Source: Indolivaga macrotermitis (GTDB lineage: Bacteria; Bacteroidota; Bacteroidia; Bacteroidales; Dysgonomonadaceae). Taken from it: a DNA stretch of 64,000 nt. This document shows, piece after piece, positions 1-64,000 of the stretch (positions are counted from its first letter, which is position 1; each line of letters begins with the position of its first letter). The notes under the pieces are model-generated. The model was not told the DNA's origin. It ran no database searches and worked only from the letters and a program-made list of their open reading frames with translations. The stretch is from the NCBI RefSeq assembly GCF_900128985.1, contig NZ_FQUC01000009.1:1-64000 (forward strand). The letters are read 5' to 3'. Both the position numbers and the translations under genes were made by a program.

Positions 1-40
1 ATGGTACTGCAGTTTTGTGGGAGAGTAGGTAACCGCCATC
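1..40 (+). rRNA. rrf: 5S ribosomal RNA, 3' end only
   Basis: The first 40 bases match the conserved 3' third of bacterial 5S rRNA, including the GATGGTACTGCA-like helix IV strand and the GTGGGAGAGTAGGT segment, ending in a CCGCC-type terminal stem. The 5' part lies outside the window. A strong terminator follows directly, as expected at the end of an rRNA operon. The exact 3' end is estimated. Confidence 0.85.
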
Positions 41-51
41 TTTTTTATAAC

Positions 52-89
52 AAAGTCCCGTAAGTATAATAACTTACGGGACTTTATTG
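52..89 (+). terminator. Rho-independent terminator of the rRNA operon
   Basis: A perfect 14-bp stem (52-65 with 72-85) closes a 6-base loop and ends in a T-rich tract. It sits about 12 bases after the 5S 3' end. A run of eight C residues follows at 99-106. Confidence 0.9.
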
Positions 90-221
90 TTTATACATCC
101 CCCCCCAAAAATATATCCTCACGTTGGATACGATAATAGAGATTATTAAAACAATTGATATTTGTTGGAGATATCTAAGAAAATTATTGACCATTTATAA
201 TTTATAACTTACATTTATCCG

Positions 222-692
222 ATGAAAGTTTTAAAATATAATAAAACGTATAAAGATCAGGTCTTAGAATTGTTGAATCTCAATACCCCTGAGTATTTTG
301 CTCCTGAAGAAAGAGACGATCTGATTTACTACTTAAATAATTTTACAGATAATTATTTTGTAATTGAAGACGAAGAGAATACTATTTTATTAGGTTGTGG
401 AGGTTATAATATTACAGATGATCTCAGAACAGCCCGTATATCCTGGGATATTATCCATCCGGTGGCTCAACGAAAGGGAGTTGGCAGCCTGTTAACTAAT
501 TATAGACTAAACGAAATAATAAAAATCTCTACAGTCGAAATCGTTTCTGTAAGAACTTCACAGTTAGTTTATCCTTTTTACGAAAGGTTTGGCTTAGAAT
601 TAAGAGAAGTAGTTCCTGACTTTTGGGCTAAAGGGTTTGATATGTACCGTTTAGACTGTAAAGTTACAGACCTTAGGATTAAAATAAAATAA
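222..692 (+). CDS. GNAT-family N-acetyltransferase
   Basis: This 156-residue protein has the single-domain size and layout of GCN5-related acetyltransferases, which move an acetyl group from acetyl-CoA to an amine. The acetyl-CoA pyrophosphate-binding loop is visible as QRKGVGS near residue 87, after a beta-strand with the WDIIHP sequence. A C-terminal FYERFGLE segment (about residue 119) is the usual motif B region. The substrate cannot be told from sequence. It stands alone between the rRNA terminator and a convergent TPR gene whose stop is 2 bases away. No terminator separates the two convergent genes. Confidence 0.85.
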   Translation: MKVLKYNKTYKDQVLELLNLNTPEYFAPEERDDLIYYLNNFTDNYFVIEDEENTILLGCGGYNITDDLRTARISWDIIHPVAQRKGVGSLLTNYRLNEIIKISTVEIVSVRTSQLVYPFYERFGLELREVVPDFWAKGFDMYRLDCKVTDLRIKIK

Positions 693-694
693 GC

Positions 695-1516
695 TTATTT
701 ACATTTAAGTAGATACTCTTTTATTAATGTAGCATCGGCTCCAAGTTCCTGCGCTTTCTGAAAATCTTGTTTTGCGCTTAATTTGTCAAATTGCTGTAAG
801 TAAAGCTGACCTCTTAATATATATAATAAAGGATCGTCATAACCAAGTTCTTTAGCCTTGTTCAGGTCATCTTTGGCTCTTGATAATTTTTTCAGTTGAA
901 TATAACATTCTGCTCTATTAATATAGAAAACGGGTTGACTTTTATATTTATAAATAAGGTCAGTGTATTTTTCTTCTGCACCGCTCCAGTCTCCTTTTGT
1001 TTTTAAAAGGAAGGCAAGGCTACTTTGTGCCTGTATATTGTTAGGTGCTACTTTTAAGACATGCTCGAAATCATCTTCAGCTGCAAGCCAGTTCTTTTCT
1101 GTCATATGAATAAGCCCTCTGCTATAAAGTGCATCAATATTGTCTTCGTCAATAGCAAGAATCAGAGTATAATCGCGTTTAGCAGCTTGTAAGCTATCTA
1201 TTTCACAAAATAATGCAGCTCTATTTTGCAAGGCAAATACAGCTTTTGGGTATTTGGATAGGGCAGAATTGTAAGAAATCAGAGCTTCTTGTACTTTACC
1301 CTGCTTTCGTTGTATAGTGCCTAGATTAGATAGAAGAAGGATATTTCCTTGATTGGCAGGTTCTTTTCGCAGGGCTTCTTTCAATGTAGCTTCAGCCGCA
1401 GCATATTCGTTTGCTTCGATATAATCTAATGATTTCGATACAAGTTCTTCATATGTCTGAGAGAAGGAAGAAAAAGAAATAAAAAGCGCTATAACAAAGA
1501 GAAAATATCTATTCAT
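695..1516 (-). CDS. Secreted tetratricopeptide-repeat protein
   Basis: The start chosen at 1516 gives 273 residues beginning MNRYFLFVIALFISFSSFSQ, a clear signal peptide; the longer reading from 1555 adds 13 residues that spoil it. The rest is a series of about six to seven TPR units, recognisable by the alternating W/L-G-Y-A-F pattern (for example NAALYSRG-like and DFEHVLKVAPNN segments). TPR arrays mediate protein-protein contacts, here probably in the periplasm. A Bacteroidota -7 element (TACATTTG on the minus strand, 1553-1560) lies 37 bases before the start, although no good -33 TTG was found. No enzymatic domain is visible. Confidence 0.85.
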   Translation of the reverse strand: MNRYFLFVIALFISFSSFSQTYEELVSKSLDYIEANEYAAAEATLKEALRKEPANQGNILLLSNLGTIQRKQGKVQEALISYNSALSKYPKAVFALQNRAALFCEIDSLQAAKRDYTLILAIDEDNIDALYSRGLIHMTEKNWLAAEDDFEHVLKVAPNNIQAQSSLAFLLKTKGDWSGAEEKYTDLIYKYKSQPVFYINRAECYIQLKKLSRAKDDLNKAKELGYDDPLLYILRGQLYLQQFDKLSAKQDFQKAQELGADATLIKEYLLKCK

Positions 1517-1778
1517 TCTAAATTTTATTTGTAAATTTACTACAATATCCTGCAAATGTATGCTATTATAGGCATAACTGTTTATTGCAGTTGATATAAA
1601 GAATCAAAAATAGTGTTTAGAGATGTTATGCATATCTCTGACTAGATGTAATATGAAGTTAAGGTGATCTGATTTGTGTTATAGAACATCTTTTTTTTTG
1701 ATGTACCGACCAATAGTCATTGTTATTTTTACATACAGAAATATATCATTGATTCGAAAAAACTTTAAAGTAAAAGAT

Positions 1779-2861
1779 ATGAATATGTACCCTGAAAAAA
1801 CAAAATCTGGTTTAATTGTATCCGAATTTGAGAAAGTGATAGATGGTAAACATACATCTCTTTATATTCTCCAGAATAAGAATGGAGCGGAGTTATTAAT
1901 CTCTAATTATGGAGCAAGGATAGTTTCCCTGATAGTGCCGGATAAAGGAGGGAATTGGATAGATGTTGTAACAGGGCATAATAATATAGAAGAGTATCTG
2001 AAATCAGAAGAACCATACTTCGGTGCGGTATGTGGACGTACAGCCAATCGTATAGCAAAAGGCAAATTTACGTTGGATGGCAAAGAATATACTTTAGCTA
2101 TAAATAATGGGCCAAACAGCTTGCATGGTGGGCTAAAGGGGTTCAATTCGGTTGTTTGGGGAGCAACTCAAACCGATCAGAAAACATTGGTACTTCATTA
2201 TTTGTCGAAAGATGGCGAGGAAGGTTTTCCCGGTAACTTACACGTAACGGTTACTTATACGCTGACAGATAATAATGAAGTAGTTATTAAATACGAAGCA
2301 AAAACAGACAAAACTACTATTCTGAATTTAACTAATCATGCATATTTTAATCTGTCCGGAGCTGGAGACCCTTCTGTTGCAGATCATTTATTGACTATTC
2401 ATGCAGAAGAATATCTCCCTACAGATGAAACAGCAATACCATATGGTAAAGCTGAAAAAGTAAAAGGTACTCCAATGGACTTTACGAAAAATCAGAGTAT
2501 CGGTTCGCGAATATCTGAAGACTTCCAACAATTGATTTGGGCAAGAGGATACGATCATACTTATATCCTGGATAAAAAAGAAGGGCAGAATGCTTTGGCT
2601 GTTAAATGTTATTCTCCTAAGACGGGGATTGAGATGGATATTTATACAGATCAACCCGGAGTTCAGTTATACACAGGAAACTGGATGACAGGTAATTTTG
2701 TAGGTAAAAACGGACGAAAATACCCATCGCAAAGTGCAGTTTGTTTTGAAACACAACATTTTCCAGATAGTATCCACAACTCCGATTATCCTTCAATAAT
2801 TTTGAAACCTGAGGACAAATTCGAAAGTATTACTACATTTGCATTTTCAGTAAAGAAGTAA
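1779..2861 (+). CDS. galM: Aldose 1-epimerase (galactose mutarotase)
   Basis: The enzyme interconverts alpha and beta anomers of galactose and glucose, the entry step of the Leloir pathway. The protein is about 360 residues, normal for GalM. The family catalytic residues are visible: the histidine in LTNHAYFNLSG and the glutamate in CFETQHFPDS, with the RTANRI and NSLHGG motifs also conserved. The open frame extends upstream to a TTG at 1674, but those 35 residues are not GalM-like and the ATG at 1779 gives a standard N-terminus. It lies 33 bases before a sugar permease gene, as in galM-transporter pairs of other Bacteroidota. galK is not next to it here. Confidence 0.93.
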   Translation: MNMYPEKTKSGLIVSEFEKVIDGKHTSLYILQNKNGAELLISNYGARIVSLIVPDKGGNWIDVVTGHNNIEEYLKSEEPYFGAVCGRTANRIAKGKFTLDGKEYTLAINNGPNSLHGGLKGFNSVVWGATQTDQKTLVLHYLSKDGEEGFPGNLHVTVTYTLTDNNEVVIKYEAKTDKTTILNLTNHAYFNLSGAGDPSVADHLLTIHAEEYLPTDETAIPYGKAEKVKGTPMDFTKNQSIGSRISEDFQQLIWARGYDHTYILDKKEGQNALAVKCYSPKTGIEMDIYTDQPGVQLYTGNWMTGNFVGKNGRKYPSQSAVCFETQHFPDSIHNSDYPSIILKPEDKFESITTFAFSVKK

Positions 2862-2894
2862 AGATTAAATATTTTAATAATAAAAACTGATTTT

Positions 2895-4235
2895 ATGACT
2901 ACTAATGAACCCCAAAAGCAAAAGGGAAATCTCATTGCTATTATTACGATGATTTTTCTTTTTGCGATGATCTCGTTTGTGACCAATCTTGCGGCTCCTA
3001 TCGGAGTTATTTGGAAAAATCAACCAGCCTTTGCCGGATCTAACTTCTTAGGAATGTTAGGTAACCTGATGAACTTTGCGGCATATCTCTTTATGGGGAT
3101 ACCGGCAGGTAAATTATTGACCAAAATTGGTTATAAAAAAACCGCCCTTATTGCTATCGCAGTAGGTCTTTTAGGTGTATTCACTCAATATTTATCAGGA
3201 GTTGTTGGTGTTGGAGCCGAACTATTCGGGCTTCCAGCTAATTTCTTTGTGTATCTGCTAGGTGCTTTCATTGCCGGATTCTCTGTTTGTATGTTGAATA
3301 CAGTAGTAAATCCTATGCTTAACCTGTTAGGTGGCGGAGGTAATAAAGGTAACCAATTGATGCAGCTAGGTGGAACCTTTAATTCATTGGCAGGAACAGT
3401 TACTCCAATGTTTGTAGGTGCACTTATCGGACAAATTACAGTTAATACAGCTATTACTGACGTAAATCCGGTATTGTTTATGGCAATGGCAGTATTTGCA
3501 GCTGCTTTTGTTATATTATCTTTCATTCCGATTAAAGATCCGCATGAAAAGAAACATACCGAAACTCAGGTAGCAGATAAATACAGCCCGTGGAATTTCC
3601 GCCATTTTGTATTTGGTGTAATCGGTATATTTATTTATGTCGGTGTTGAGATCGGTATTCCGGGAACATTAAACTTCTATTTATCAGATATTACAGACAA
3701 AGGCGCAGGACTTGATCCCGCTAGTGCAGCAAGTATCGGAGGTTTCGTTGCCGGAACATATTGGTTCCTAATGCTTGTTGGCCGTTTCTTGGGTAGCTTG
3801 ATCGGTGGTAAAGTATCGAGTAAAATGATGTTGACAAGCGTTTCTGCGGTAGGTATTATATTAGTGCTTTTAGCTATGTTCCTTCCTAAAGAAGTAACAT
3901 CTTCTATGCCAGTATTTACAGGTTCATCATTTGCGATGACACAAGTTCCGTTAAGTGCTTTGCTACTTGTTCTATGTGGACTATGCACATCTATTATGTG
4001 GGGTGGTATTTTCAACCTTGCAGTAGAAGGCTTAGGGAAATATGTTGCAGCTGCATCAGGTATATTTATGATGATGGTTGTCGGTGGAGGAATCCTTCCG
4101 CTGTTCCAAAACTTTGTTGCTGATAAAGTAGGATATATGGGTAGCTATTGGGTAATATTTGCCGGATTAGCATATCTATTGTTTTATGCTCTTATCGGTT
4201 CTAAGAATGTAAATAAAGATATTCCTGTAGAATAA
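2895..4235 (+). CDS. MFS sugar transporter (FucP/GluP type)
   Basis: A 446-residue, roughly 12-helix membrane protein of the major facilitator superfamily, sugar/H+ symporter branch related to FucP and the Brucella glucose/galactose permease GluP. Features include the GIPAGKLLTKIGYKKT loop between helices 2 and 3, the NPMLNLLGGGGNKGNQLM region typical of this branch (about residue 138-155), and a LNFYLSDI segment in the second half. Co-transcription with galM suggests uptake of galactose or glucose; fucose cannot be excluded by eye. A terminator follows 25 bases after the stop. Confidence 0.88.
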   Translation: MTTNEPQKQKGNLIAIITMIFLFAMISFVTNLAAPIGVIWKNQPAFAGSNFLGMLGNLMNFAAYLFMGIPAGKLLTKIGYKKTALIAIAVGLLGVFTQYLSGVVGVGAELFGLPANFFVYLLGAFIAGFSVCMLNTVVNPMLNLLGGGGNKGNQLMQLGGTFNSLAGTVTPMFVGALIGQITVNTAITDVNPVLFMAMAVFAAAFVILSFIPIKDPHEKKHTETQVADKYSPWNFRHFVFGVIGIFIYVGVEIGIPGTLNFYLSDITDKGAGLDPASAASIGGFVAGTYWFLMLVGRFLGSLIGGKVSSKMMLTSVSAVGIILVLLAMFLPKEVTSSMPVFTGSSFAMTQVPLSALLLVLCGLCTSIMWGGIFNLAVEGLGKYVAAASGIFMMMVVGGGILPLFQNFVADKVGYMGSYWVIFAGLAYLLFYALIGSKNVNKDIPVE

Positions 4236-4259
4236 TTCAGAATATCTTAATATATAATA

Positions 4260-4295
4260 AACAGCTGCACAAAATACCATGTGTAGCTGTTTTTA
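4260..4295 (+). terminator. Rho-independent terminator after the galM-permease operon
   Basis: A 12-bp stem (4260-4271 with 4280-4291, one G-T wobble) is followed by five T residues. It closes the sugar operon before the 342-bp gap leading to transketolase. Confidence 0.8.
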
Positions 4296-4447
4296 CATAT
4301 ATATAAAATTTATATGAATTAATGTAGAAAAAATAATTACATAAAGATGTATATTAGTACTTTGACTGATAGTGTCTTATTAATGAAGATAATATATAAG
4401 TAAAATACAGGAACTTACATATTGATTATTTTATACTTCAATTTTAC

Positions 4448-4479
4448 TTGCTTTATATTCCATATTTTCTTTATTTTTG
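4448..4479 (+). promoter_or_regulatory. Putative Bacteroidota promoter of the tkt-rpiB operon
   Basis: A TTG at 4448-4450 is separated by 21 bases from TATTTTTG at 4472-4479, matching the Bacteroidota sigma factor consensus. The predicted leader would be about 90 bases. The rest of the 4236-4577 gap is AT-rich and shows no gene. Confidence 0.6.
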
Positions 4480-4577
4480 TAATAAGGGTATTAATGTTAT
4501 CTGTACACTTATTTTTTTCTGTTAAATTTACAAACTAAAAAGAAATTTAAATATTAGATATACTTATCTTATTAATC

Positions 4578-6608
4578 ATGAATGACATAAAAGTACTAAA
4601 CAAGGCGGCGGATAATATACGTATTCTTGCTGCGTCGATGGTAGAGAAAGCGAAATCGGGACATCCCGGCGGTGCGATGGGTGGGGCAGACTTTATAAAT
4701 GTCTTGTTCTCCGAATATCTGGTTTATGATCCTGAGAACCCTCGTTGGGAGGGTCGTGACCGTTTCTTTCTAGATCCGGGTCATATGTCACCAATGTTAT
4801 ACTCTACATTGGCTCTGACTGGAAAGTATTCTATGGACGATTTACAGCAGTTTCGCCAATGGGGAAGTATTACACCCGGTCATCCTGAATTGGACCTGAA
4901 TCATGGAGTGGAAAATACTTCCGGGCCATTAGGACAAGGTCATACTTTTGCTGTAGGTGCTGCTATTGCTGCAAAATTTTTGAAAGCCCGTTTAGGAAAT
5001 GTGATGGACCATACAATATATGCTTTTATTTCGGATGGAGGTATACAAGAGGAGATTTCACAAGGTGCAGGACGTATTGCAGGTCATTTAGGCTTGGATA
5101 ATCTGATCATGTTCTATGATTCGAACGGAATACAGCTATCTACTAAAACAAAAGAGGTAACAGACGAAGATGTAGCTGCTAAATATAAAGCTTGGGGATG
5201 GCATGTTATTTCAATAAAGGGAAATGATGCAGCCGAAATACGAAAAGCATTAAATGAAGCTAAAGCCGAAAATAGCCGTCCTACTCTAATTATAGGACAT
5301 ACTATAATGGGTAAAGGTGCAGTAAAAGACGATGGTACAAGCTTCGAAGACCAAACGGCTACTCACGGTATGCCATTGAGTGAAGCTGGAGCCAGTTATG
5401 ATAAAACAATAGCTAACTTGAATGGCGATCCTAAAAATCCATTCGTTATTTTCCCCGAAGCAAAAGAACTTTATGCTAACAGAGCAAAAGAACTGAAAAG
5501 CATTGTTGCTAAAAAACTGGAGGAAAAAGAAAAATGGGCGAAAGAAAATCCTCAACTGGCAGATAAACTGAAACGTTGGTTTGCCGGAGAAGTTCCTCAT
5601 ATCGACTGGGCAGGAATACAGCAAAAGAATGATATTGCTTCACGTGCAGCTTCAGCGGCTGTATTAGGTGTTTTAGCTCAGAATGTAGAGAATATGATCG
5701 TTGCATCGGCTGACTTATCTAATTCTGATAAAACAGACGGTTTTCTTAAATATACGCATAGTCTACAGAAGAAGGATTTCTCAGGCGCATTCCTGCAAGT
5801 AGGAGTTTGCGAATTAACCATGGCTTGTCTATCAATAGGTATAAGTTTGCATGGTGGCGTTATTCCTGCCTGTGCTACATTCTTTGTATTCTCTGACTAT
5901 ATGAAGCCTGCAATCCGTATGGCAGCCATAATGCAGCAACCTGTGAAATTTATCTGGACACATGATGCTTTCCGTGTGGGAGAAGATGGTCCTACGCATG
6001 AGCCTGTTGAACAGGAAGCACAGTTGCGTCTGATGGAAAAACTTAAAAACCATCATAACCAGAATTCGATGCTTGTTTTACGTCCGGGAGACGCCGTAGA
6101 AACAACCGTATCATGGAAACTGGCTATGGAAAATACATCTACGCCTACGGGCTTGATCCTTTCCCGTCAGAATATAAAAGACCTTCCTGCTAAAGGTGCT
6201 CGTTACGAAGAAGCTTTGCAGACAGCTAAGGGTGCTTATATAGTACATGATACTCCTAATTATGATGTTATATTATTGGCATCCGGGTCGGAAGTTGCTA
6301 CCTTGGTAGATGGGGCAAAACAGCTGGAAGCAGAAGGAATTAAAACTCGTATTGTTTCGGTTCCGTCCGAAGGGTTATTCCGTAATCAATCTAAAGACTA
6401 TCAGGATTCTATTCTTCCTGCGGATAAAAAGAAATTTGGATTGACTGCAGGTTTACCCGTTAACCTTTTAGGTTTAGTCGGCGATAGTGGTAAAGTTTGG
6501 GGACTTGAAACATTCGGATTCTCGGCACCCTATAAAGTTTTAGATGAAAAACTAGGCTTTACAGGTGATAATGTGTACAAACAAGTAAAAGACTTTTTGA
6601 AAAAGTAA
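4578..6608 (+). CDS. tkt: Transketolase
   Basis: Transketolase transfers two-carbon ketol units in the non-oxidative pentose phosphate pathway, using thiamine diphosphate. At 676 residues it is a full-length enzyme with all three domains. Visible motifs are GHPGGAMGGA near the N-terminus, the ENTSGPLGQG segment, the thiamine diphosphate site SDGGIQEEISQGAGRIAGH ending in YDSNGI (about residues 155-185), and the pyrimidine-domain THDAFRVGEDGPTHEPVEQ segment (about residue 460). The ThDP motif starts SDG rather than the usual GDG. The rpiB gene follows after 29 bases, so the two pentose phosphate enzymes are probably co-transcribed. Confidence 0.96.
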   Translation: MNDIKVLNKAADNIRILAASMVEKAKSGHPGGAMGGADFINVLFSEYLVYDPENPRWEGRDRFFLDPGHMSPMLYSTLALTGKYSMDDLQQFRQWGSITPGHPELDLNHGVENTSGPLGQGHTFAVGAAIAAKFLKARLGNVMDHTIYAFISDGGIQEEISQGAGRIAGHLGLDNLIMFYDSNGIQLSTKTKEVTDEDVAAKYKAWGWHVISIKGNDAAEIRKALNEAKAENSRPTLIIGHTIMGKGAVKDDGTSFEDQTATHGMPLSEAGASYDKTIANLNGDPKNPFVIFPEAKELYANRAKELKSIVAKKLEEKEKWAKENPQLADKLKRWFAGEVPHIDWAGIQQKNDIASRAASAAVLGVLAQNVENMIVASADLSNSDKTDGFLKYTHSLQKKDFSGAFLQVGVCELTMACLSIGISLHGGVIPACATFFVFSDYMKPAIRMAAIMQQPVKFIWTHDAFRVGEDGPTHEPVEQEAQLRLMEKLKNHHNQNSMLVLRPGDAVETTVSWKLAMENTSTPTGLILSRQNIKDLPAKGARYEEALQTAKGAYIVHDTPNYDVILLASGSEVATLVDGAKQLEAEGIKTRIVSVPSEGLFRNQSKDYQDSILPADKKKFGLTAGLPVNLLGLVGDSGKVWGLETFGFSAPYKVLDEKLGFTGDNVYKQVKDFLKK

Positions 6609-6637
6609 AAAGCCTTGGTTATTTAAAATAAACGACA

Positions 6638-7105
6638 ATGACAGGTATCTCTTCATTATTTTCGCAATCCGAAAAGCCTATCGGGATCTGTAGTGATCAT
6701 GCAGGCTTTGAGATGAAATCATACTTAATCTCTTTATTCGAAGAGAAGGGTATCGTATATAAAGATTTTGGTGCATACTCTGGCGAGAGTTCCGATTATG
6801 CAGACTTTGCCCATCCATTAGCTATAGCTGTGGAGAACGGAGAATGTTATCCCGGTATAGGTCTGTGTGGTAGCGGAAATGGTATCAACATTACTCTGAA
6901 TAAACATCAGGGCGTCAGGGCAGCTCTTTGCTGGACTGAGGAAATTGCCCGTTTAGCCAGAGCGCATAACAATGCAAATGTTTTGGTACTGCCGGCGCGT
7001 TTTATATCGCAAGAAGAAGCTTACACTATTTTAGTGCGGTTTCTGAATACTCCATTTGAAGGAGGAAGGCATGAAAGGCGGATAGAAAAGATACCAGTTA
7101 AGTAA
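6638..7105 (+). CDS. rpiB: Ribose-5-phosphate isomerase B
   Basis: RpiB interconverts ribulose 5-phosphate and ribose 5-phosphate. The 155-residue protein has the RpiB/LacA family signatures: SDHAGFEMK near residue 20, the catalytic cysteine region GLCGSGNGINI (about residue 75), and the anion-hole ALCWTEEIARLARAHNNANVL segment split over residues 94-115. It shares an operon with tkt, which uses its product, and ends at a strong terminator. Confidence 0.95.
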   Translation: MTGISSLFSQSEKPIGICSDHAGFEMKSYLISLFEEKGIVYKDFGAYSGESSDYADFAHPLAIAVENGECYPGIGLCGSGNGINITLNKHQGVRAALCWTEEIARLARAHNNANVLVLPARFISQEEAYTILVRFLNTPFEGGRHERRIEKIPVK

Positions 7106-7111
7106 ATACTA

Positions 7112-7153
7112 AAAAAAGAGCGGCTCAGATAAATAACTGAGCCGCTCTTTTTT
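7112..7153. terminator. Bidirectional rho-independent terminator
   Basis: A perfect 17-bp stem (7112-7128 with 7137-7153) has an A-run on one side and a T-run on the other. It can stop both rpiB (plus) and the convergent membrane-protein gene (minus), whose stop codon is at 7155-7157. Confidence 0.9.
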
Positions 7154-7154
7154 G

Positions 7155-7892
7155 TTATGACATATATATGTAGATGAGAACCTGTACAACTATATTTACA
7201 GGATATAGCCAGTATATCCATTTCATAGATTCGCTTCCTAAAATATTACCGGTGATATATTTATCAAGATGATTATATAAAATCTGGCTTAAAGAATTAT
7301 TGTCATTATTTTGTGCCAAATCATTTTGCATTGCTATAAGGAAATCGCCGAACGGTATTTTTCTGAGAACAAAAATCAAAGCTTTCTGAAAATATTTAGG
7401 CAACTTTTTACCATATACTTCAAGCATTATTCCTCCCACATTCAAAGTCTTGTGCAAATCTTTTCCTGTAACTTTATTACTTTTAGAGACAACTATATCG
7501 ATAATCTTAATGCATACTTTTTGAAAAAAAGGTCGTAAATATTTATAGGCAATATCAATAGTGTTTATAATAAGGTATTTGTACGTAAATAATAGTCCAA
7601 TAGCCGTAAAAATAATACCAACCAAAACAGCCAGAAATAACCACAAACTACTTAACTCAACTATACTATTATAGTATTTGTAAATATCAATGATAAATAA
7701 TACAAGGTTGGAAAAGCCGAATAAAAGTAAAACGAGCGAGAATAACCTAATGGCCTTCAAACTTTGTTTAGCTCCGTCTTTCAACAAATCTGATATGGAG
7801 ATAGATGAATTGTTATCTGTTTTGTTTTCAGAAGTATCTGTGAATGATGTATGATCTTTTTCTATATCCGGAGCTGGTTTGGCATTGTTCAT
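7155..7892 (-). CDS. Hypothetical membrane protein
   Basis: With the ATG at 7892 the protein has 245 residues; an upstream start at 7937 is less likely because the extra residues carry a hydrophobic stretch unrelated to the rest. The N-terminal 40 residues are polar and Ser/Thr/Asp-rich. Two hydrophobic segments follow (about residues 47-68 and 84-105), then a basic cytoplasmic-looking middle, and a third hydrophobic segment at the C-terminus. No family was recognised. Gene neighbours give no functional hint: it converges on rpiB and diverges from rfbA. Confidence 0.65.
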   Translation of the reverse strand: MNNAKPAPDIEKDHTSFTDTSENKTDNNSSISISDLLKDGAKQSLKAIRLFSLVLLLFGFSNLVLFIIDIYKYYNSIVELSSLWLFLAVLVGIIFTAIGLLFTYKYLIINTIDIAYKYLRPFFQKVCIKIIDIVVSKSNKVTGKDLHKTLNVGGIMLEVYGKKLPKYFQKALIFVLRKIPFGDFLIAMQNDLAQNNDNNSLSQILYNHLDKYITGNILGSESMKWIYWLYPVNIVVQVLIYIYMS

Positions 7893-8034
7893 AATATATT
7901 CAAGGTTAAAGATTATTAATAAGTCAAATATAGGCAATCATTTTAAAAGTTAAGAAAAAGAATATTGATTTTGAAACTAATATTTTACTATCTCACTGAA
8001 TATATTAACTTTGTCTTAATATTAAAAACTCAAC

Positions 8035-8898
8035 ATGAAAGGAATAATTCTAGCAGGAGGAAGTGCGACACGGCTTTATCCATTATCGAAAGCCATATCA
8101 AAACAAATAATGCCTGTCTATGACAAACCGATGATTTATTATCCGTTGTCCACATTAATGCTTGCAGGTATCAGAGAGGTATTGATTATTTCAACACCCC
8201 GGGATTTACCGATGTTTAAAGAATTATTAGGATCGGGCGAAGAACTGGGGATGAGATTTGAGTATATAATTCAAGAAAAACCTGATGGTTTGGCACAAGC
8301 TTTTGTTTTAGGTGCCCAGTTCCTGAACGGTGAAGCCGGATGTCTGATTCTGGGAGATAATATGTTTTATGGCCAAGGCTTTTCTAAAATGCTCAAGCGG
8401 GCAGCTTCAATAGAGAAAGGAGCTTGTATATTTGGCTATTATGTAAAAGATCCGCGTGCATACGGAGTTGTAGAATTCGATAATACAGGAAAGGTTATCT
8501 CTTTAGAGGAAAAGCCTGAAAAACCAAAATCGAATTATGCTGTTCCCGGACTCTATTTCTATGATAAGACTGTAACAGAGAAAGCTAAAAATCTGAAACC
8601 TTCTCTCCGTGGAGAATATGAAATTACAGACTTGAATAAAGTTTATTTAGGAGAAGGTACATTGCAGGTTGAAATATTCGGACGTGGATTTGCATGGCTC
8701 GATACGGGGAATTGTGACAGCTTACTTGAAGCAGGAAATTTTGTTGAAACAATTCAGAACAGACAGGGTTTTTATGTGTCTTGTATCGAAGAAATAGCAT
8801 GGAGAAATGGCTGGATCGACGATAACCAGTTGACAGTCTTAGGACAAAAGCTGGATAAAACTTCGTACGGAAAATATATTTTAAGTTTATTGTCATAA
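8035..8898 (+). CDS. rfbA: Glucose-1-phosphate thymidylyltransferase
   Basis: RfbA makes dTDP-glucose from dTTP and glucose 1-phosphate, the first step to dTDP-rhamnose and related sugars. At 287 residues it is full length. The nucleotidyltransferase signature [11 protein letters not shown] is at the N-terminus, followed by [17 protein letters not shown] and the [13 protein letters not shown] segment. The usual GGSGTRL glycine is an alanine. The partners rfbB, rfbC and rfbD are not adjacent, so it is an orphan copy and may serve the glycan locus 40 kb downstream (inference). A -7-like TAACTTTG lies at 8006-8013. Confidence 0.95.
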
Positions 8899-8954
8899 GT
8901 GCAGTAAAGAGAAAATAGAATATTTTGTTATCGGAAATTATATTTTTCCAGTAA

Positions 8955-9704
8955 ATGAGAAAGAAAAAATCAAAACAACAATTAAAGTCGGTTATATGTA
9001 TTACGACTTTGATTGTTGTTTTTTTATCTTTGGGATATTATTTTTATAAGAAGAACTCGATAGCTAATACCTTCGATAAGAATACAAAGTATTCGGTCAG
9101 AGGAATAGATATTTCCCATCATAATCCGATACTGAACTGGATAGAAGTGAAAAATGAAGGTGTTAGTTTTGCTTATATAAAAGCTACGGAGGGGATTACG
9201 CATGACGACCGGAATTACCCATATAATTATAAGTTGGCGAAAGAGAATGGAGTGCGAATAGGGTCATACCATTTCTATAACTTCGGAGTATCAGGACGGG
9301 AACAGGCAAAGCATTTTATAAAAGTTGCGACATGCGAACCCGGAGATTTATTACCGGCTATAGATGTAGAGCATTCGCCTGCCAATCCGTATAGTAAAGA
9401 TACATTGTTTGTAAGAAGTGTAATAAAGGAATTAAAGATACTGGAAAACGAATTATATGAATATTATGGACATCATCCGATAATATACACCAATCTGGAC
9501 TGTTACAAATTATATATAAATAAACAGTTTCCGGATAACCCGATATGGATTAGTTCTTTGAATAAAGAGCCGGGCGATGATATTGAAAACTGGGTGATCT
9601 GGCAGTTTTCGCATAAGGGTGAACTAACCAGCCTCGATGGAGACGTAGACCTGAATTATTTCAGGTATACTATCGATAGGATAAGCGAGATATGTTTGCC
9701 CTGA
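8955..9704 (+). CDS. Glycoside hydrolase family 25 lysozyme, membrane-anchored
   Basis: GH25 enzymes are N,O-muramidases that cut the MurNAc-GlcNAc bond of peptidoglycan. The 249-residue protein begins with a basic stretch and one hydrophobic helix (about residues 13-32), so it is probably anchored in the inner membrane facing the periplasm. The GH25 landmarks are present in order: GIDISHHN, FAYIKATEG, GSYHFYNFG, the acidic pair in PAIDVEH, and a C-terminal WQFSHKG. It starts a run of four closely spaced envelope genes with an S41 peptidase, LemA and a DUF3137 protein. Confidence 0.9.
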   Translation: MRKKKSKQQLKSVICITTLIVVFLSLGYYFYKKNSIANTFDKNTKYSVRGIDISHHNPILNWIEVKNEGVSFAYIKATEGITHDDRNYPYNYKLAKENGVRIGSYHFYNFGVSGREQAKHFIKVATCEPGDLLPAIDVEHSPANPYSKDTLFVRSVIKELKILENELYEYYGHHPIIYTNLDCYKLYINKQFPDNPIWISSLNKEPGDDIENWVIWQFSHKGELTSLDGDVDLNYFRYTIDRISEICLP

Positions 9705-9716
9705 AAATAGAATAAG

Positions 9717-10730
9717 ATGAAGAAATATATATATTACCTGTGTTTATTCCCGGTCTTATTTTTCGCATCATGTTTTCATGAAGAAGAATATGATAATACG
9801 AAGAGAGATAATTTCGAGCTCCTTTGGAAAACCATGGATGAGAAATATTGCTTTTTCGATTATAAAAATATCGATTGGGACGAAGTGTATACCCGTTATT
9901 CAAACAGGATTAGTGAAGATATGTCTCAGGAAGCTTTTTTTGATGTATTAGGTGAAATGTTAGCCGAATTGAAGGATGGGCATGTAAACCTTATTGCCAA
10001 TCATAATATTTCGCGTTACTGGAAATGGTTTGAAGACTATCCTGATAATTTTGATGAAAAGATACAGAAGAATTATATCGGTACCGATTATTTAATAGCA
10101 GGCGGTATGAAATATAAAATACTGGAAGATAATATCGGCTATATCTATTACGAAAGTTTCTCAAGTGGAGTAGGTGAGGCAAACTTAGACCAGATATTAA
10201 GCCGGATGTCTATTTGTAATGGTATAATTATCGATATAAGGAATAATGGCGGAGGCTTACTTACCAATGTAGAGAAGATAGCCGGACGTTTCTTCGAAGA
10301 AAAGACATTGGTAGGATATATTATGTATAAGACAGGAAAAGGACATAATAGTTTTTCCGAGCCGTATCCCCGGTATATCAGTCCCTCCAGCAGAGTAAGA
10401 TATCAAAAGAATGTGGTGGTGCTGACAAACAGGAGTTGTTACAGTGCCGCAAACGATTTTGTGAATGCCATGACATATGCACCTAATGTCACAATTATAG
10501 GAGATAAGACAGGAGGGGGAAGCGGTTTGCCTTTTTCATCGGAATTGATGAACGGATGGTCTGTGAGATTCTCTTCGTCTCCGATGTTGAATGCTTCGAA
10601 AGAACAAATCGAATTCGGGATCGATCCAGATATAAAGGTAGATATGGCAAGTGAAGATATACTTCTGGGGATAGATACGATTTTGGAGACAGCTCGAATT
10701 TTTTTGAATAAGAACAATTATATAAATTAA
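9717..10730 (+). CDS. S41-family peptidase lipoprotein
   Basis: The 337-residue protein has a lipoprotein signal with a lipobox-like FFASC at about residue 19, so it should be attached to a membrane outside the cytoplasm. The C-terminal half is an S41 (tail-specific/tricorn-type) protease domain: DIRNNGGG at about residue 174, the nucleophile region NRSCYSAANDF (about residue 238) and GDKTGGGSGLP. The N-terminal part (DEKYCFFDYKNIDW, EMLAELKDGHVNL) matches the helical region seen in Bacteroidota S41 proteins. It is 12 bases after the GH25 gene and 7 bases before lemA. Its substrate is unknown. Confidence 0.88.
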   Translation: MKKYIYYLCLFPVLFFASCFHEEEYDNTKRDNFELLWKTMDEKYCFFDYKNIDWDEVYTRYSNRISEDMSQEAFFDVLGEMLAELKDGHVNLIANHNISRYWKWFEDYPDNFDEKIQKNYIGTDYLIAGGMKYKILEDNIGYIYYESFSSGVGEANLDQILSRMSICNGIIIDIRNNGGGLLTNVEKIAGRFFEEKTLVGYIMYKTGKGHNSFSEPYPRYISPSSRVRYQKNVVVLTNRSCYSAANDFVNAMTYAPNVTIIGDKTGGGSGLPFSSELMNGWSVRFSSSPMLNASKEQIEFGIDPDIKVDMASEDILLGIDTILETARIFLNKNNYIN

Positions 10731-10737
10731 ATTAGTT

Positions 10738-11304
10738 ATGGGATTTGGATTAATAGCAACACTTGGCGCGATTGTACTGATCGTAATAATAATTATCAGT
10801 ATACGCAATAGCCTAATCGGGAAGAAAAATAAGGTCGAGTATGCAAATGGTGCAGTTGATGCCATGTTTAAACAACGTTACGACCTGATACCTAACCTTG
10901 TGGCTTCGGTTAAGCAGTATATGCAACATGAGAGCGGTCTTTTGGAACGTTTAGTGCAATTACGTTCGCAGGCGCAGCAACCGAACCTGAGCGAACAGCA
11001 ACGCAACAACCTCAATAATGAATTGGATCATGCTCTTAAAACATTTAATATTTCGGTAGAGAACTATCCGAACCTGAAAGCCAGTGAGCAATTTAGTAGA
11101 TTACAGGCATCTTTGAACGAATGTGAGGGACAATTAGCTGCAGCGCGCCGGACTTATAATGCTGCAGTAATGGAATATAATAACGCTATAGAGATGTTCC
11201 CTTCCAGTATATTTGCCTCGCAGATGGGATATGTGAGAAAAGAAATGATCACAGCCAGCGAACAGGAGCAGGTTAACCCGAATGTAGGAAATCTGTTTCA
11301 ATAA
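10738..11304 (+). CDS. lemA: LemA family protein
   Basis: LemA proteins have one N-terminal transmembrane helix and a long helical bundle. Here the helix is residues 5-24, followed by the family-defining VDAMFKQRYDLIPNLVASVK segment and a C-terminal SIFASQMGY stretch. The length of 188 residues is normal. The molecular role is unsettled; in many bacteria LemA neighbours TPM or DUF3137 proteins, and a DUF3137 gene follows here too. Located 7 bases after the S41 peptidase gene, so it is probably co-transcribed. Confidence 0.93.
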   Translation: MGFGLIATLGAIVLIVIIIISIRNSLIGKKNKVEYANGAVDAMFKQRYDLIPNLVASVKQYMQHESGLLERLVQLRSQAQQPNLSEQQRNNLNNELDHALKTFNISVENYPNLKASEQFSRLQASLNECEGQLAAARRTYNAAVMEYNNAIEMFPSSIFASQMGYVRKEMITASEQEQVNPNVGNLFQ

Positions 11305-11408
11305 GTTTGAATGAATAATGATTCATAAATATTTATGCCAATTATTAGATATTCTGGATCTTGAAGAAATCCTTTAGACAAGGTAAAACAACAACACTTA
11401 TACCCACT

Positions 11409-12452
11409 ATGGCAACTAATTCTTTATTGACAAACCTGTCTCAAAGGGTTGATGATCTGAACTTCAGGTTGAAATATATATTACAACCACTGGAAGAGTC
11501 GCGTCTGAAAATCAAAAAGCGAAGACAAATACTTTGGATGACTTTTTGGGGTGTATTTCTTATTGTAGCACTATTAACCATACTTTTATTACCCCTCAAT
11601 ATGGGAGTATCTCTTCCCGTTCCTGTCATATATATTATAGCCATTATACTTTTTACAATTCCGGTTGGTATAATATATTTTATAATATTCGCTTTTTGGA
11701 TTTTTCCGAAAGACAGAGAATTACAGGGATTATTTCATTCGCAAGTTATTCCACATATCCTTTCGGAGTTTTTATCGGATGCCCGTTTTATCCACGAGGG
11801 GTGTGTTTCGGAAAGTGAATATGTACATTCTGATATTTTTAGAAAAAGAATTGATAGGTATTCCGGAGATAATCAGACTAGCGGTTTATTAGGAGAAACG
11901 AAAGTGAAGTTTTCGCGTCTGCATACCGAATATAAAACCGAAAGCAGGGGTAAGAACGGACAAAAGCAGACCCACTGGCATACAATCTTCGAAGGTGTTC
12001 TGCTGATCGCTGATTTTAATAAGAATACGCAAGGACGTACCTTTATCCTGAAAGATTCAGCCGAAAAAATGTTTGGCGGAATCGGACGCTGGATGCAGGA
12101 TAAATTCGGGTCGTCGGGTCGTGGCGAAATGGTGTATCTGGAAGATGTTGGTTTCGAAAAAGAATATGTTGTATATTCCGATGATGCTGTTGAAGCCCGT
12201 TATTTATTGACTCCATCTATGCAGGAATGTTTTGTCGATTTGTCGAAATACTTCGGTTCGGGAAATGTATCTGCATCCATAATCAACGGAAAGTTGTATC
12301 TGGCATTGAGCGGAAAATTTGAACTGTTCTCATTTAAGCGAAAGAAATCATTAATGGAATCCGATACAATTAAATATTATGCCGAAAATCTGTTCAGGGT
12401 TCTTAAAGTGGTAGAAATATTAGACCTCAATACCCGTATATGGGGAAGGTAA
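11409..12452 (+). CDS. DUF3137 family membrane protein
   Basis: Chosen to start at the ATG at 11409 (347 residues); the frame is open from a TTG at 11361, but those 16 residues add nothing recognisable. A coiled N-terminal stretch is followed by two transmembrane helices (about residues 39-60 and 70-97), then a soluble domain with the TKVKFSRLHTEYKT and HWHTIFEGVLLIADFNK patterns typical of DUF3137 proteins, the usual partner of LemA. The topology predicts a cytoplasmic C-terminal domain. Function unknown; probably works with LemA in the envelope. Confidence 0.85.
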   Translation: MATNSLLTNLSQRVDDLNFRLKYILQPLEESRLKIKKRRQILWMTFWGVFLIVALLTILLLPLNMGVSLPVPVIYIIAIILFTIPVGIIYFIIFAFWIFPKDRELQGLFHSQVIPHILSEFLSDARFIHEGCVSESEYVHSDIFRKRIDRYSGDNQTSGLLGETKVKFSRLHTEYKTESRGKNGQKQTHWHTIFEGVLLIADFNKNTQGRTFILKDSAEKMFGGIGRWMQDKFGSSGRGEMVYLEDVGFEKEYVVYSDDAVEARYLLTPSMQECFVDLSKYFGSGNVSASIINGKLYLALSGKFELFSFKRKKSLMESDTIKYYAENLFRVLKVVEILDLNTRIWGR

Positions 12453-12480
12453 ATAAAAAATATTCGAAAGAAAGGGTTTA

Positions 12481-12513
12481 TTGCTCATAATCGGAAAGTT
12501 ATTTGTATCTTAG
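12481..12513 (+). promoter_or_regulatory. Putative promoter of rpsP
   Basis: A TTG at 12481-12483 is 22 bases ahead of TATCTTAG at 12506-12513, close to the TTG/TAnnTTTG consensus. The start codon of rpsP is about 50 bases further. Confidence 0.55.
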
Positions 12514-12566
12514 CACCCGCTAATAAATAATTATGCATTAATTAAAAATTAACAAAAACAGAAGAA

Positions 12567-13112
12567 ATGGCTACAAAGATCCGTTTACAAAGAAGAGGAC
12601 GTAAAGATTATCCTTTCTATCAAATCATTATTGCAGATAGCAGAGCTCCACGTGATGGTAAGTTTATTGAGAAGGTTGGTTCATACAACCCAAACACTAA
12701 TCCTGCTACAATTACGTTAGACTTCGACAGAGCTTTGTATTGGTTACAAGTTGGTGCTCAACCTACCGACACTGTACGTAACATTCTTTCAGACGAAGGT
12801 GTTCTTATGAAGAAACACTTACTGGGTGGGGTTACTAAAGGTGCATTTACTGAGGCTGACGCTGAAACTAAGTTCCAGGCATGGAAAGATTCTAAAGATA
12901 AATCTGTAGAATCTGCAAAGAACAAAAATGCAGAATCTGCTGCAAGCAAAGCGAAAGCCCGCCACGAAGCAGAAATTGCTGCTAATAAAGCGAAAGCTGA
13001 TGCTGTAGCTCAGAAGAAAGCAGAAGCCGCTGCTGCTCAGGCAGAAGCTGTTGTTGCTGACGAAGCTGCCGCTGAACCAGCTGCAGAAGCAGAAACAACT
13101 CCGGAAGCTTAA
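12567..13112 (+). CDS. rpsP: 30S ribosomal protein S16 with long C-terminal extension
   Basis: S16 is a small-subunit assembly protein. Residues 1-80 carry the S16 core ([20 protein letters not shown], then [13 protein letters not shown]). The core family is about 80-90 residues, while this protein has 181: the extra 90 residues are rich in Ala, Glu and Lys and end in an acidic tail. Such extensions are common in Bacteroidota S16. The extension reads as helical, charged and low complexity. A single-gene transcription unit is likely, with its own promoter and terminator. Confidence 0.96.
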
Positions 13113-13167
13113 TTCTGCACCGGGAACAAAAGAGAATATATAGTTACAGAATTGATTATATATTGCA

Positions 13168-13201
13168 CAAAAGAGACTCTATAATTATTGAGTCTCTTTT
13201 G
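13168..13201 (+). terminator. Rho-independent terminator of rpsP
   Basis: A perfect 12-bp stem (13168-13179 with 13190-13201), loop of ten bases, flanked by A- and T-rich tracts. It may also serve the convergent lipoprotein gene. Confidence 0.85.
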
Positions 13202-13232
13202 TTGTTTTGTTGTCGTTTATTTACTACTATAT

Positions 13233-13514
13233 TTATTTACCGTCTTCGGTTTCTTTATACCATTTATAAAGTTTGTTGTTTTCGAATTCGAATATCCAGT
13301 GGAATTTATACATATCCTTGTACTCGATCACTTCATATTCATTGTTATTTTCGTATGTCTTACCACTAGTCTGGTAATCTTGTCCCATCAAAGAAACAAC
13401 TTGTTCTTTAGTCATTCCCAACTCAATTTGTTTAAGGGCATTATTGTATGTTTTCAACCCTCCACATGCGGTCAGAATAGTTGTGACCAATAGTGCAAAT
13501 AATACTTTTTTCAT
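13233..13514 (-). CDS. Small lipoprotein with SmpA/BamE-like fold
   Basis: A 93-residue protein with a lipoprotein signal peptide (MKKVLFALLVTTILTAC, lipobox LTAC). The mature part contains ELGMTKEQVVSLMGQ, the hallmark helix-turn motif of the SmpA/OmlA (BamE-like) family, followed by short beta strands ending in FEFENNKLYKWY, typical of the last strand. BamE helps the beta-barrel assembly machine in proteobacteria; that role should not be assumed here. It lies downstream of the clc gene on the same strand, 77 bases away. Confidence 0.8.
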   Translation of the reverse strand: MKKVLFALLVTTILTACGGLKTYNNALKQIELGMTKEQVVSLMGQDYQTSGKTYENNNEYEVIEYKDMYKFHWIFEFENNKLYKWYKETEDGK

Positions 13515-13591
13515 AATGGATTATTTTAGTTTTATATTTCTTGATATTTAAAACAAAATAGAAAAACAATAGTTCATACCCACAGCCTGAC

Positions 13592-15457
13592 CTAATCATA
13601 GAAATCCTGTAGCTGAATGCGGTATGCCGAGAATATTTTCGATTTGGACAGAAAGCCCACATACTTACCTTTATTAACAACCGGAAGATTCCATGAATTG
13701 GTCTTTTCAAATACTTCCATTACTTTTTCCATGCGTGTGCCTAATTCTATACAGGTCGATACCGGAGACATCAAATCAGAAGCCGACACGGAATCATATA
13801 ATTCCGATTGAAATAATTTAGGACGGATATTGTCAATATAAATAATCCCCACTAATTCGGATGATTTGTTTATAACAGGGAAGATATTTCTTTTAGATTC
13901 CGAGAAACAGTGTGTCAGCTCACGCAATGTTTGATCGGAATGTATCGGAGTAAAATCCGTTTCGATCAGATCATTTGTTTGCAATAAAGTCAATACAGCT
14001 TTGTCCTTGTTATGGGTGATAAGTTCACCCCGCTTGGCAAGACGGTCGGTATAGATCGAATTTGGTTCGACAAGTTTAGATACAACGAAAGAGAATGCAG
14101 CGGTAAGTGTAATAGGTAAAAAGATGCCGTGTCCACTGGTTGTTTCTGTAATCAGAAAGATAGCAGTCAGGGGAGCGTGCATAACTCCGGCTAATACTCC
14201 TGCCATGCCTGCTACAACAAAATTCTTACTACTCACCGAAAAGAAAGGTACCATATTGAAGATGGTAGCTACAATATATCCCGATACGCCGCCCATAAAC
14301 AGAGAAGGTGCAAATATACCGCCAACACCGCCACTGCCTGTGGTAATTGCCATGGCTATCACTTTAAAGATCATAACCAGAAAAAGGAAAGTGATAAGCA
14401 GGTAGATATTATCCTGAGTGCCATAAAAGAAACTGCCATTCACTAATTCGTGCGAATGTCCTGTAAGAATCATATTCAAAGCCTCATATCCTTCGCCATA
14501 CAGGGGAGGGAGAAGAAATATGATAATGCCCAAGATACTGCCACCGACAATCAATTGGCGGACTATTCCGGTATATTTACCTGAGATATGCTTTTTTACA
14601 AAGCGTTTTCTTCTTCTATCGTAGCTTATATCTATTTTGCCGAGCATATCCATCCAGTTTTCGATCTTCTTAGTACCCTTAACAAAATATATGGATACAA
14701 TGCCTGTAATAAGCCCCAACAGAACATAAAAAGGGAGGTTATGTATTACTAGAGGATCCATAACAGTAAAAGAAAAGGCTGCACCATCTCTCAATAAAAG
14801 CCACGATACCGCCGTACCAGATACGGCTGCGATAAGAAGGGGGATGATAGACCATGTGGTAAGATCGATCATAAGTATTTCCAAGGCAAAAACAACCGCC
14901 GCAACGGGTGCCGAGAATATACCAGCTGTAGCACCGGCAGCCCCACATCCAAGGAGTAGAGTTGTCGTTTTATAATTTAACCTGAAAAAACGCCCGATAT
15001 TCGAACCTATAGCAGATCCGCTTAAAACTATCGGAGATTCGAGTCCGACTGACCCTCCTGCACCAACAGTAAGAGTAGAAGCTATGAGAGAAGAATAGGT
15101 GTCTTGTATTTTTAATTTGCTGCCTTTTTTCGAAATAGCATATAGTATACGGGTAATACCTTGCAGTTTCTTCTCCTTGAGTACGAGCCTGACAAACAAA
15201 ACAGTCAGAACCAATCCAAAGAACGGGAAAGCAAAGTATACAATGTTCACCGAATGTATATCAAGGCTCTTGACCAGTAGGCGCGTCATCGCAAAGACCA
15301 TATTCTTAAGCAATACAGCTGCTAAGCCCGATAAGGTACCGACAACAAGGCTCAACAGTATTATTAGCCTCTGTTTGGGTATTTTCGTAGAAATGTTCCG
15401 GAGAAACTCGATGTATTTCCGGAATTTGGATACAATCATATTTTGTTTGTTGTTCAA
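13592..15457 (-). CDS. CLC-family chloride channel/transporter with CBS domains
   Basis: This 621-residue protein has a CLC membrane core (about residues 30-450) and two C-terminal CBS domains (about 480-615) that usually bind adenine nucleotides. The gating glutamate motif appears as GLESPIV, the chloride-coordinating loop as GGIFAPSLFMG, and the late tyrosine as SIYTDRL. Two things differ from E. coli ClC-ec1 when aligned by eye: the GSGIP motif is replaced by LQGIT-type sequence, and the internal proton glutamate position after FALE is isoleucine. Channel-like or altered coupling is therefore possible. It is downstream of otsAB on the same strand, 52 bases away, which hints at an osmotic or ionic stress link. 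Confidence 0.9.
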   Translation of the reverse strand: MNNKQNMIVSKFRKYIEFLRNISTKIPKQRLIILLSLVVGTLSGLAAVLLKNMVFAMTRLLVKSLDIHSVNIVYFAFPFFGLVLTVLFVRLVLKEKKLQGITRILYAISKKGSKLKIQDTYSSLIASTLTVGAGGSVGLESPIVLSGSAIGSNIGRFFRLNYKTTTLLLGCGAAGATAGIFSAPVAAVVFALEILMIDLTTWSIIPLLIAAVSGTAVSWLLLRDGAAFSFTVMDPLVIHNLPFYVLLGLITGIVSIYFVKGTKKIENWMDMLGKIDISYDRRRKRFVKKHISGKYTGIVRQLIVGGSILGIIIFLLPPLYGEGYEALNMILTGHSHELVNGSFFYGTQDNIYLLITFLFLVMIFKVIAMAITTGSGGVGGIFAPSLFMGGVSGYIVATIFNMVPFFSVSSKNFVVAGMAGVLAGVMHAPLTAIFLITETTSGHGIFLPITLTAAFSFVVSKLVEPNSIYTDRLAKRGELITHNKDKAVLTLLQTNDLIETDFTPIHSDQTLRELTHCFSESKRNIFPVINKSSELVGIIYIDNIRPKLFQSELYDSVSASDLMSPVSTCIELGTRMEKVMEVFEKTNSWNLPVVNKGKYVGFLSKSKIFSAYRIQLQDFYD

Positions 15458-15509
15458 CTGTTGTATACAAATATATAAGTTTTTACAACAAACGGAATAT
15501 TTACCGGAT

Positions 15510-17681
15510 TTATTCTACGCCCGCTATTTTTTTAAGAAACGGTATAACCAAAGATTGTGAAGGTAGGTTGTATCTGGCAGCATCGGATATCCGCCCTACT
15601 TTTATTGTTATACTATCAGGCGGAAGTACGGCAAACATATCTTCGTCGGTAGTATCGTCTCCCATAGCTATAACAAAGTCGTAAGAGTCCCGTTTCAGAA
15701 GGCGAAGAGCTTCTATTCCTTTATTATAGTCGGATGATTTGACTTCTATGACTTTATTCCCCCGCATTATCTGGAGGTTGAGACGTGAACACGGATTGAT
15801 CAGTTCTTTGATCAGTTGATTAACACGCAGTTCGGCTAACCATGTATCTACAGCCCGATAATGCCATACAAGTGCTGTATTCTTGACCTCGATTTTCGAA
15901 TTAGGAGTCTTTTTTGTTGTATGTTTAAGTATATTTACGATTTCTTCATCCCAGTTAATTTCCTGTAGATTACTGTGCCATATTCCTTCTTCCTTGTAAT
16001 ACACACCATGTTCGGCTGCTAAACCTATATTCAGATGGCCAAACCATTCGTCGAGGGTAGCACTATTACGTCCGCTGTTGATAACAAGATGATTTTTACT
16101 ATCACTCGCTATTTGGGAAAGTAGTTGCAATAATGGTTCACGCGGATAAGCGTTTGCCGGATCTTTATAGAATGGAGATAGTGTACCATCGTAATCGAGC
16201 ATGATTAAGCGTTTAGATGCAGTATCATATTGTTGCTTAACTTCGTCTAAACTACCTTCGCAGATTACTTTTGCGAATCGCTGGTTATTAAGTTCCTTTA
16301 TTGATTTTAACTCAGTGATGAAATCGGTAGCCCATTGTTTTACAGTTTGTGTAGAGACTATTTCCTGAAGTTTCTTTAAGTTCTCCAATTGCTCCTTCTC
16401 GGGCATCTCCAAAGCTTTAACTATAGCATCTTCTATCTCTTTACTATTGTTGGGATTGACAACGATGGAGTCCGACAATTCGATAACAGCTCCTGCCATT
16501 TCACTTAGGATTAATACTCCGGGTTTATCTCTTTTGGCAGCTATGTATTCTTTTGCTACGAGGTTCATTCCGTCTCTGAGGGGTGTAACCAAAGCAATAT
16601 CGGCCAAATAATACATCGCAGTAAGTTCCTCGAAAGAGAAAGCTCTGTAGAAATAATAAACAGGAGTCCAGCTAAGAGTTGAATATTTTCCGTTTATTCC
16701 TCCTATAAATTCGTTAATACGTGTTCTGAGTTTAGCGTAAGTACCTACTGTGTCGCGTGACGGGACAACAATCATGACCAATGAAACTTTACCGTGATAT
16801 TCAGGATTATGTTTAAGGAATTTAATAAATCCTTTGAGCCTCATCAATATTCCTTTGCTATAATCGAGCCTGTCTACGGAAAGTATGATTTTGTTATCTC
16901 CAAATCCTTCTTTTAACTCCATGGCTTTTTCCTGTACTTCGGGGCGGAGTATAGCATCATGAAACAAATCGTAATTGATTCCCATAGGGAATGCATCTAC
17001 TTCGACGATCCTGTCCTCCAATTGAACTTCATCCAGAATACATTCATATCCTAACACCCTGTATACGGTACTGATAAAATGGCGCATATAGTCATAAGTA
17101 TGAAATGCAACCAGATCTGCACCCAGAAGCCCCCTCAATATCTCGGCTCTCTCAGGCAGTACCCTGAACATCTCGTAAGACGGGAATGGTATATGATGGA
17201 AATAACCGATACTGACATCCTTTACCTTCTCGCGGATCATAGCAGGCAATAGCATCAGCTGATAATCCTGCACCCAGACAATATCTCCGGGTTCGATTAT
17301 TTTCAGAGCCGCTTCGCAGAATAGGGCGTTTACTTCTTTGTACGATTCCCAATAGTTATTATTAGAGCCTATATAGGAGTAGAAATAATGGCACAATGGC
17401 CAAATAGTACTATTGCTATATCCTTCGTAATAGTTTTTTATTTGATTGGGAGTCAGGTACACCGGATGAAATTTCAGTTCTTCCATCTGTTTGTTAATAT
17501 CGGCTTTTTGCCCTTCGTCAGTAATATGCATTCCCGACCAGCCCAGCCAATGTTTTTCGCGCTTGGTTTCGAGCGAACCTAGTCCGGTTGCTAATCCGCC
17601 TTCGCTTTTGATGAGTTTTAATTCGTTATTTTCCTCAACAATTTTAACAGGTAATCTGTTAGATATAATAATAATTTTCAT
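15510..17681 (-). CDS. otsAB: Bifunctional trehalose-6-phosphate synthase/phosphatase
   Basis: A 723-residue fusion. Residues 1 to about 465 are a GT20 trehalose-6-phosphate synthase: the ISNRLPV start, EGGLATGLGSL loop, WVQDYQLMLLP and the GMNLVAKEYIA segment are all present. The second part is a HAD phosphatase with LDYDGTLSP near residue 493 and MGDDTTDEDMF near residue 690. The protein would make trehalose from a nucleotide-glucose and glucose 6-phosphate in one polypeptide. It is divergent from a GH15 gene and upstream of a CLC transporter gene. Trehalose is a compatible solute, which fits a stress role. Confidence 0.95.
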   Translation of the reverse strand: MKIIIISNRLPVKIVEENNELKLIKSEGGLATGLGSLETKREKHWLGWSGMHITDEGQKADINKQMEELKFHPVYLTPNQIKNYYEGYSNSTIWPLCHYFYSYIGSNNNYWESYKEVNALFCEAALKIIEPGDIVWVQDYQLMLLPAMIREKVKDVSIGYFHHIPFPSYEMFRVLPERAEILRGLLGADLVAFHTYDYMRHFISTVYRVLGYECILDEVQLEDRIVEVDAFPMGINYDLFHDAILRPEVQEKAMELKEGFGDNKIILSVDRLDYSKGILMRLKGFIKFLKHNPEYHGKVSLVMIVVPSRDTVGTYAKLRTRINEFIGGINGKYSTLSWTPVYYFYRAFSFEELTAMYYLADIALVTPLRDGMNLVAKEYIAAKRDKPGVLILSEMAGAVIELSDSIVVNPNNSKEIEDAIVKALEMPEKEQLENLKKLQEIVSTQTVKQWATDFITELKSIKELNNQRFAKVICEGSLDEVKQQYDTASKRLIMLDYDGTLSPFYKDPANAYPREPLLQLLSQIASDSKNHLVINSGRNSATLDEWFGHLNIGLAAEHGVYYKEEGIWHSNLQEINWDEEIVNILKHTTKKTPNSKIEVKNTALVWHYRAVDTWLAELRVNQLIKELINPCSRLNLQIMRGNKVIEVKSSDYNKGIEALRLLKRDSYDFVIAMGDDTTDEDMFAVLPPDSITIKVGRISDAARYNLPSQSLVIPFLKKIAGVE

Positions 17682-17917
17682 AATTCGCTTGATACTGATC
17701 TTTTCTATGCGTAAGGTATAAACAGTATTGTTGGTGAAGTGTAGTAAAGACTTCGTGCTACTTCTTTATTATGAGTTTGTGTGATTAGCCAAGGCTAGAT
17801 CTTACGGCATAAAAACGATGATTGTTACTTAATAAACGTGAAAATGGCATGAAGTGTTCACCACTATTGCTTTTAACTACTTCTGGATGTTAATCACCGG
17901 AGTAAAAATAATTTGAT

Positions 17918-19711
17918 ATGAAAGACTTAAACTATGGTGTAATAGGTAATTGTCGATCAGCGGCTCTAGTTTCGAAATATGGAAGTATAGACTGGCTTTG
18001 CCTGCCGGACTTTGACTCTCCTTCTATTTTTGCAAAGCTATTGGATGAGAAAAAAGGAGGCTCTTTCAGTATAGAAGTTTCCGATTCTTATACAATTGTT
18101 CAGGAATATAAACCCGGAACGAATATTCTGAAAACAACATTTGCATCGCCCGAAGGTGTATTTGATCTGCTCGATTTTATGCCCCGTTACCGGACTTCGG
18201 ACACTACATACTATACATCGCCCGAGTTATACCGCTTTATAAAATATGTGAGCGGTAAACCCCGATTTAAAGTGATTTATGATCCCGTACTGAACTATGC
18301 CCAAGAAGAGGCGGTCTTGGTAAAAAGGAATAACTATATAAGAACTTCGTCGAAGGTGAATGACAAGGATAATATATACTTGTATTCGAGCCTCGATTTT
18401 GATGCCATACTCAATCAGGAGGAAATTGAATTAAAGAAAGACGAATTCTTATTCCTTTCATATAACCAAAAATTGGTTACAGTAGATATAAACCGGGTAC
18501 GTTTGGAATATCAAAGGACAAAGGTTTATTGGCTTAACTGGAGTTACAGGTCGAAGCGTTTTGAAACATACGGTGAAGAAATAGGACGGAGCTTGCTTGT
18601 TCTTAAGTTAATGTCTTTCCAGTCGTCGGGTGCAGTCTTAGCGGCGCTCACAACCAGTGTTCCCGAAACCCTCGGCGAAGTACGCAACTGGGATTATCGT
18701 TTCTGTTGGATCAGGGATGCCTCGATGTCTATCGAAACATTATTGAAAATGGGGCATCCGAATGCAGCCGGGCGTTTTCTGGGATTTATCAAGAGCATAC
18801 TGAAAGTCAAATATGACCAGTTTCAGATAATGTATGGAATAAGGGGAGAACGTACCCTTACGGAGGAAGTCCTTACGCATTTGGACGGATATGGTAACTC
18901 ACGTCCGGTACGTGTCGGAAATGCAGCATTCAGCCAGAAACAAAACGATTCGTTAGGTTATCTGATGGATGTTATTTACAGTTATTACCAGTATTTTCCG
19001 GGTAATCTGGACGAAGTAGAAGAGATGTGGGAGATAGTGCGTAACATAGTAAAAACAGTTTTTGCCGAATGGAGGAATAAAGACCAGAGTATATGGGAAT
19101 TCCGGAATATAGAAGGGCATTTTGTATTTTCTAAGGTAATGTGCTGGGTTGCGTTAGACAGGGCGATAAAGATTGCAAGGTTGTTGAATAAAGAAGATTA
19201 TGCAATCTTATTGGAAGAAGAAGCCAATACCATTTATGAAGATGTATGTACTAACGGATGGGACGAAGAACTACAGAGCTTTACCCAATCGTATGACAAT
19301 AAGGATATGGATGCTTCGCTGCTCCTTATGGAACAGTACGGATTTATTTCGGCTAATGACGAGCGTTATATCAGCACCGTGAAGCGTATACAAAAAGAAT
19401 TGTCACATAACGGATTGATGTACAGATATAAAAATCACGACGATTTCGGGCAACCGTCTTCTTCATTTACCATTTGTACCTTCTGGATGGTCAGGGCTTT
19501 GTATGTTATTGGCGAACAGGAAGAAGCTTTACACCTCTTCAATCAGCTATTGACTTATTCGAATCACCTTGGTCTGTTTAGCGAAGACCTGGATTTCGAA
19601 TCCAAGCGTCAGCTGGGCAACTTTCCGCAGGCATATTCACATCTGGCATTGATAAATACGGCAGCTTTATTCTCGTGGGAAAAAACTAATTCGAAATTTA
19701 TCAGGCCTTGA
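17918..19711 (+). CDS. Glycoside hydrolase family 15 protein (glucoamylase or trehalase type)
   Basis: The 597-residue protein begins with the NYGVIGNCRSAALVSKYGSI segment of the N-terminal beta-sandwich, followed by WLCLPDFDSPSIFA. The catalytic (alpha/alpha)6 barrel starts near residue 240 and carries the GH15 block WDYRFCWIRDASM (about residue 256) and later DFGQPSSSFTICTFW. No signal peptide is present, so it acts in the cytoplasm. GH15 members of this architecture include trehalases and glucoamylases; the head-to-head position with otsAB favours trehalose or a related alpha-glucan as substrate (inference). The 236-bp divergent region contains a TAGCC-AA-GGCTA dyad at 17786-17797. Confidence 0.9.
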   Translation: MKDLNYGVIGNCRSAALVSKYGSIDWLCLPDFDSPSIFAKLLDEKKGGSFSIEVSDSYTIVQEYKPGTNILKTTFASPEGVFDLLDFMPRYRTSDTTYYTSPELYRFIKYVSGKPRFKVIYDPVLNYAQEEAVLVKRNNYIRTSSKVNDKDNIYLYSSLDFDAILNQEEIELKKDEFLFLSYNQKLVTVDINRVRLEYQRTKVYWLNWSYRSKRFETYGEEIGRSLLVLKLMSFQSSGAVLAALTTSVPETLGEVRNWDYRFCWIRDASMSIETLLKMGHPNAAGRFLGFIKSILKVKYDQFQIMYGIRGERTLTEEVLTHLDGYGNSRPVRVGNAAFSQKQNDSLGYLMDVIYSYYQYFPGNLDEVEEMWEIVRNIVKTVFAEWRNKDQSIWEFRNIEGHFVFSKVMCWVALDRAIKIARLLNKEDYAILLEEEANTIYEDVCTNGWDEELQSFTQSYDNKDMDASLLLMEQYGFISANDERYISTVKRIQKELSHNGLMYRYKNHDDFGQPSSSFTICTFWMVRALYVIGEQEEALHLFNQLLTYSNHLGLFSEDLDFESKRQLGNFPQAYSHLALINTAALFSWEKTNSKFIRP

Positions 19712-19720
19712 AATTAAGCT

Positions 19721-20602
19721 TTATACCTCTATATTGAAGACATATTTTACTATCAATCCGATGATAAAGCTGATAAATGCTACGCCTAAGCTGATAGATA
19801 ACATTTCGAGAAAACGTTTTCGGAATGAGTATCCCTTCGCTATGGCAGTATAGTAATTGAAAGCAGCAATAATGAGTATAGCTATACCGATAGTAATTGC
19901 AAGAGCTATGTATACATTGCTGACAAGAAGGTAGGGTAGAATCAGTGCAATAACTGTAAGTATATAGGCAATACCTGTGTAAATAGATGCTGTGATGGGC
20001 TTAACATCTCCTGTACCGTCTGTTTTGGTAGACAGGTATTCCGAACCTGCCATCGAAAAAGCTGCAGCTATACCTGTAATAATTCCTACAGAAGCTATCA
20101 TTTTAGAGTTTTGGAGACCGAAGGTAAGCCCGGCCAATACACCTGTCAGTTCTACAAGAGCATCATTCAGCCCAAGAACAACCGAACCCAGATAATCGAG
20201 AGGTTTGTCTTTGATCATCTCTATCAGTTTGGCTTCATGTTCATTTTCTTCATGCTGGATTATTTTAGCTTCGGGTATAATATGCGATAACTTCTCGTAG
20301 TCTATAGCAGCTTGCCGTTCGCCCTGCTCCATTAGCTTGATCCCGAAGGTCAACCCAAGGAAGCGAACCAGATTAGTATATAGCCAAACTTTGAATTTAT
20401 ATGGTTTGACTTGCTGACCGGTATACGATTGCCATATTTGCGCATGTTTTTCTTCTTGTGAGATTATTTCGTTAATAACGCTTTTGTTATGCTCGTCTGT
20501 TATAAAACGGGAAATATTTTTGTAAACAAGAATTTCGGTTACTTCATTGCGTTGTTCTATAAGAAGCCTTTTCTTTAACTCGGGTGTAATGTTGTTTATC
20601 AT
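19721..20602 (-). CDS. Ferritin-like domain fused to a VIT1/CCC1-type metal transporter
   Basis: The 293-residue protein has an N-terminal ferritin-like/rubrerythrin helical domain (residues 1 to about 130) with acidic and histidine ligands in the EQRNEVTE, EEKHAQIW and EENEHEAKLIE segments, then a VIT1/CCC1 membrane domain (about 135-293) with the GLNDALVELTGVLAGLTFG signature and five predicted helices. Such MbfA-type proteins move iron or manganese across the membrane, with the ferritin-like part as sensor or loader. Metal and direction are inferred. It converges on the GH15 gene (9-base gap) and is divergent from tspO. Confidence 0.88.
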   Translation of the reverse strand: MINNITPELKKRLLIEQRNEVTEILVYKNISRFITDEHNKSVINEIISQEEKHAQIWQSYTGQQVKPYKFKVWLYTNLVRFLGLTFGIKLMEQGERQAAIDYEKLSHIIPEAKIIQHEENEHEAKLIEMIKDKPLDYLGSVVLGLNDALVELTGVLAGLTFGLQNSKMIASVGIITGIAAAFSMAGSEYLSTKTDGTGDVKPITASIYTGIAYILTVIALILPYLLVSNVYIALAITIGIAILIIAAFNYYTAIAKGYSFRKRFLEMLSISLGVAFISFIIGLIVKYVFNIEV

Positions 20603-20699
20603 AACTGTAATCTTATTAAGGTTTCATCAGGGAAATCTATAAAAGAAAACAAGTTTCCGGAGAATAGGTTCGGAACATTATATAATTAAAATCAGAAGT

Positions 20700-21164
20700 A
20701 TGAAAAAAATATTGAACATTGTATTACCTGTATTAGCCTGTTTTATTGTAGGTTTTACAGCAAGTAACTTTCAGACAGAGGCCATTGCAAACTGGTATCC
20801 GGCATTGAATAAATCGCCGCTGACTCCTCCCAATATCGCCTTCCCGATAGCTTGGAGTATCCTTTATCTTTTGATGGGAATCTCTATCGGTTTGGTATTA
20901 AATTCTAGAAATTGGAGAAAGCGATCCCTGATTACTCTTTTCATTATTCAGTTAGTATTTAATTTTACATGGAGCATATCCTTTTTCTATTTTCAAAATC
21001 CGCTTTTGGGGCTAATCAATATTCTTCTGTTGGATGTTCTGGTATTGTATTACATCATCCGGGCATATAAATTGGTTAAGGCAAGCGCATGGCTATTCAT
21101 ACCTTATCTTATTTGGATATTGTTTGCAACTTATTTAAATGGTTATATCTTTATTAATAATTAA
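20700..21164 (+). CDS. tspO: TspO/MBR family protein
   Basis: A 154-residue, five-helix membrane protein with the TspO pattern: NWYPALNKSPLTPPNIAFP (about residues 31-49), WSILYLLMG, the FNFTWS segment and the terminal ATYLNGYI. TspO proteins bind porphyrins and other hydrophobic ligands and act in oxidative or porphyrin stress. The neighbouring metal-transport and rhodanese genes are compatible with that, but no direct link is shown. The 97-bp region upstream is shared with the divergent VIT-type gene. Confidence 0.92.
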   Translation: MKKILNIVLPVLACFIVGFTASNFQTEAIANWYPALNKSPLTPPNIAFPIAWSILYLLMGISIGLVLNSRNWRKRSLITLFIIQLVFNFTWSISFFYFQNPLLGLINILLLDVLVLYYIIRAYKLVKASAWLFIPYLIWILFATYLNGYIFINN

Positions 21165-21229
21165 AACGGGAACAAATAGCGGGTTAAAGGCGTTTTAGGT
21201 CAGTATAAATTATTTGAAAGGTAAATGAT

Positions 21230-21523
21230 ATGTTTAAAAGAATAAATGAACAGGTTGCGAAAGAAAAGCTTAATAATCCACAATCTGTATTGTTAGATAT
21301 GCGGGACTCAGAAAGTTATTCTGAAGGGCATCTGGATGGGGCGATTCATCTCACACAGGAAAGTATTGTTGAGGTAATGACAAATACAGCGAAAGATGCA
21401 CCAGTTTTGGTTATGTGCTATCATGGAAACGGTAGCCAGAACGTGGCTGCTTATCTGGCTCAGCAAGGATTTACGGATGTTTACAGTATCGATGGCGGAT
21501 ACGAAGGCTGGAGTGATAAATAA
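21230..21523 (+). CDS. glpE: Single-domain rhodanese (GlpE-like)
   Basis: A 97-residue rhodanese domain, the size of E. coli GlpE (108). It has LLDMRDSESYSEGHLDGAIH with the conserved Asp and the active loop CYHGNGSQ around the catalytic cysteine at about residue 63; the GlpE loop is CYHGNSS. These enzymes transfer sulfane sulfur, for example from thiosulfate to a thiol acceptor such as thioredoxin. Located 65 bases after tspO on the same strand. A weak TAAGGAT/ATCCTTA hairpin follows at 21551-21569. Confidence 0.92.
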   Translation: MFKRINEQVAKEKLNNPQSVLLDMRDSESYSEGHLDGAIHLTQESIVEVMTNTAKDAPVLVMCYHGNGSQNVAAYLAQQGFTDVYSIDGGYEGWSDK

Positions 21524-21586
21524 TATCAATTATAGATAGCTACGATTTTTTAAGGATTATTTATCCTTAGTAATAAAATTATATGA

Positions 21587-21634
21587 AAAAATATTGGTTG
21601 AACATTCAACCAATATTTTTTTTATGTAATTTTG
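21587..21634 (+). promoter_or_regulatory. Promoter/operator of the MarR-efflux operon
   Basis: A 16-bp perfect inverted repeat (21587-21602 with 21605-21620, two-base CA spacer, half site ATTGGTTGAA) directly precedes a TAATTTTG -7 element at 21627-21634. The dyad covers where the -33 element should lie, and the MarR start is 26 bases beyond the -7 box, which is what an autorepressor operator looks like. The same dyad followed by T residues could also terminate upstream transcription; both uses are possible. Confidence 0.75.
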
Positions 21635-21660
21635 CAGCCGAAAAAATAGGATATTGAACA

Positions 21661-22083
21661 ATGCAAGAATTTGTATACGCTATATTGATGGTGCAGGCTA
21701 CATACAGGCAGGCAATATATAAAGAGTTGAGAGCGTTGGGGATAGACCTTTCCTTCGAGATGCTCCATATAATCAGACGTTTGTATAATCAGGATCGGAT
21801 AAAACAGCAGGAGCTGGCTGCACTTACATATAAAGACAAATCGAGCCTTTCATATTTACTCAACAATATGGAGAAAAAGAATCTGATAAAACGGATCGAA
21901 GATAAGAACGATAAACGCAATAAACTTGTTATTCTAACAGAAGAGGGGAGAGCACGGCACGAACAGATACAGTCGATAGTAGGGGCTGTATATCATAAAG
22001 TAGAAACGAATGTGGATATGGACAGGTTGAAGCGTTGTACGGCTTATTTAAAAGAACTTAACGAGATTATAAGTAATGACTAA
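21661..22083 (+). CDS. MarR-family transcriptional regulator
   Basis: The 140-residue protein is a winged-helix MarR regulator: the recognition helix region QQELAALTYKDKSSLSYLLN (about residues 60-79), the turn MEKKNLIKRIEDKNDKRNKL containing the DxR wing motif, and the LTEEGRARHEQI segment. It is the first gene of an operon with TolC, EmrA and EmrB type genes and overlaps the next by 8 bases. It is likely a repressor of the efflux operon acting through the 16-bp dyad just upstream (inference from position). Confidence 0.93.
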   Translation: MQEFVYAILMVQATYRQAIYKELRALGIDLSFEMLHIIRRLYNQDRIKQQELAALTYKDKSSLSYLLNNMEKKNLIKRIEDKNDKRNKLVILTEEGRARHEQIQSIVGAVYHKVETNVDMDRLKRCTAYLKELNEIISND

Positions 22084-23395
22084 AAAGGTATTTATCCTTA
22101 TAGTGCCGGTCATATGGCTGACTGTCATAAGTTCAGTGAAAGCGCAGGCGACTTACAAACTGACAGTTCCGGAACTTTTCGAAAAAGGGCTTGAATATAG
22201 CTTGTCGATCAAATCTTCCGAATTGAAGGTTCAGATAAGCGGAGACCGTTTGGCTTTGGCTAAGAATAAATTACTGCCTGATATTCAGGTTGTAGGACAA
22301 TTCGGGTATGTTGGTACTTCTACAATATTAGATCGCGACCTGTCGTTTATGAAGCATCCCGAGGCTCCCGACTGGAGGCAAAACTATCAGGTTGTAGCAA
22401 CACAGCCTTTGTATCAGGGTGGCCGCATAAAGGGTAATATAGAGAAATCGGAACTGGATGAAGAGGTGGCACGACTGAGTCTCGAAAAAGATAAATCGGG
22501 TCTGAAACTCTGGTTAGTAGGTAAATATCTCGACCTGTATGACCTGTATAGGCAACAGGATGTTTACCAACATAATATAAAAGAAGCCGGTAAACGATTA
22601 CAGGATATACGTAAGATGCGTGAAGAAGGAATGATAACTACAAATGATGTTCTCCGTTCCGAAATACAACTATCGAATTACGAATTGTTATTGAAAGAAA
22701 GCCGGAACAATATAATCCTTGTATCGCAGCAATTGGCTATTGTAATGGCGATGGACGAAGATTTGCTTTTTGAACCGGACTCGACTTTCCTGCAAGAAAA
22801 GGAAGATATGACTGTAACTCTCGAAGAATATATACAATCGGCCTATGAGAACTATCCTGATATAAAGATCAGCAGAACAAATATTGATCTGGCGCGGAAT
22901 AATATGAAGCTGACAAAAGCAGACCTGCTTCCGGCTTTGTCTTTGCAATTCGGAAATACTTTCCAGCGACCTATTCCGAATACTTCTCCTGTACAGGATT
23001 ATTATCTGAATTCGTGGGGGCTGACTCTGAACCTGTCGTACCGTATCTCATCACTGTTCGACCGGAAACATTCTCTGTCGTCGGCAAAAACGCAGATCAA
23101 TTTGCAGGAATTAGCCGAAGATCAACAAAAGCAAAATATACGTACAAGTGTAAAAGCTGCCTATTTGAAGCATCAGGAAGCACTGGATAAGGTCAAGGTT
23201 TTGGAACATTCTTTAAAGCAGGCGGACGAAAATTACCGCATTGTTCATAAGAAGTATTTCAATCAGCTATCAATCCTTACCGATCTGCTCGATGCGAACA
23301 CTGTACAATTGAATGCAGAACTTCAATTGACGGCTGCACGCACCAATGTTATATACACATATTATCAATTACTCGAAATCAGTGGTAAATTATAA
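22076..23395 (+). CDS. TolC-family outer-membrane efflux protein
   Basis: A 439-residue outer-membrane channel protein with a signal peptide (cleavage after about residue 24, at VKAQA). It has two OEP repeats of long coiled-coil helices, with typical QPLYQGGRIKGNIEKSELD (about residues 114-132) and LNLSYRISSLFDRKHS in the second half. It overlaps the MarR gene and precedes the fusion protein by 11 bases, completing a tripartite pump in one operon. Confidence 0.93.
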   Translation: MTKKVFILIVPVIWLTVISSVKAQATYKLTVPELFEKGLEYSLSIKSSELKVQISGDRLALAKNKLLPDIQVVGQFGYVGTSTILDRDLSFMKHPEAPDWRQNYQVVATQPLYQGGRIKGNIEKSELDEEVARLSLEKDKSGLKLWLVGKYLDLYDLYRQQDVYQHNIKEAGKRLQDIRKMREEGMITTNDVLRSEIQLSNYELLLKESRNNIILVSQQLAIVMAMDEDLLFEPDSTFLQEKEDMTVTLEEYIQSAYENYPDIKISRTNIDLARNNMKLTKADLLPALSLQFGNTFQRPIPNTSPVQDYYLNSWGLTLNLSYRISSLFDRKHSLSSAKTQINLQELAEDQQKQNIRTSVKAAYLKHQEALDKVKVLEHSLKQADENYRIVHKKYFNQLSILTDLLDANTVQLNAELQLTAARTNVIYTYYQLLEISGKL

Positions 23396-23406
23396 GCCTC
23401 TTTTAT

Positions 23407-24504
23407 ATGGATGTAGAAAAAGACGAAATAGACAGAAAACTCGAACAGCAACGCATTTACAAGAAATTGCAAAACAAGAAGCGTCGCAATGTTTTTCTCA
23501 ATATACTTACCATAGTACTGGCTTTGGCAGGTTTGGTATGGGCTTCCAGTATATTCCTACGCTATTATGAGTACGAAATAACTAACGATGCTACTATCGA
23601 GCAATATGTGTCGCCCATCAATAGCCGGGTAGCCGGGTATATTAGTAAAATAAATTTTACCGATCATCAGTATGTAAACAAAGGGGATACGTTACTTGTA
23701 ATAGATGATCGTGAGTTCCAGATAAAATTGCTGGATGCCGAAGCTGCTTTGAAGGATGCCGAAGCATCATCCGCAATATTAAGTTCTACAATTAATACAA
23801 CATCGGTTAATGTTGCCGTTTCGCAAGCTAATATCGAGGAGGCAAAAGCCCGTTTATGGAAATCGGAACAGGATTATAACCGGTATAAGAACCTGTTGGA
23901 AGCGGATGCCGTATCTCATCAACAATTCGACCAGATGAAGACCGAGTATGATGCGATGAAAGCTCATTACAATGCATTGATCAGGCAACAAGAATCGGTG
24001 AAATCTGTATCGTCCGAAACCCAGAAAAAGCGAAGTAGCGTTGAGGCTGCTATTGCCCGTCGTGAGGCTGATCTGGCCATGTCGAAACTAAACCTTTCAT
24101 ATACCGTAATTACGGCTCCTTATTCGGGCTACGTAGGTCGGCGTACCCTCGAAGAAGGACAACTTATACAGGCCGGACAAACGATAACCAATCTGGTGAG
24201 GGGTAACGACAAATGGGTGATAGCCAATTATCGAGAAAAACAAATCGAGAATATTTATATAGGGCAGCTTGTTAATATACGTGTAGATGCAATAAAGGAT
24301 AAAGTCTTTAAAGGTAAAGTAACAGCTATATCGGAAGCAACCGGATCTAAATACTCTTTGTTACCGACAGATAATTCGGCAGGAAACTTTGTAAAGATAC
24401 AACAGCGTATTCCTGTGCGAATCGATTTTATAGAAATATCAGATGAGGATATGGCTAAATTCCGTGCAGGAATGATGGTCGAAACAGAAGCAATCTTGAG
24501 ATAA
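23407..24504 (+). CDS. EmrA/HlyD-type membrane fusion protein
   Basis: A 365-residue periplasmic adaptor with one N-terminal membrane helix (about residues 30-52). The biotinyl-lipoyl halves are visible as SPINSRVAGYISKINFTDHQ with NKGDTLLVIDD, and YTVITAPYSGYVGRRTLEEG, flanking a coiled-coil of about 110 residues. It connects the MFS pump to the outer-membrane channel. The stop codon shares one base with the following start (TAATG), indicating translational coupling with the pump gene. Confidence 0.94.
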   Translation: MDVEKDEIDRKLEQQRIYKKLQNKKRRNVFLNILTIVLALAGLVWASSIFLRYYEYEITNDATIEQYVSPINSRVAGYISKINFTDHQYVNKGDTLLVIDDREFQIKLLDAEAALKDAEASSAILSSTINTTSVNVAVSQANIEEAKARLWKSEQDYNRYKNLLEADAVSHQQFDQMKTEYDAMKAHYNALIRQQESVKSVSSETQKKRSSVEAAIARREADLAMSKLNLSYTVITAPYSGYVGRRTLEEGQLIQAGQTITNLVRGNDKWVIANYREKQIENIYIGQLVNIRVDAIKDKVFKGKVTAISEATGSKYSLLPTDNSAGNFVKIQQRIPVRIDFIEISDEDMAKFRAGMMVETEAILR

Positions 24505-26105
24505 TGGCACAATCGGCGGCAACACCTCAGCATTTCAGAGAATGGGTTCCTACATGGCTTAAAGCTGTGGTGGCACTCTTTGTGTTGTTTCCTGTCATGC
24601 TTATCAACGGGGCATATACAGGGAGTAGTGTCGATATTTCGGGATTTCTCGGTGTCTGGTCGGAGGATATAAATATGGCGTATTTTGCGGCTTCGGCAGG
24701 TATGGCTATGGCATATCCCGTGATACCTATTGTGAAGCCGGTTGCCACAACCAAAACCATTATTCTTACAGTACTCTTCGCCCAGCTGATACTGAGTCTG
24801 GTATGTGCTACGACTTCTTATGTCGAGATTATTATTGTAGCCAGTTTTTTTATCGGGTATTTCAAGGCGTTTTCGCTGATGGAGATCATATTGATTATAA
24901 CCCCGATTGTAGCTCCCAGTGGTACTCGTAATGAGTTTTATTCGAAATTTTATCCGATAACATTAACTATAGGGCAACTTTCGTTGGTTCTGACAGCCGA
25001 ATTTGCTTATAGCTATCAATGGCAGTATATGTATTATTTTATGATAGTATTGCTGCTTATCGCCATGCTTTTGGTTGTGATATTTATGGCTTTCGGGCGA
25101 AAACTGATTCGCCTTCCGTATAAAGAAGTCGATTGGTATAGCTTTTTTCAGGCATCGTGCGTAATGATGGCTATTATTTATGTTTGTACATACGGTAAGA
25201 CTAACGATTGGTTTGCTTCAAAAAATATACTTTATGCGTCGATAAGTATTCCTATTCTGGGGTGGATGTTTATCCGCAGACAATTGATGACAGACAAACG
25301 TCCTTTTGTGGATATGTCTGTACTAAAGAACCGTAACTCGGTGGTCGTATTCCTCTTTTCCTTTCTGATGATGTTTATGGCATCATTTACCACACTGTCG
25401 TCTGCTTATGTAACTTCAGTGCTGAGGTTGGATGCCACAAAGTCTAACGAATTGTTTTTGTATATGATTCCGGGTATTATACTGGGAGGTTTTATTTGCT
25501 ACTATCTCTATCGGTGGGCAATACGTATGGCGTGGCTTATGTTTATAGGCTTTGCCTGCTTTTCGCTGGCTATAGGGCTGTTATACTTCAATGTACAGCC
25601 TACCGGAATGTATGAGGACTTGTATTTGCCGATGTTCCTGAAAGGGTTAGGAATGCTTGTGCTGTTTGTGGCTATGGGGGTATACTCAATACAGGGACTG
25701 GAGCCGCAACAGCTGATATACAATGCCTTTTTCCTTATCTGTGCCAGGTCAGCATTAGCTCCGGCTGTAGCATCGGGTGTTATGGCTAACTGGTTATACC
25801 GTGCACAACAAAAGAATATAATGGTCTTGTCAGAAAGCGTTGACTCGTTGAATCCCGCCGCAACCAGTTTGTATAATCAAACGTATACAAGTTCCCTTGC
25901 TCAGGGGTTGAGTATCGAGGATGCTAAAATGATGGCGGCGAATGCTATTTATAGTAAGGTTCAGATACAGGCTGTAACTGTAAGTATAAAAGAGATTCTG
26001 GGGTATATGCTTATTGCAGGGATAATTATATTGGTAGTCATACTGTTGTACTTCTTCAAATACAGGGCTGTAAGGTTAGTGAAAGTAGGACAAGATTTAA
26101 CGTGA
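24504..26105 (+). CDS. MFS multidrug exporter, EmrB-like (divergent DHA2)
   Basis: A 533-residue membrane protein with about 14 hydrophobic segments, the topology of drug:H+ antiporter family 2. The fixed order MarR-TolC-EmrA-EmrB assigns it as the pump. It is divergent from E. coli EmrB: the motif C region (GxxxGPxxGG) of the family is not obvious by eye, replaced by PIVAPSGTRNEFYSKFYP. The substrate is unknown; hydrophobic drugs, fatty acids or bile-like compounds are typical of the family. Confidence 0.88.
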   Translation: MAQSAATPQHFREWVPTWLKAVVALFVLFPVMLINGAYTGSSVDISGFLGVWSEDINMAYFAASAGMAMAYPVIPIVKPVATTKTIILTVLFAQLILSLVCATTSYVEIIIVASFFIGYFKAFSLMEIILIITPIVAPSGTRNEFYSKFYPITLTIGQLSLVLTAEFAYSYQWQYMYYFMIVLLLIAMLLVVIFMAFGRKLIRLPYKEVDWYSFFQASCVMMAIIYVCTYGKTNDWFASKNILYASISIPILGWMFIRRQLMTDKRPFVDMSVLKNRNSVVVFLFSFLMMFMASFTTLSSAYVTSVLRLDATKSNELFLYMIPGIILGGFICYYLYRWAIRMAWLMFIGFACFSLAIGLLYFNVQPTGMYEDLYLPMFLKGLGMLVLFVAMGVYSIQGLEPQQLIYNAFFLICARSALAPAVASGVMANWLYRAQQKNIMVLSESVDSLNPAATSLYNQTYTSSLAQGLSIEDAKMMAANAIYSKVQIQAVTVSIKEILGYMLIAGIIILVVILLYFFKYRAVRLVKVGQDLT

Positions 26106-26248
26106 ACTTTTTTTGATAATTTTTGTTTAAATTAACTATAGTGGGATTAACCCCTGCACTTTAGTTTTGAATAAAAATAAGGAACACTATTTTCAGCAGA
26201 TATATGTGTCATAAATAAAACATTAAATATTCTAGCTATTTACTTAAT

Positions 26249-27046
26249 ATGAAAAAACTATTACTTTCAACACTTTTGATAGTGTTTTCGTGTGTACTGG
26301 TAGCACAAACAGAACCAGCTTATAAGAAAGGTAAATTCTTTGCTTTTTGGGGATGGAACAGGGCTCATTATACAAACTCGACTATCAATTTCAAAGGAGA
26401 TGATTATGATTTTAAACTGTACCGTACGGTTGCACATGATAAACTGTCGTCGGTGAGCTATCATAACTATTTGCAATTAAACCGTATAACTATTCCCCAA
26501 ACTAACTTCAGAATAGGTTATTTCTTTAAGGATAATATGGCCATCAGTATCGGTGTGGATCATATGAAATATGTAATGGATCAAAATCAAACGGTTAAAA
26601 TTTCGGGAAAAGTTCCAAGTCAGTTCGAAGATCGCATTCAAGATGGACAGATTAAACTGACCGAAGATTTCTTGACGTTCGAACATACCGATGGTCTGAA
26701 TTACATTAATGCCGAATTCGAATACTATCACAACTTCTATAAGAACGGGATTCTTAAAATAAACGGATTAGTTGGTGGTGGTGCAGGGTTCTTATTGCCT
26801 AAGACTAATGCGACGTTGTTTGATCAGGAGCGTCACGATGATTTTCATTTAGCCGGGTATGGATTGAATGCAAAAGTAGGCGCCGATGTTTTGCTATGGG
26901 ATTTGTTTTTTCTTCGTTGCGAGGGAAAAGAAGGTTATATAAATATGCCTAGTATCCGTACCACAGGTAGCAGCAGGGATAAAGCATCTCAACATTTCTG
27001 GTTTGCAGAGATAGACTTTCTGTTTGGTTTTGCATGGCATTTCTGA
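26249..27046 (+). CDS. Predicted outer-membrane beta-barrel protein
   Basis: A 265-residue protein with a signal peptide (MKKLLLSTLLIVFSCVLVAQ). The mature part alternates hydrophobic and polar residues in about eight to ten strands (for example FFAFWGWNRAHYT, NFRIGYFFKDNMAISIGVDH, INAEFEYYHNFY) and ends in FGFAWHF, an aromatic terminus typical of barrels inserted by BamA. Alternating strands and the terminal Phe support an outer-membrane barrel. No ligand or function is recognisable. A -7-like TAGTTTTG sits at 26162-26169, and the gene has its own terminator. Confidence 0.8.
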   Translation: MKKLLLSTLLIVFSCVLVAQTEPAYKKGKFFAFWGWNRAHYTNSTINFKGDDYDFKLYRTVAHDKLSSVSYHNYLQLNRITIPQTNFRIGYFFKDNMAISIGVDHMKYVMDQNQTVKISGKVPSQFEDRIQDGQIKLTEDFLTFEHTDGLNYINAEFEYYHNFYKNGILKINGLVGGGAGFLLPKTNATLFDQERHDDFHLAGYGLNAKVGADVLLWDLFFLRCEGKEGYINMPSIRTTGSSRDKASQHFWFAEIDFLFGFAWHF

Positions 27047-27069
27047 TAAAGAATACTTAAATAAAAAAG

Positions 27070-27104
27070 AAAACCAGTCTCAATTGCTGAGGCTGGTTTT
27101 TTTC
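27070..27104. terminator. Rho-independent terminator between convergent genes
   Basis: A 13-bp stem (27070-27082 with 27088-27100, one G-T pair) with a five-base loop and a T-run, preceded by an A-run. It can serve both convergent genes. Confidence 0.85.
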
Positions 27105-27107
27105 ATA

Positions 27108-27617
27108 CTACAAAGTTTCATTTTCTAAAATTTCATTCAATCTTGCTGGTGTTAGATTCATTGCAATGATGACTCCATTTTCGTCGATCAGATAATTTTT
27201 GAATCCTTTACCTAGCTGGTACTTTTGGTAAATTTCTGAATCGTTACCATTCATATCTAAAAACTGATATGCCTTGTCGATTCCATCCATACTCAATGTC
27301 TTTTCGAAAACTGCTTTGTTCCGGTCGAAGGCTACTGATACCATTACTAACGGATTTTTCTCTTTTTTCAAAGCGTTCCAAAGAAGAACATTCTTCATGT
27401 GCGAGTCGGCATCGTATGCCGCCCAAAAGTTTACCAACACTTTAACTCCCCTTAAATACTTAAGATCAAGTTTACTGCCTTCTTCATTTTCTAATTTTAA
27501 ATCAGGCATAAGGTTTCCCGGATAAATTCCTTCCGAAACCTTCGAAGTTCCTGTTGTATAGGATGATGATGTTATTAATACTATCCCAGCCAACAAAAAG
27601 TACTTCAAATACTTCAT
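27108..27617 (-). CDS. Thioredoxin-fold protein lacking the redox cysteines
   Basis: A 169-residue exported protein with a signal peptide. It follows the TlpA/AhpC-TSA pattern: PGNLMPDLKLENEEG, the LKYLRGVKVLVNFWAAYD strand-turn, FLDMNGNDSEIYQKYQL and NYLIDENGVIIAMN. In the active-site turn, where TlpA-like proteins have WC-P-x-C, this one has WAAYDADSH and no cysteine occurs anywhere in the mature part. It therefore cannot do disulfide chemistry and may be a structural or binding member. It has a recognisable promoter and a leader of about 120 bases. Confidence 0.82.
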   Translation of the reverse strand: MKYLKYFLLAGIVLITSSSYTTGTSKVSEGIYPGNLMPDLKLENEEGSKLDLKYLRGVKVLVNFWAAYDADSHMKNVLLWNALKKEKNPLVMVSVAFDRNKAVFEKTLSMDGIDKAYQFLDMNGNDSEIYQKYQLGKGFKNYLIDENGVIIAMNLTPARLNEILENETL

Positions 27618-27738
27618 AAAATATTGTTTAGGTTACTACTAAAGCCCTTGCCCTTAGAATCACTCTACAGACAAAAGCCCTTCCGATTCTCGGAAAGCAC
27701 GGTTCTTCGCTAAGATCCGAAATGCTTTTATTATTAAA
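27618..27738 (-). promoter_or_regulatory. Long structured 5' leader of the thioredoxin-like gene
   Basis: Between the predicted start point (about 27738) and the start codon, several hairpins can form: AAAGC/GCTTT (27724-27728 with 27736-27740), CGG-TCTT/AAGA-CCG (27700-27707 with 27712-27719) and TTCCGA/TCGGAA (27681-27686 with 27690-27695). The motif AAAGCCCTT occurs twice (27651-27659 and 27675-27683). No known riboswitch class was recognised. Confidence 0.45.
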
Positions 27739-27744
27739 GCGGCG

Positions 27745-27775
27745 CAAATATACGGTTAATTTCTGTAATCACCAA
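27745..27775 (-). promoter_or_regulatory. Putative promoter of the thioredoxin-like gene
   Basis: On the minus strand a TTG (27773-27775) is 20 bases ahead of TATATTTG (27745-27752), an exact match to the Bacteroidota consensus. Confidence 0.7.
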
Positions 27776-28081
27776 CTGTTAATTATTTTGCCGAGTATGG
27801 AATAAGAACAAAATACCTGAGTAAAAGGTTTTTTAATTGCTAATAGATTTTTTCTTTCAAAATCGCATTTTAATAATAAATGAATGTTTAACAGCTTCTA
27901 TTCTGTGATTAAATGCTACTTTTATCTATAAGAAAAGGCATATGTTTATAAGGAAGAAAATTAAAAACAACAACTTTCGGGATATGAGGTTTCAAGGATT
28001 AACTTATGCTGATATTTTTACTGCGTATTCAAGAAACAATAACATTGATCCGTAGAACAAAAATAAATTTTTTGAAAAAAC

Positions 28082-28175
28082 GTGTCACTTTTGTCACCTT
28101 TGTCACCCTTTTGAGAGTTAAGCTGTTGATTTTTAGATGTAAATAAAAGTGACAAAGTAAGCAAAAGGGTGACAC
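28082..28175. repeat. TGTCAC repeat cluster and 13-bp inverted repeat
   Basis: Three GTCAC repeats lie at 28082-28107, spaced 9-10 bases (about one helix turn), and two GTGACA copies in the opposite orientation lie at 28149-28154 and 28169-28174. A 13-base stretch at 28101-28113 is perfectly inverted at 28162-28174, with a second 9-bp match (CTTTGTCAC, 28099-28107, with 28149-28157). The cluster lies in the 756-bp gap 27618-28373, which otherwise holds the leader and promoter of the minus-strand gene and the pheT upstream region (an AAAGC-AA-GCTTT dyad near 28266 and a TAATTTTG -7 element at 28293-28300). Confidence 0.7.
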
Positions 28176-28373
28176 TGATTATACTCATATTGTACACCTT
28201 TATAACTTACGATAAGCTCAATTAATATATGAAAGCCGTTTTGTAGGAACATTAATATGAAAGCAAGCTTTCGTAACGTTAATAAATTTTGTAATTTTGG
28301 CATAGTAAAACCGAAAAGAGAAAAATATAAATATAAACAGCTGTTTATAAGCAGTTAAGAAAGATTTTGGAAT

Positions 28374-30833
28374 ATGAATATTTCATACAATTGGTTAAAA
28401 GATTTTGTTGATTTCGATTTGACACCCGAAGAGGTTTCAAATGCGCTGACATCTATCGGGTTGGAAACCGGAGGGGTCGAGGAAATAGAGACTGTAAAAG
28501 GTGGACTCGAAGGCCTTGTAATAGGTGAGGTGCTTACATGTGTGGACCATCCCAATTCAGATCACTTGCATGTTACAACTGTAAATGTCGGGGGGGAGCA
28601 ACCTTTACAGATTGTCTGTGGTGCGCCTAATGTTGCTGCCGGACAGAAGGTTGTAGTTGCCTTGGTTGGAACTAAGTTATATTCGGGAGAAGAATCTTTT
28701 ACCATCAAAAAATCCAAAATCAGAGGCGAAGAATCATTCGGTATGATTTGCGCAGAAGATGAAATTGGTATCGGAACCAGCCACGATGGAATTATCGTGC
28801 TTCCGGCCGATGCTTCTGTTGGTACTTTAGCCAAAGATTATTATAATATCAAGAGCGATTATATACTGGAAGTAGATATTACACCAAACAGGGTAGATGC
28901 AGCTTCACATTTTGGTGTAGCCCGCGATTTTGCAGCTTATCTGAAACAGAACGGAAATCCTTCGGAGTTGAGGCGTCCATCAGTGGATGATTTCAAAACA
29001 GACTCTGCAACTAAAGGAGTTGAGGTGAAGGTTGAAAACACAGAAGCTTGTCCCCGTTATACAGGAGTAACTATTGCGGGTGTTACAGTTAAAGAAAGTC
29101 CCGATTGGTTGAAAGACCGTATATCTCTTATAGGGCTTCGTCCGATAAACAATGTGGTAGACATTACTAACTATGTGTTGCATGAATTGGGGCATCCATT
29201 ACATGCTTTTGATAAAAAATATATCAGTGGAGGTACTGTATATGTGAAAACTTTACCCGAAGGTACTAAGTTTACAACTTTGGACGAAGTAGAACATGCT
29301 CTAAGCGAAAGAGACCTGATGATATGTAACGATAAGGAAGGAATGTGTATCGGTGGTGTATTCGGAGGTCTGAAATCAGGTGTAACCGAGACTACTACAG
29401 ACGTATTTCTCGAATGTGCTTATTTCGATCCTACATGGGTGCGTAAGACAGCACGCCGTCACGGATTGAATACAGATTCGTCGTTCCGTTTCGAACGTGG
29501 TGCAGATCCTAACGATACTTTGTATGTATTGAAACGTGCAGCTTTACTTATTCAGGAAGTTGCCGGAGGTACTATTGTCGGAGATATTCAGGACGTTTAT
29601 CCTCAAAAGATAGAGAATAAAACAGTCGAACTATCTTTCAGTAAGGTGAATACTCTTATTGGAAAAGAAATACCGAAAGAGACAGTTAAATCTATATTAT
29701 CTAGTCTGGAAGTTGAGGTCAAAGGTGAATCGACAGACAGTCTGATCCTGAGCATTCCTACATACCGTGTAGATGTGACCCGCAATGTCGATGTTATTGA
29801 AGATATACTCCGTGTATATGGATATAACAATGTCGAGATAGGTGATTCTTTAAAATCAAATCTTTCATATCAGACTCCGACCGACCGTAGTTACGATTTA
29901 CAAAATCTGATATCCGAACAATTGACCGGAGCCGGTTTTATGGAGATAATGAATAACTCTTTGACAAAAGAGGCTTACTATTCTGATTCGACCACTTATC
30001 CCGACTCAGCTTGTGTGCGTTTACTTAATCCGCTAAGTACCGATCTGAATGTAATGCGCCAGACATTGCTTTTCGGCGGATTGGAAAGTATAGCTTATAA
30101 CCGCAATCGAAAAAGCAACAACCTGAGAATGTACGAACTCGGAAATTGTTACTACTTTGATGGGAATAAGAAAGATGCTGAAAAGCCATTGAATGAATAT
30201 TCGGAAGAGTTTCATTTAGGTCTCTGGTTGTGTGGTGATACTATTAACAATAGTTGGGCAGCTCAAGAGGAGAAAGCATCTGTATATCATCTGAAAGGGT
30301 ATGTCGAGAACGTATTATTACGTTTGGGTATATCTCAGGAAGCTTACGAATACGAGCAGTTTTCAAACGACATATATAGTGCAGCATTGACCATCAAAAC
30401 CCATAAGAGGGTGCTAGGTACTCTCGGGGTAGTTGCCAAGAAATTGCTGAAACAAACTGATGTGAATACCGAAGTTTATTTTGCCGAACTGAATTGGGAT
30501 GCTTTGATGAAAGAGATTAAGAAACATAAAGTTACTTTCTCGGAGATCTCCAAATATCCTTCGGTAAAACGCGATTTGGCTTTACTGCTTGATAAGAATG
30601 TATTATTCGAACAAATCGAGAAGATAGCTTATAAGTCTGAAAGGAAACTATTAAAAGATGTCAGCTTATTTGACGTTTATGAAGGAAAGAACTTACCTGA
30701 TGGGAAGAAGTCATATGCGGTCAACTTTGTAATACAGGATGACGAAAAGACTTTGACCGATAAGCAGATCGATACTATTATGCAGAAGATACAGAAATCA
30801 TTAGAACAAGAGCTGGGAGCTCAACTAAGATAA
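28374..30833 (+). CDS. pheT: Phenylalanine--tRNA ligase beta subunit
   Basis: PheT pairs with PheS to charge tRNA-Phe. At 819 residues it is full length: N-terminal tRNA-binding OB domain (VIGEVLTCVDHPNSDHLHV, about residues 43-61), the B3/B4 editing domain, the B5 domain (VELSFSKVNTLIG), the catalytic-like core, and the C-terminal ferredoxin-fold anticodon-binding domain starting at SKYPSVKRDLALLLDK. pheS is not adjacent, so the subunit genes are split in this genome. A strong terminator follows 6 bases after the stop. Confidence 0.97.
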   Translation: MNISYNWLKDFVDFDLTPEEVSNALTSIGLETGGVEEIETVKGGLEGLVIGEVLTCVDHPNSDHLHVTTVNVGGEQPLQIVCGAPNVAAGQKVVVALVGTKLYSGEESFTIKKSKIRGEESFGMICAEDEIGIGTSHDGIIVLPADASVGTLAKDYYNIKSDYILEVDITPNRVDAASHFGVARDFAAYLKQNGNPSELRRPSVDDFKTDSATKGVEVKVENTEACPRYTGVTIAGVTVKESPDWLKDRISLIGLRPINNVVDITNYVLHELGHPLHAFDKKYISGGTVYVKTLPEGTKFTTLDEVEHALSERDLMICNDKEGMCIGGVFGGLKSGVTETTTDVFLECAYFDPTWVRKTARRHGLNTDSSFRFERGADPNDTLYVLKRAALLIQEVAGGTIVGDIQDVYPQKIENKTVELSFSKVNTLIGKEIPKETVKSILSSLEVEVKGESTDSLILSIPTYRVDVTRNVDVIEDILRVYGYNNVEIGDSLKSNLSYQTPTDRSYDLQNLISEQLTGAGFMEIMNNSLTKEAYYSDSTTYPDSACVRLLNPLSTDLNVMRQTLLFGGLESIAYNRNRKSNNLRMYELGNCYYFDGNKKDAEKPLNEYSEEFHLGLWLCGDTINNSWAAQEEKASVYHLKGYVENVLLRLGISQEAYEYEQFSNDIYSAALTIKTHKRVLGTLGVVAKKLLKQTDVNTEVYFAELNWDALMKEIKKHKVTFSEISKYPSVKRDLALLLDKNVLFEQIEKIAYKSERKLLKDVSLFDVYEGKNLPDGKKSYAVNFVIQDDEKTLTDKQIDTIMQKIQKSLEQELGAQLR

Positions 30834-30839
30834 AGAGAT

Positions 30840-30882
30840 GAGAATAGGCTATCCAAACCAGATAGCCTATTCTCTGTTTTTT
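30840..30882 (+). terminator. Rho-independent terminator of pheT
   Basis: A perfect 14-bp stem (30840-30853 with 30861-30874), seven-base loop, followed by a run of six T residues. Confidence 0.9.
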
Positions 30883-30925
30883 ATCATATCATCGGATTGT
30901 AAACCGAAGATTGGAGGAACGTTAG

Positions 30926-31552
30926 TTATAGCCCGTCTAGTTCGCTCTTTCTTTCCTCATTCCTTATTTTATCCTTTTCTTTCCATTTTATCTCCAATTC
31001 TTTCCTATATTCCCAGATTCTGTTAGCAATATGTTGGTTGATTAATTCAAAATCACCGGAAGGAATACGGTATTCAGAACTACCTTTAGACTCTAATGTA
31101 CATTTTATATCCGGAGATCCTGTATTCCATGTATATACAGTCCAATATCCGCCACTATTAATAACAACTCCATACTGATTTCTATATGAGCTGTCATAGG
31201 ATTTTACCTCTTTCCGAGGTTCTCCATATTTTATAGTAAGAGCGTCTCCGATGTTTGTTTGTCCATCCATGAAGCCCGAAGAATTAGACATTCTATAAAG
31301 AGAGTCTCTGAAAAATGTCAGTTTTAATGATTTTATATAGTACCCTTTAACCGGAACATAATTAGATATCTCATATGTTGGGGTTAATTCATATTTATAT
31401 TTATCCTTGAATTTCAAGGTTTTCTTTCCCAAAACTTTAGCCACTTCTGTAGTGGTCATTCCCAATCGAATCCCTCCTATACCATCAATTATCTGACAAT
31501 AGGAAAATATACTTTGAAGTATTAATATAGCAGTAAAAATTATTTTTTTCAT
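30926..31552 (-). CDS. Exported hypothetical protein with SmpA-like motif
   Basis: A 208-residue protein with a signal peptide (MKKIIFTAILILQSIFSYCQ). Residues 20-45 contain GIGGIRLGMTTTEVAKVLGK, the start motif of SmpA/OmlA-like domains, then a beta-rich middle with several Tyr, and a C-terminal helix rich in Lys and Glu (about residues 165-208), probably coiled. No function can be assigned. It converges on pheT and lies 80 bases downstream of the large activase gene on the same strand. Confidence 0.75.
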   Translation of the reverse strand: MKKIIFTAILILQSIFSYCQIIDGIGGIRLGMTTTEVAKVLGKKTLKFKDKYKYELTPTYEISNYVPVKGYYIKSLKLTFFRDSLYRMSNSSGFMDGQTNIGDALTIKYGEPRKEVKSYDSSYRNQYGVVINSGGYWTVYTWNTGSPDIKCTLESKGSSEYRIPSGDFELINQHIANRIWEYRKELEIKWKEKDKIRNEERKSELDGL

Positions 31553-31632
31553 ATTATAGAGTTATAGCACAAAAATAAAAGCTTAATATCAGACTTTATT
31601 CAAATAAACAAATTAAGTTATACCCGATCCGG

Positions 31633-34600
31633 TTATATCATAAAATGCAACCTGTTTTGCAGATTCACTTCTGCAATACCTCCGTCAATATCCAGATACA
31701 GAATATTCATATCAGGATACAGGGTTTTCATTCGTTTCTCAACACCTTTAGCTACAATGTGATTAGCGATACATCCGAATGGTTGTATACAAACCACTTT
31801 ATTTACCCCTTTCCGGGCATAGTGCGCTACTTCTCCGGCGATGAGCCAGCCTTCACCAAATTGGTTTGAGAGACTAAGTACTTCTGATGCTGCCTCGGCT
31901 TTAGCAAAGATGGATTCCGACGTTTCGTAGAAACGGAAACCTTTCATGATCTTCTCATATTTTTTGATCTTCATGTTGATAAGTTGCCAGATAACAGGTT
32001 TCATCGCCTTTTCGAAGATGGTTTCTTCTCGTAATCCATTCTTTACATCCTCTTTGCTGTTTACAAAAAACTGTAGTAGGAAATCAAGTAGAGGAGGACA
32101 GGACACTTCTACTTCCTTCGATCTGAGCCATTCGGTAATATTGGCCTGAGCATAGTTATTGTATTTGAGGAATATCTCACCAATAAGCCCAACCTTTGTA
32201 TATTGCTTATTATGTATCGGGATATTGTTAAAGTCGGCTACAGCTTCTTTTAGTAGGCGTCTCAGTATTTTAGGCGAGTTCGCCCTGACTGCATCTATCC
32301 CTCTTTCGATATAGAAATCAAATGCAGACAGAGAATCACCCTTCTTCTTTTCTCTGACAGAGATCGAACTATGCATCTGCTGTAAAGTATCTGAGTATAA
32401 GACCAGATCGACTGCTATTTTAGCCAGCTTTTTCCAGTCTATACTGAATTCACTCTCCTCATTCTGATAAGAATCTCCGGATGAAAGGGCAATTACCGGA
32501 ATATCTCTGAATCCTGCATTTTGTAATCCACTCTTTATTTGAGCCAGATAGTTTGTAGCACGGCATTGACCTCCTGTTTGGGTTATTGCCAATACTATAT
32601 CCTGAACATCATAATTCCCCGATTGCAGGGCATTTATAATATCTCCCAGTATTAATGTCGAAGGATAACATACTTCATTGTTACCATACATTAAACCTAA
32701 ATCTGCAGATATTTTGTTTGATTTAGGCAGGTTTTCAATCTTATAACCAACCAGTTCACCTAATGCAGGAGCGAAGGGCGATAAGAAGTCGGTAAACCAA
32801 GGAATAAGGATAGTTTTCTTCCGGTCTTCCTTGGTATAAGGCGTGCGGTATCCTTTATAGTCATCCGTATTTATCTTATGTTCTACAGTATTAATTGTCT
32901 TAAGGGACTCAACCAAAGACCGTAGTCTCAAGCGGATTGAACCCGGACTTGCAATCTCATCGATACGCAATACGGTGAGGTTCTTGCCGGCTTGTTTCAA
33001 TATATCCTGTACTTCGTCCATAATGAACGAGTCGGGGCCGCAGCCGAACGAGTTTAATTGTATCAATTGTATATTCTGAGGTAGCTTAGCTACTTCCATA
33101 GCTGCTTGAACCACACGGTTCGGATACGACCATTGTGATACAATATTGAGTTTGCCAAAGCCTCTACTTTCTTCTTTGCGGAATACATCATCCGTAAAAA
33201 CCAGTACACCCAGATCAGACAGTATTTGTCCGACTTTCTGGTGGATAAGTGGGTCAGCATGGTATGGACGACCTGCTACAACAAAAGCTGTCTGATTATT
33301 TTTGATAGCATCTTCCAGTAGTACCTTTTGATTTTCTCTTAATAGTATCTTGGTTTCGTTCTTTATTTTCATAGCCTTATCAAAAGCCTTTTCGAATATG
33401 GCTTTTGATACTCCTAATGACGAAAGATACTCATAACAACCTTTCTCTAAGGCTTTATCATTACTGAATGTAATGACTGGTTTGTCAAGAGGTATGCCAT
33501 ATTTTTCTTCCGGTTCAACAGAGCTTCGGATAACTTCCGGGTAACCGCTTACCACCGGGCAATTGAACGAGTTGGACGAGCTACCGAACTCTTTCTCTTC
33601 CTTAGGAATGATAGGGTAGAATATTCTATCGACCTTTTGTTCTATCAAAGCAAGTATATGCCCGTGAACTAACTTGGCAGGAAAGCATATATTATCGGAC
33701 ATGACACCACCTACACCTTTTTGATAGAGAGGGAATGTCGACTCCGGAGATAGTCTTACATTGAACCCGGATTCTGATAATAATACATGCCAAAAAGGAT
33801 AGTTGTCAAACATGTTCAGCACCCGTGGAATACCAATGGTTTTTCCGAGTAATATATTATCGGGATTTACCTTTTGGTTGAAAAGTATTTCATTCTTTTC
33901 GTCGAAACCGTTGAATCCTCCTTTTTGAGTGGAGTTTTTGTTATAGAATATTTTTTCACACTTATTACCAGCATAACAGAGGTTTCCGTTTTCGAATTTG
34001 AAGCGAAGTACCGAACAGCTATTAGTACATCCTTTACATTGCAATTCTTTGGTATTGATCGCTTCCGGGTCAGGTAAAGAGAACATTGAAACATGTGCTG
34101 TTTCGGCTTTTTTATCGGAAAGCCTCTGGGCATATAATGCGGCACCCAATGCACCCATCAATTCAGGATAATCTGTTGAACTTACCGATTTACCGGAGAG
34201 TAATTCCAATGCACGGTATACAGCATCATTCCGGAATGTTCCTCCCTGTACTACTATATTGTCCCCTAATTGTTTAAGATTAGAGATTTTAAGAACTTTG
34301 TACAAACAATTCTTTACAACCGAATAGGCTAATCCGGCAGCGATATCATCCATACCTGCATTTTCCCGCAAAGATTGTTTCACTTTGGAGTTCATAAACA
34401 CAGTACAACGCGAACCTAAATCCGATGGATATTGTGCGATACAGGCAGCCTTTGAGAATTCACCCAAAGACATGTCCATCGTAGAAGCAAAGTTTTGTAA
34501 GAAAGAACCGCACCCGGCAGAACAGGCTTCATTTAACTCTATATTAGAGATCACCCCGTTGTTCGTAAATATAGATTTAATGTCTTGTCCTCCAATATCT

Positions 34601-35868
34601 AATATAAATGATACCTTTGGGTCTACATATTGAGCACCCGAAAGGTGAGCCATCGTTTCCACGATACCATAGTCGAGTCCTAAAGCCGACTTGATCAGGT
34701 CTTCACCGTATCCTGTAGCTGCTGATGATATGATTTTATAGTTAACCCCTTTTTCTGCGGCTTTTTGTTGGAACTGTTCCATCCCTTCGACCACTTTCTT
34801 GAGAGGGTTACCTTCATTGCTACCATAAAAAGTGTACAGAATATTGGTATCAGCATCCATAATCACAATTTTAGTCGTGGTAGACCCCGAATCTATACCC
34901 AAATAGCATTCTATATTTTTGTCTGTACCTAGTTCTTTGAACTTTAGAGGTTTTATTTTTCGGCTTTTATTCCAAAGCTTATATTCAGTATCATCGTTGA
35001 ATAAAGCTGGTAAATATTCTTTTTGTAAGCCTGTTTTTGTTTCTGACCTTGTTATCAGTTCATTTAAGTTGTGATAAACGGCTTCTTTTTCGTTATATAA
35101 CGCAGCACCCCATGCTGGAAAGTATTCTCCATTTTCAGGAACAATCAGATCTGCATCAGATACCTTGAGCACATTACGGAAAGCATTACGCAATGCCGGT
35201 AAAAATGTCAAAGGACCTCCGATACAGAGTATCTTAGGTTGAATATTACAACCTCTGGCTAAGGTTGTAACACTTTGTAAAGCAACAGCATGTAAGATTG
35301 AACCCGAAATATCCGCTACAGGAATATTACGGCTGATCAGATTTTGAACATCTGTTTTAGCAAATACACCACACCGGGAAGCGATAGGATAGATCCTTTC
35401 ACATTTAAGAGCCTGTATTCCTAATTCATCGGTCGATATATTCATTAAGTTGGCCATCTGATCGATAAAGGCTCCCGTCCCTCCGGCACAACTCCCGTTC
35501 ATTCGTATGTCAGGGTGTTTTCCTTTCTTGAAAAATACCATTTTGGCGTCTTCGCCACCTAGGTCTATTAATGTATGAGTTTCGGCATACACATTATTTA
35601 CAACTTCTACAGCTGCTACAACTTCTTGTACAAAGCTAATACCTATGCGTTCGCCTATCCCCATTCCGGCGGATCCTGTAATGTTAATACAAAATTCAGT
35701 ATCCGGATATTCAGTGATAACCTTTTGAAGTTCTTCAATAAAAGACTGTTGTATATTAGCCTGATGTCTACGATAGGCCTTATAGATAATTTGCGATTGC
35801 GAGTCTATTATCACAATCTTAATAGTAGTTGACCCTACGTCAACACCCATTTTATATTGTTGTTTCAT
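31633..35868 (-). CDS. Giant 2-hydroxyacyl-CoA dehydratase activase-type fusion protein
   Basis: A 1411-residue cytoplasmic protein. Two BcrA/HgdC ATPase domains come first (about residues 5-260 and 320-580), each opening with a GxDxGSTTxK phosphate motif. Cluster cysteines are C127 (NGSCAGGTGAF) and C166 (SRCGVFAKTDV) in domain 1, and C449/C453 and C488 in domain 2. A Cys-rich linker follows (C611, C614, C618, C631, C637), then a DUF2229 region starting near 675 and a HgdB-like dehydratase half to the C-terminus. Activases of this kind use ATP to pass one low-potential electron to an iron-sulfur partner; here donor and acceptor seem joined in one chain. The substrate is unknown. It is 13 bases downstream of a TetR gene and co-transcribed with it. 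Confidence 0.9.
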   Translation of the reverse strand: MKQQYKMGVDVGSTTIKIVIIDSQSQIIYKAYRRHQANIQQSFIEELQKVITEYPDTEFCINITGSAGMGIGERIGISFVQEVVAAVEVVNNVYAETHTLIDLGGEDAKMVFFKKGKHPDIRMNGSCAGGTGAFIDQMANLMNISTDELGIQALKCERIYPIASRCGVFAKTDVQNLISRNIPVADISGSILHAVALQSVTTLARGCNIQPKILCIGGPLTFLPALRNAFRNVLKVSDADLIVPENGEYFPAWGAALYNEKEAVYHNLNELITRSETKTGLQKEYLPALFNDDTEYKLWNKSRKIKPLKFKELGTDKNIECYLGIDSGSTTTKIVIMDADTNILYTFYGSNEGNPLKKVVEGMEQFQQKAAEKGVNYKIISSAATGYGEDLIKSALGLDYGIVETMAHLSGAQYVDPKVSFILDIGGQDIKSIFTNNGVISNIELNEACSAGCGSFLQNFASTMDMSLGEFSKAACIAQYPSDLGSRCTVFMNSKVKQSLRENAGMDDIAAGLAYSVVKNCLYKVLKISNLKQLGDNIVVQGGTFRNDAVYRALELLSGKSVSSTDYPELMGALGAALYAQRLSDKKAETAHVSMFSLPDPEAINTKELQCKGCTNSCSVLRFKFENGNLCYAGNKCEKIFYNKNSTQKGGFNGFDEKNEILFNQKVNPDNILLGKTIGIPRVLNMFDNYPFWHVLLSESGFNVRLSPESTFPLYQKGVGGVMSDNICFPAKLVHGHILALIEQKVDRIFYPIIPKEEKEFGSSSNSFNCPVVSGYPEVIRSSVEPEEKYGIPLDKPVITFSNDKALEKGCYEYLSSLGVSKAIFEKAFDKAMKIKNETKILLRENQKVLLEDAIKNNQTAFVVAGRPYHADPLIHQKVGQILSDLGVLVFTDDVFRKEESRGFGKLNIVSQWSYPNRVVQAAMEVAKLPQNIQLIQLNSFGCGPDSFIMDEVQDILKQAGKNLTVLRIDEIASPGSIRLRLRSLVESLKTINTVEHKINTDDYKGYRTPYTKEDRKKTILIPWFTDFLSPFAPALGELVGYKIENLPKSNKISADLGLMYGNNEVCYPSTLILGDIINALQSGNYDVQDIVLAITQTGGQCRATNYLAQIKSGLQNAGFRDIPVIALSSGDSYQNEESEFSIDWKKLAKIAVDLVLYSDTLQQMHSSISVREKKKGDSLSAFDFYIERGIDAVRANSPKILRRLLKEAVADFNNIPIHNKQYTKVGLIGEIFLKYNNYAQANITEWLRSKEVEVSCPPLLDFLLQFFVNSKEDVKNGLREETIFEKAMKPVIWQLINMKIKKYEKIMKGFRFYETSESIFAKAEAASEVLSLSNQFGEGWLIAGEVAHYARKGVNKVVCIQPFGCIANHIVAKGVEKRMKTLYPDMNILYLDIDGGIAEVNLQNRLHFMI

Positions 35869-35881
35869 ATCCTCTTGTATT

Positions 35882-36526
35882 TTATTGGGCGTTCTCTGTG
35901 TTGTTTATATTGGGTTTAAGTGCATTGGTCACAAATTGTATGACATATTTTTCGTGACTGGCTATCAGGGAATCATATGTATTACGAGGGATTTCAAGCA
36001 ATGTCATAGCCATATTGCCAAATAAAAAAGGGAACATGCATAAAGAGAGTATATTCAGCAGGAAATCTGCGGCCGGTGTTTCTTTTATTACCCCTTTCTT
36101 TACTTCTTCATGGATACGGGCTTCGATTTTACTGAATGAACTGAATGGATTTTTATTCTTTATCCTTTGAGTCAGAGCTTCAGGATTAAGGCTTACTTCA
36201 TTTAATATGAAGGCAGCTATCTGTGGATATTCAAATAATATCTCATAGTAAGTATGAATCCATGTTTCGATCAATTCGAAGAAAGGTAGGTCGGAATTGA
36301 TAGTTTCGAGGATTCTGGAGGTAAGCACATCCATTGCCTCTTCGAATATAATTTCGAATAAATTATACTTCGACCGGAAATAGTAGTTAACCATTGCTAC
36401 ATTCGTTCCCGATGCTTTTGCTATATCCCTGACACTTGTGCCCCTATATCCATTCCGGATGAATAAATCCTGAGCTTCTTTTAGGATTTTTTCTTTTACA
36501 ATATGTGAATCTTCTGTGTTAAACAT
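35882..36526 (-). CDS. TetR/AcrR-family transcriptional regulator
   Basis: A 214-residue TetR protein. The N-terminal helix-turn-helix is clear: ILKEAQDLFIRNGYRGTSVR then DIAKASGTNVAMVNYYFRSK (about residues 14-55), with the family YYFRSKYNLF ending. The C-terminal ligand-binding part is divergent. It leads an operon with the giant activase. Two dyads flanking its own promoter make autoregulation likely, with the ligand possibly an acyl-CoA or other metabolite related to the activase (inference). Confidence 0.93.
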   Translation of the reverse strand: MFNTEDSHIVKEKILKEAQDLFIRNGYRGTSVRDIAKASGTNVAMVNYYFRSKYNLFEIIFEEAMDVLTSRILETINSDLPFFELIETWIHTYYEILFEYPQIAAFILNEVSLNPEALTQRIKNKNPFSSFSKIEARIHEEVKKGVIKETPAADFLLNILSLCMFPFLFGNMAMTLLEIPRNTYDSLIASHEKYVIQFVTNALKPNINNTENAQ

Positions 36527-36531
36527 CTGTT

Positions 36532-36547
36532 CTAAACGGTTGTTTAG
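36532..36547. promoter_or_regulatory. Proximal TetR operator
   Basis: A perfect 6-bp-arm dyad CTAAAC-GGTT-GTTTAG lies at the predicted transcription start, 6 bases ahead of the TetR start codon. A half-site-like GTTAAAC overlaps the start codon at 36518-36524. Confidence 0.7.
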
Positions 36548-36549
36548 TG

Positions 36550-36580
36550 CAAATATAACTCAGATAATCAAGTTAAACAA
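36550..36580 (-). promoter_or_regulatory. Promoter of the TetR-activase operon
   Basis: On the minus strand a TTG (36578-36580) is 20 bases ahead of TATATTTG (36550-36557). The -33 element is inside the distal operator, and the proximal operator starts just downstream of the -7 element. Confidence 0.75.
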
Positions 36581-36588
36581 GTGTTTAG
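36573..36588. promoter_or_regulatory. Distal TetR operator
   Basis: TTAAAC-AAGT-GTTTAG, the same dyad as the proximal copy with one arm mismatch. The two centres are 41 bp apart, about four helical turns, so bound dimers would lie on one face of the DNA. Confidence 0.68.
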
Positions 36589-36667
36589 TTGTGAAAGTTA
36601 AAAAAAACAACAGGTAATTTTTATAAATTAACTGCTGTCGAATAATTCTTATGTTGATATAGAATTG

Positions 36668-37414
36668 TCAGATATTTAACATTTTCAGAGCTTTTTCCAT
36701 GTCTTCAGGTGTATCTATACCTATTGTTTCAAGATCAGTATATCCGACTTTGATCTTATATCCGTTTTCGATCCACCGAAGCTGTTCCAACGATTCTGCT
36801 AATTCTAGAGATGACTGTGGTAACAAGGTTATTTCTTTCAGAATATCTACACGATAAGCATACATTCCGATGTGTTTATAAAAAGTGTGCTTATCAAGCC
36901 ATTCGGTATGTTTTGCATCTCTTATATAAGGAATGATAGAACGGCTGAAATAAATAGCTTCATCTTTTTTATTAATAACAACTTTAGGCGAGTTGTTATT
37001 AAATAATACATCAAAACCGTCTTTCTTTCTGAAGGGTTTTACTAATGTGGCTAGTTCTACATCCTTACTATTAAAACAGGACTTTAGCTCTTCAATCTGA
37101 CGGGGCTGTATGAAAGGCTCGTCTCCTTGTACATTTATTACAACATCAAATGTCTTTTCTATTTTTTCATAAGCTTCCTTACATCTGTCAGTTCCACTTC
37201 TATGATCAGCAGATGTCATAACAGCCTTTCCTCCAAATGCTTCGACAGCATCTAATATTCGAACGTCGTCAGTTGCTACCCATACGTCATCAAGAACAAG
37301 TTTAACCTGTTCGTATACACGTTGTATCATAGTTTTCCCCGCCATGTCGGCTAGAGGTTTTCCCGGAAAGCGGCTCGAGCTATATCTGGCCGGAATGATT
37401 CCTACAAATTTCAT
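36668..37414 (-). CDS. kdsB: 3-deoxy-manno-octulosonate cytidylyltransferase
   Basis: KdsB activates Kdo as CMP-Kdo for lipid A-core assembly. At 248 residues it is full length, with the N-terminal nucleotide motif IIPARYSSSRFPGKPLADMA, the INVQGDEPFI segment (about residues 92-101) and IGMYAYRVDIL. It lies 34 bases downstream of a NfeD protease gene on the same strand, so the two may be co-transcribed. It confirms an LPS- or LOS-bearing envelope. Confidence 0.96.
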   Translation of the reverse strand: MKFVGIIPARYSSSRFPGKPLADMAGKTMIQRVYEQVKLVLDDVWVATDDVRILDAVEAFGGKAVMTSADHRSGTDRCKEAYEKIEKTFDVVINVQGDEPFIQPRQIEELKSCFNSKDVELATLVKPFRKKDGFDVLFNNNSPKVVINKKDEAIYFSRSIIPYIRDAKHTEWLDKHTFYKHIGMYAYRVDILKEITLLPQSSLELAESLEQLRWIENGYKIKVGYTDLETIGIDTPEDMEKALKMLNI

Positions 37415-37448
37415 GAAATTTCTATTTTAACTTTTAGAATTGCTCTGT

Positions 37449-38846
37449 TCAGGCATCGGTACGTTCTTTTATTTCGATTACATACAGTTGAGAATTCTCG
37501 TATTTGACTACTTTAACAGGTTTGTTTTGTTCAATAAACCCGCGATTGGCAACAGCATCATAGTAATTGTCGTCAATAACTATTTTTCCGGAAGGGCGAA
37601 GTACAGTTGCGGCATATCCGGTCTTACCAATAAAATGCTTTTGCTCTTCGGGCACCGAAATAAATCCTTCCTGGTCACTGGTTAAAGCAATATTTCTAAA
37701 TACGCTTCCTTCCTTACCAACTCTGCTTATAAGAAAAATAATAAGAATGAAAGACATAAATATACCAACAACTACAGTTATCAGCGACTTTAGAGCTTCA
37801 TCATTAGACACTCCTTCGAAACTGAAATCGACATTTCCTACAAGGCTGAGAAATAGACCGGTAGCAGCCAATATTATACCGCTGATACCTGCCACACCAA
37901 ATCCCGGGATGACAAATATCTCAAAGGCGATGAGTATTAATCCAAGTACAAATATTACAATTTCCCAATTCTGGGCGTATCCGTCCATATATAACGGAGT
38001 GAAATAGAGTAGGGCAGCAGTAATTGCTACAGCAATAGGTAATCCAACTCCCGGAGTCTTCATTTCTATATAGATTCCCCCGACAATAATCATGATTAGC
38101 AAACTTTGTACTATTCCGTTTGTCAGGAAATCTTTGATATAATCAAACGCAGTAGGATTATATGATTTTAAATCGTATTTCTGCAACCCTATATATTTGA
38201 CGGCTATTTCAGAAATATTTTCAGCGATGCCATCACAATAACCGACCGAAATGGCTTCGGTTGCTGTCATAGTCAATACTTTTGTAGTGTCGGGCAGAAT
38301 AGCGACTTTTACCCTTTCATCTACCATAGCTTCGGCAATAGCCGGATCACGTTTCCATTTGATAACTGTTGCTCCGTTTTCTATGATAGTATCTTTACCG
38401 TGACTCTCGGCCGTAGAACGTATCAAAGCCCTCATATAAGACTGGTATTTATCCGGAGCTCTTTCTCCCATTCCGTCTACAACGGTTGCTGCTCCTATAT
38501 TAGCACTGTTTCGCATGAATATTTTATCGCAGGCAATAGATATCAAAGCACCGGCTGAAGCTGCATTATTATTAATAAATACATATACCGGAATTTTACA
38601 ATTTAAGATGGCTGTACGCATCGAGTCAGCTTCCATAACATATCCACCATATGTATTCATATCCAGAATAATATAGTCAGCACCTTCCTTTTCAGCAAAA
38701 TGCAATCCGTTTTGAAGATGGTGCCATGTTGTAGTACCTATCTCTTGTTTAATGTTTATCTTATATATAAGAGGAGTTTTCTCTCCTGCTGATAGACGGG
38801 TAAATCCAAGCAGGAATAAGCAGAATAGAAAAAGTATTTTTTTCAT
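37449..38846 (-). CDS. NfeD family ClpP-class membrane serine protease
   Basis: The start is placed at 38846 (465 residues) because MKKILFLFCLFLLGFTRLSA is a normal signal sequence; the frame stays open 85 residues further up without plausible protein. The ClpP/SppA-like protease domain carries the Ser nucleophile in NNNAASAGALIS (about residue 87) and the GGYVMEADSMR loop. Four to five membrane helices follow (about residues 230-370), then a C-terminal OB-fold NfeD domain (GKTGYAATVLRPSGKIVID). Long NfeD proteins work with SPFH/stomatin partners in membrane quality control. No such partner is adjacent here. Confidence 0.9.
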   Translation of the reverse strand: MKKILFLFCLFLLGFTRLSAGEKTPLIYKINIKQEIGTTTWHHLQNGLHFAEKEGADYIILDMNTYGGYVMEADSMRTAILNCKIPVYVFINNNAASAGALISIACDKIFMRNSANIGAATVVDGMGERAPDKYQSYMRALIRSTAESHGKDTIIENGATVIKWKRDPAIAEAMVDERVKVAILPDTTKVLTMTATEAISVGYCDGIAENISEIAVKYIGLQKYDLKSYNPTAFDYIKDFLTNGIVQSLLIMIIVGGIYIEMKTPGVGLPIAVAITAALLYFTPLYMDGYAQNWEIVIFVLGLILIAFEIFVIPGFGVAGISGIILAATGLFLSLVGNVDFSFEGVSNDEALKSLITVVVGIFMSFILIIFLISRVGKEGSVFRNIALTSDQEGFISVPEEQKHFIGKTGYAATVLRPSGKIVIDDNYYDAVANRGFIEQNKPVKVVKYENSQLYVIEIKERTDA

Positions 38847-38952
38847 AATTTGGATCAAGTATATTAACCGAGACATCAAATATACTTCAAATAATTCAAT
38901 CGTTTGTTTTTTAATGAAAAATGAATGTATAAATGTATATTTGTATCCGATT

Positions 38953-39369
38953 ATGAAAACATATCTGGTTAGTTTAGGTTCGAATGTAGATCGAGAAGAG
39001 AATATGTCCCGGTGCAGGTTGCTTTTGGGGGGATATTTTTCTGATATTACATATTCACAGATGCTTGAAACCGAGCCTTTCGGCGACGATTTTACCACCA
39101 TGTTTTATAATCAGCTAGCTATTATTAATTCGGATTTTGATTATGAGTTTGTTAAGCAGAAATTAAAATCGATAGAAGCAGAACTTGGCCGGAAGTCAAC
39201 AGATAAATCGCAAGGAGTTGTTAAAATGGATCTGGATGTTCTTGCTATTGATCATCAGATTATAAAACGACACGATTTTGAACGTCCTTACTTAAATGTA
39301 TTATTACATTCTTTCCGGGAATTGAGACCCTCCGTTTTTTATTCCGAATATCTGAAAGCTTGCATATAA
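38953..39369 (+). CDS. Divergent HPPK (FolK)-like protein
   Basis: A 138-residue protein from the ATG at 38953; a longer reading frame exists upstream but overlaps the divergent protease gene start. The N-terminus YLVSLGSNVDREENM and the ELGRK segment match 6-hydroxymethyl-7,8-dihydropterin pyrophosphokinase of folate synthesis. The metal-binding DLD is kept (VVKMDLDVLAI), but the preceding GPRT-type loop and the C-terminal catalytic segment are altered, and the protein is about 20 residues shorter than E. coli FolK (about 158). It may be a paralogue with reduced or altered activity. A TATATTTG -7 element lies only 9 bases upstream (38936-38943), so the transcript would have little or no leader. 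Confidence 0.75.
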   Translation: MKTYLVSLGSNVDREENMSRCRLLLGGYFSDITYSQMLETEPFGDDFTTMFYNQLAIINSDFDYEFVKQKLKSIEAELGRKSTDKSQGVVKMDLDVLAIDHQIIKRHDFERPYLNVLLHSFRELRPSVFYSEYLKACI

Positions 39370-39378
39370 AAAACAACA

Positions 39379-39410
39379 AAAGGAAGAATAATTGATTAAT
39401 TTCTTCCTTT
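39379..39410. terminator. Possible terminator between convergent genes
   Basis: A 10-bp stem (39379-39388 with 39401-39410) with a 12-base loop and A/T-rich edges. It lacks a long T-run, so its strength is uncertain. Confidence 0.5.
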
Positions 39411-39472
39411 CAATGGTTTAATATTTTCGATCTTGTGTGAAGCCAGGGGAGAATATAGAAATCTCAGCGAGT

Positions 39473-40063
39473 TTAAATCTCACCCTTTTCTTTCATCTTT
39501 TTGTATTCTTCCACAGCAATACATAATTCGTTATACCATGCTTCGCCGAATTTCCGGATCAAAGGAGTCTTCAAAAACTGGTATATTTTTAACCCTTCTT
39601 TATTACCTAAAAGTACAGCGGCCTTACATACTCTCCATCTATGATAATTTACAGCAGTAAAGGTTTTATATTTTTCTAACCGGATAGGATATAAGTGACA
39701 CGAAATTGGTTTATAAAAATCAGTTTTACCCTCTCTGTGGGCTTTTTCTATAGCACATTTGCAGATTCCTTTGTCATCGTAATATGTAAATACACAATCT
39801 TTGCCATTAACTATCGAGGTTACCATTTCCCCATCAGTATCTTTGTAGGCAACACCTTGTTTTTCTATCACTTCCTGCGCAGCAGGCGATAAATCATCCC
39901 ATACCAGTGGTAATACTTTTTCAAGTAGCTCTACTTCTTCTCTTTCGAGAGGGGCACCCGATTCTCCTTCTACACAACATTCGCCCAAGCAGGCCGAAAG
40001 GTCACAAATAAAGTTTTCTTCTATAATGTCTAACGCTACTATGGCGTCATCAATCTGTATCAT
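39473..40063 (-). CDS. DUF3109 family cysteine-rich protein
   Basis: The 196-residue protein matches DUF3109, found mainly in Bacteroidota. Conserved cysteines lie in ICDLSACLGECCVEGESGAP (about residues 18-37), in GICKCAIEKAHREGK, and in PISCHLYPIRLEKY. The pattern resembles YkgJ-type metal-chelating proteins, suggesting bound zinc or an iron-sulfur cluster. No catalytic activity is known to me. It is divergent from comB. Confidence 0.85.
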   Translation of the reverse strand: MIQIDDAIVALDIIEENFICDLSACLGECCVEGESGAPLEREEVELLEKVLPLVWDDLSPAAQEVIEKQGVAYKDTDGEMVTSIVNGKDCVFTYYDDKGICKCAIEKAHREGKTDFYKPISCHLYPIRLEKYKTFTAVNYHRWRVCKAAVLLGNKEGLKIYQFLKTPLIRKFGEAWYNELCIAVEEYKKMKEKGEI

Positions 40064-40182
40064 TTCTATATTGTAAGTTGATATTCTGTTGCAAAGATAA
40101 TCAATTGTTACTTTAGAATATGTTTGATCAAAAATAGAAGTTTAATTTATTAATTTTGTGATTCATTCATAACTAAGAAAAT

Positions 40183-40899
40183 ATGAAGATAGATGTGTGT
40201 TTTTCTCCTGCATTATATCCTTATTATAAGGAAGATGGAGAGACAATAGTGGTAGTAGTAGACATTTTCAGAGCAACAACCAGCATGTGCATGGCTCTTA
40301 ATAATGGAGCTGCAAGTATTATTCCTGTAGCTACAGTAGAAGAAGCAAAAGCCTATAAAGATAAAGGATATCTGGTTGGTGGTGAGCGTAATGTGGTAAA
40401 GTTCGAATTTGGAGATTTCGGAAATACTCCGTCTGAATATACTCGCGAAAAGGTAGAGGGAAAGGATGTTGTAATATCTACAACCAATGGTACCCATGCC
40501 ATTGATATGGCTGAAGATTGCTCTTGCCTGATAATAGGTTCTTTCTCTAATATTTCGGCTGTAGCCGATTTTTGTATTTCGCAGCAGAAAAATGTATTGG
40601 TATTGTGTGCCGGATGGAAAGATAAGTTCAATCTGGAAGATACGTTATTTGGAGGTGCATTAACTGAAATATTGGTACAAAAAGGCGGATATAATGCCCA
40701 TTTTGATGCTGCCGGAGTAGCTCTGTCTATGTGGAAAGATGCTAAATCTGATATAATGAAATATATAGCGAATGGAGAACATATGAAAAGACTAGAAGCT
40801 CATAATCTGATAGATGTAGCCGATTTTTGTGTTACTTCCGATACAGTAAAAGTATTGCCTGTGTACGATAAAAAAACTAAAAAGATAACAGTGTTATAA
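40183..40899 (+). CDS. comB: 2-phosphosulfolactate phosphatase (ComB family)
   Basis: ComB hydrolyses 2-phosphosulfolactate to sulfolactate, a step of coenzyme M synthesis in methanogens; bacterial homologues are frequent in Bacteroidota and their role is less clear. The 238-residue protein carries the family hallmarks VVVDIFRATTSMCMALNNGA (residues 27-46) and ISTTNGTHAI, plus the GGERN loop. No ComA (phosphosulfolactate synthase) is next to it. A TAATTTTG -7-like element sits at 40151-40158, 24 bases after a TTG. Confidence 0.9.
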   Translation: MKIDVCFSPALYPYYKEDGETIVVVVDIFRATTSMCMALNNGAASIIPVATVEEAKAYKDKGYLVGGERNVVKFEFGDFGNTPSEYTREKVEGKDVVISTTNGTHAIDMAEDCSCLIIGSFSNISAVADFCISQQKNVLVLCAGWKDKFNLEDTLFGGALTEILVQKGGYNAHFDAAGVALSMWKDAKSDIMKYIANGEHMKRLEAHNLIDVADFCVTSDTVKVLPVYDKKTKKITVL

Positions 40900-40997
40900 T
40901 AACATCCCTAAAATCCATTATTAGTAATAGAATGATTGATTACTTTTTTATACCTTTGGGAGCATATATAAGATATGTAATAAAATAATATAAAGAT

Positions 40998-41552
40998 ATG
41001 GTATTCAGGTTTTTATTGTTGTCAGATGAAGTCGAAGATTTCAGAAGAGAAATCCAAATTGATGCTGATGCAACATTTTTCGACTTACATAAGGTGATTT
41101 TAGCCTCTACAGGTTTTAAAGATGGAGAAATGTCATCTTTCTTCCTCTGTGGAGATGATTGGGAAAAAGAAACAGAAATTACTTTGACCGAGATGGATAC
41201 AAGCTCGGAAGAAGATGCATATATAATGCAAGACTCCGTGTTAAACGATTTTCTTGAAGATGAGAAACAACGCCTCATGTATGTATTTGACTATATGACA
41301 GAACGCGCATTTTTTATAGAGCTTCGGGAAATAATTACAGGAAAAGACTTGGATGAAGGCATTTGTACAAAATCTCAGGGAGATCCTCCCGCTCAATTCA
41401 TCGATTTTAACGATTTTGAACTGAAAACTACAGGACTTGATACCGGTGAAAATTTCTATGGTGACGAAAGTTATGACCTGGATGAGCTTGATGCAGAAGG
41501 TTTTGATGGTCTAGAAGATACACTCCCATTGCCTGACGATGATAAGTTTTAA
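40998..41552 (+). CDS. pRiA4b ORF-3-like protein
   Basis: The 184-residue protein has the fold signature of the plasmid pRiA4b ORF-3-like family: [20 protein letters not shown], then [17 protein letters not shown] and the [16 protein letters not shown] strand. The C-terminal third is highly acidic (many Asp and Glu, ending LPLPDDDKF). The biochemical role is unknown; despite the plasmid-derived family name no mobile element is visible. Its stop shares one base with the miaA start (TAATG), so the two are translated together. Confidence 0.85.
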
Positions 41553-42454
41553 TGGATAAACTCTTAGTATTATTAGGTCCAACAGGAGTTGGCAAAACAG
41601 AATTAAGCGTGAGTCTGGCTGAATATTGGGGATGCCCTATAATTTCAGCAGACTCACGTCAGTTATATAAGGGGCTTACTATAGGTACGGCGGCTCCTAC
41701 GTCGGCTTTATTAGAAAGGGTACCACATTATATGGTTGGGACTCTGGGTATAGGAGATTACTATAGTGCCAGTGAATTCGAAACAGATGCTCTTCGCCTT
41801 ATAACAAAACTACATGAGGATCATAAAGTGTTGATAGTCACAGGCGGTTCTATGATGTACATCGATGCTTTGTGCAAAGGTATAGATGAAGTTCCGACAA
41901 TTGATGAAACCCTTCGTAAAGAAATATATGAACGTTTCGAAAAAGAAGGGTTAGAGCCAATAAAAGCGCAGCTAAAGCTCTTGGATCCTGTCTTTTATAA
42001 TCAGGTCGACTTGAAAAATCATAAAAGAGTAATCCACGCTTTAGAAGTATGTCTTATGTCAGGTAAGCCTTACTCTTCATTTAGGACCAACACTGCCAAG
42101 CAACGCCCTTTTGAGATCGTGAAAGTGGGATTAATGCGTGATCGTGAAGAACTTTACAACCGGATTAATATGCGTGTAGACCAAATGATTGAAGATGGAC
42201 TTATCGAAGAAGCGAAAACATATTATCCTTATCGAAATTTAAATTCATTAAACACTGTCGGGTATAAAGAACTTTTCAAATATTTTGATGGCGAATGGAC
42301 TTTAGAATTCGCTGTAGAAAAAATTAAACAAAACTCTCGTATTTATTCTCGAAAACAAATGACATGGTTTAAGCGGGATAAAGATATTTTCTGGATAAAC
42401 TTATCGGAAGAAAATTCCACTTCAGTTTTCAATAAAATTATTTCTCTGTTCTGA
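41552..42454 (+). CDS. miaA: tRNA dimethylallyltransferase
   Basis: MiaA adds an isopentenyl group to A37 of tRNAs that read UNN codons. The 300-residue protein has the P-loop [13 protein letters not shown] (residues 7-19), [27 protein letters not shown] and the late NTVGYKEL segment. It is the second gene of a pair with the pRiA4b ORF-3-like gene. mtaB, another A37 modification gene, lies 3 kb downstream on the other strand. No terminator is obvious after it; a long AT-rich gap follows. Confidence 0.97.
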
Positions 42455-43397
42455 CTTATTCTATATAGTCAGATTTAATTATTCTTGGTTTATATATATC
42501 TGGTTATTTTATTTTATTGATTATATGCTGTTTATTGTTGTTTTATGATCTTAAAAGCAGGATGTGTATTGTTAAATAATGTTTACTATTAATTGGTAGA
42601 ATAACTGTTGATCCATATAATAAACATTTTTCCTTTTCTAAAAGAGAAATTATTCAAAATATACCTCTTGTAAAAAGAATAAGTTTGGATTAAAATTTCT
42701 TTTATTATAAACCCAAAATGTTTTTCTTCATAATGAATTAACTATCCAAAATTTTTCTTAAATACATAACATTGATTTAATTCTTTGTCTTTAATTATTC
42801 TATAAATTTTTTATATAGACGATCCGGTTTATTTATTGGATTTTTATCGAGTATTTCAATTTTACAAATGCTTCATCTCGGAAAGTGTAAAATAATTGGC
42901 TTCTGAGTTAAATAGAATCTTAAGTAAATCGCTAAAGATTTATTTCTTGCTAATAGCTAATTTATTATATCTACTTGTATTCTTATTCTAAAACTGATTT
43001 TTAAAATTTTATTTAAGGATAAATTGGATAGGTTTAGAGTAGTTTTTTATTGAATAAAGAAATTTATTTTGATTATGTAAATTGTAAAAATTGGATAATT
43101 CGATTAATGAAATACTAATTCTGATTTTCTGAAAAATAAACAGAACTATTTACTTAATCCTAGGAGAATGTAGTTCTGTATCCTTGCGTTATATATTTCT
43201 ATTGATTTTATATCGTTTGTTATAAGGTTGTTATTGTTTCATTTTTAATTGAAAAACTACTCTTGAATTGTTGAATAATACTTATTATTGATAGATAGAA
43301 TAATTCAAAATCAGATAAAAACTATTTTATCAGTATTTTTTATGAAAAACTTGAAAAGAATATACTTCTATAAAAAGGAAAATCACAGAATAAGTTT
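42455..43397. other. 943-bp AT-rich stretch without a gene
   Basis: No open reading frame with protein-like composition, tRNA or terminator could be found. GC content is visibly far lower than in the flanking genes. The only structure noted is an 8-bp inverted repeat CAGAACTA/TAGTTCTG (43141-43148 with 43171-43178) around a CCTAGG palindrome. It may be decayed gene remains or a boundary between housekeeping and glycan regions. Confidence 0.5.
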
Positions 43398-44420
43398 TTA
43401 CCATTTTAAATCTGAAAAAAGTTTTTTTCTTTTCAAATAGAAGTCGGCTAAAATACTTTGTGGGTAAATAGATTTTATATTTGTAGTTGTTGAAAGAAGA
43501 AGGTTTTTATCTCTAATTTGAATGTATTCGTTTCTTATCGATTTAAAATCTTTGTGTGCATCAAGAACAGCTTTGGCATTCTTTTTCTTACCGGATATCA
43601 ACATCTGTAGAGCCGCTATATAATCCAGAATTTTTCGATACCTGAATATTCTATTAAAATGACCATCGGAAGTGTTTTTATATAGCATCAATAAATTGTT
43701 CCTAAAGTTTAGAAACGTTTTCCTGGGACTTTCTTCTTGTAAAGTTGCTCCTCCAACATGATATACAATTGAATGTGGCAGACAAACTATTTTTTTTCCT
43801 CTTGCATTCAGTCTCCAGCAGAGGTCTATTTCTTCCATATGTGCAAAAAAAGTAGCGTCTAATCCACCTGCATTCCAATAATCTTTAGCACGGATTACGA
43901 GGCACGCTCCACTTGCCCAAAATATATCAATCGGTTTATTGTATTGATTGTGATCTTGTTCTACATTGTTAAAAATGCGTCCTCTGCAAAATGGATATCC
44001 CAGCCTATCAATAAAGCCACCGCAAGCTCCGGCATATTCAAATAGAGTTTTATTTTTTTGTGAAAGTATTTTAGGTTGCGCCGCAGCAATGTCTTTATTT
44101 TTGTCCAGATGGTCGATGATTGGATCTAGCCAATTCTCAGAGACTTCTACATCCGAATTTAGTAGGACATAATACTCTGATTCTATTTGTTGTAGAGCTT
44201 TGTTATATCCTTCTGCATATCCGTAATTGTCTGGTAATTTGATGATTGATAGGGAAGGGTATTGTTGTTTTACAAATAAGACTGACTGATCGGTTGAGTT
44301 GTTGTCAGCAATAACTATATCTGCTGTGTTACTATTAGTAAATTTCACAACAGAAGGGAGGAATTCTTCGAGTAAATCTCTACCGTTCCAATTAAGTATG
44401 ACTACCGATATTTTTTTCAT
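43398..44420 (-). CDS. Glycosyltransferase family 2
   Basis: A 340-residue GT-A enzyme of the rhamnosyltransferase-like GT2 branch. The N-terminus is KKISVVILNWNGRDLLEEFL, then IVIADNNSTDQSV and the NSDVEVSENWLDP metal site (DXD-like, about residue 95). The acceptor-side ASGACLVIRAKDYWNAGGLD and the HMEEIDLCWRLNARGKK segments follow. It acts in the cytoplasm on a lipid-linked or LPS acceptor. Its start overlaps the acyltransferase stop by 4 bases, so the three minus-strand genes mtaB, acyltransferase and this one form an operon. Confidence 0.92.
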   Translation of the reverse strand: MKKISVVILNWNGRDLLEEFLPSVVKFTNSNTADIVIADNNSTDQSVLFVKQQYPSLSIIKLPDNYGYAEGYNKALQQIESEYYVLLNSDVEVSENWLDPIIDHLDKNKDIAAAQPKILSQKNKTLFEYAGACGGFIDRLGYPFCRGRIFNNVEQDHNQYNKPIDIFWASGACLVIRAKDYWNAGGLDATFFAHMEEIDLCWRLNARGKKIVCLPHSIVYHVGGATLQEESPRKTFLNFRNNLLMLYKNTSDGHFNRIFRYRKILDYIAALQMLISGKKKNAKAVLDAHKDFKSIRNEYIQIRDKNLLLSTTTNIKSIYPQSILADFYLKRKKLFSDLKW

Positions 44421-45310
44421 GAATGATGAGCCCCGTCTCTTTTATGTTTCCACCGTTTATGAGACCAAAGCCAATAGGCCGGTTGACGCAAGATTGTTTT
44501 TTCCATCTCACGTATATATTTTTCTGTAATCGCAAATTCTGGTTCTTTATCCGGTTCTGCCGTAATTAGTTTTACCTCACAGTTATATTTACCTCTGCCT
44601 GTTTTGGTGATATCCAGATAAGTAACTGAAAACCCCGTCTTTTTAGCAATACGCTCTACTCCAGTATAGACAGGAGTATCCTGATTCAGAAATTCAGTCC
44701 AATAATGAATGTTGGAATAGGAAGGAGTTTGATCAGACATAAAGCCGATCAAGATCTTTCGATTCTCCTTTTTATATTCAAGAATAGCTCTTAATGTATT
44801 GTTTTTAGCTATACTAACGCTTCCGAACCGGCTTCTTATCTTTAGAAAAAGATCATCGAAAGCCTTGTTTTTGAGAGGACGGTATATTTGACCGAGAAGT
44901 GTATCTTCTGCAAATAACAAGTTGATAGATGGAACCCATTCCCAGTTGCCATAATGCCCGAGAAACATAATAGATGACCGGCCATTTTCCATCAGTTTTT
45001 CGACCAGATCGATATTATTAAATGTGATTCTACTCTGAATCTCGTCATTTGTGACATGGAGCAGTTTAATAGTTTCAACAAAATAATCACACAGATGATG
45101 GTAGAAGTCTTGTTCTATTTTCTTTAGTTCTTTGTCATTTTTTTCAGGAAAAGAAGCTTTCAGGTTACGCCTTACAACTTTCAATCTGTAGCGTATTATA
45201 TAATATACGGGAACATACAATATATCGGACAGGATATATAATATTCTGAAAGGTAGTAACGCATGAATATATAATATTGCGTAGACTATGTAGTATACAA
45301 CTTGAGTCAT
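44417..45310 (-). CDS. LpxL/HtrB-type lysophospholipid acyltransferase
   Basis: The 297-residue protein belongs to the bacterial lipid A acyltransferase family, which adds secondary acyl chains to Kdo2-lipid A. It has one N-terminal hydrophobic region and the catalytic motif HYGNWEW (H-x4-E, about residue 118), then a GQIYRPLKNKAFD segment and a FMSDQTPS region. It overlaps the GT2 gene downstream and follows mtaB after 8 bases. Substrate could be lipid A or another amphiphile such as an ornithine or glycine lipid. Confidence 0.9.
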   Translation of the reverse strand: MTQVVYYIVYAILYIHALLPFRILYILSDILYVPVYYIIRYRLKVVRRNLKASFPEKNDKELKKIEQDFYHHLCDYFVETIKLLHVTNDEIQSRITFNNIDLVEKLMENGRSSIMFLGHYGNWEWVPSINLLFAEDTLLGQIYRPLKNKAFDDLFLKIRSRFGSVSIAKNNTLRAILEYKKENRKILIGFMSDQTPSYSNIHYWTEFLNQDTPVYTGVERIAKKTGFSVTYLDITKTGRGKYNCEVKLITAEPDKEPEFAITEKYIREMEKTILRQPAYWLWSHKRWKHKRDGAHHS

Positions 45311-45318
45311 TCCCTGTA

Positions 45319-46629
45319 TTATTGTAATATAAGAGCGGTACCTTCTAAATTCATTCTGCCGAGTTTTACATCACGGACTATATTTACAAGGTTTTCATCA
45401 TATTCGCGTTCTACTTTGACGTAATTCTCCGTGAATCCATACATTTTATTATCATGTACAGTATGTTCAAATAAAGCTTTACGTAATAGCCCTTGCTGAG
45501 AAAGGTAAAAATCTCTCAGTTTTCTGTCAGAAATATCTAAAAGAACTTTGCTTCTTGCATGTTTTGTTCTGGGATCAACAGCAAAGTCGATTTTTAATGC
45601 TTGCGTATTAGGCCTTTCTGAATAGGTGAAAACATGTAATTGCGATATATCGAGGCTTTCGATAAAGCGACGCCCTTCTTCAAAATACTCATCTGTTTCA
45701 CCACGTGTCCCAACAATTACATCAACGCCGATAAATGCATGTGGAAGTTTTTGTTTGATTATTTCAACCTTATGACGGAATAGTGCAGTGTCGTACTTAC
45801 GGCGCATTAGCTTAAGTACTGCATCAGAGCCCGATTGTAAAGGAATATGGAAGTGAGGAGCAAATCGCTTAGAATGAGCTACGAAATCAATAATCTCATC
45901 GGTCAGAAGATTAGGTTCGATAGAAGAGATACGATAACGGGCAATACCTTCTACATTATCAAGAGCCTTTACCAAATCAAAGAAGGTTTCGCCTGTTGTT
46001 TTTCCAAAATCACCTATATTAACCCCTGTCAATACAATTTCCTTACCTCCATTAGCGGCAACTTCTTCAGCTTGTTTAACCAGACTTTCAACTGTGCCGT
46101 TCCTGCTGCGTCCTCTGGCAAAAGGAATAGTACAGAACGAACAAAAATAGTCACACCCGTCCTGAACTTTCAGGAAATAACGGGTTCTGTCGTCTTTTGA
46201 GCACGACGGAACAAAGGTCCTGATATTGTTGGTTTTAGAAGTGTGTACCGCTCCTTTATCCTTTTTCTTTAATTCGTCTAGATAGGCAACAACATCCAGT
46301 TTCTGTTCTGCACCTAATACAATGTCTACACCTTCGATACCTGCAATATCTTCGGGTTTCAGTTGAGCGTAACATCCGGTGACAATAACATATGCTCCTG
46401 GGTTATCCTTGATCATTTTTCGAACAGCTTGCCGACATTTTTTATCAGCAAACTCTGTTACTGAACAGGTATTGATTACACATATATGGGCAATTTCTCC
46501 GGCTCTCGCTTTGCGAACTCCTACTTGAGATAATTGTTTCCCGATAGCAGATGTTTCCGCAAAATTTAATTTACAGCCGAGAGTCAAATAAGCCGCAAGC
46601 TTATTTTCGAATATAGTATTATCTGTCAT
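45319..46629 (-). CDS. mtaB: tRNA t6A37 methylthiotransferase
   Basis: MtaB converts t6A37 of tRNAs to ms2t6A37 with two iron-sulfur clusters and radical SAM chemistry. The 436-residue protein has the N-terminal UPF0004 cysteines (GCKLNFAE, NTCSVTEFADKKCRQ, TGCYAQLKPE), the radical SAM triad QDGCDYFCSFCTIPFARGRS (about residues 152-171), and a C-terminal TRAM-like domain. Its gene heads the mtaB-acyltransferase-GT2 operon and is divergent from the acyl-CoA ligase gene. Confidence 0.94.
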   Translation of the reverse strand: MTDNTIFENKLAAYLTLGCKLNFAETSAIGKQLSQVGVRKARAGEIAHICVINTCSVTEFADKKCRQAVRKMIKDNPGAYVIVTGCYAQLKPEDIAGIEGVDIVLGAEQKLDVVAYLDELKKKDKGAVHTSKTNNIRTFVPSCSKDDRTRYFLKVQDGCDYFCSFCTIPFARGRSRNGTVESLVKQAEEVAANGGKEIVLTGVNIGDFGKTTGETFFDLVKALDNVEGIARYRISSIEPNLLTDEIIDFVAHSKRFAPHFHIPLQSGSDAVLKLMRRKYDTALFRHKVEIIKQKLPHAFIGVDVIVGTRGETDEYFEEGRRFIESLDISQLHVFTYSERPNTQALKIDFAVDPRTKHARSKVLLDISDRKLRDFYLSQQGLLRKALFEHTVHDNKMYGFTENYVKVEREYDENLVNIVRDVKLGRMNLEGTALILQ

Positions 46630-46745
46630 TATTACTTATTACTAAAACTTTTTACTGTTACTGATTATCAGTAGTGTATATATATTATTATATACAAAAG
46701 CCTACAAAAATACATAAAAAGCGTCAACTTTGGAGTTAAAATAAT

Positions 46746-46775
46746 TTGCAAATAACATACTTGTGTCTATTTTTG
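46746..46775 (+). promoter_or_regulatory. Putative promoter of the acyl-CoA ligase gene
   Basis: TTG at 46746-46748, 19 bases, then TATTTTTG at 46768-46775; the start codon is 29 bases further. Confidence 0.65.
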
Positions 46776-46804
46776 CACAAAAGATTAATGTTTGAGCAAT
46801 TTCT

Positions 46805-48463
46805 ATGATAAAAGAGAATTTTATTAAACTGTACGAAAACAGTTTTAAGTACAATTGGGATTTACCGGCTTTAACTGATTATGGAACAGACCGTACATTG
46901 TTCTATAAAGATTTAGCTAGCGAAATTGCTCGTATGCATGTCTTGTTCGAAAAATTAGGGGTAGATAAGGGTACTAAAATATCTTTAGTAGGCAAAAATA
47001 CAACGAATTGGTGTATCGCATATATGGCGGTGATTACATACGGAGGAGTAATTGTGCCTATACTACAGGATTTTCATGCAGATAATATTCAACATATCAT
47101 AAATCATTCGGAGTCGGAGTTTCTTTTTGTTGGAGACTCTAATTTTCAAGCTTTAGATGAAGATACGATGCCGGGGTTGAAGGCCATCTTTTCGTTGACT
47201 GATTTTTCGTGTATACACGAAAAGCAACAAGAATCAGTAAAAAAGATATCAGGAAATCTGGAGGCATCAGTGACGTTGAAATATCCCGATGGATTTCAGG
47301 CATCGGATATTGAGTATGCCGATGTTGATAACTCTGAAGTTGTATTAATCAATTATACATCAGGTACTACGGGTTTCAGTAAAGGTGTTATGCTGATGGC
47401 GAATAATCTTGCTGGAAATGTGGTATATGCTAAAAAACTAGACTTATTGTTCAGAAAGCAGCGGGTGGTTTCTTTTTTACCTTTGGCCCATGCTTATGGC
47501 TGTGCATTCGATTTTTTGTATGCTCTTTCGGAAGGAGTACATACTACTTTACTGGGAAAGACCCCTTCTCCTAAGATTTTGTCTGCAGCTTTTGCCGAAA
47601 TTAGACCTAATCTGATTGTTTCGGTCCCTCTGGTGATTGAAAAGATTTATAAAAAAGCATTAGTTCCTAAGTTAGAGAAACCTGCTGTGAAATTTGCTTT
47701 GAAAGTACCTCTTTTGAGAAAAAGGGTTTATGCTAAAATTCGGAAAGGCTTGATTGATGCTTTAGGTGGACAATTTCATGAAGTTATAATAGGCGGTGCT
47801 GCACTAAATAAGGAAGTGGAAAGCTTTCTGCATAAAATAAAATTTCCGTTCACTGTCGGTTATGGTATGACCGAGTGCGGACCTCTGATATCTTATGACC
47901 ATCATTATGATTTTATCCCGACTTCCTGTGGTAAGATATTGTCTATAATGGAGGTGAGAGTTGACTCTACTGATCCGTATAATCAGCTGGGTGAAATTCA
48001 AGTACGTGGCGAGAATGTAATGAAAGGTTATTATAAAAATCCGGAAGCTACGCAGCACGCATTTACTGAAGATGGATGGCTTAGAACAGGCGATCTAGGA
48101 ACAATAGACAAGGATAACCGTATTTATTTACGGGGGCGTAGTAAATCTATGATTTTAGGACCTAGTGGGCAGAATATATTTCCGGAAGAAATTGAAGCTA
48201 AGCTAAATAACTTACCATATATTATGGAGTCGGTAGTTGTAAGTCGCGACAATAAACTTGTGGCATTAATATATCCTGACTACGAAGCTATAGATGCTGG
48301 TAATGTTTCAACCAAAGATTTGGAGCTGATCATGGCTGAAAATAAAAAGCTATTAAATAACTCATTAGCTTCATTCGAGAGTATCTCGGCTATTCATATA
48401 TATCCGACAGAATTTGAGAAAACACCCAAGAAAAGTATAAAGCGTTATTTGTATGAGAAATAG
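46805..48463 (+). CDS. Long-chain acyl-CoA ligase (AMP-binding enzyme)
   Basis: A 552-residue adenylate-forming enzyme that would activate a fatty acid with ATP and load it on CoA. The P-loop NYTSGTTGFSKGVML (about residue 180), the GYGMTECGPLISY core motif (about 350), and GWLRTGDLG (about 424) are all present, with a C-terminal catalytic lysine region KTPKKSIKRYL. The substrate length cannot be told. It has its own promoter and stands next to, but is divergent from, the acyltransferase operon. Confidence 0.92.
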   Translation: MIKENFIKLYENSFKYNWDLPALTDYGTDRTLFYKDLASEIARMHVLFEKLGVDKGTKISLVGKNTTNWCIAYMAVITYGGVIVPILQDFHADNIQHIINHSESEFLFVGDSNFQALDEDTMPGLKAIFSLTDFSCIHEKQQESVKKISGNLEASVTLKYPDGFQASDIEYADVDNSEVVLINYTSGTTGFSKGVMLMANNLAGNVVYAKKLDLLFRKQRVVSFLPLAHAYGCAFDFLYALSEGVHTTLLGKTPSPKILSAAFAEIRPNLIVSVPLVIEKIYKKALVPKLEKPAVKFALKVPLLRKRVYAKIRKGLIDALGGQFHEVIIGGAALNKEVESFLHKIKFPFTVGYGMTECGPLISYDHHYDFIPTSCGKILSIMEVRVDSTDPYNQLGEIQVRGENVMKGYYKNPEATQHAFTEDGWLRTGDLGTIDKDNRIYLRGRSKSMILGPSGQNIFPEEIEAKLNNLPYIMESVVVSRDNKLVALIYPDYEAIDAGNVSTKDLELIMAENKKLLNNSLASFESISAIHIYPTEFEKTPKKSIKRYLYEK

Positions 48464-48610
48464 AGTGTTTATATTATTCTAAAAAAAACATAAAAAACAG
48501 TAAAAAAAACAATGTGTTTTAAAACATTATTCAGAAATTCTTCTATATATTTGCAGCGTATTTAGTAATTAAATACATAACATTTATTACTGTTAAAATT
48601 GAATAAGACA

Positions 48611-48817
48611 ATGAAAAAATTATTTTTATTTGCTGTTGCTGCTGTAGCTATTTCTTTTGCTTCATGTTCAAATAAAGGAACCTCTGAAACTGCACCTGAT
48701 GCTGATACTGTATCTACTGTAATCGAAGAAGTTCAAGAAGTTATTCCTACTGATACTGTGGCTGATTCTTCGGCTGTAGTTGATGAAGTAGCGACACCAC
48801 AAGCTCCTGCAAATTAA
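48611..48817 (+). CDS. Small Ala/Thr/Asp-rich lipoprotein
   Basis: A 68-residue protein from the ATG at 48611 (a TTG four codons upstream is also open). It starts with a lipoprotein signal MKKLFLFAVAAVAISFASC, lipobox FASC, and the mature part is acidic low-complexity sequence rich in Ser, Thr, Ala, Val and Asp. No domain is recognised. A TATATTTG -7 element is at 48546-48553, and a terminator follows. It may be a surface-exposed or spacer lipoprotein. Confidence 0.75.
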   Translation: MKKLFLFAVAAVAISFASCSNKGTSETAPDADTVSTVIEEVQEVIPTDTVADSSAVVDEVATPQAPAN

Positions 48818-48838
48818 AATAGCATACAACAAGAAAAT

Positions 48839-48874
48839 AAAACGCCCGCGTCTTTACGCAGGCGTTTTTGTTTT
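48839..48874 (+). terminator. Rho-independent terminator after the small lipoprotein gene
   Basis: A 12-bp stem with one mismatch (48839-48850 with 48857-48868), GC-rich, followed by a run of T residues. It separates the lipoprotein gene from the glycan operon. Confidence 0.88.
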
Positions 48875-48881
48875 TACTGAC

Positions 48882-48908
48882 TTGTTTATTTAAAAAGTAT
48901 TATCTTTG
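48882..48908 (+). promoter_or_regulatory. Putative promoter of the surface-glycan operon
   Basis: TTG at 48882-48884 and TATCTTTG at 48901-48908, with a 16-base spacer that is slightly short for the consensus. The first start codon is 29 bases beyond. Confidence 0.5.
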
Positions 48909-48937
48909 TCAATTGTAAAAGAATTTAAGAACAGTAT

Positions 48938-49801
48938 ATGGATATGACTCAAGACGATCATTGGGATATCGTCATTAAACCCAAGGAAAAAGGATTACAT
49001 CTTAATTTAAAAGAAGTTTGGCGTTATCGAGACCTACTTTACTTATTTGTACATAGGGATTTTGCTGCAACTTACAAGCAGACTATATTAGGTCCGCTAT
49101 GGTTTTTTATTCAACCAATATTTACAACGATAATTTTTACAGTTGTGTTTGGTGGTATTGCAGGTATACCGACAGATGGTTTGCCACAGCCTTTGTTCTA
49201 TATGGCAGGTATATTATGTTGGAATTTTTATAGTGATTGTCTAAACCGTAGTACAGGAACCTTTTTTGCAAATGCAGGTGTTTTCAGCAAGGTGTATTTT
49301 CCTCGTCTAGTGGCTCCAATTGCCGGTATTGCAACATCCATTATTAAGATGTTGATACAGTTGTTATTATTTTTTGCATTTTATGCATATTATATATACG
49401 ATGGCTCTTCAATTGGGATAAATTTATATGCTCTTTTATTTCCGGTATTGGTTATTATGTTGGCAGGACTTGGATTTGGTGTCGGAATCCTTATTTCGTC
49501 AGTAACAATTAAGTATCGAGACTTGTCCATATTATTCTCGTTTGTAGTAGGACTGCTTATGTACATAACGCCTGTTATATATCCTTTGTCTGCCATTCCC
49601 GAAAAATACATGCAATATAAATGGTTAATTCAGTTGAATCCTCTGTCTTCAGTAGTTGAGACGTTTAGATATGGTTTCTTGGGAACAGGTGAATTTTCAT
49701 GGCTTTCATTAGGGTACAGTATGATATTTACTATTATAATAGTTCTATTGGGAATTATTACATTTAATAAAGTAGAACGTCGTTTTGTCGATATCGTTTA
49801 A
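48938..49801 (+). CDS. wzm: ABC-2 type polysaccharide export permease
   Basis: A 287-residue inner-membrane protein with about six helices. It matches Wzm/TagG permeases: an amphipathic N-terminus with LKEVWRYRDLLYLFVHRDFAATYKQ-type sequence, then LGPLWFFIQPI, ILCWNFYSDCL and late YPLSAIPEKY. It forms the channel through which lipid-linked O-antigen or capsule is flipped outward. It is followed by the ATPase gene after 27 bases. A start at 48944 (second Met) is also possible. Confidence 0.93.
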   Translation: MDMTQDDHWDIVIKPKEKGLHLNLKEVWRYRDLLYLFVHRDFAATYKQTILGPLWFFIQPIFTTIIFTVVFGGIAGIPTDGLPQPLFYMAGILCWNFYSDCLNRSTGTFFANAGVFSKVYFPRLVAPIAGIATSIIKMLIQLLLFFAFYAYYIYDGSSIGINLYALLFPVLVIMLAGLGFGVGILISSVTIKYRDLSILFSFVVGLLMYITPVIYPLSAIPEKYMQYKWLIQLNPLSSVVETFRYGFLGTGEFSWLSLGYSMIFTIIIVLLGIITFNKVERRFVDIV

Positions 49802-49828
49802 TAATAACAGAATAAAGGTAAAAGATAC

Positions 49829-51076
49829 ATGTCTAATATAGCTATAGAATTCGAAAATATATCCAAGCAATATCGTTTGGGAACAATTGGAACAGGTACA
49901 ATCTCTCATGACTTGAATCGGTGGTGGCATCTGGTGCGCGGAAAAGAAGATCCATATTTGAAGATAGGTGAGGTTAATGATAGAAGTTCAAAAGCCACAA
50001 GTGACTATGTCTGGGCATTAAAAGATATTTCGTTCAAGGTAGAGCAAGGCGATGTCTTGGGTATTATAGGTAAAAATGGAGCCGGTAAATCTACATTATT
50101 AAAAATATTATCCCGAGTTACTACTCCTTCAACAGGAGTTATTCGGGCAAAAGGACGTATTGCTTCTCTTCTGGAGGTCGGAACAGGGTTTCATGGAGAG
50201 CTTACCGGACGCGAAAATATCTATATGAATGGAGCGATACTAGGTATGACTAAGAATGAAATAACCCGAAAACTGGATGAAATTGTAGCATTTTCTGGTA
50301 TCGAAAAATATATTGACACACCTGTAAAAAGATATTCTTCGGGTATGACTGTACGCCTGGGGTTTGCCATTGCAGCTCACCTCGAACCAGAGATACTGGT
50401 TGTGGACGAGGTTCTTGCTGTAGGTGATGCCGAGTTTCAGAAAAAGGCTATAGGTAAGATGAAAGATGTGTCACAGTCTGGAGGACGTACTGTATTATTC
50501 GTAAGCCATAATATGTCGGCCATTCAAAGTTTAACCTCGAAATGCGTATTCTTAAAAGATGGTATGGTTAACAGAATAGGACCAACAGAAAAGATCATAA
50601 AACTATATTTTGAAGATAACTTTTCGGACTCACTGGAAAATAAATTGTCCTTTATAAAGGAAGATTTAGATGAAAATAAACCTATAGAATTACTTACAGC
50701 AAAGATAATCCAGTCGGCTCATAGTATAGAGGTTATGATTGAATATGTTGTAAGAGAGGTAGTTGGTAGTGTTGTTGCTATTAAAATAATTAATACAGAA
50801 GAAGTTTCTATTTTGACAATTATTGATACCGATAATGAAAATATTCCTTTTCGGAAAGAAGTAGGACGGCATTCCGTTAGATTTCAAATCCCACAGGATA
50901 TATTGACCCCTAATACATTCTTTATGACGGTCTCTTTTTCTGACATGAAATCAGAACGTTTTGACTTTTATGAAAAGCTATTGTCATTTTCCATTACTGA
51001 ATACAATGATATTCTTGATTCTGAAAAAAGAGGTGGAATCATCAGGCCTTCAGAACAGTATGTTATAACTCCTTGA
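49829..51076 (+). CDS. wzt: Polysaccharide ABC exporter ATPase with Wzt C-terminal domain
   Basis: The 415-residue ATPase has Walker A GKNGAGKST (about residue 80), the signature YSSGMTVRLGFAIAAHL and Walker B EILVVDEVLAVGD. Residues about 275-415 are a beta-sandwich domain like Wzt-C, which in E. coli O9a and related systems recognises a modified non-reducing end of the glycan before export. That suggests the polymer here carries a chain-terminal mark. It pairs with the Wzm-type permease. Confidence 0.93.
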   Translation: MSNIAIEFENISKQYRLGTIGTGTISHDLNRWWHLVRGKEDPYLKIGEVNDRSSKATSDYVWALKDISFKVEQGDVLGIIGKNGAGKSTLLKILSRVTTPSTGVIRAKGRIASLLEVGTGFHGELTGRENIYMNGAILGMTKNEITRKLDEIVAFSGIEKYIDTPVKRYSSGMTVRLGFAIAAHLEPEILVVDEVLAVGDAEFQKKAIGKMKDVSQSGGRTVLFVSHNMSAIQSLTSKCVFLKDGMVNRIGPTEKIIKLYFEDNFSDSLENKLSFIKEDLDENKPIELLTAKIIQSAHSIEVMIEYVVREVVGSVVAIKIINTEEVSILTIIDTDNENIPFRKEVGRHSVRFQIPQDILTPNTFFMTVSFSDMKSERFDFYEKLLSFSITEYNDILDSEKRGGIIRPSEQYVITP

Positions 51077-51106
51077 AGTAAAGAATAGGGATTTAGATTA
51101 CAGATA

Positions 51107-53332
51107 ATGAAACAAGTAGTAAAAAATATAATATTGCCTTTTTTTCAGAATACCTCTATTTATAAAAGATGGAGGGAACATCAGGATAAACAATGGCAGA
51201 TTACGATTCTTAATGAACTAAAAAAGCGAGAAAATGAGAAATCTAAAATTTCTCACAAAATTGAGGTTGTTAATCTTAATGCCGATGATGTTTGTAATTC
51301 CAGATGTGTTATGTGTAATATCTGGAAGCAAAAAAAGCAATATGAAGTTTCTCCGGATGATTTGGTAAAGATACTAAACGATCCTTTGTATAAGGATGTT
51401 AAGCACATTGGAGTTACTGGTGGTGAACCGACTTTGAGAGAAGATTTATCACTCTTATACGAGTCTTTATTTAAAGCCCTTCCGGAAATGGAAGGCGCAA
51501 GTATTATCACGAACTGTATTAAATCGGATGTTGTAATCAAGAGGATAGAAGAAGTCATAGATATGTGTGAAAGATATAATAAATCTTTCTCGATGATGGT
51601 ATCTCTTGATGGCTACGGAGAAGTACATGATAAAGTCAGAAGAATAAAAGGTAATTTCGAGAGTGCAATCAAGGTTTTAAACCACTTTAGAAATAAAGGA
51701 ATAGGGGTTGTTACAGGTACAACTATCAGCAAAGTAAATGTGTGGGATGTAGACGAGTTGTTAGATTATTTGAAGGAAAATAATATATCGGGTCGTTTTC
51801 GTATCGCAGAATTTATAAAAAGACTGTATAATGACGAAAATGAAGATATTATACGGAATTTTGACGAAGATGAAAAATACCATTTGATATTGTTTTTCTA
51901 TAAGTTAATTATGACTTATGAGAAAAATGGTACATATCAACGAACATATAGGAGTATAATCAATATTCTTTCTGGAGGTAGCCGTTTGATAGGCTGTCCA
52001 TACCATTCGGAAGGAGTTGTATTGAACTCACGAGGAGAGGTCTCGTATTGCGCTCCGAAATCAAAAATAATAGGAAATGCTTTGGAGGATAGTTCCTTAA
52101 AGCTATATGAGTCTAACTTAGATGAAAGAAGTAGAATTCGTAGAGAAAACTGCGATGATTGTATACATGACTATCATGCACCGGTTACTTATAAAGAAAA
52201 GGCTGCTGAATTTGAAGAAGTAAACTGGCGGCTTGCTATCCAGTTAGATGCCAAATATAAATCTTCGGTCTTCAATAAAGTAGATGCTGCGAAAGTTAAC
52301 AATTCTAATCCGCAGTTTTTTATAACAGGTTGGTATGGTACCGAAACTGTTGGGGATAAAGCTATTCTAGGACAGGTGATAATTGATTTGTACCAGCAAT
52401 ATGGAAAAGATATTGATATTGTTGTATCAAGTATTTATCCTCTGATAACCAAAAGAACAATGTCCGAACTAGGTTTCGACCATGTTAAAGTTGTATTCGT
52501 TTACTCGAAGGACTTTGTTAGCTATATTAAAGGCTCTGAGTCAGTCATTATTGGCGGAGGTCCTTTAATGGATCTGGAAGATCTGGCAATACCTTTGTAT
52601 GCATTCAGAATTGCGAAGTCTCATAATTTAAAAACAGTCATTGCCGGATGCGGATTAGGTCCGCTTATGTTTGTGAAGTATCAGGATGCTGTAAAAGAAA
52701 TTCTTAACTTGGCTGATATTATTCAGTTGAGAGATTGGAAAAGTGTAGAATTAGCAAACGATTGGACTGGAGGAGGAAAAAATATTGAAATGGTTGGAGA
52801 TCCCGCTAAACGATATTTATCCCGATATAAAAACAAGGCCTTTGAACCGAAGGATAAAAAGGTGTTGAGTTGTTTTCTCCGTGAGTTAACTACTGAATAT
52901 GCTATAGAGTCTTTAGAAGAATTTGAGTCTGTCAGAAATAAGTTTGAGTCAGCTTTAGCAACATATATAAAACAAAAAGCAATTGAAATTGGAGCTGATG
53001 AGATATATCTGGATCATATGCATAATTTTCAGGTAGGAAATGATGATAGAGATTTTTCCAGAAGATTTATCAGAACATATTTTAGTGATTTTCAGATTCC
53101 AATCTCTTATAACAAAAAGTTGTCGACGGTTGATTCTATAGTTGAGACAATGAAGACTTCAACAGTGAATATTTGTATGCGTTTCCATTCTGTTGTATTC
53201 GCTCATACTCTGGAGACAAACTTTTTAGCAGTAGATTATACCAGAGGAGGTAAAATTCAGAACTATCTGACAGACAACTCTTGTTTAGATAGGTTGATTT
53301 CAGTTGATGATATCATAAAACATGGGAATTAA
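51107..53332 (+). CDS. Radical SAM enzyme fused to polysaccharide pyruvyl transferase
   Basis: A 741-residue two-domain protein. Residues about 48-360 are a radical SAM domain with the CxxxCxxC triad C63-C67-C70 (CNSRCVMC), the TGGEPTLREDL motif, and a SPASM-like set of auxiliary cysteines at C297, C315, C349 and C352. Residues about 402-735 match the polysaccharide pyruvyl transferase family (CsaB/WcaK-like): GWYGTETVGDKAIL, VIIGGGPLMDLEDL, and MRFHSVVFAH. The second domain would add a pyruvate ketal to a sugar or lipid-linked glycan. The first could modify a sugar or amino-sugar substrate (function inferred). The next gene overlaps it by 11 bases. Confidence 0.9.
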   Translation: MKQVVKNIILPFFQNTSIYKRWREHQDKQWQITILNELKKRENEKSKISHKIEVVNLNADDVCNSRCVMCNIWKQKKQYEVSPDDLVKILNDPLYKDVKHIGVTGGEPTLREDLSLLYESLFKALPEMEGASIITNCIKSDVVIKRIEEVIDMCERYNKSFSMMVSLDGYGEVHDKVRRIKGNFESAIKVLNHFRNKGIGVVTGTTISKVNVWDVDELLDYLKENNISGRFRIAEFIKRLYNDENEDIIRNFDEDEKYHLILFFYKLIMTYEKNGTYQRTYRSIINILSGGSRLIGCPYHSEGVVLNSRGEVSYCAPKSKIIGNALEDSSLKLYESNLDERSRIRRENCDDCIHDYHAPVTYKEKAAEFEEVNWRLAIQLDAKYKSSVFNKVDAAKVNNSNPQFFITGWYGTETVGDKAILGQVIIDLYQQYGKDIDIVVSSIYPLITKRTMSELGFDHVKVVFVYSKDFVSYIKGSESVIIGGGPLMDLEDLAIPLYAFRIAKSHNLKTVIAGCGLGPLMFVKYQDAVKEILNLADIIQLRDWKSVELANDWTGGGKNIEMVGDPAKRYLSRYKNKAFEPKDKKVLSCFLRELTTEYAIESLEEFESVRNKFESALATYIKQKAIEIGADEIYLDHMHNFQVGNDDRDFSRRFIRTYFSDFQIPISYNKKLSTVDSIVETMKTSTVNICMRFHSVVFAHTLETNFLAVDYTRGGKIQNYLTDNSCLDRLISVDDIIKHGN

Positions 53333-54548
53333 GGTTGCTCAAATATCGGTTGCTACAACTGGAGGAGCAGGTGCTGCTGCTTACAGGCTGCATACGGCTC
53401 TAAACGGGAATACGGCTATTGATTCTTATTTTGTACGACAGTTGCCAAATCCCGAATATGCATTTGACAAACAAGTCTATACTGTCGATAAGAAGAAATA
53501 TTCATATACAGACAGGCTTAAAGCAAAGTTGAAGATTGATATTGACACAAAAAATAACCAGAGGGCCGGAATTATAAATCTATGTAATTGCGAAATCGCA
53601 AGTTTTCCGGATACTAATTTCTTAATAGAAGATTATCCTATAGTTAAAGAGGCGGATATTATTAACTTACATTGGGTTGCAGGTTTTCTCAATTATCCGA
53701 CTTTTTTTAAAAAGATAAATAAACCTGTTGTATGGACAATTCATGATATGAATCCCTTCAGTGGTGTTTTTCATTATGAAGGAGATGAGTTTATTAACCA
53801 TGATATAGCAGGACGTTTAAATCAGGAGGCATTAGCCGAGAAATTACATTCTATTCATAAGAGCAAAAAGGTATATGTTGTATCTCCGTCTGAATGGTTG
53901 AAGAAAAAATCGGAGGAAAGCAAAATACTTGGTATCTATCCTCATTTTTTGATACCTAATAGTTTGGATTTTGAACAGTATCCAATCATGGATAGGTTAC
54001 ATGCAAAACAGACGCATAATGTAGATAATGGTCATAAGACATTACTATTTATTGCGCATGATATACAAATTCACCGAAAAGGATTTGATTTGCTTATTGA
54101 AGCCCTGAAAAATATAAACTCCAATAACTACAATTTAATATCTGTTGGCGGACAGAAGGTGGTAGTTAATGACTCTATCAATCATATACATTACGAGAGA
54201 ATACATGATGTCAGAGAGCTCAATAGTATTTATTCGGCAGCTGATATTACGATTTTACCTTCTCGGGAGGATAATTTACCAAATGTAATGTTAGAATCTT
54301 TTGCCAATGGAACACCTGTATTAAGTTTCAGAGTTGGAGGGATGGTTGAGCATGTTATTCCGGGTAAAACAGGATTATTAATGCCAGAAATAAATTCCGG
54401 GGAATTAACCCATTATATTCAGGAGTTTATTGCAAATAAATTTACGTTCGAATCTTCAGATATAAGAGAATACGCTTTGCAGCATTTTAAAGGTGATAGA
54501 CAGGCTGAAGCTTATTCAAAACTATATAATGATATTTTAAATCAATGA
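53322..54548 (+). CDS. GT4-type glycosyltransferase (WcaC-like)
   Basis: A 408-residue GT-B enzyme. The N-terminal domain opens VAQISVATTGGAGAAAYRLH, continues with NLHWVAGFLNYPTFF and WTIHDMNPFSG, and the C-terminal nucleotide-sugar domain has LPSREDNLPNVMLESFANGT and PVLSFRVGGMVEHV, with the E-x7-E-like region of GT4. It overlaps the fusion gene upstream by 11 bases. A paralogue with the same layout lies at 59782. Donor and acceptor are unknown. Confidence 0.92.
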   Translation: MGIKVAQISVATTGGAGAAAYRLHTALNGNTAIDSYFVRQLPNPEYAFDKQVYTVDKKKYSYTDRLKAKLKIDIDTKNNQRAGIINLCNCEIASFPDTNFLIEDYPIVKEADIINLHWVAGFLNYPTFFKKINKPVVWTIHDMNPFSGVFHYEGDEFINHDIAGRLNQEALAEKLHSIHKSKKVYVVSPSEWLKKKSEESKILGIYPHFLIPNSLDFEQYPIMDRLHAKQTHNVDNGHKTLLFIAHDIQIHRKGFDLLIEALKNINSNNYNLISVGGQKVVVNDSINHIHYERIHDVRELNSIYSAADITILPSREDNLPNVMLESFANGTPVLSFRVGGMVEHVIPGKTGLLMPEINSGELTHYIQEFIANKFTFESSDIREYALQHFKGDRQAEAYSKLYNDILNQ

Positions 54549-56110
54549 AACTCTCGATAATAACCATTAATTATAATAATTCGGAAGGTCTTGAGAAAAC
54601 GATTCAGAGCATTGTTAATCAAGATTTTTTTGATTACGAATATATCGTGATTGATGGAGGGTCTACAGATGGTAGTGTTGATGTAATTAAAAAATATTCA
54701 AGAATAGATTATTGGCTTAGTGAGCCCGATTCCGGCGTTTATAATGCAATGAATAAAGGGATTAAAAAGGCACAGGGAGAATATCTGCTATTTATTAATA
54801 GTGGAGATATGCTATATAATAATCAGGTTCTTTCTAATGTATTCGCTAAGAATATAGATAATGACTTACTATACGGAGACTTACACAGAATATTTCCTGA
54901 CGGACATTCGGATATTGTTCAAATGCCGGACTTTGTAGGGTGTGACCAGATGATGGAAAGCACATTGACTCATCCTACAACGTTTATTAAGCGTAGTCTA
55001 TTTGATAAATATGGACTGTACAGGGAAGACTTGAAGATCGTGTCGGATTGGGCTTTCTTCTTTAAAATTATTGTTTTCTCTAATGTCTCTCGCTCTCATT
55101 TGCCCATAACTATTGCGACATTCGATATGGAGGGTATGAGTACCACAAATACGAATTTGGTACAAGCTGAGAGACAGAAAGTAATAGGGGAGTCTTTTTC
55201 CTACGAATTGTATAATATATATTATACACATGGTGCTTATAAACAATTTTATAACCATAAAATATTTAGAATAGCCAGATCTATAAAACATTCACTAAAA
55301 AATGCTTTATCAAAGAAATACTGGTTCGATTTGATTCACAAAAAACGTTTTCATTTCGCAATTACTCGTATAAATAAGACAGTAAGAAATCAGAAAAAAA
55401 ATCCATTATCTATACCTGTCATTATAATTAATTACAATAGACTTAGAGATTTAAAAGAGCTCGTTACTTTTTTGCTTGAGCGCAAGCACCAAAATATTGT
55501 TATTGTTGATAATAAGTCTACATATCCACCTTTATTAGAATATTACAAAGAAATAGAAGGCAAGGTGAATGTTGAGTTTATGGATCAGAATTACGGGCAT
55601 CTTGTGTTTTGGAAGAATAAGTCTCTGTATAACAAATACGGATCAGGGTATTATATAATAACCGATTCAGATGTAATTCCGAATAAAGACTTACCGGAAG
55701 ATTACATAACATATTTGATTAAGATATTGGATAAGTACCCTCAAGTCTCAAAAGTTGGTTTCGCTCTGGATGTAGACGATATCCCCGAACATTATCAATT
55801 AAAAGAACAGGTTCTAAATTGGGAATCTCCGCATTGGGAAGGTAATATCGGAAAGAATTTGTATTTGAATGAATTGGATACAACATTCGCTATCTATCCT
55901 CCATATTATAATTATTCTACATTGGCTGAATTTTATCCTGCAATAAGAATTTCGGGTAATTTTACGGCAAAACATATGGGATGGTATATTGATAATAATA
56001 ATCTGGATGCAGAAGATCTTTATTATTATAATCATGCGAATAGTTCCAGTTCATGGAAACTCAATGAAAAAGGCGAATTTGTAGGGAATCAAATTTATAA
56101 TAAAGAGTGA
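54545..56110 (+). CDS. Two-domain glycosyltransferase (GT2 plus second GT-A-like domain)
   Basis: A 521-residue protein. The first domain (residues 1 to about 215) is a GT2 enzyme: MKLSIITINYNNSEGLEKTI, DYEYIVIDGGSTDGS and the NAMNKGI segment; it ends near MEGMSTTN. The second domain starts near residue 290 with IPVIIINYNRLRDLKELV, then IVIVDNKSTY, YYIITDSDVIPNKDLPEDY and a WESPHWEG region, another GT-A-type fold with a DSD metal motif. Two catalytic centres in one chain suggest sequential addition of two sugars. It overlaps the gene before it by 4 bases. Confidence 0.88.
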   Translation: MKLSIITINYNNSEGLEKTIQSIVNQDFFDYEYIVIDGGSTDGSVDVIKKYSRIDYWLSEPDSGVYNAMNKGIKKAQGEYLLFINSGDMLYNNQVLSNVFAKNIDNDLLYGDLHRIFPDGHSDIVQMPDFVGCDQMMESTLTHPTTFIKRSLFDKYGLYREDLKIVSDWAFFFKIIVFSNVSRSHLPITIATFDMEGMSTTNTNLVQAERQKVIGESFSYELYNIYYTHGAYKQFYNHKIFRIARSIKHSLKNALSKKYWFDLIHKKRFHFAITRINKTVRNQKKNPLSIPVIIINYNRLRDLKELVTFLLERKHQNIVIVDNKSTYPPLLEYYKEIEGKVNVEFMDQNYGHLVFWKNKSLYNKYGSGYYIITDSDVIPNKDLPEDYITYLIKILDKYPQVSKVGFALDVDDIPEHYQLKEQVLNWESPHWEGNIGKNLYLNELDTTFAIYPPYYNYSTLAEFYPAIRISGNFTAKHMGWYIDNNNLDAEDLYYYNHANSSSSWKLNEKGEFVGNQIYNKE

Positions 56111-56112
56111 AT

Positions 56113-57018
56113 ATGGTTTCTGTTATTATACCTAATTATAATCATGCTCCTTATTTAAAGTTAAGGATTGATTCTGTACTGAATCAAACTTATCAGGATT
56201 TTGAGGTTATATTATTAGATGATAAGTCGACAGATAACAGTAGAGAAATAATAAAAGAGTATACCGGTCATCCCAAAGTTTCTCATATTATCTTTAATGA
56301 AACGAACAGTGGCACTACATTTAAGCAGTGGCAAAAAGGGCTGGAACTTTCAAAAGGTGAATATGTTTGGATAGCCGAAAGTGATGATCATGCAGATGAG
56401 ACTTTTCTTGAAAAAGTGATGGCTTCTATTGGGAAATACCAATCTGTACTTGGTTGTGCTTTATCGCAAATTATTAATGAAAACGGTCATATCAAACGTT
56501 CTCGGGCAGCAATAATGGATGAAGAATATTGTAAAAAAGAAGAGTTTCTGTCGAAGCATCTACTTTTGGGCAATGTTATTTATAATGCAAGTACGGTTGT
56601 GTTTCGGAAGGATGCAATACAAGCGTCTATTTGGGATGAAATTACTAAACTGAAATATTGTGGCGACTGGCTTTTTTGGGCAAGGCTTATAATGACAGGC
56701 AGTGGAGGTGTTACCGAAGTAAAGGAATATCTTAACTATTTCAGAACACATAGTGGAAATGTTTCTAATAAATCGGAAACAAATGGCTTAACATTTTTGG
56801 AGGGTTTCCCTATCTCGAAAATGATAGCAAAGGAGCAAAATATAAAATGTGACAAGCAATTCCGCCAAAAATGGTTCTTCGAATGGCAACATTACCGAGC
56901 ATTTTACCATTTTTCAAAGAAAACAAGTTTGAAAGTATTTTTGTTATTTTTAAAAAGGGAGCCTCTTATTGCTCTATATGAATTAGAACGATTAGTAACC
57001 CGATTCTTTAAAAGATAA
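56113..57018 (+). CDS. Glycosyltransferase family 2
   Basis: A GT-A enzyme of about 301 residues, starting MVSVIIPNYNHAPYLKLRID with VILLDDKSTDNS, and the DXD-like segment WIAESDDHADETF (about residue 95). A GTG at 56107 could also start it; the ATG at 56113, two bases after the upstream stop, was preferred. It belongs to the glycan operon. Specificity unknown. Confidence 0.9.
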   Translation: MVSVIIPNYNHAPYLKLRIDSVLNQTYQDFEVILLDDKSTDNSREIIKEYTGHPKVSHIIFNETNSGTTFKQWQKGLELSKGEYVWIAESDDHADETFLEKVMASIGKYQSVLGCALSQIINENGHIKRSRAAIMDEEYCKKEEFLSKHLLLGNVIYNASTVVFRKDAIQASIWDEITKLKYCGDWLFWARLIMTGSGGVTEVKEYLNYFRTHSGNVSNKSETNGLTFLEGFPISKMIAKEQNIKCDKQFRQKWFFEWQHYRAFYHFSKKTSLKVFLLFLKREPLIALYELERLVTRFFKR

Positions 57019-57044
57019 TAGTGGCCGATTTACAATATTTACAT

Positions 57045-58013
57045 ATGGTATCAGTGTTAATGCCGGTATATAATGCGGCAAAATATATTCGGGAGGCTAT
57101 TGATAGCATTTTGAATCAGACATTTACTGATTTCGAATTCCTGATTATAAATGATGGTTCTACAGATAACACAGCCGATATTGTAAATGAGTATAAAGAT
57201 CCACGTATCAAGCTTGTATCAAATGATTCTAATTGCGGTCTTATCTATACTTTAAATAAGGGAATAGATTTAGCCCAAGGCAAATATATTGCACGTATGG
57301 ATGCCGATGATATATGTGCCCCTCAAAGATTAGAGATGCAGGTGGGATATCTGGAAAAAAATCCGGATATTGATATATTGGGAACAGCATTTAATTTTAT
57401 AGGTACTCCTTACGAGATACATCATCCTGTATATCAAGCTGAAATTCGAATAAAACTTTTAGATGATAATGCTTTTTCTCATCCTTCGGTCATGATGCGT
57501 ACTGAAGCTTTGAGGAGAGTAGGTTTACATTACAATAGCGACTATAAACATGTTGAGGATTATCAATTTTGGACACAAGCCGAAATGACAGGTTTGGGAT
57601 TGGCCAACTTAGATGATGTGTTACTGTTTTATCGTCAGCATGCAGATCAGATATCGAGCCAAAAATATGATGAGCAACAGATATCAAAAAAGAATATTCG
57701 ATTAGAGTATTTTCAGCATTATTTCCGGAATAATTTTACTCCCGATGAACTCAAATGCTTATTCGATTATAATAATACAAAAGTTGTATACAAAATTGAA
57801 CTTTTGAATAAGTTGAGTTTAGTAAACAGGCGGGAACATATTTTCTATGATAAGTATTTTGATAATTATATTGATATCCTTATCTACAGGAATATTCCCG
57901 ATAAACAAGCCTTAGGATGGGGGGATGTATTCAGGATTATGAAGAATAATGTATCTTTACATATTAAGAAAACAGTATTAAAAATAAAACTAAAGTTTAT
58001 TTTAGGAAAATAA
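57045..58013 (+). CDS. Glycosyltransferase family 2
   Basis: A GT2 enzyme of about 322 residues: MVSVLMPVYNAAKYIREAID, FLIINDGSTDNT and the metal motif ARMDADDICAP (about residue 90). The frame opens at a GTG at 57021, three bases after the upstream stop; the ATG at 57045 gives the standard N-terminus and was chosen. Contains the usual HPSVMMRTEALRRVG acceptor region. The C-terminus is basic and may be membrane-associated. Confidence 0.9.
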   Translation: MVSVLMPVYNAAKYIREAIDSILNQTFTDFEFLIINDGSTDNTADIVNEYKDPRIKLVSNDSNCGLIYTLNKGIDLAQGKYIARMDADDICAPQRLEMQVGYLEKNPDIDILGTAFNFIGTPYEIHHPVYQAEIRIKLLDDNAFSHPSVMMRTEALRRVGLHYNSDYKHVEDYQFWTQAEMTGLGLANLDDVLLFYRQHADQISSQKYDEQQISKKNIRLEYFQHYFRNNFTPDELKCLFDYNNTKVVYKIELLNKLSLVNRREHIFYDKYFDNYIDILIYRNIPDKQALGWGDVFRIMKNNVSLHIKKTVLKIKLKFILGK

Positions 58014-58017
58014 AAAT

Positions 58018-58845
58018 ATGTTGGAGACTCCCTTAATATCAATTATAGTTCCCTGTTACAATCAGGCTCAATATTTACCTGAAACATTACAATCAGTACT
58101 GGATCAGGAATTATTGCAGTGGGAATGTTTGATTGTTAATGACGGATCTCCTGATAACACCGGGGATATTGCTAAGCAATGGTGCGCTAAGGATACCCGG
58201 TTTAAGTATCTGGAGAAAGCAAACGGAGGCTTAGCCGATGCACGTAACTATGGGATCAGGCATGCGCAGGGAAAGTATATTTTGCCATTGGATTCAGACG
58301 ATAAAATTTCACCTACTTATACAAAAGAAGCCATTGCGATTTTGGATAATAATGCTTCTGTAAAATTAGTATGCTGTAGGGCTATGCTGTTCGATGGGGA
58401 TAACGAGGAGTGGAAATTATTACCATATAGTTATGAGAATCTTTTATTCGTACGTAATTGTATGCACTGCTCATCTGTTTATCGAAACAGCGATTATAAC
58501 AATACACAAGGTTATAATACAAACATGAAGGGTGGCTGGGAGGACTACGATTTCTGGATAGGTTTACTTGAAAGGGAGGATAAAGTAATTTTTCTTGATA
58601 AGATACATTTCTATTACCGGACAAAAGAAGTCTCTATGCGTACTCAGATTTCTAAAGATATGGAAGACTGTTTACGCAAGCAGATATTTAAAAATCATAT
58701 TGATAAATATCTGGCTGAAATAGACCCTATCGAACAGTACCGGGAGTTAAAAGAGTGTAGAATGGTAGAGAGTTCGTTGCAGTATCGAATTGGTGCTTTT
58801 ATCTCAGCTCCCGTTCGTATTATTCGTTCCATTTTTAATAAGTAA
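58018..58845 (+). CDS. Glycosyltransferase family 2
   Basis: A 275-residue GT2 enzyme: LISIIVPCYNQAQYLPETLQ, CLIVNDGSPDNT, LDSDDKISPTY metal motif (about residue 94), and a GGWEDYDFWIGLLERE segment that carries the ED catalytic-base motif. It follows the previous gene by 4 bases and is followed by the fucosyltransferase after 1 base, so the three are translated from one transcript. Confidence 0.92.
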   Translation: MLETPLISIIVPCYNQAQYLPETLQSVLDQELLQWECLIVNDGSPDNTGDIAKQWCAKDTRFKYLEKANGGLADARNYGIRHAQGKYILPLDSDDKISPTYTKEAIAILDNNASVKLVCCRAMLFDGDNEEWKLLPYSYENLLFVRNCMHCSSVYRNSDYNNTQGYNTNMKGGWEDYDFWIGLLEREDKVIFLDKIHFYYRTKEVSMRTQISKDMEDCLRKQIFKNHIDKYLAEIDPIEQYRELKECRMVESSLQYRIGAFISAPVRIIRSIFNK

Positions 58846-58846
58846 A

Positions 58847-59761
58847 ATGATTTATATAGAGTTAAACGGCAGGCTTGGCAATCATCTGTTCCAGATAGCA
58901 ACAGGAGCATCCTTAGCTAAAAAGCATGGAGTGGGTTATAAAGCCGTATGTCATGATGGATATAAGTTGGCTCCTCCCGATAATTGTTATGTAAAGGAAT
59001 ACATAGAGCAGTTCAGACCCAATATATTACGTAATATTGATATCCAGATAGGGCGTCCGGTTGCAGATTGTGATTACTATTATGATATAGAATACATTTA
59101 CAAAGAAATCCCTTATATTGATGGACATGATTTGCTGCTCTATGGAGCTTTCCAGTCTGAGAAATACTTCGATAAGGAATTAGTTCGGCAATTATTCTCT
59201 ATTCCAGATGATATAAAAGAATATATTTATTCGAAGTTTGGAGATATACTCCGTATGGGGGTGACTTCTATTAACGTTCGCAGAGGTGATTATTGCAAGT
59301 TGCCACACCAGTATGCAGTTTGTGGAATGTCTTATTACAATAAAGCCATTGACCGATCGGGACGGGATAAAAAATATTTGATTATAAGCGACGATATAGA
59401 TTGGTGTAAACGTCATTTCAAAGGAGATAACTTTTATTTTGTAGATGATGAAGAGCCTATTATTGATTTATATATTCAAACGCTTTGCGAAAATAATATA
59501 ATCAGTAACAGTACTTTCAGCTGGTGGGGAGCCTGGTTGAATCCGAATCCCGATAAGGTCGTTATTTGTCCTGATCCTTGGTTCGGAAAGTCCTACAGTA
59601 ATTATAGTACACAGGATCTAATTCCTGATGAATGGATACAAGTGGAGAACGAACTCTCATTCGATTTAAAACTGTTAGCCATATATTTACGGACAATAGA
59701 AAAAATTCAGAAGCTTGTGCCAAAGTCTCTCAAACAAAAAATAAAACAATTAAGAAAGTAA
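58847..59761 (+). CDS. Alpha-1,2-fucosyltransferase-type glycosyltransferase (GT11)
   Basis: The 304-residue protein is a GT11 family member, which transfer fucose from GDP-fucose to galactose or related sugars. Visible motifs are IELNGRLGNHLFQIATG at the N-terminus, the arginine-rich donor motif VRRGDY (about residue 141), SDDIDWCKRHF, and the late SNSTFSWWGAWL. The ATG at 58847 is used; a longer frame runs into the upstream gene. A fucosylated glycan is therefore likely, and the host-like H-antigen linkage is a possibility (inference). Confidence 0.92.
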   Translation: MIYIELNGRLGNHLFQIATGASLAKKHGVGYKAVCHDGYKLAPPDNCYVKEYIEQFRPNILRNIDIQIGRPVADCDYYYDIEYIYKEIPYIDGHDLLLYGAFQSEKYFDKELVRQLFSIPDDIKEYIYSKFGDILRMGVTSINVRRGDYCKLPHQYAVCGMSYYNKAIDRSGRDKKYLIISDDIDWCKRHFKGDNFYFVDDEEPIIDLYIQTLCENNIISNSTFSWWGAWLNPNPDKVVICPDPWFGKSYSNYSTQDLIPDEWIQVENELSFDLKLLAIYLRTIEKIQKLVPKSLKQKIKQLRK

Positions 59762-59781
59762 ACAGAAAACAGAAAACAGAA

Positions 59782-61059
59782 ATGAAAGTAGTAACACTAA
59801 GCACAAAAGATTCGTTTGGCGGAGCTGCCCGTGTTGCTTACCGTTTGCATGAAGAGATAAATGCAATGGGGATAGATAATATGCTTTTAGTTAATAATAA
59901 GCGAACATCCAGTTCTACAGTGTGTCTGGCTTCTGATTTTCATGATCATCTGAATCGTTTTACCTATCAACTGAAAAAATATGATATGAAGTATCAGGAG
60001 TTTAAACGGAGACGTAACTGGGCCCGTTATCCTGATATGCAAAATAAGATATTGTCGGATATAGCTGTTTCTTCATTAAATAATGCTTTAGATAAAATTG
60101 ATTTTGATCTTATTCATATGCATTGGGTAGGAGAGAGCTATGTCGATTTTACAGAATTTAAGTCGGTAAAGAATCCGATAGTATGGACATTACATGACTG
60201 TTTTTCGTTTACAGGCTTATGCTCTTATTTCGAAGATTGTGATAAGTATAAGACTCATTGCGGAGCTTGTCCTCAGTTAGGATCAACGAAAGAAAAAGAC
60301 TTTAGTTACAAAGTATTCGATATGAAGTATGACCGTTATGCACCGTTAAAGTTTCATATAGTAACTCCCAGTAAATGGCTTGCAAAAGCAGCATCAGAAA
60401 GTGTATTATTAAGAAAATATCCGATAACAGTTATTCCTAATGGTATAGATACTGAGGTTTTTAGACCAAAAGATAAAAAGGATGCAAAGAAATTATTATC
60501 TTTACACCCTAATAAAAAAACAATACTTTTTGGAGGTATATCAGCAATGGCTGATCCCCGTAAGGGCGGTAGTCTGTTGAAACAGAGCCTCGAAATATTA
60601 TTAACAACTACTGACTTAGAAAATCAGGTGGAGTTGTTAATTTTTGGAGCTGAACAAAAAGATAATATTGACTTTGGATTTCCGGCTAAATATTTAGGGT
60701 ATGTATCAGAAGAGGCAGATCTCTGTAATGCTTATAATGCGGCAGATGTAACGATTGTACCTTCTACACATGAGAACCTCCCAAATACTATTCTCGAAAG
60801 TTTATCATGCGGAACTCCGGTTGTTGCTTTCAATATAGGAGGAAATCCTGACATGATCGATCACACTGAAAATGGATATCTGGCGACTCCTTATGATACA
60901 ACAGACCTTGCTAAGGGTATAGAATACTGTTTAAAGAAAAATAATGATAATATTTTAGGTAGAAACGCCCGTATAAAAGTATTGGATCATTTTAAAATAG
61001 AAGACATTGCAGAACGCTATGTCGAATTGTATAATAAAGTATTGAATAAAAATATATAA
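59782..61059 (+). CDS. GT4-type glycosyltransferase (WcaC-like)
   Basis: About 425 residues from the ATG at 59782; an upstream frame overlaps the fucosyltransferase and is not protein-like. It starts MKVVTLSTKDSFGGAARVAY, has HMHWVGESYVDF, WTLHDCFSFTGLCSYFEDC and a C-rich CGACPQLG segment, and the C-terminal VPSTHENLPNTILESLSCGT. The arrangement resembles the enzyme at 53322, and both resemble WcaC of colanic acid. A paralogous pair within one locus suggests two related linkages. Confidence 0.92.
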   Translation: MKVVTLSTKDSFGGAARVAYRLHEEINAMGIDNMLLVNNKRTSSSTVCLASDFHDHLNRFTYQLKKYDMKYQEFKRRRNWARYPDMQNKILSDIAVSSLNNALDKIDFDLIHMHWVGESYVDFTEFKSVKNPIVWTLHDCFSFTGLCSYFEDCDKYKTHCGACPQLGSTKEKDFSYKVFDMKYDRYAPLKFHIVTPSKWLAKAASESVLLRKYPITVIPNGIDTEVFRPKDKKDAKKLLSLHPNKKTILFGGISAMADPRKGGSLLKQSLEILLTTTDLENQVELLIFGAEQKDNIDFGFPAKYLGYVSEEADLCNAYNAADVTIVPSTHENLPNTILESLSCGTPVVAFNIGGNPDMIDHTENGYLATPYDTTDLAKGIEYCLKKNNDNILGRNARIKVLDHFKIEDIAERYVELYNKVLNKNI

Positions 61060-61060
61060 T

Positions 61061-61906
61061 ATGGATAATGTAAAATGTCTGATTTGCGGAGGTGATACAA
61101 AGCCTGTATTCACAACAAAGGTATTGCATAAATACGATGTTACTTATCATCGGTGCACATGTTGCGGATTTATTCAGACTGATACTCCATATTGGCTGGA
61201 TGAGGCATATAGTAGTGCTATTACCTCTATGGATATAGGTCTGGTATACCGTAACTTAGTGTACTCTCCACAGGTAGAGCATGTGATAAAAACATCATTC
61301 GATTACAATAAAAATTTTTTGGATTATGCCGGCGGATATGGATTATTTGTCCGCATAATGCGCGATAAAGGTTTTGATTTCTATTGGGATGATAAATATT
61401 GTGACAATCTTTTTGCTCAATATTTCACATTGGAAGAACTTCCCCAAGGTCAGAAATTTGAAGCTGTTACAGCATTCGAAATATTCGAACACTTGGTTAA
61501 TCCCTTAGAAGAAATAGAAAAGCTTTTCGGATATGCCGATTCTATTATCTTTTCGACAGAATTAATCCCTCATAAAGAAATAACATCGCACAATGATTGG
61601 TGGTATTTCGCACCCGAAGGAGGGCAACACGTTGCATTCTATTCGGAAAAGGTATTTGAAACTATAGCAAAGAAATTCGGATGTTCATTCTATTCCAATG
61701 GAAAAGATTTGCATATCCTGACCAAAAAGCCATTATCTAAGAACCCACTGGCATTTACTAAACGTACGACATGGGATAAGATTGCTGATAGGCTGATGGG
61801 AATATTACAAGGCACGAAAAACAATAAACCTGCACCTGTATATCTGCCAAGTAAAATAGGGCAGGATGTAGAATATATAAGGAATATTGTGCATAAAAAA
61901 GATTAA
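61061..61906 (+). CDS. SAM-dependent methyltransferase with zinc-ribbon N-terminus
   Basis: A 281-residue class I methyltransferase. The N-terminus carries two CxxC pairs, CLICGG and CTCCGF (about residues 5-37), likely a zinc site. The SAM motif I is LDYAGGYGLFVRI (about residue 88), followed by AVTAFEIFEHLVNP. This pattern occurs in the C-methyltransferase or Methyltransf_23 group that acts on sugars or chain ends. With Wzt-C present it is a candidate for a chain-end mark. Confidence 0.88.
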   Translation: MDNVKCLICGGDTKPVFTTKVLHKYDVTYHRCTCCGFIQTDTPYWLDEAYSSAITSMDIGLVYRNLVYSPQVEHVIKTSFDYNKNFLDYAGGYGLFVRIMRDKGFDFYWDDKYCDNLFAQYFTLEELPQGQKFEAVTAFEIFEHLVNPLEEIEKLFGYADSIIFSTELIPHKEITSHNDWWYFAPEGGQHVAFYSEKVFETIAKKFGCSFYSNGKDLHILTKKPLSKNPLAFTKRTTWDKIADRLMGILQGTKNNKPAPVYLPSKIGQDVEYIRNIVHKKD

Positions 61907-61935
61907 AGGATTAGGAATCAAAGGATCACATAATA

Positions 61936-63099
61936 ATGAAGATACTGTATGATCATCAGATATTTGAACATCAACGTATTGGAGGAGTTTCCCGTTATTT
62001 TACAGAAATAATAAGAAATCTTCCGGATACGGTTCATCCTGAGGTTTCGGTACAATATTCATTTAATGAGTATCTGAAGAATTTAGATATCCCATTCGTC
62101 TGGAAGAATCAACTTCTTTCATATTATTCATTTTTACCATCTATAGAATTTAAGGGTAAAAAAAGGCTGTTTTCCTTCTTACAAAAAAGGAATCCTGCTA
62201 AATATCCCGATTATCTGGCAATAAATAAACAGAAATCGATCGAAGCAATTAAAAGAGGTAATTTTGATATCTTTCATCCCACATTTTTCGAAGATTATTA
62301 TCTTGATTATTTGAACCGCAAACCTTATGTGTTGACTGTTCATGATATGATAATCGAGCTCTATCCGGAATTTATCAATAGTCCCCTATTTATTCAGCGC
62401 AAGAAAAAACTGGTAGATAATGCTGCCCATATTATTGCAGTATCGGAAAATACTAAACGGGACATAATCAATGTATTTGGTACCTCGGAAGGGAAAATAT
62501 CGGTAATATATCATGCTTCATCTCTGGCAGATAATAAAAAGAAGCCCAACGAGTTGCCCGAGAAATATCTCCTATATGTAGGAGACAGGCGTTTAGGATA
62601 TAAGAATTTTGGTTTTTTCATATCAGCTGTACAGCCGCTCCTTTTGTCTGATAAAGACTTATATGTGGTTTGTACCGGAGATCATTTTACCGAAGAAGAA
62701 ACCCGCTTCTTTGACCAATTGGGTATAAGAGACCGGCTCAGGATTGTTTTTGTTGAAGACGATCAGATGTTTGGTTTGTATCAGTCGGCTCAGGTTTTTA
62801 TATATCCATCTTATTACGAGGGTTTTGGGATTCCTGTGCTAGAGGCATTTCAAGCAGGTTGCCCATTGGTGCTGGCCGATGCCAGTTGTTTCAGGGAAGT
62901 GGCTAATGATGCCGGATTGTACTTTGCTCCAAAATCACCGCAAGCTTTGCGTCACGCAGTTCTTGAAGCTATGAATAATAAGGCGACAAGAGACAGTTTG
63001 ATTCAGAAAGGACAAGAAAGGTTAAGCGATTTTTCATGGAGCAAAAGTGCTGAGCAAACAGCAGAAGTATATAGAAAAGTTTTGAATAATAGAGCATAA
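61936..63099 (+). CDS. GT4-type glycosyltransferase
   Basis: A 387-residue GT-B enzyme of the mannosyltransferase-like GT4 group: YDHQIFEHQRIGGVSRYFTE near the start, FHPTFFEDYYLDYLNRKPYV, VHDMIIELYPE, and the C-terminal YPSYYEGFGIPVLEAFQAGC motif with the E-x7-E pair. The stop overlaps the next start by one base (TAATG), so translation is coupled. Confidence 0.93.
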   Translation: MKILYDHQIFEHQRIGGVSRYFTEIIRNLPDTVHPEVSVQYSFNEYLKNLDIPFVWKNQLLSYYSFLPSIEFKGKKRLFSFLQKRNPAKYPDYLAINKQKSIEAIKRGNFDIFHPTFFEDYYLDYLNRKPYVLTVHDMIIELYPEFINSPLFIQRKKKLVDNAAHIIAVSENTKRDIINVFGTSEGKISVIYHASSLADNKKKPNELPEKYLLYVGDRRLGYKNFGFFISAVQPLLLSDKDLYVVCTGDHFTEEETRFFDQLGIRDRLRIVFVEDDQMFGLYQSAQVFIYPSYYEGFGIPVLEAFQAGCPLVLADASCFREVANDAGLYFAPKSPQALRHAVLEAMNNKATRDSLIQKGQERLSDFSWSKSAEQTAEVYRKVLNNRA

Positions 63100-63908
63100 T
63101 GAAAGTATCTGTAATAACTATATCTTTTAATAATGCAGCAGGACTTCGGCGTACTATCGAAAGTGTGATTGCTCAGGATTATATCGATTATGAATATATT
63201 GTTATTGATGGAGGGTCAACTGACGGAAGTAAGGATATTATAGAGCAATATGCCAATCACATTAATTATTGGGTTAGTGAGCCCGATAAAGGTGTATATA
63301 ATGCAATGAATAAAGGTATTGCTATTGCAAACGGAGAATACCTTCATTTCTTAAATTCGGGCGACATATATGCTTCAACAAATGTACTGAGTTCGGTGTT
63401 TGCCAAGCCTTTCACAGAACCTTTGCTCAGAGGTTGCCAGATATGTGATTACGGTAACCGTACCGAAAGGTGGGAGAATTTAGGAAACAGACCTGTTACA
63501 GTATACGATATGTTTGTGAATACTATGTTGCATCAAGCCACATTTATTCGGAAAGATATGTTTCAAAAATACGGATTATATGACGAAATACTTAAAATAG
63601 TATCAGACTGGAAATTCTTTTTTCAAGCCATTCTAGGAGGAGAACAGACTGCGTTTGTCGATACGGACGTAGTTGTTTTTGAAATGGATGGTATCAGCAC
63701 AAATAAGTCTCACGGAGAACAACATCTTGCCGAGCGTAAGCAGGTTATAACTGAATTAATGTCTGCTAATTTATTGCCGGATTACGAACGCTTAAAAACA
63801 CTGGAAAATAATGTATATATCATTGAATTTGTGAAAAAGAATTCACTGGCAGGTTTAGTATTCAAAATACTGAACAGGATGTATAAGTTATTAGGGATAA
63901 ACAAATAA
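63099..63908 (+). CDS. Glycosyltransferase family 2
   Basis: A 269-residue GT2 enzyme: VSVITISFNNAAGLRRTIE, DYEYIVIDGGSTDGS, YWVSEPDKGVYNAMNKGI and HFLNSGDIY. It is closely related to the first domain of the two-domain enzyme at 54545, sharing the long DYEYIVIDGGSTDGS and NAMNKGI blocks, so the two are paralogues. It would add one sugar to the glycan. Confidence 0.93.
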   Translation: MKVSVITISFNNAAGLRRTIESVIAQDYIDYEYIVIDGGSTDGSKDIIEQYANHINYWVSEPDKGVYNAMNKGIAIANGEYLHFLNSGDIYASTNVLSSVFAKPFTEPLLRGCQICDYGNRTERWENLGNRPVTVYDMFVNTMLHQATFIRKDMFQKYGLYDEILKIVSDWKFFFQAILGGEQTAFVDTDVVVFEMDGISTNKSHGEQHLAERKQVITELMSANLLPDYERLKTLENNVYIIEFVKKNSLAGLVFKILNRMYKLLGINK

Positions 63909-63912
63909 GAGA

Positions 63913-64000
63913 TATGACAAATAGCGAAATAAAAGTAGGATATTTAATATCGTACGATTATGAGTACATTAAAAATTCTTTACCACTCATTTATGATGAT
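63913..64000 (+). CDS. Start of a further glycan-operon gene, truncated by the window
   Basis: An ATG four bases after the previous stop begins MTNSEIKVGYLISYDYEYI, a typical N-terminus of glycan-locus proteins, then runs off the window. Only about 29 codons are visible, so family and function cannot be assigned. It shows that the operon continues. Confidence 0.5.

Follow-up and report, generated by a model that had tools for sequence, protein, structure and literature searches.

Two conserved dyads overlap the core promoter of a tetR-activase operon of Indolivaga macrotermitis and are candidate operators for autoregulation of probable ether-lipid synthesis genes

Upstream of a tetR gene of Indolivaga macrotermitis, two dyads of the same type surround a promoter, and the gene is followed by one encoding a fused activase of 1411 residues. 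This raises the question of whether the TetR protein controls its own operon through these dyads, how the promoter would then be shut, and which signal would open it again. The relevant features of the window (the whole stretch of 64,000 nucleotides that was analyzed) are the following.

36668 to 37414, minus strand: kdsB.
36573 to 36588, minus strand: candidate distal operator dyad, TTAAACAAGTGTTTAG (minus-strand reading CTAAACACTTGTTTAA), which holds the TTG of the promoter -33 element.
36578 to 36580, minus strand: promoter -33 element TTG, inside the distal dyad and 20 bases before the -7 box.
36550 to 36557, minus strand: promoter -7 element TATATTTG (TAnnTTTG).
36532 to 36547, minus strand: candidate proximal operator dyad, CTAAACGGTTGTTTAG (listed as CTAAACAACCGTTTAG), over the expected transcription start.
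36520 to 36533, minus strand: imperfect third dyad or extra half-site, AGAACAGATGTTTA, spanning the tetR start codon and partly coding.
35882 to 36526, minus strand: tetR, 214 residues, ATG at 36526, with a TetR_N domain (PF00440).
31633 to 35868, minus strand: fused activase gene, 1411 residues, with two BcrAD_BadFG domains, DUF2229 and a C-terminal dehydratase-like part.

The dyads fall between kdsB and tetR. Reading along the minus strand, the distal dyad with the -33 TTG is followed by the -7 TATATTTG, the proximal dyad and the tetR ATG, with 5 bases between the proximal dyad and the start codon, and 13 bases between tetR and the activase gene. The earlier note had described two dyads of identical type bracketing this promoter, with the -33 TTG within the distal site and the -7 element between the sites. 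This description proved exact to the base. Both dyads match YTAAACN4GTTTAR ([C/T]TAAAC-N4-GTTTA[A/G]) without deviation, and their centers lie 41 bp apart (3.9 helical turns of 10.5 bp each). The promoter, which we take to be of the Bacteroidota type (TTTG ... TAnnTTTG), would start transcription at the proximal dyad, as judged from the position of the -7 box.

We have then compared the occurrence of the dyads with chance. The exact pattern was observed twice in the 64-kb window, against 0.047 occurrences expected from an order-2 Markov model of the same window, and in 150 simulated windows no two sites lay within 60 bp of each other. A looser search of the window, allowing up to two mismatches, returned 28 dyads against 17 expected, barely above chance. 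The search for the same dyad elsewhere in the genome, which the earlier note had proposed, revealed no enrichment (the exact pattern was found 5 times and its reversed control 3 times); thus, it is the pair that is special and not the word itself. Among the eight non-operon sites checked, a set that left out G000:C10:159929 and several other listed sites, no two had an orthologous neighbor in common, and six lay within a predicted reading frame. A broad regulon in the genus was rejected, as the exact pattern was not consistently more frequent than the reversed control in the six genomes, and within the genus no regulon was seen beyond the tetR-activase operon. A viral-contig scan gave no match.

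Comparison with relatives demonstrated the conservation of the dyads. Relatives of the TetR protein came from 15 loci on named contigs, all 6 genomes of the genus, 32 of the 101 genomes of the family and 30 of the 295 of the order. Removal of duplicates left 62 distinct loci, with a TetR identity of at least 37% in 36 and below that value in 26. With a TetR sharing 81% identity with the D. capnocytophagoides protein, the genome groups with Dysgonomonas, and the dyad pair adjoined tetR in all six genomes of the genus. At least one exact dyad core was present in each of the 35 distinct loci that pair a TetR of clade A (dyad TTAAAC/GTTTAA) with an activase gene, and 33 of these had two dyads. The dyads are therefore kept upstream of orthologous operons, a point on which the earlier note had staked its proposal. 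L060, among the 36 loci at 37% identity or more, had neither an adjoining activase gene nor a dyad.

The two dyads lay upstream of tetR in 27 loci, with both cores exact in 25; L011 carried two core changes and L035 one, in its proximal dyad. Over these 27 loci the dyad arms were 99-100% identical, as against 48% for the 29 bases directly upstream. Mean identity in the distal dyad was 0.99 for the arms and 0.97 for the spacer, and that of the proximal arms was about 1.00. Other arrangements were also found. L099 had two dyads 33 bp apart; in L052, L053, L056 and L057 the gap between the two genes held a second, exact dyad, and in L055 one with a single mismatch; in L054 and L058 one dyad each was found. 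Among the loci examined below 37% identity that had a TetR hit, a dyad was seen only in L082; L161 came from the activase search. The imperfect third dyad or half-site at 36520-36533, with two mismatches, recurred in 24 of the 27 two-dyad loci (absent from L017, L023 and L025), and coding constraint may explain it.

The spacing of the dyads bears on how the promoter would be shut. The earlier note had regarded the distance of about four helical turns as the geometry of cooperative binding. On such a reading, two dimers four turns apart would occupy one face of the DNA, and their phase would shut the promoter. In this genome the figure stands (41 bp, 3.9 turns), and 24 of the 27 two-dyad loci fall within 41-43 bp (41 bp in 3, 42 in 14 and 43 in 7). 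Across relatives, however, the spacing is not conserved: it is 44 bp in 3 loci and 33 bp in L099, the second dyad has moved into the gap between the genes in five loci, and one dyad was found in two. Moreover, the distal dyad holds its distance to the -7 box while the proximal dyad shifts, which promoter geometry explains. That distance was constant in 23 of the 27 loci, with an exact TAnnTTTG at the same offset, and the distal spacer ended in TT in all 27, so that the TTG of the -33 element was preserved throughout. In other families, when read by eye, the upstream dyad overlapped the -7 box in L052-L055, L057 and L099 and lay just past it in L058 (no clear promoter was seen in L056). In the upstream arrangements examined, the dyads overlapped or adjoined -33, -7 or +1. 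What persists across these loci is that the dyads overlap the core promoter, not that they keep a fixed helical phase. Hence, steric occlusion is preferred over phase-dependent cooperativity, which we consider unlikely, and the two sites would serve for a stronger shut-off. The position of the dyads also suggests repression rather than activation.

The protein encoded next to the dyads is a clear member of the TetR family. Its TetR_N domain scored 49.9 bits against a cut-off of 24 (PF00440), the predicted model (pLDDT 82.9) showed the all-helical TetR fold, and the best solved matches listed were TetR-family regulators. The structure search with this model returned general TetR matches only and gave no clue to a ligand. 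The best NCBIfam match was RefZ of Bacillus, and the RefZ structure 6mj1 was among the closest solved structures by sequence; the window TetR differs from it, however, scoring 73.2 bits with the curated equivalog model, whose cut-off is 180, and no septum role is suggested. The curated models for PsrA (Vibrio; 40.9 bits, cut-off 300) and for FadR (Bacillus TetR type; 35.4 bits, cut-off 200) were not reached either.

The identity of the second gene gives the operon its likely function. Its 1411-residue product is 37-39% identical, over 98-100% of the length, to proteins of Listeria and Acetoanaerobium and to a split Fusobacterium pair. The order of PF01869 domain(s), DUF2229 and a dehydratase-like C-terminus, which is the PlsA/Ger architecture, is shared with Listeria, Fusobacterium (split), Haliovirga and Collinsella. 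The name "TetR-activase operon" given in the earlier note holds for the gene order, tetR and then the activase gene, and can be made more specific: by length and domain order, the activase is likely a PlsA/Ger-type synthase of vinyl- or alkyl-ether lipids, and the pair of genes is thus probably an autoregulated ether-lipid operon. Known PlsA/Ger synthases likewise carry PF01869 activation domains and reach about 1410 residues in a single gene (4,248 bp for plsA of E. faecalis K-4; PMC12838417), the host here being a member of the Bacteroidota. The vinyl-ether synthase PlsA and the alkyl-ether synthase Ger are described as inseparable by sequence, and two activation domains go with the alkyl-ether Ger in the validated cases given (PMC13274423); the product of the window enzyme would be one of these two ether types. 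Of four Bacteroides, B. thetaiotaomicron alone is reported to contain plasmalogens (PMC10056535), and our literature search found no published report of plasmalogen in Dysgonomonas. The plasmid-labeled records NZ_CP030101.1 (L085, 2.9 Mb) and NZ_CP154629.1 (L086, 2.6 Mb) resembled whole chromosomes.

As for the signal, the regulator could act as an oxygen or redox switch, with ether-lipid synthesis turned on only under anoxia. This would follow the case of E. faecalis and other facultative anaerobes, in which the TetR/AcrR-like EF1326 is encoded directly upstream of pls and has been called potentially O2-sensing (PMC9702350). The gene position relative to the single-gene plasmalogen synthase (EF1327) is the same as in the window and constitutes the likeness between the two regulators, but the pair belongs to another phylum and no operator is described for it in the available part of that source. 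The TetR proteins compared here have no conserved cysteine, with L017, L025 and L092 having none at all. Oxidase genes were compared over 80 genomes, leaving out seven Dysgonomonadaceae and several of low completeness; in this set, whose members are mutually related, a single family makes up most of clade A and the oxidases are a rough proxy of lifestyle; heme-copper oxidase was found in 0 of 39 TetR-linked versus 6 of 41 TetR-less genomes. In the same set, cytochrome bd gave a mixed picture (clade A together with its sister L161, 17 of 20; other TetR, 6 of 19; no TetR, 23 of 41). Based on the cysteines and the two oxidase families, an oxygen-sensing role is not supported here, and we regard it as quite unlikely.

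A lipid signal finds its parallel in PsrA and the PsrA-like Smlt2053, autoregulated TetR-family proteins whose site shares the AAAC-N4-GTTT core with the clade A dyad; the Smlt2053 promoter is reported to carry two such repeats, and the protein to bind long-chain fatty acids (PMC13104628, PMC10304680). These regulators differ in their target gene, and the window dyads do not conform to the full PsrA site, G/CAAAC(N2-4)GTTTG/C, as their flanks are T/A where PsrA has G/C. The TetR of L082 has a TTAAACN4GTTTAA dyad upstream and is encoded not beside an activase gene but before a gene resembling that of beta-ketoacyl-ACP synthase III (216 bits with the best KAS III model, cut-off 249), hinting at lipid control. 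The PsrA-like core and the placement of L082 before a fatty-acid synthesis gene led us to guess an acyl-type lipid or precursor as the ligand, an analogy that we hold tentatively and as more doubtful than probable.

We have also asked which protein would bind the dyads. The N-terminus of the activase was searched for in 393 genomes of the order and was present in 85, at 86 places. The upstream region was examined at 84 of these (two at contig starts were left out, and four of the 84 have fewer than 650 bases upstream), and a TetR-type gene lay directly upstream in 31. Four TetR clades emerged, each with its own N4 dyad: TTAAAC/GTTTAA for clade A, the TTGACA/TGTCAA and TTAATA/TATTAA types for clades B and C, and TTAATC or TTAAAC/GATTAA, with clade D upstreams also differing by one to two mismatches from the dyad of clade A. 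Neither the truncated L162 nor L137 (GTTGAACATTTGTTCAAA) belonged to any of the four types. The recognition helices varied in step with the dyads (e.g., NVAMVNYYF, ISRTSLHYYF, CNQALVHYYF and NLALLNYY). When placed on the TetR tree, the four operator labels required 3 changes, the fewest possible, versus a mean of 17.3 when shuffled, a strong pattern but not an independent test, since the loci used to define the clades and motifs were also those on which the match was scored. Label A needs two changes because L082 also has the A dyad. This correspondence of dyad sequence with TetR clade and recognition helix makes the adjacent TetR the likely binder, in support of what the earlier note had predicted.

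Another TetR-family protein acting in trans could instead be the main binder, the adjacent one being incidental. The genome has a TetR paralog of the clade D type (L027), and trans control is probable in relatives: 9 of the 50 TetR-less activase genes carry a TTGACA- or TTAATA-type N4 dyad, as in clades B and C, near the inferred start (L111, L118, L136, L141, L167, L171, L179, L186 and L187), which suggests TetR control in trans at those loci. Clade A dyads, however, were accompanied by an adjoining clade A TetR in 35 of 35 loci, and none of the 50 TetR-less loci came within one mismatch of TTAAACN4GTTTAA. For the window dyads we thus find a trans-acting main binder very unlikely, and binding by the adjacent TetR remains the preferred reading. 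The paralogous TetR genes of Dysgonomonas (L026, L027 and L028) are presumably followed by genes for TolC-type, outer-membrane efflux-like proteins. Outside the Bacteroidota, the TetR-like gene that precedes this enzyme gene in Collinsella (L088) is not detectably similar to the window TetR and lacks such a dyad, and is possibly an independent pairing; no TetR gene adjoined the enzyme gene in Listeria, a genus with pls orthologs (PMC9702350). Finally, a role of the dyads as leader RNA hairpins was rejected on position alone and is almost certainly wrong: the proximal dyad would lie at the 5' end of the transcript, but the distal one covers -33, upstream of any transcript from that promoter, and the stem would consist of only six mostly A-U pairs.

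Taken as a whole, we consider it quite probable that the TetR-family protein binds as a dimer at each of the two 16-bp dyads in its promoter, the distal dyad covering the -33 element and the proximal one the expected transcription start. The bound protein would block RNA polymerase and so repress tetR and the downstream gene for the probable ether-lipid synthase, until released by a small molecule, for which an acyl-type lipid or precursor is the likeliest candidate. The dyad pair is real and conserved and makes, with the TetR protein, a sound candidate repressor-operator pair, ordinary in kind and interesting in its target. On a wider scale, ether-lipid synthesis in Bacteroidales may be under lipid-sensing TetR repressors. 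Their repeated recruitment to one enzyme gene would each time have placed a different N4 dyad on the core promoter, with the same logic working in trans at genes without an adjoining regulator; we see this as a possibility that falls somewhat short of probable. Bacterial control of plasmalogen and ether-lipid synthesis appears little explored in the literature available to us, where the TetR neighbor is only "potentially" O2-sensing (PMC9702350) and the conditions tuning PlsA/Ger are left to future studies (PMC13274423). A defined pair of candidate operators, the match of recognition helix and operator over the four TetR clades, and the presence of the operon in cultivable Dysgonomonas species make this control directly testable.

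Follow-up and report, generated by a model that had tools for sequence, protein, structure and literature searches.

The window analysed here (the whole stretch of 64,000 nucleotides of Indolivaga macrotermitis DNA) carries, at 51107..53332 (+), a gene for one 741-residue protein in which a radical SAM (rSAM) enzyme is fused to a polysaccharide pyruvyltransferase (PPT), and this protein is probably a bifunctional glycan-tailoring enzyme, whose rSAM half would alter a sugar and whose PPT half would add a pyruvate ketal to that sugar or to its neighbor. The coupled modification and pyruvylation proposed in a first-pass annotation is the natural reading: the fusion lies in a glycan-export operon, and its two activities were truly joined, long ago and in an apparently obligate way. 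Since the rSAM and PPT halves always occur together in several bacterial groups, a shared role in a single, so far unrecognised step of sugar decoration is probable.

The gene is a single ATG-started open reading frame, and the fusion of the two domains, the cysteines, and the motifs GWYGTETVGDKAIL, GGGPLMD, and RFHS reported in the first-pass annotation were all recovered. The domain search recommended there placed (i) Radical_SAM (PF04055) at residues 62-222 (E 3.5e-19, 70 bits against a cut-off of 29.5) and (ii) PS_pyruv_trans (PF04230) at residues 421-711 (E 7e-20, 72.5 bits against a cut-off of 25.3), both far above their cut-offs. Residues 1-48 (51107..51250, +) form an N-terminal extension of variable sequence, which is possibly membrane-peripheral and for which AF2 predicted helices at residues 2-14 and 17-45, with low confidence at the very N-terminus. 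The extension is followed by the radical SAM core (residues ~49-222; 51251..51772, +) with C63, C67, and C70; by a twitch-type auxiliary cluster domain (residues ~297-352; 51995..52162, +) with C297, C315, C349, and C352; and by the CsaB-type PPT domain (residues 400-741; 52304..53329, +) with Y410, R542, R692, H694, and K716. With regard to a RiPP maturase, for which an RRE domain and an adjacent precursor peptide would be expected, no further Pfam domain scored above cut-off in the protein, and its neighbors are glycan genes as judged by Pfam.

The same fusion was found in 12 other assemblies, from Bacteroidota and their relatives, Rhodothermia, and Cyanobacteria. Its carriers comprise Bacteroidota MAGs (L022 at 58%, L023 at 52%, and L025 at 51%, the last two being near copies of each other, and the Winogradskyella L024); a Rhodothermia MAG (L026, on the same contig as G243); a Xenococcaceae cyanobacterium (L027); a same-family genome (L003/L037); the genomes G404 (L036) and G367 (L034); and three more genomes in the cyanobacterial sample (L049, L050, and L051). 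Both domains were present in all 11 aligned homologues, the window included. The fusion is rare, occurring in 4 of the 395 phylum-sample genomes and in 4 of the 292 sampled around the cyanobacterium, with the central genome counted in each. When each half was searched alone in 296 phylum genomes, strong matches (E <= 1e-30 for rSAM; E <= 1e-20 for PPT) arose only in the same three genomes, and always as fusions. No related rSAM gene lay within the flanking ~1.5 kb of any unfused PPT locus examined, the virus contigs searched held no fusion, and the plasmid records searched held no fusion and only distant rSAM proteins. When the 11 fused PPTs were placed in a maximum-likelihood tree with 24 unfused ones, they formed one side of a branch (support 99/98); some long rows make the finer placements less sure. 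This topology fits a single ancient joining, and a later transfer of the fusion between phyla is suggested by the nesting of L050 and L051, from the cyanobacterial sample, among Bacteroidota copies. In the Winogradskyella gene (L024 9374-11545), a TGA replaces a glycine codon of the GGGP motif in the PPT part, the remainder being in frame, which reflects a pseudogene or a sequence error.

The window operon is tight, running wzm, wzt, fusion, GT4, GT2, and further glycosyltransferases, with gaps of 27, 30, -11, -4, -4, 2, and 4 bases. Upstream of the fusion lie Wzm, an ABC-2 type permease (48938..49801, +; Pfam ABC2_membrane E 3.5e-18), and a Wzt ATPase (49829..51076, +) with an NBD and a divergent, Wzt_C-like C-terminal domain. 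Downstream, Pfam identified (i) a GT4 glycosyltransferase (53322..54548, +), the conserved partner, whose gene overlaps the fusion gene by 11 bp; (ii) a GT2 glycosyltransferase (54545..56110, +), the third gene of an order conserved in L022 and L024, with 50% and 43% identity to the respective syntenic GT2; (iii) three more GT2 glycosyltransferases (56107..58845, +); (iv) a GT11, fucosyltransferase-type, gene (58790..59761, +; Glyco_transf_11 E 1.6e-23); (v) a second GT4 of the same family as the first (59632..61059, +); and (vi) a Methyltransf_23 methyltransferase (61061..61906, +; E 1.3e-16). The GT11 gene overlaps the mechanical start of the second GT4 frame, and, as GT4 homology there begins at residue ~51, the true start of this frame is probably further downstream.

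A GT4 gene directly follows the fusion in the window and in L022, L024, L035, L036, L037, L049, L050, and L051, and a GT4 detectably related to that of the window is present in seven other loci (L022, L024, L034, L035, L049, L050, and L051); none adjoins the fusion in L023/L025. In G367, a 2290-residue protein matches the fusion over residues 97-777 (36%) and the window GT4 over residues 809-1223 (28% over 441 columns, E 2e-43), and continues with TPRs and another rSAM domain that has a weak B12-binding match (L034, contig C31:12000-31999, at 5267-12139). That the adjacent fusion and GT4 of the window are one polypeptide in G367 is strong evidence of their joint function, and, together with the position of GT4 next to the fusion in most loci, it indicates that the real unit is an rSAM-PPT-GT4 module. 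Of the two same-family GT4 genes in the window operon, the second is the closer one (39-42%) to the partner GT4s found in G367 and L049. Two related GT4 genes also occur in L051 (11177-16265), along with two wzt genes that differ in their C-terminal domains.

The export genes around the fusion vary. Wzm and Wzt are encoded beside it in the window, L022, L023/L025, L024, and the cyanobacterial L050, and L051 has Wzt only, within the stretch fetched; in L023/L025, fusion, wzm, and wzt form a three-gene set of their own, with no neighboring glycosyltransferases in the stretch examined. Wzx-type flippases are encoded in L035, L036, L037, and L049, and a Wzy-type gene lies in L027; fusions in loci of the Wzx and/or Wzy type come from Rhodothermia, from two further genomes on the Bacteroidota side, and from two cyanobacteria. 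The genes for the giant protein of G367, a second giant glycosyltransferase, and a GT2 are followed in the same orientation by two flagellin genes and by FliS and FliD, and ~52 kb of this contig gave no Wzm/Wzt match. The 2290-residue protein and a 1732-residue multi-glycosyltransferase/TPR protein (L097 5775-11977), which adjoin flagellin, FliS, and FliD genes, make up a possible flagellin glycosylation island of giant enzymes. The placement of the fusion with Wzm/Wzt holds for the window and its subclade, whereas other copies reside in Wzx/Wzy-type or flagellin loci. As to the C-terminal domain ascribed to the neighboring Wzt in the first-pass annotation, an extra domain is present and aligns with the profile of its counterparts (hhalign 90%, E 1.7e-6), but Pfam Wzt_C (PF14524) had no match on the window's own Wzt, while it did match counterparts from other fusion loci, some of them below cut-off. 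These C-terminal domains are alike in L022, L050, and L051 (~34% and more), and that of the window is remote from them (27% to L022, and not significant to the others).

It has been suggested, in the same annotation, that the product is a chain-end mark read by Wzt, in which case the modified and pyruvylated residue would be added once at the non-reducing end, would stop polymerisation, and would be bound by the Wzt C-terminal domain for export. The five Wzt-linked copies in the PPT tree, the window included, do form one subclade (95/83), and fusion, wzm, and wzt stand as a set of their own in L023/L025; yet about half of the lineages lack a nearby Wzt, one of them sitting at the flagellin locus, and the Wzt C-terminal domains of the fusion loci are only loosely alike. 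In Klebsiella O1, WbbZ adds a terminal pyruvate ketal and caused chains to end early in vitro, and in other systems, too, pyruvate is a candidate for the terminating group, but a capped chain is not required for export in O1 itself (PMC10629545). Further, the methyltransferase of the same operon (61061..61906) is a rival candidate that could be the chain terminator. We consider a Wzt-read end group unlikely and, given the copies in Wzx/Wzy-type and flagellin loci, reject it as a general role. The varied export contexts and the varied Wzt C-terminal domains instead indicate a glycan-tailoring module, for which reading by Wzt would be at most a local use in the Wzt-linked subclade.

For the tailoring enzyme that we favor, GT4 would supply or use a sugar residue. 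The rSAM half would change this residue, most likely through redox chemistry at a ring carbon or at the carboxylate of the residue, much as BtrN or BlsE do; this assignment is our best guess and a tentative one. The PPT half would use PEP to build a pyruvate ketal on that residue or its neighbor, probably in the cytoplasm while the chain is lipid-linked. Export of the decorated product would follow the route proper to each locus, namely Wzm/Wzt in the window, Wzx/Wzy elsewhere, and, in one genome, a glycan on flagellin; where the fusion is Wzt-linked, the modified group might also be an end cap recognised by Wzt, although the proposed function does not need it.

The residues of the rSAM half suit a single SAM cluster together with one auxiliary Fe-S cluster. 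Exactly seven cysteines (63, 67, 70, 297, 315, 349, and 352) are invariant in the 11 aligned fusions, as are R692 and H694, so the loss of cysteine or RFH residues in homologues, named at the outset as a reason for doubt, is not observed. C63, C67, and C70 satisfy the CX3CX2C motif of the radical SAM superfamily. The auxiliary cysteines, arranged as C297-x12-G-x4-C315 and C349-x2-C352, match the first half of the SPASM motif (CX9-15GX4C..CX2C; PMC6231123), the rest of which is lacking, and this is the pattern of a twitch domain, which has four ligands, as in BtrN, whose single auxiliary cluster is bound by four cysteines (PMC6231123; PMC9012708). Function in SPASM/twitch enzymes is, however, poorly predicted by sequence similarity (PMC6231123). 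An AF2 model of the whole protein (mean pLDDT 79, pTM 0.79), built from a seven-row alignment and poor in the cluster loop 59-78, matched BlsE, SkfB, and anSME in its rSAM half, with EpeE also among the matches; all structural matches are fold-level (~10-18% identity) and do not by themselves tell which reaction is catalysed. BtrN was absent among the sequence matches reported and among the 50 fold matches listed.

The rSAM half might alternatively be an epimerase that inverts a single hydroxyl and so provides a diol on which the pyruvate ketal can close, but we regard this as quite improbable. Ketal formation requires the right diol geometry, and rSAM epimerases exist both for sugars, NeoN reportedly being one, and for peptides, as with EpeE, whose entries among the structural matches are of the C223A mutant. 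Known thiol-using rSAM epimerases, though, need a dedicated cysteine as H-atom donor, and within the rSAM half only the seven cluster ligands are invariant cysteines (C154 is present in 9 of 11), which speaks against a thiol-dependent epimerase. It is also conceivable, if a long shot, that the two active sites act sequentially on one group, with the rSAM half acting on the pyruvylated sugar or making the acceptor from an unactivated C-H, which would create an undescribed substituent in ABC-exported, Wzx/Wzy, and flagellin glycans.

Pyruvylation by the C-terminal half is predicted from its conserved residues and motifs. The polysaccharide pyruvyltransferase family (PF04230) is indicated by the Pfam score, by a GT-B fold match, and by the PEP-site Arg, RxH, and Lys, with Y410, R542, R692, H694, and K716 invariant in the 11 fusions. 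In P. alvei CsaB, mutation showed R148, H308, and K328 to be critical to PEP binding, and docking pointed to R306 (PMC10435577). The corresponding R, RxH, and K columns show no variation in unfused CsaB-family proteins either, the equivalence having been drawn through CsaB-family proteins of the cyanobacterial sample, with P. alvei CsaB itself outside the alignment; a further pairing, of R592 with CsaB R207, was dropped because the alignment is gapped there. The best NCBIfam model for this half is CsaB (TIGR03609), at 87.7 bits against an equivalog cut-off of 213.1, and the half is by these scores a CsaB relative and not a member of the equivalog.

One could ask whether the C-terminal half is instead a domain of GT-B fold that uses another donor or serves purely for binding, the rSAM half alone being the enzyme. 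This half of the whole-protein AF2 model matched GT-B proteins that include the pyruvyltransferase Pvg1p (5ax7) and also UDP-GlcNAc 2-epimerases and LpxB; a search against PDB sequences gave no real match, and a model of the half alone from a single sequence (pLDDT 36) was left unused. The half is more variable than the rSAM half (46% versus 60% mean column identity), and the position of CsaB F16 is T or G in the fusions. The invariance of the PEP-site residues in fusions and CsaB-family proteins alike, and the scores of close unfused relatives above the CsaB cut-off, leave this reading with a poor chance. Points against the tailoring enzyme itself are the CsaB score well below cut-off, the L023/L025 loci without an adjoining GT4, and the in-frame TGA of L024. 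Finally, a frameshift or assembly error joining two genes, the artefact raised in the first-pass annotation, has virtually no standing, since the same fusion recurs in 12 other, independent assemblies across phyla and falls in one clade.

Pyruvate ketals serve bacterial glycans as anchors for proteins and can also act as chain caps, and, to our knowledge, rSAM enzymes in glycan loci are mostly without an assigned role. Among the papers searched, none links radical SAM with pyruvyl transferase, or with pyruvyltransferase and polysaccharide, and none describes the fusion architecture. The apparently obligate fusion tells which rSAM subfamily works with pyruvylation, so that a single expression study could bring a new sugar modification to light, and its contexts correct the idea that the rSAM-PPT unit is tied to ABC export.

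Among known systems, CsaB, the cell-wall-polymer pyruvyltransferase, is the closest named model of the C-terminal half, with which it shares the PEP-site R, RxH, and K, and CsaB-family proteins above the model cut-off are among the nearest unfused relatives of the fused PPTs in the tree. Unlike CsaB, the fusion carries an rSAM half, scores under the equivalog cut-off, has replaced the acceptor-site F16, and resides in glycan-export loci, whereas CsaB serves S-layer anchoring. Pyruvate capping of an ABC-exported O antigen is already known from WbbZ of Klebsiella O1, which resembles the fusion in pyruvylating an ABC-transporter-exported glycan but is stand-alone as described, without rSAM, and makes a cap that O1 export does not need (PMC10629545). 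The rSAM half shares the CX3CX2C core with two enzymes of small sugar-like substrates, with BtrN, a twitch sugar-alcohol dehydrogenase with one auxiliary cluster on four cysteines, and with BlsE, the cytosylglucuronate decarboxylase that is its best fold match and among its best sequence matches; the sequence similarity is remote and limited to the core, and both enzymes lack a PPT domain and act on antibiotic precursors. In Bacillota, a separate-gene version is found on the Pseudobutyrivibrio plasmid pNP95 (L094 5956-10492), where an rSAM gene, a PPT annotated as two overlapping pieces, an F420-hydrogenase-beta-type gene, and a GT4 stand in a row. As in the window, rSAM and PPT are followed there by glycan genes, GT4 included, in one direction; they differ in being separate genes of distant subfamilies (rSAM 23% identity) and in the presence of the F420-hydrogenase-beta-type gene.
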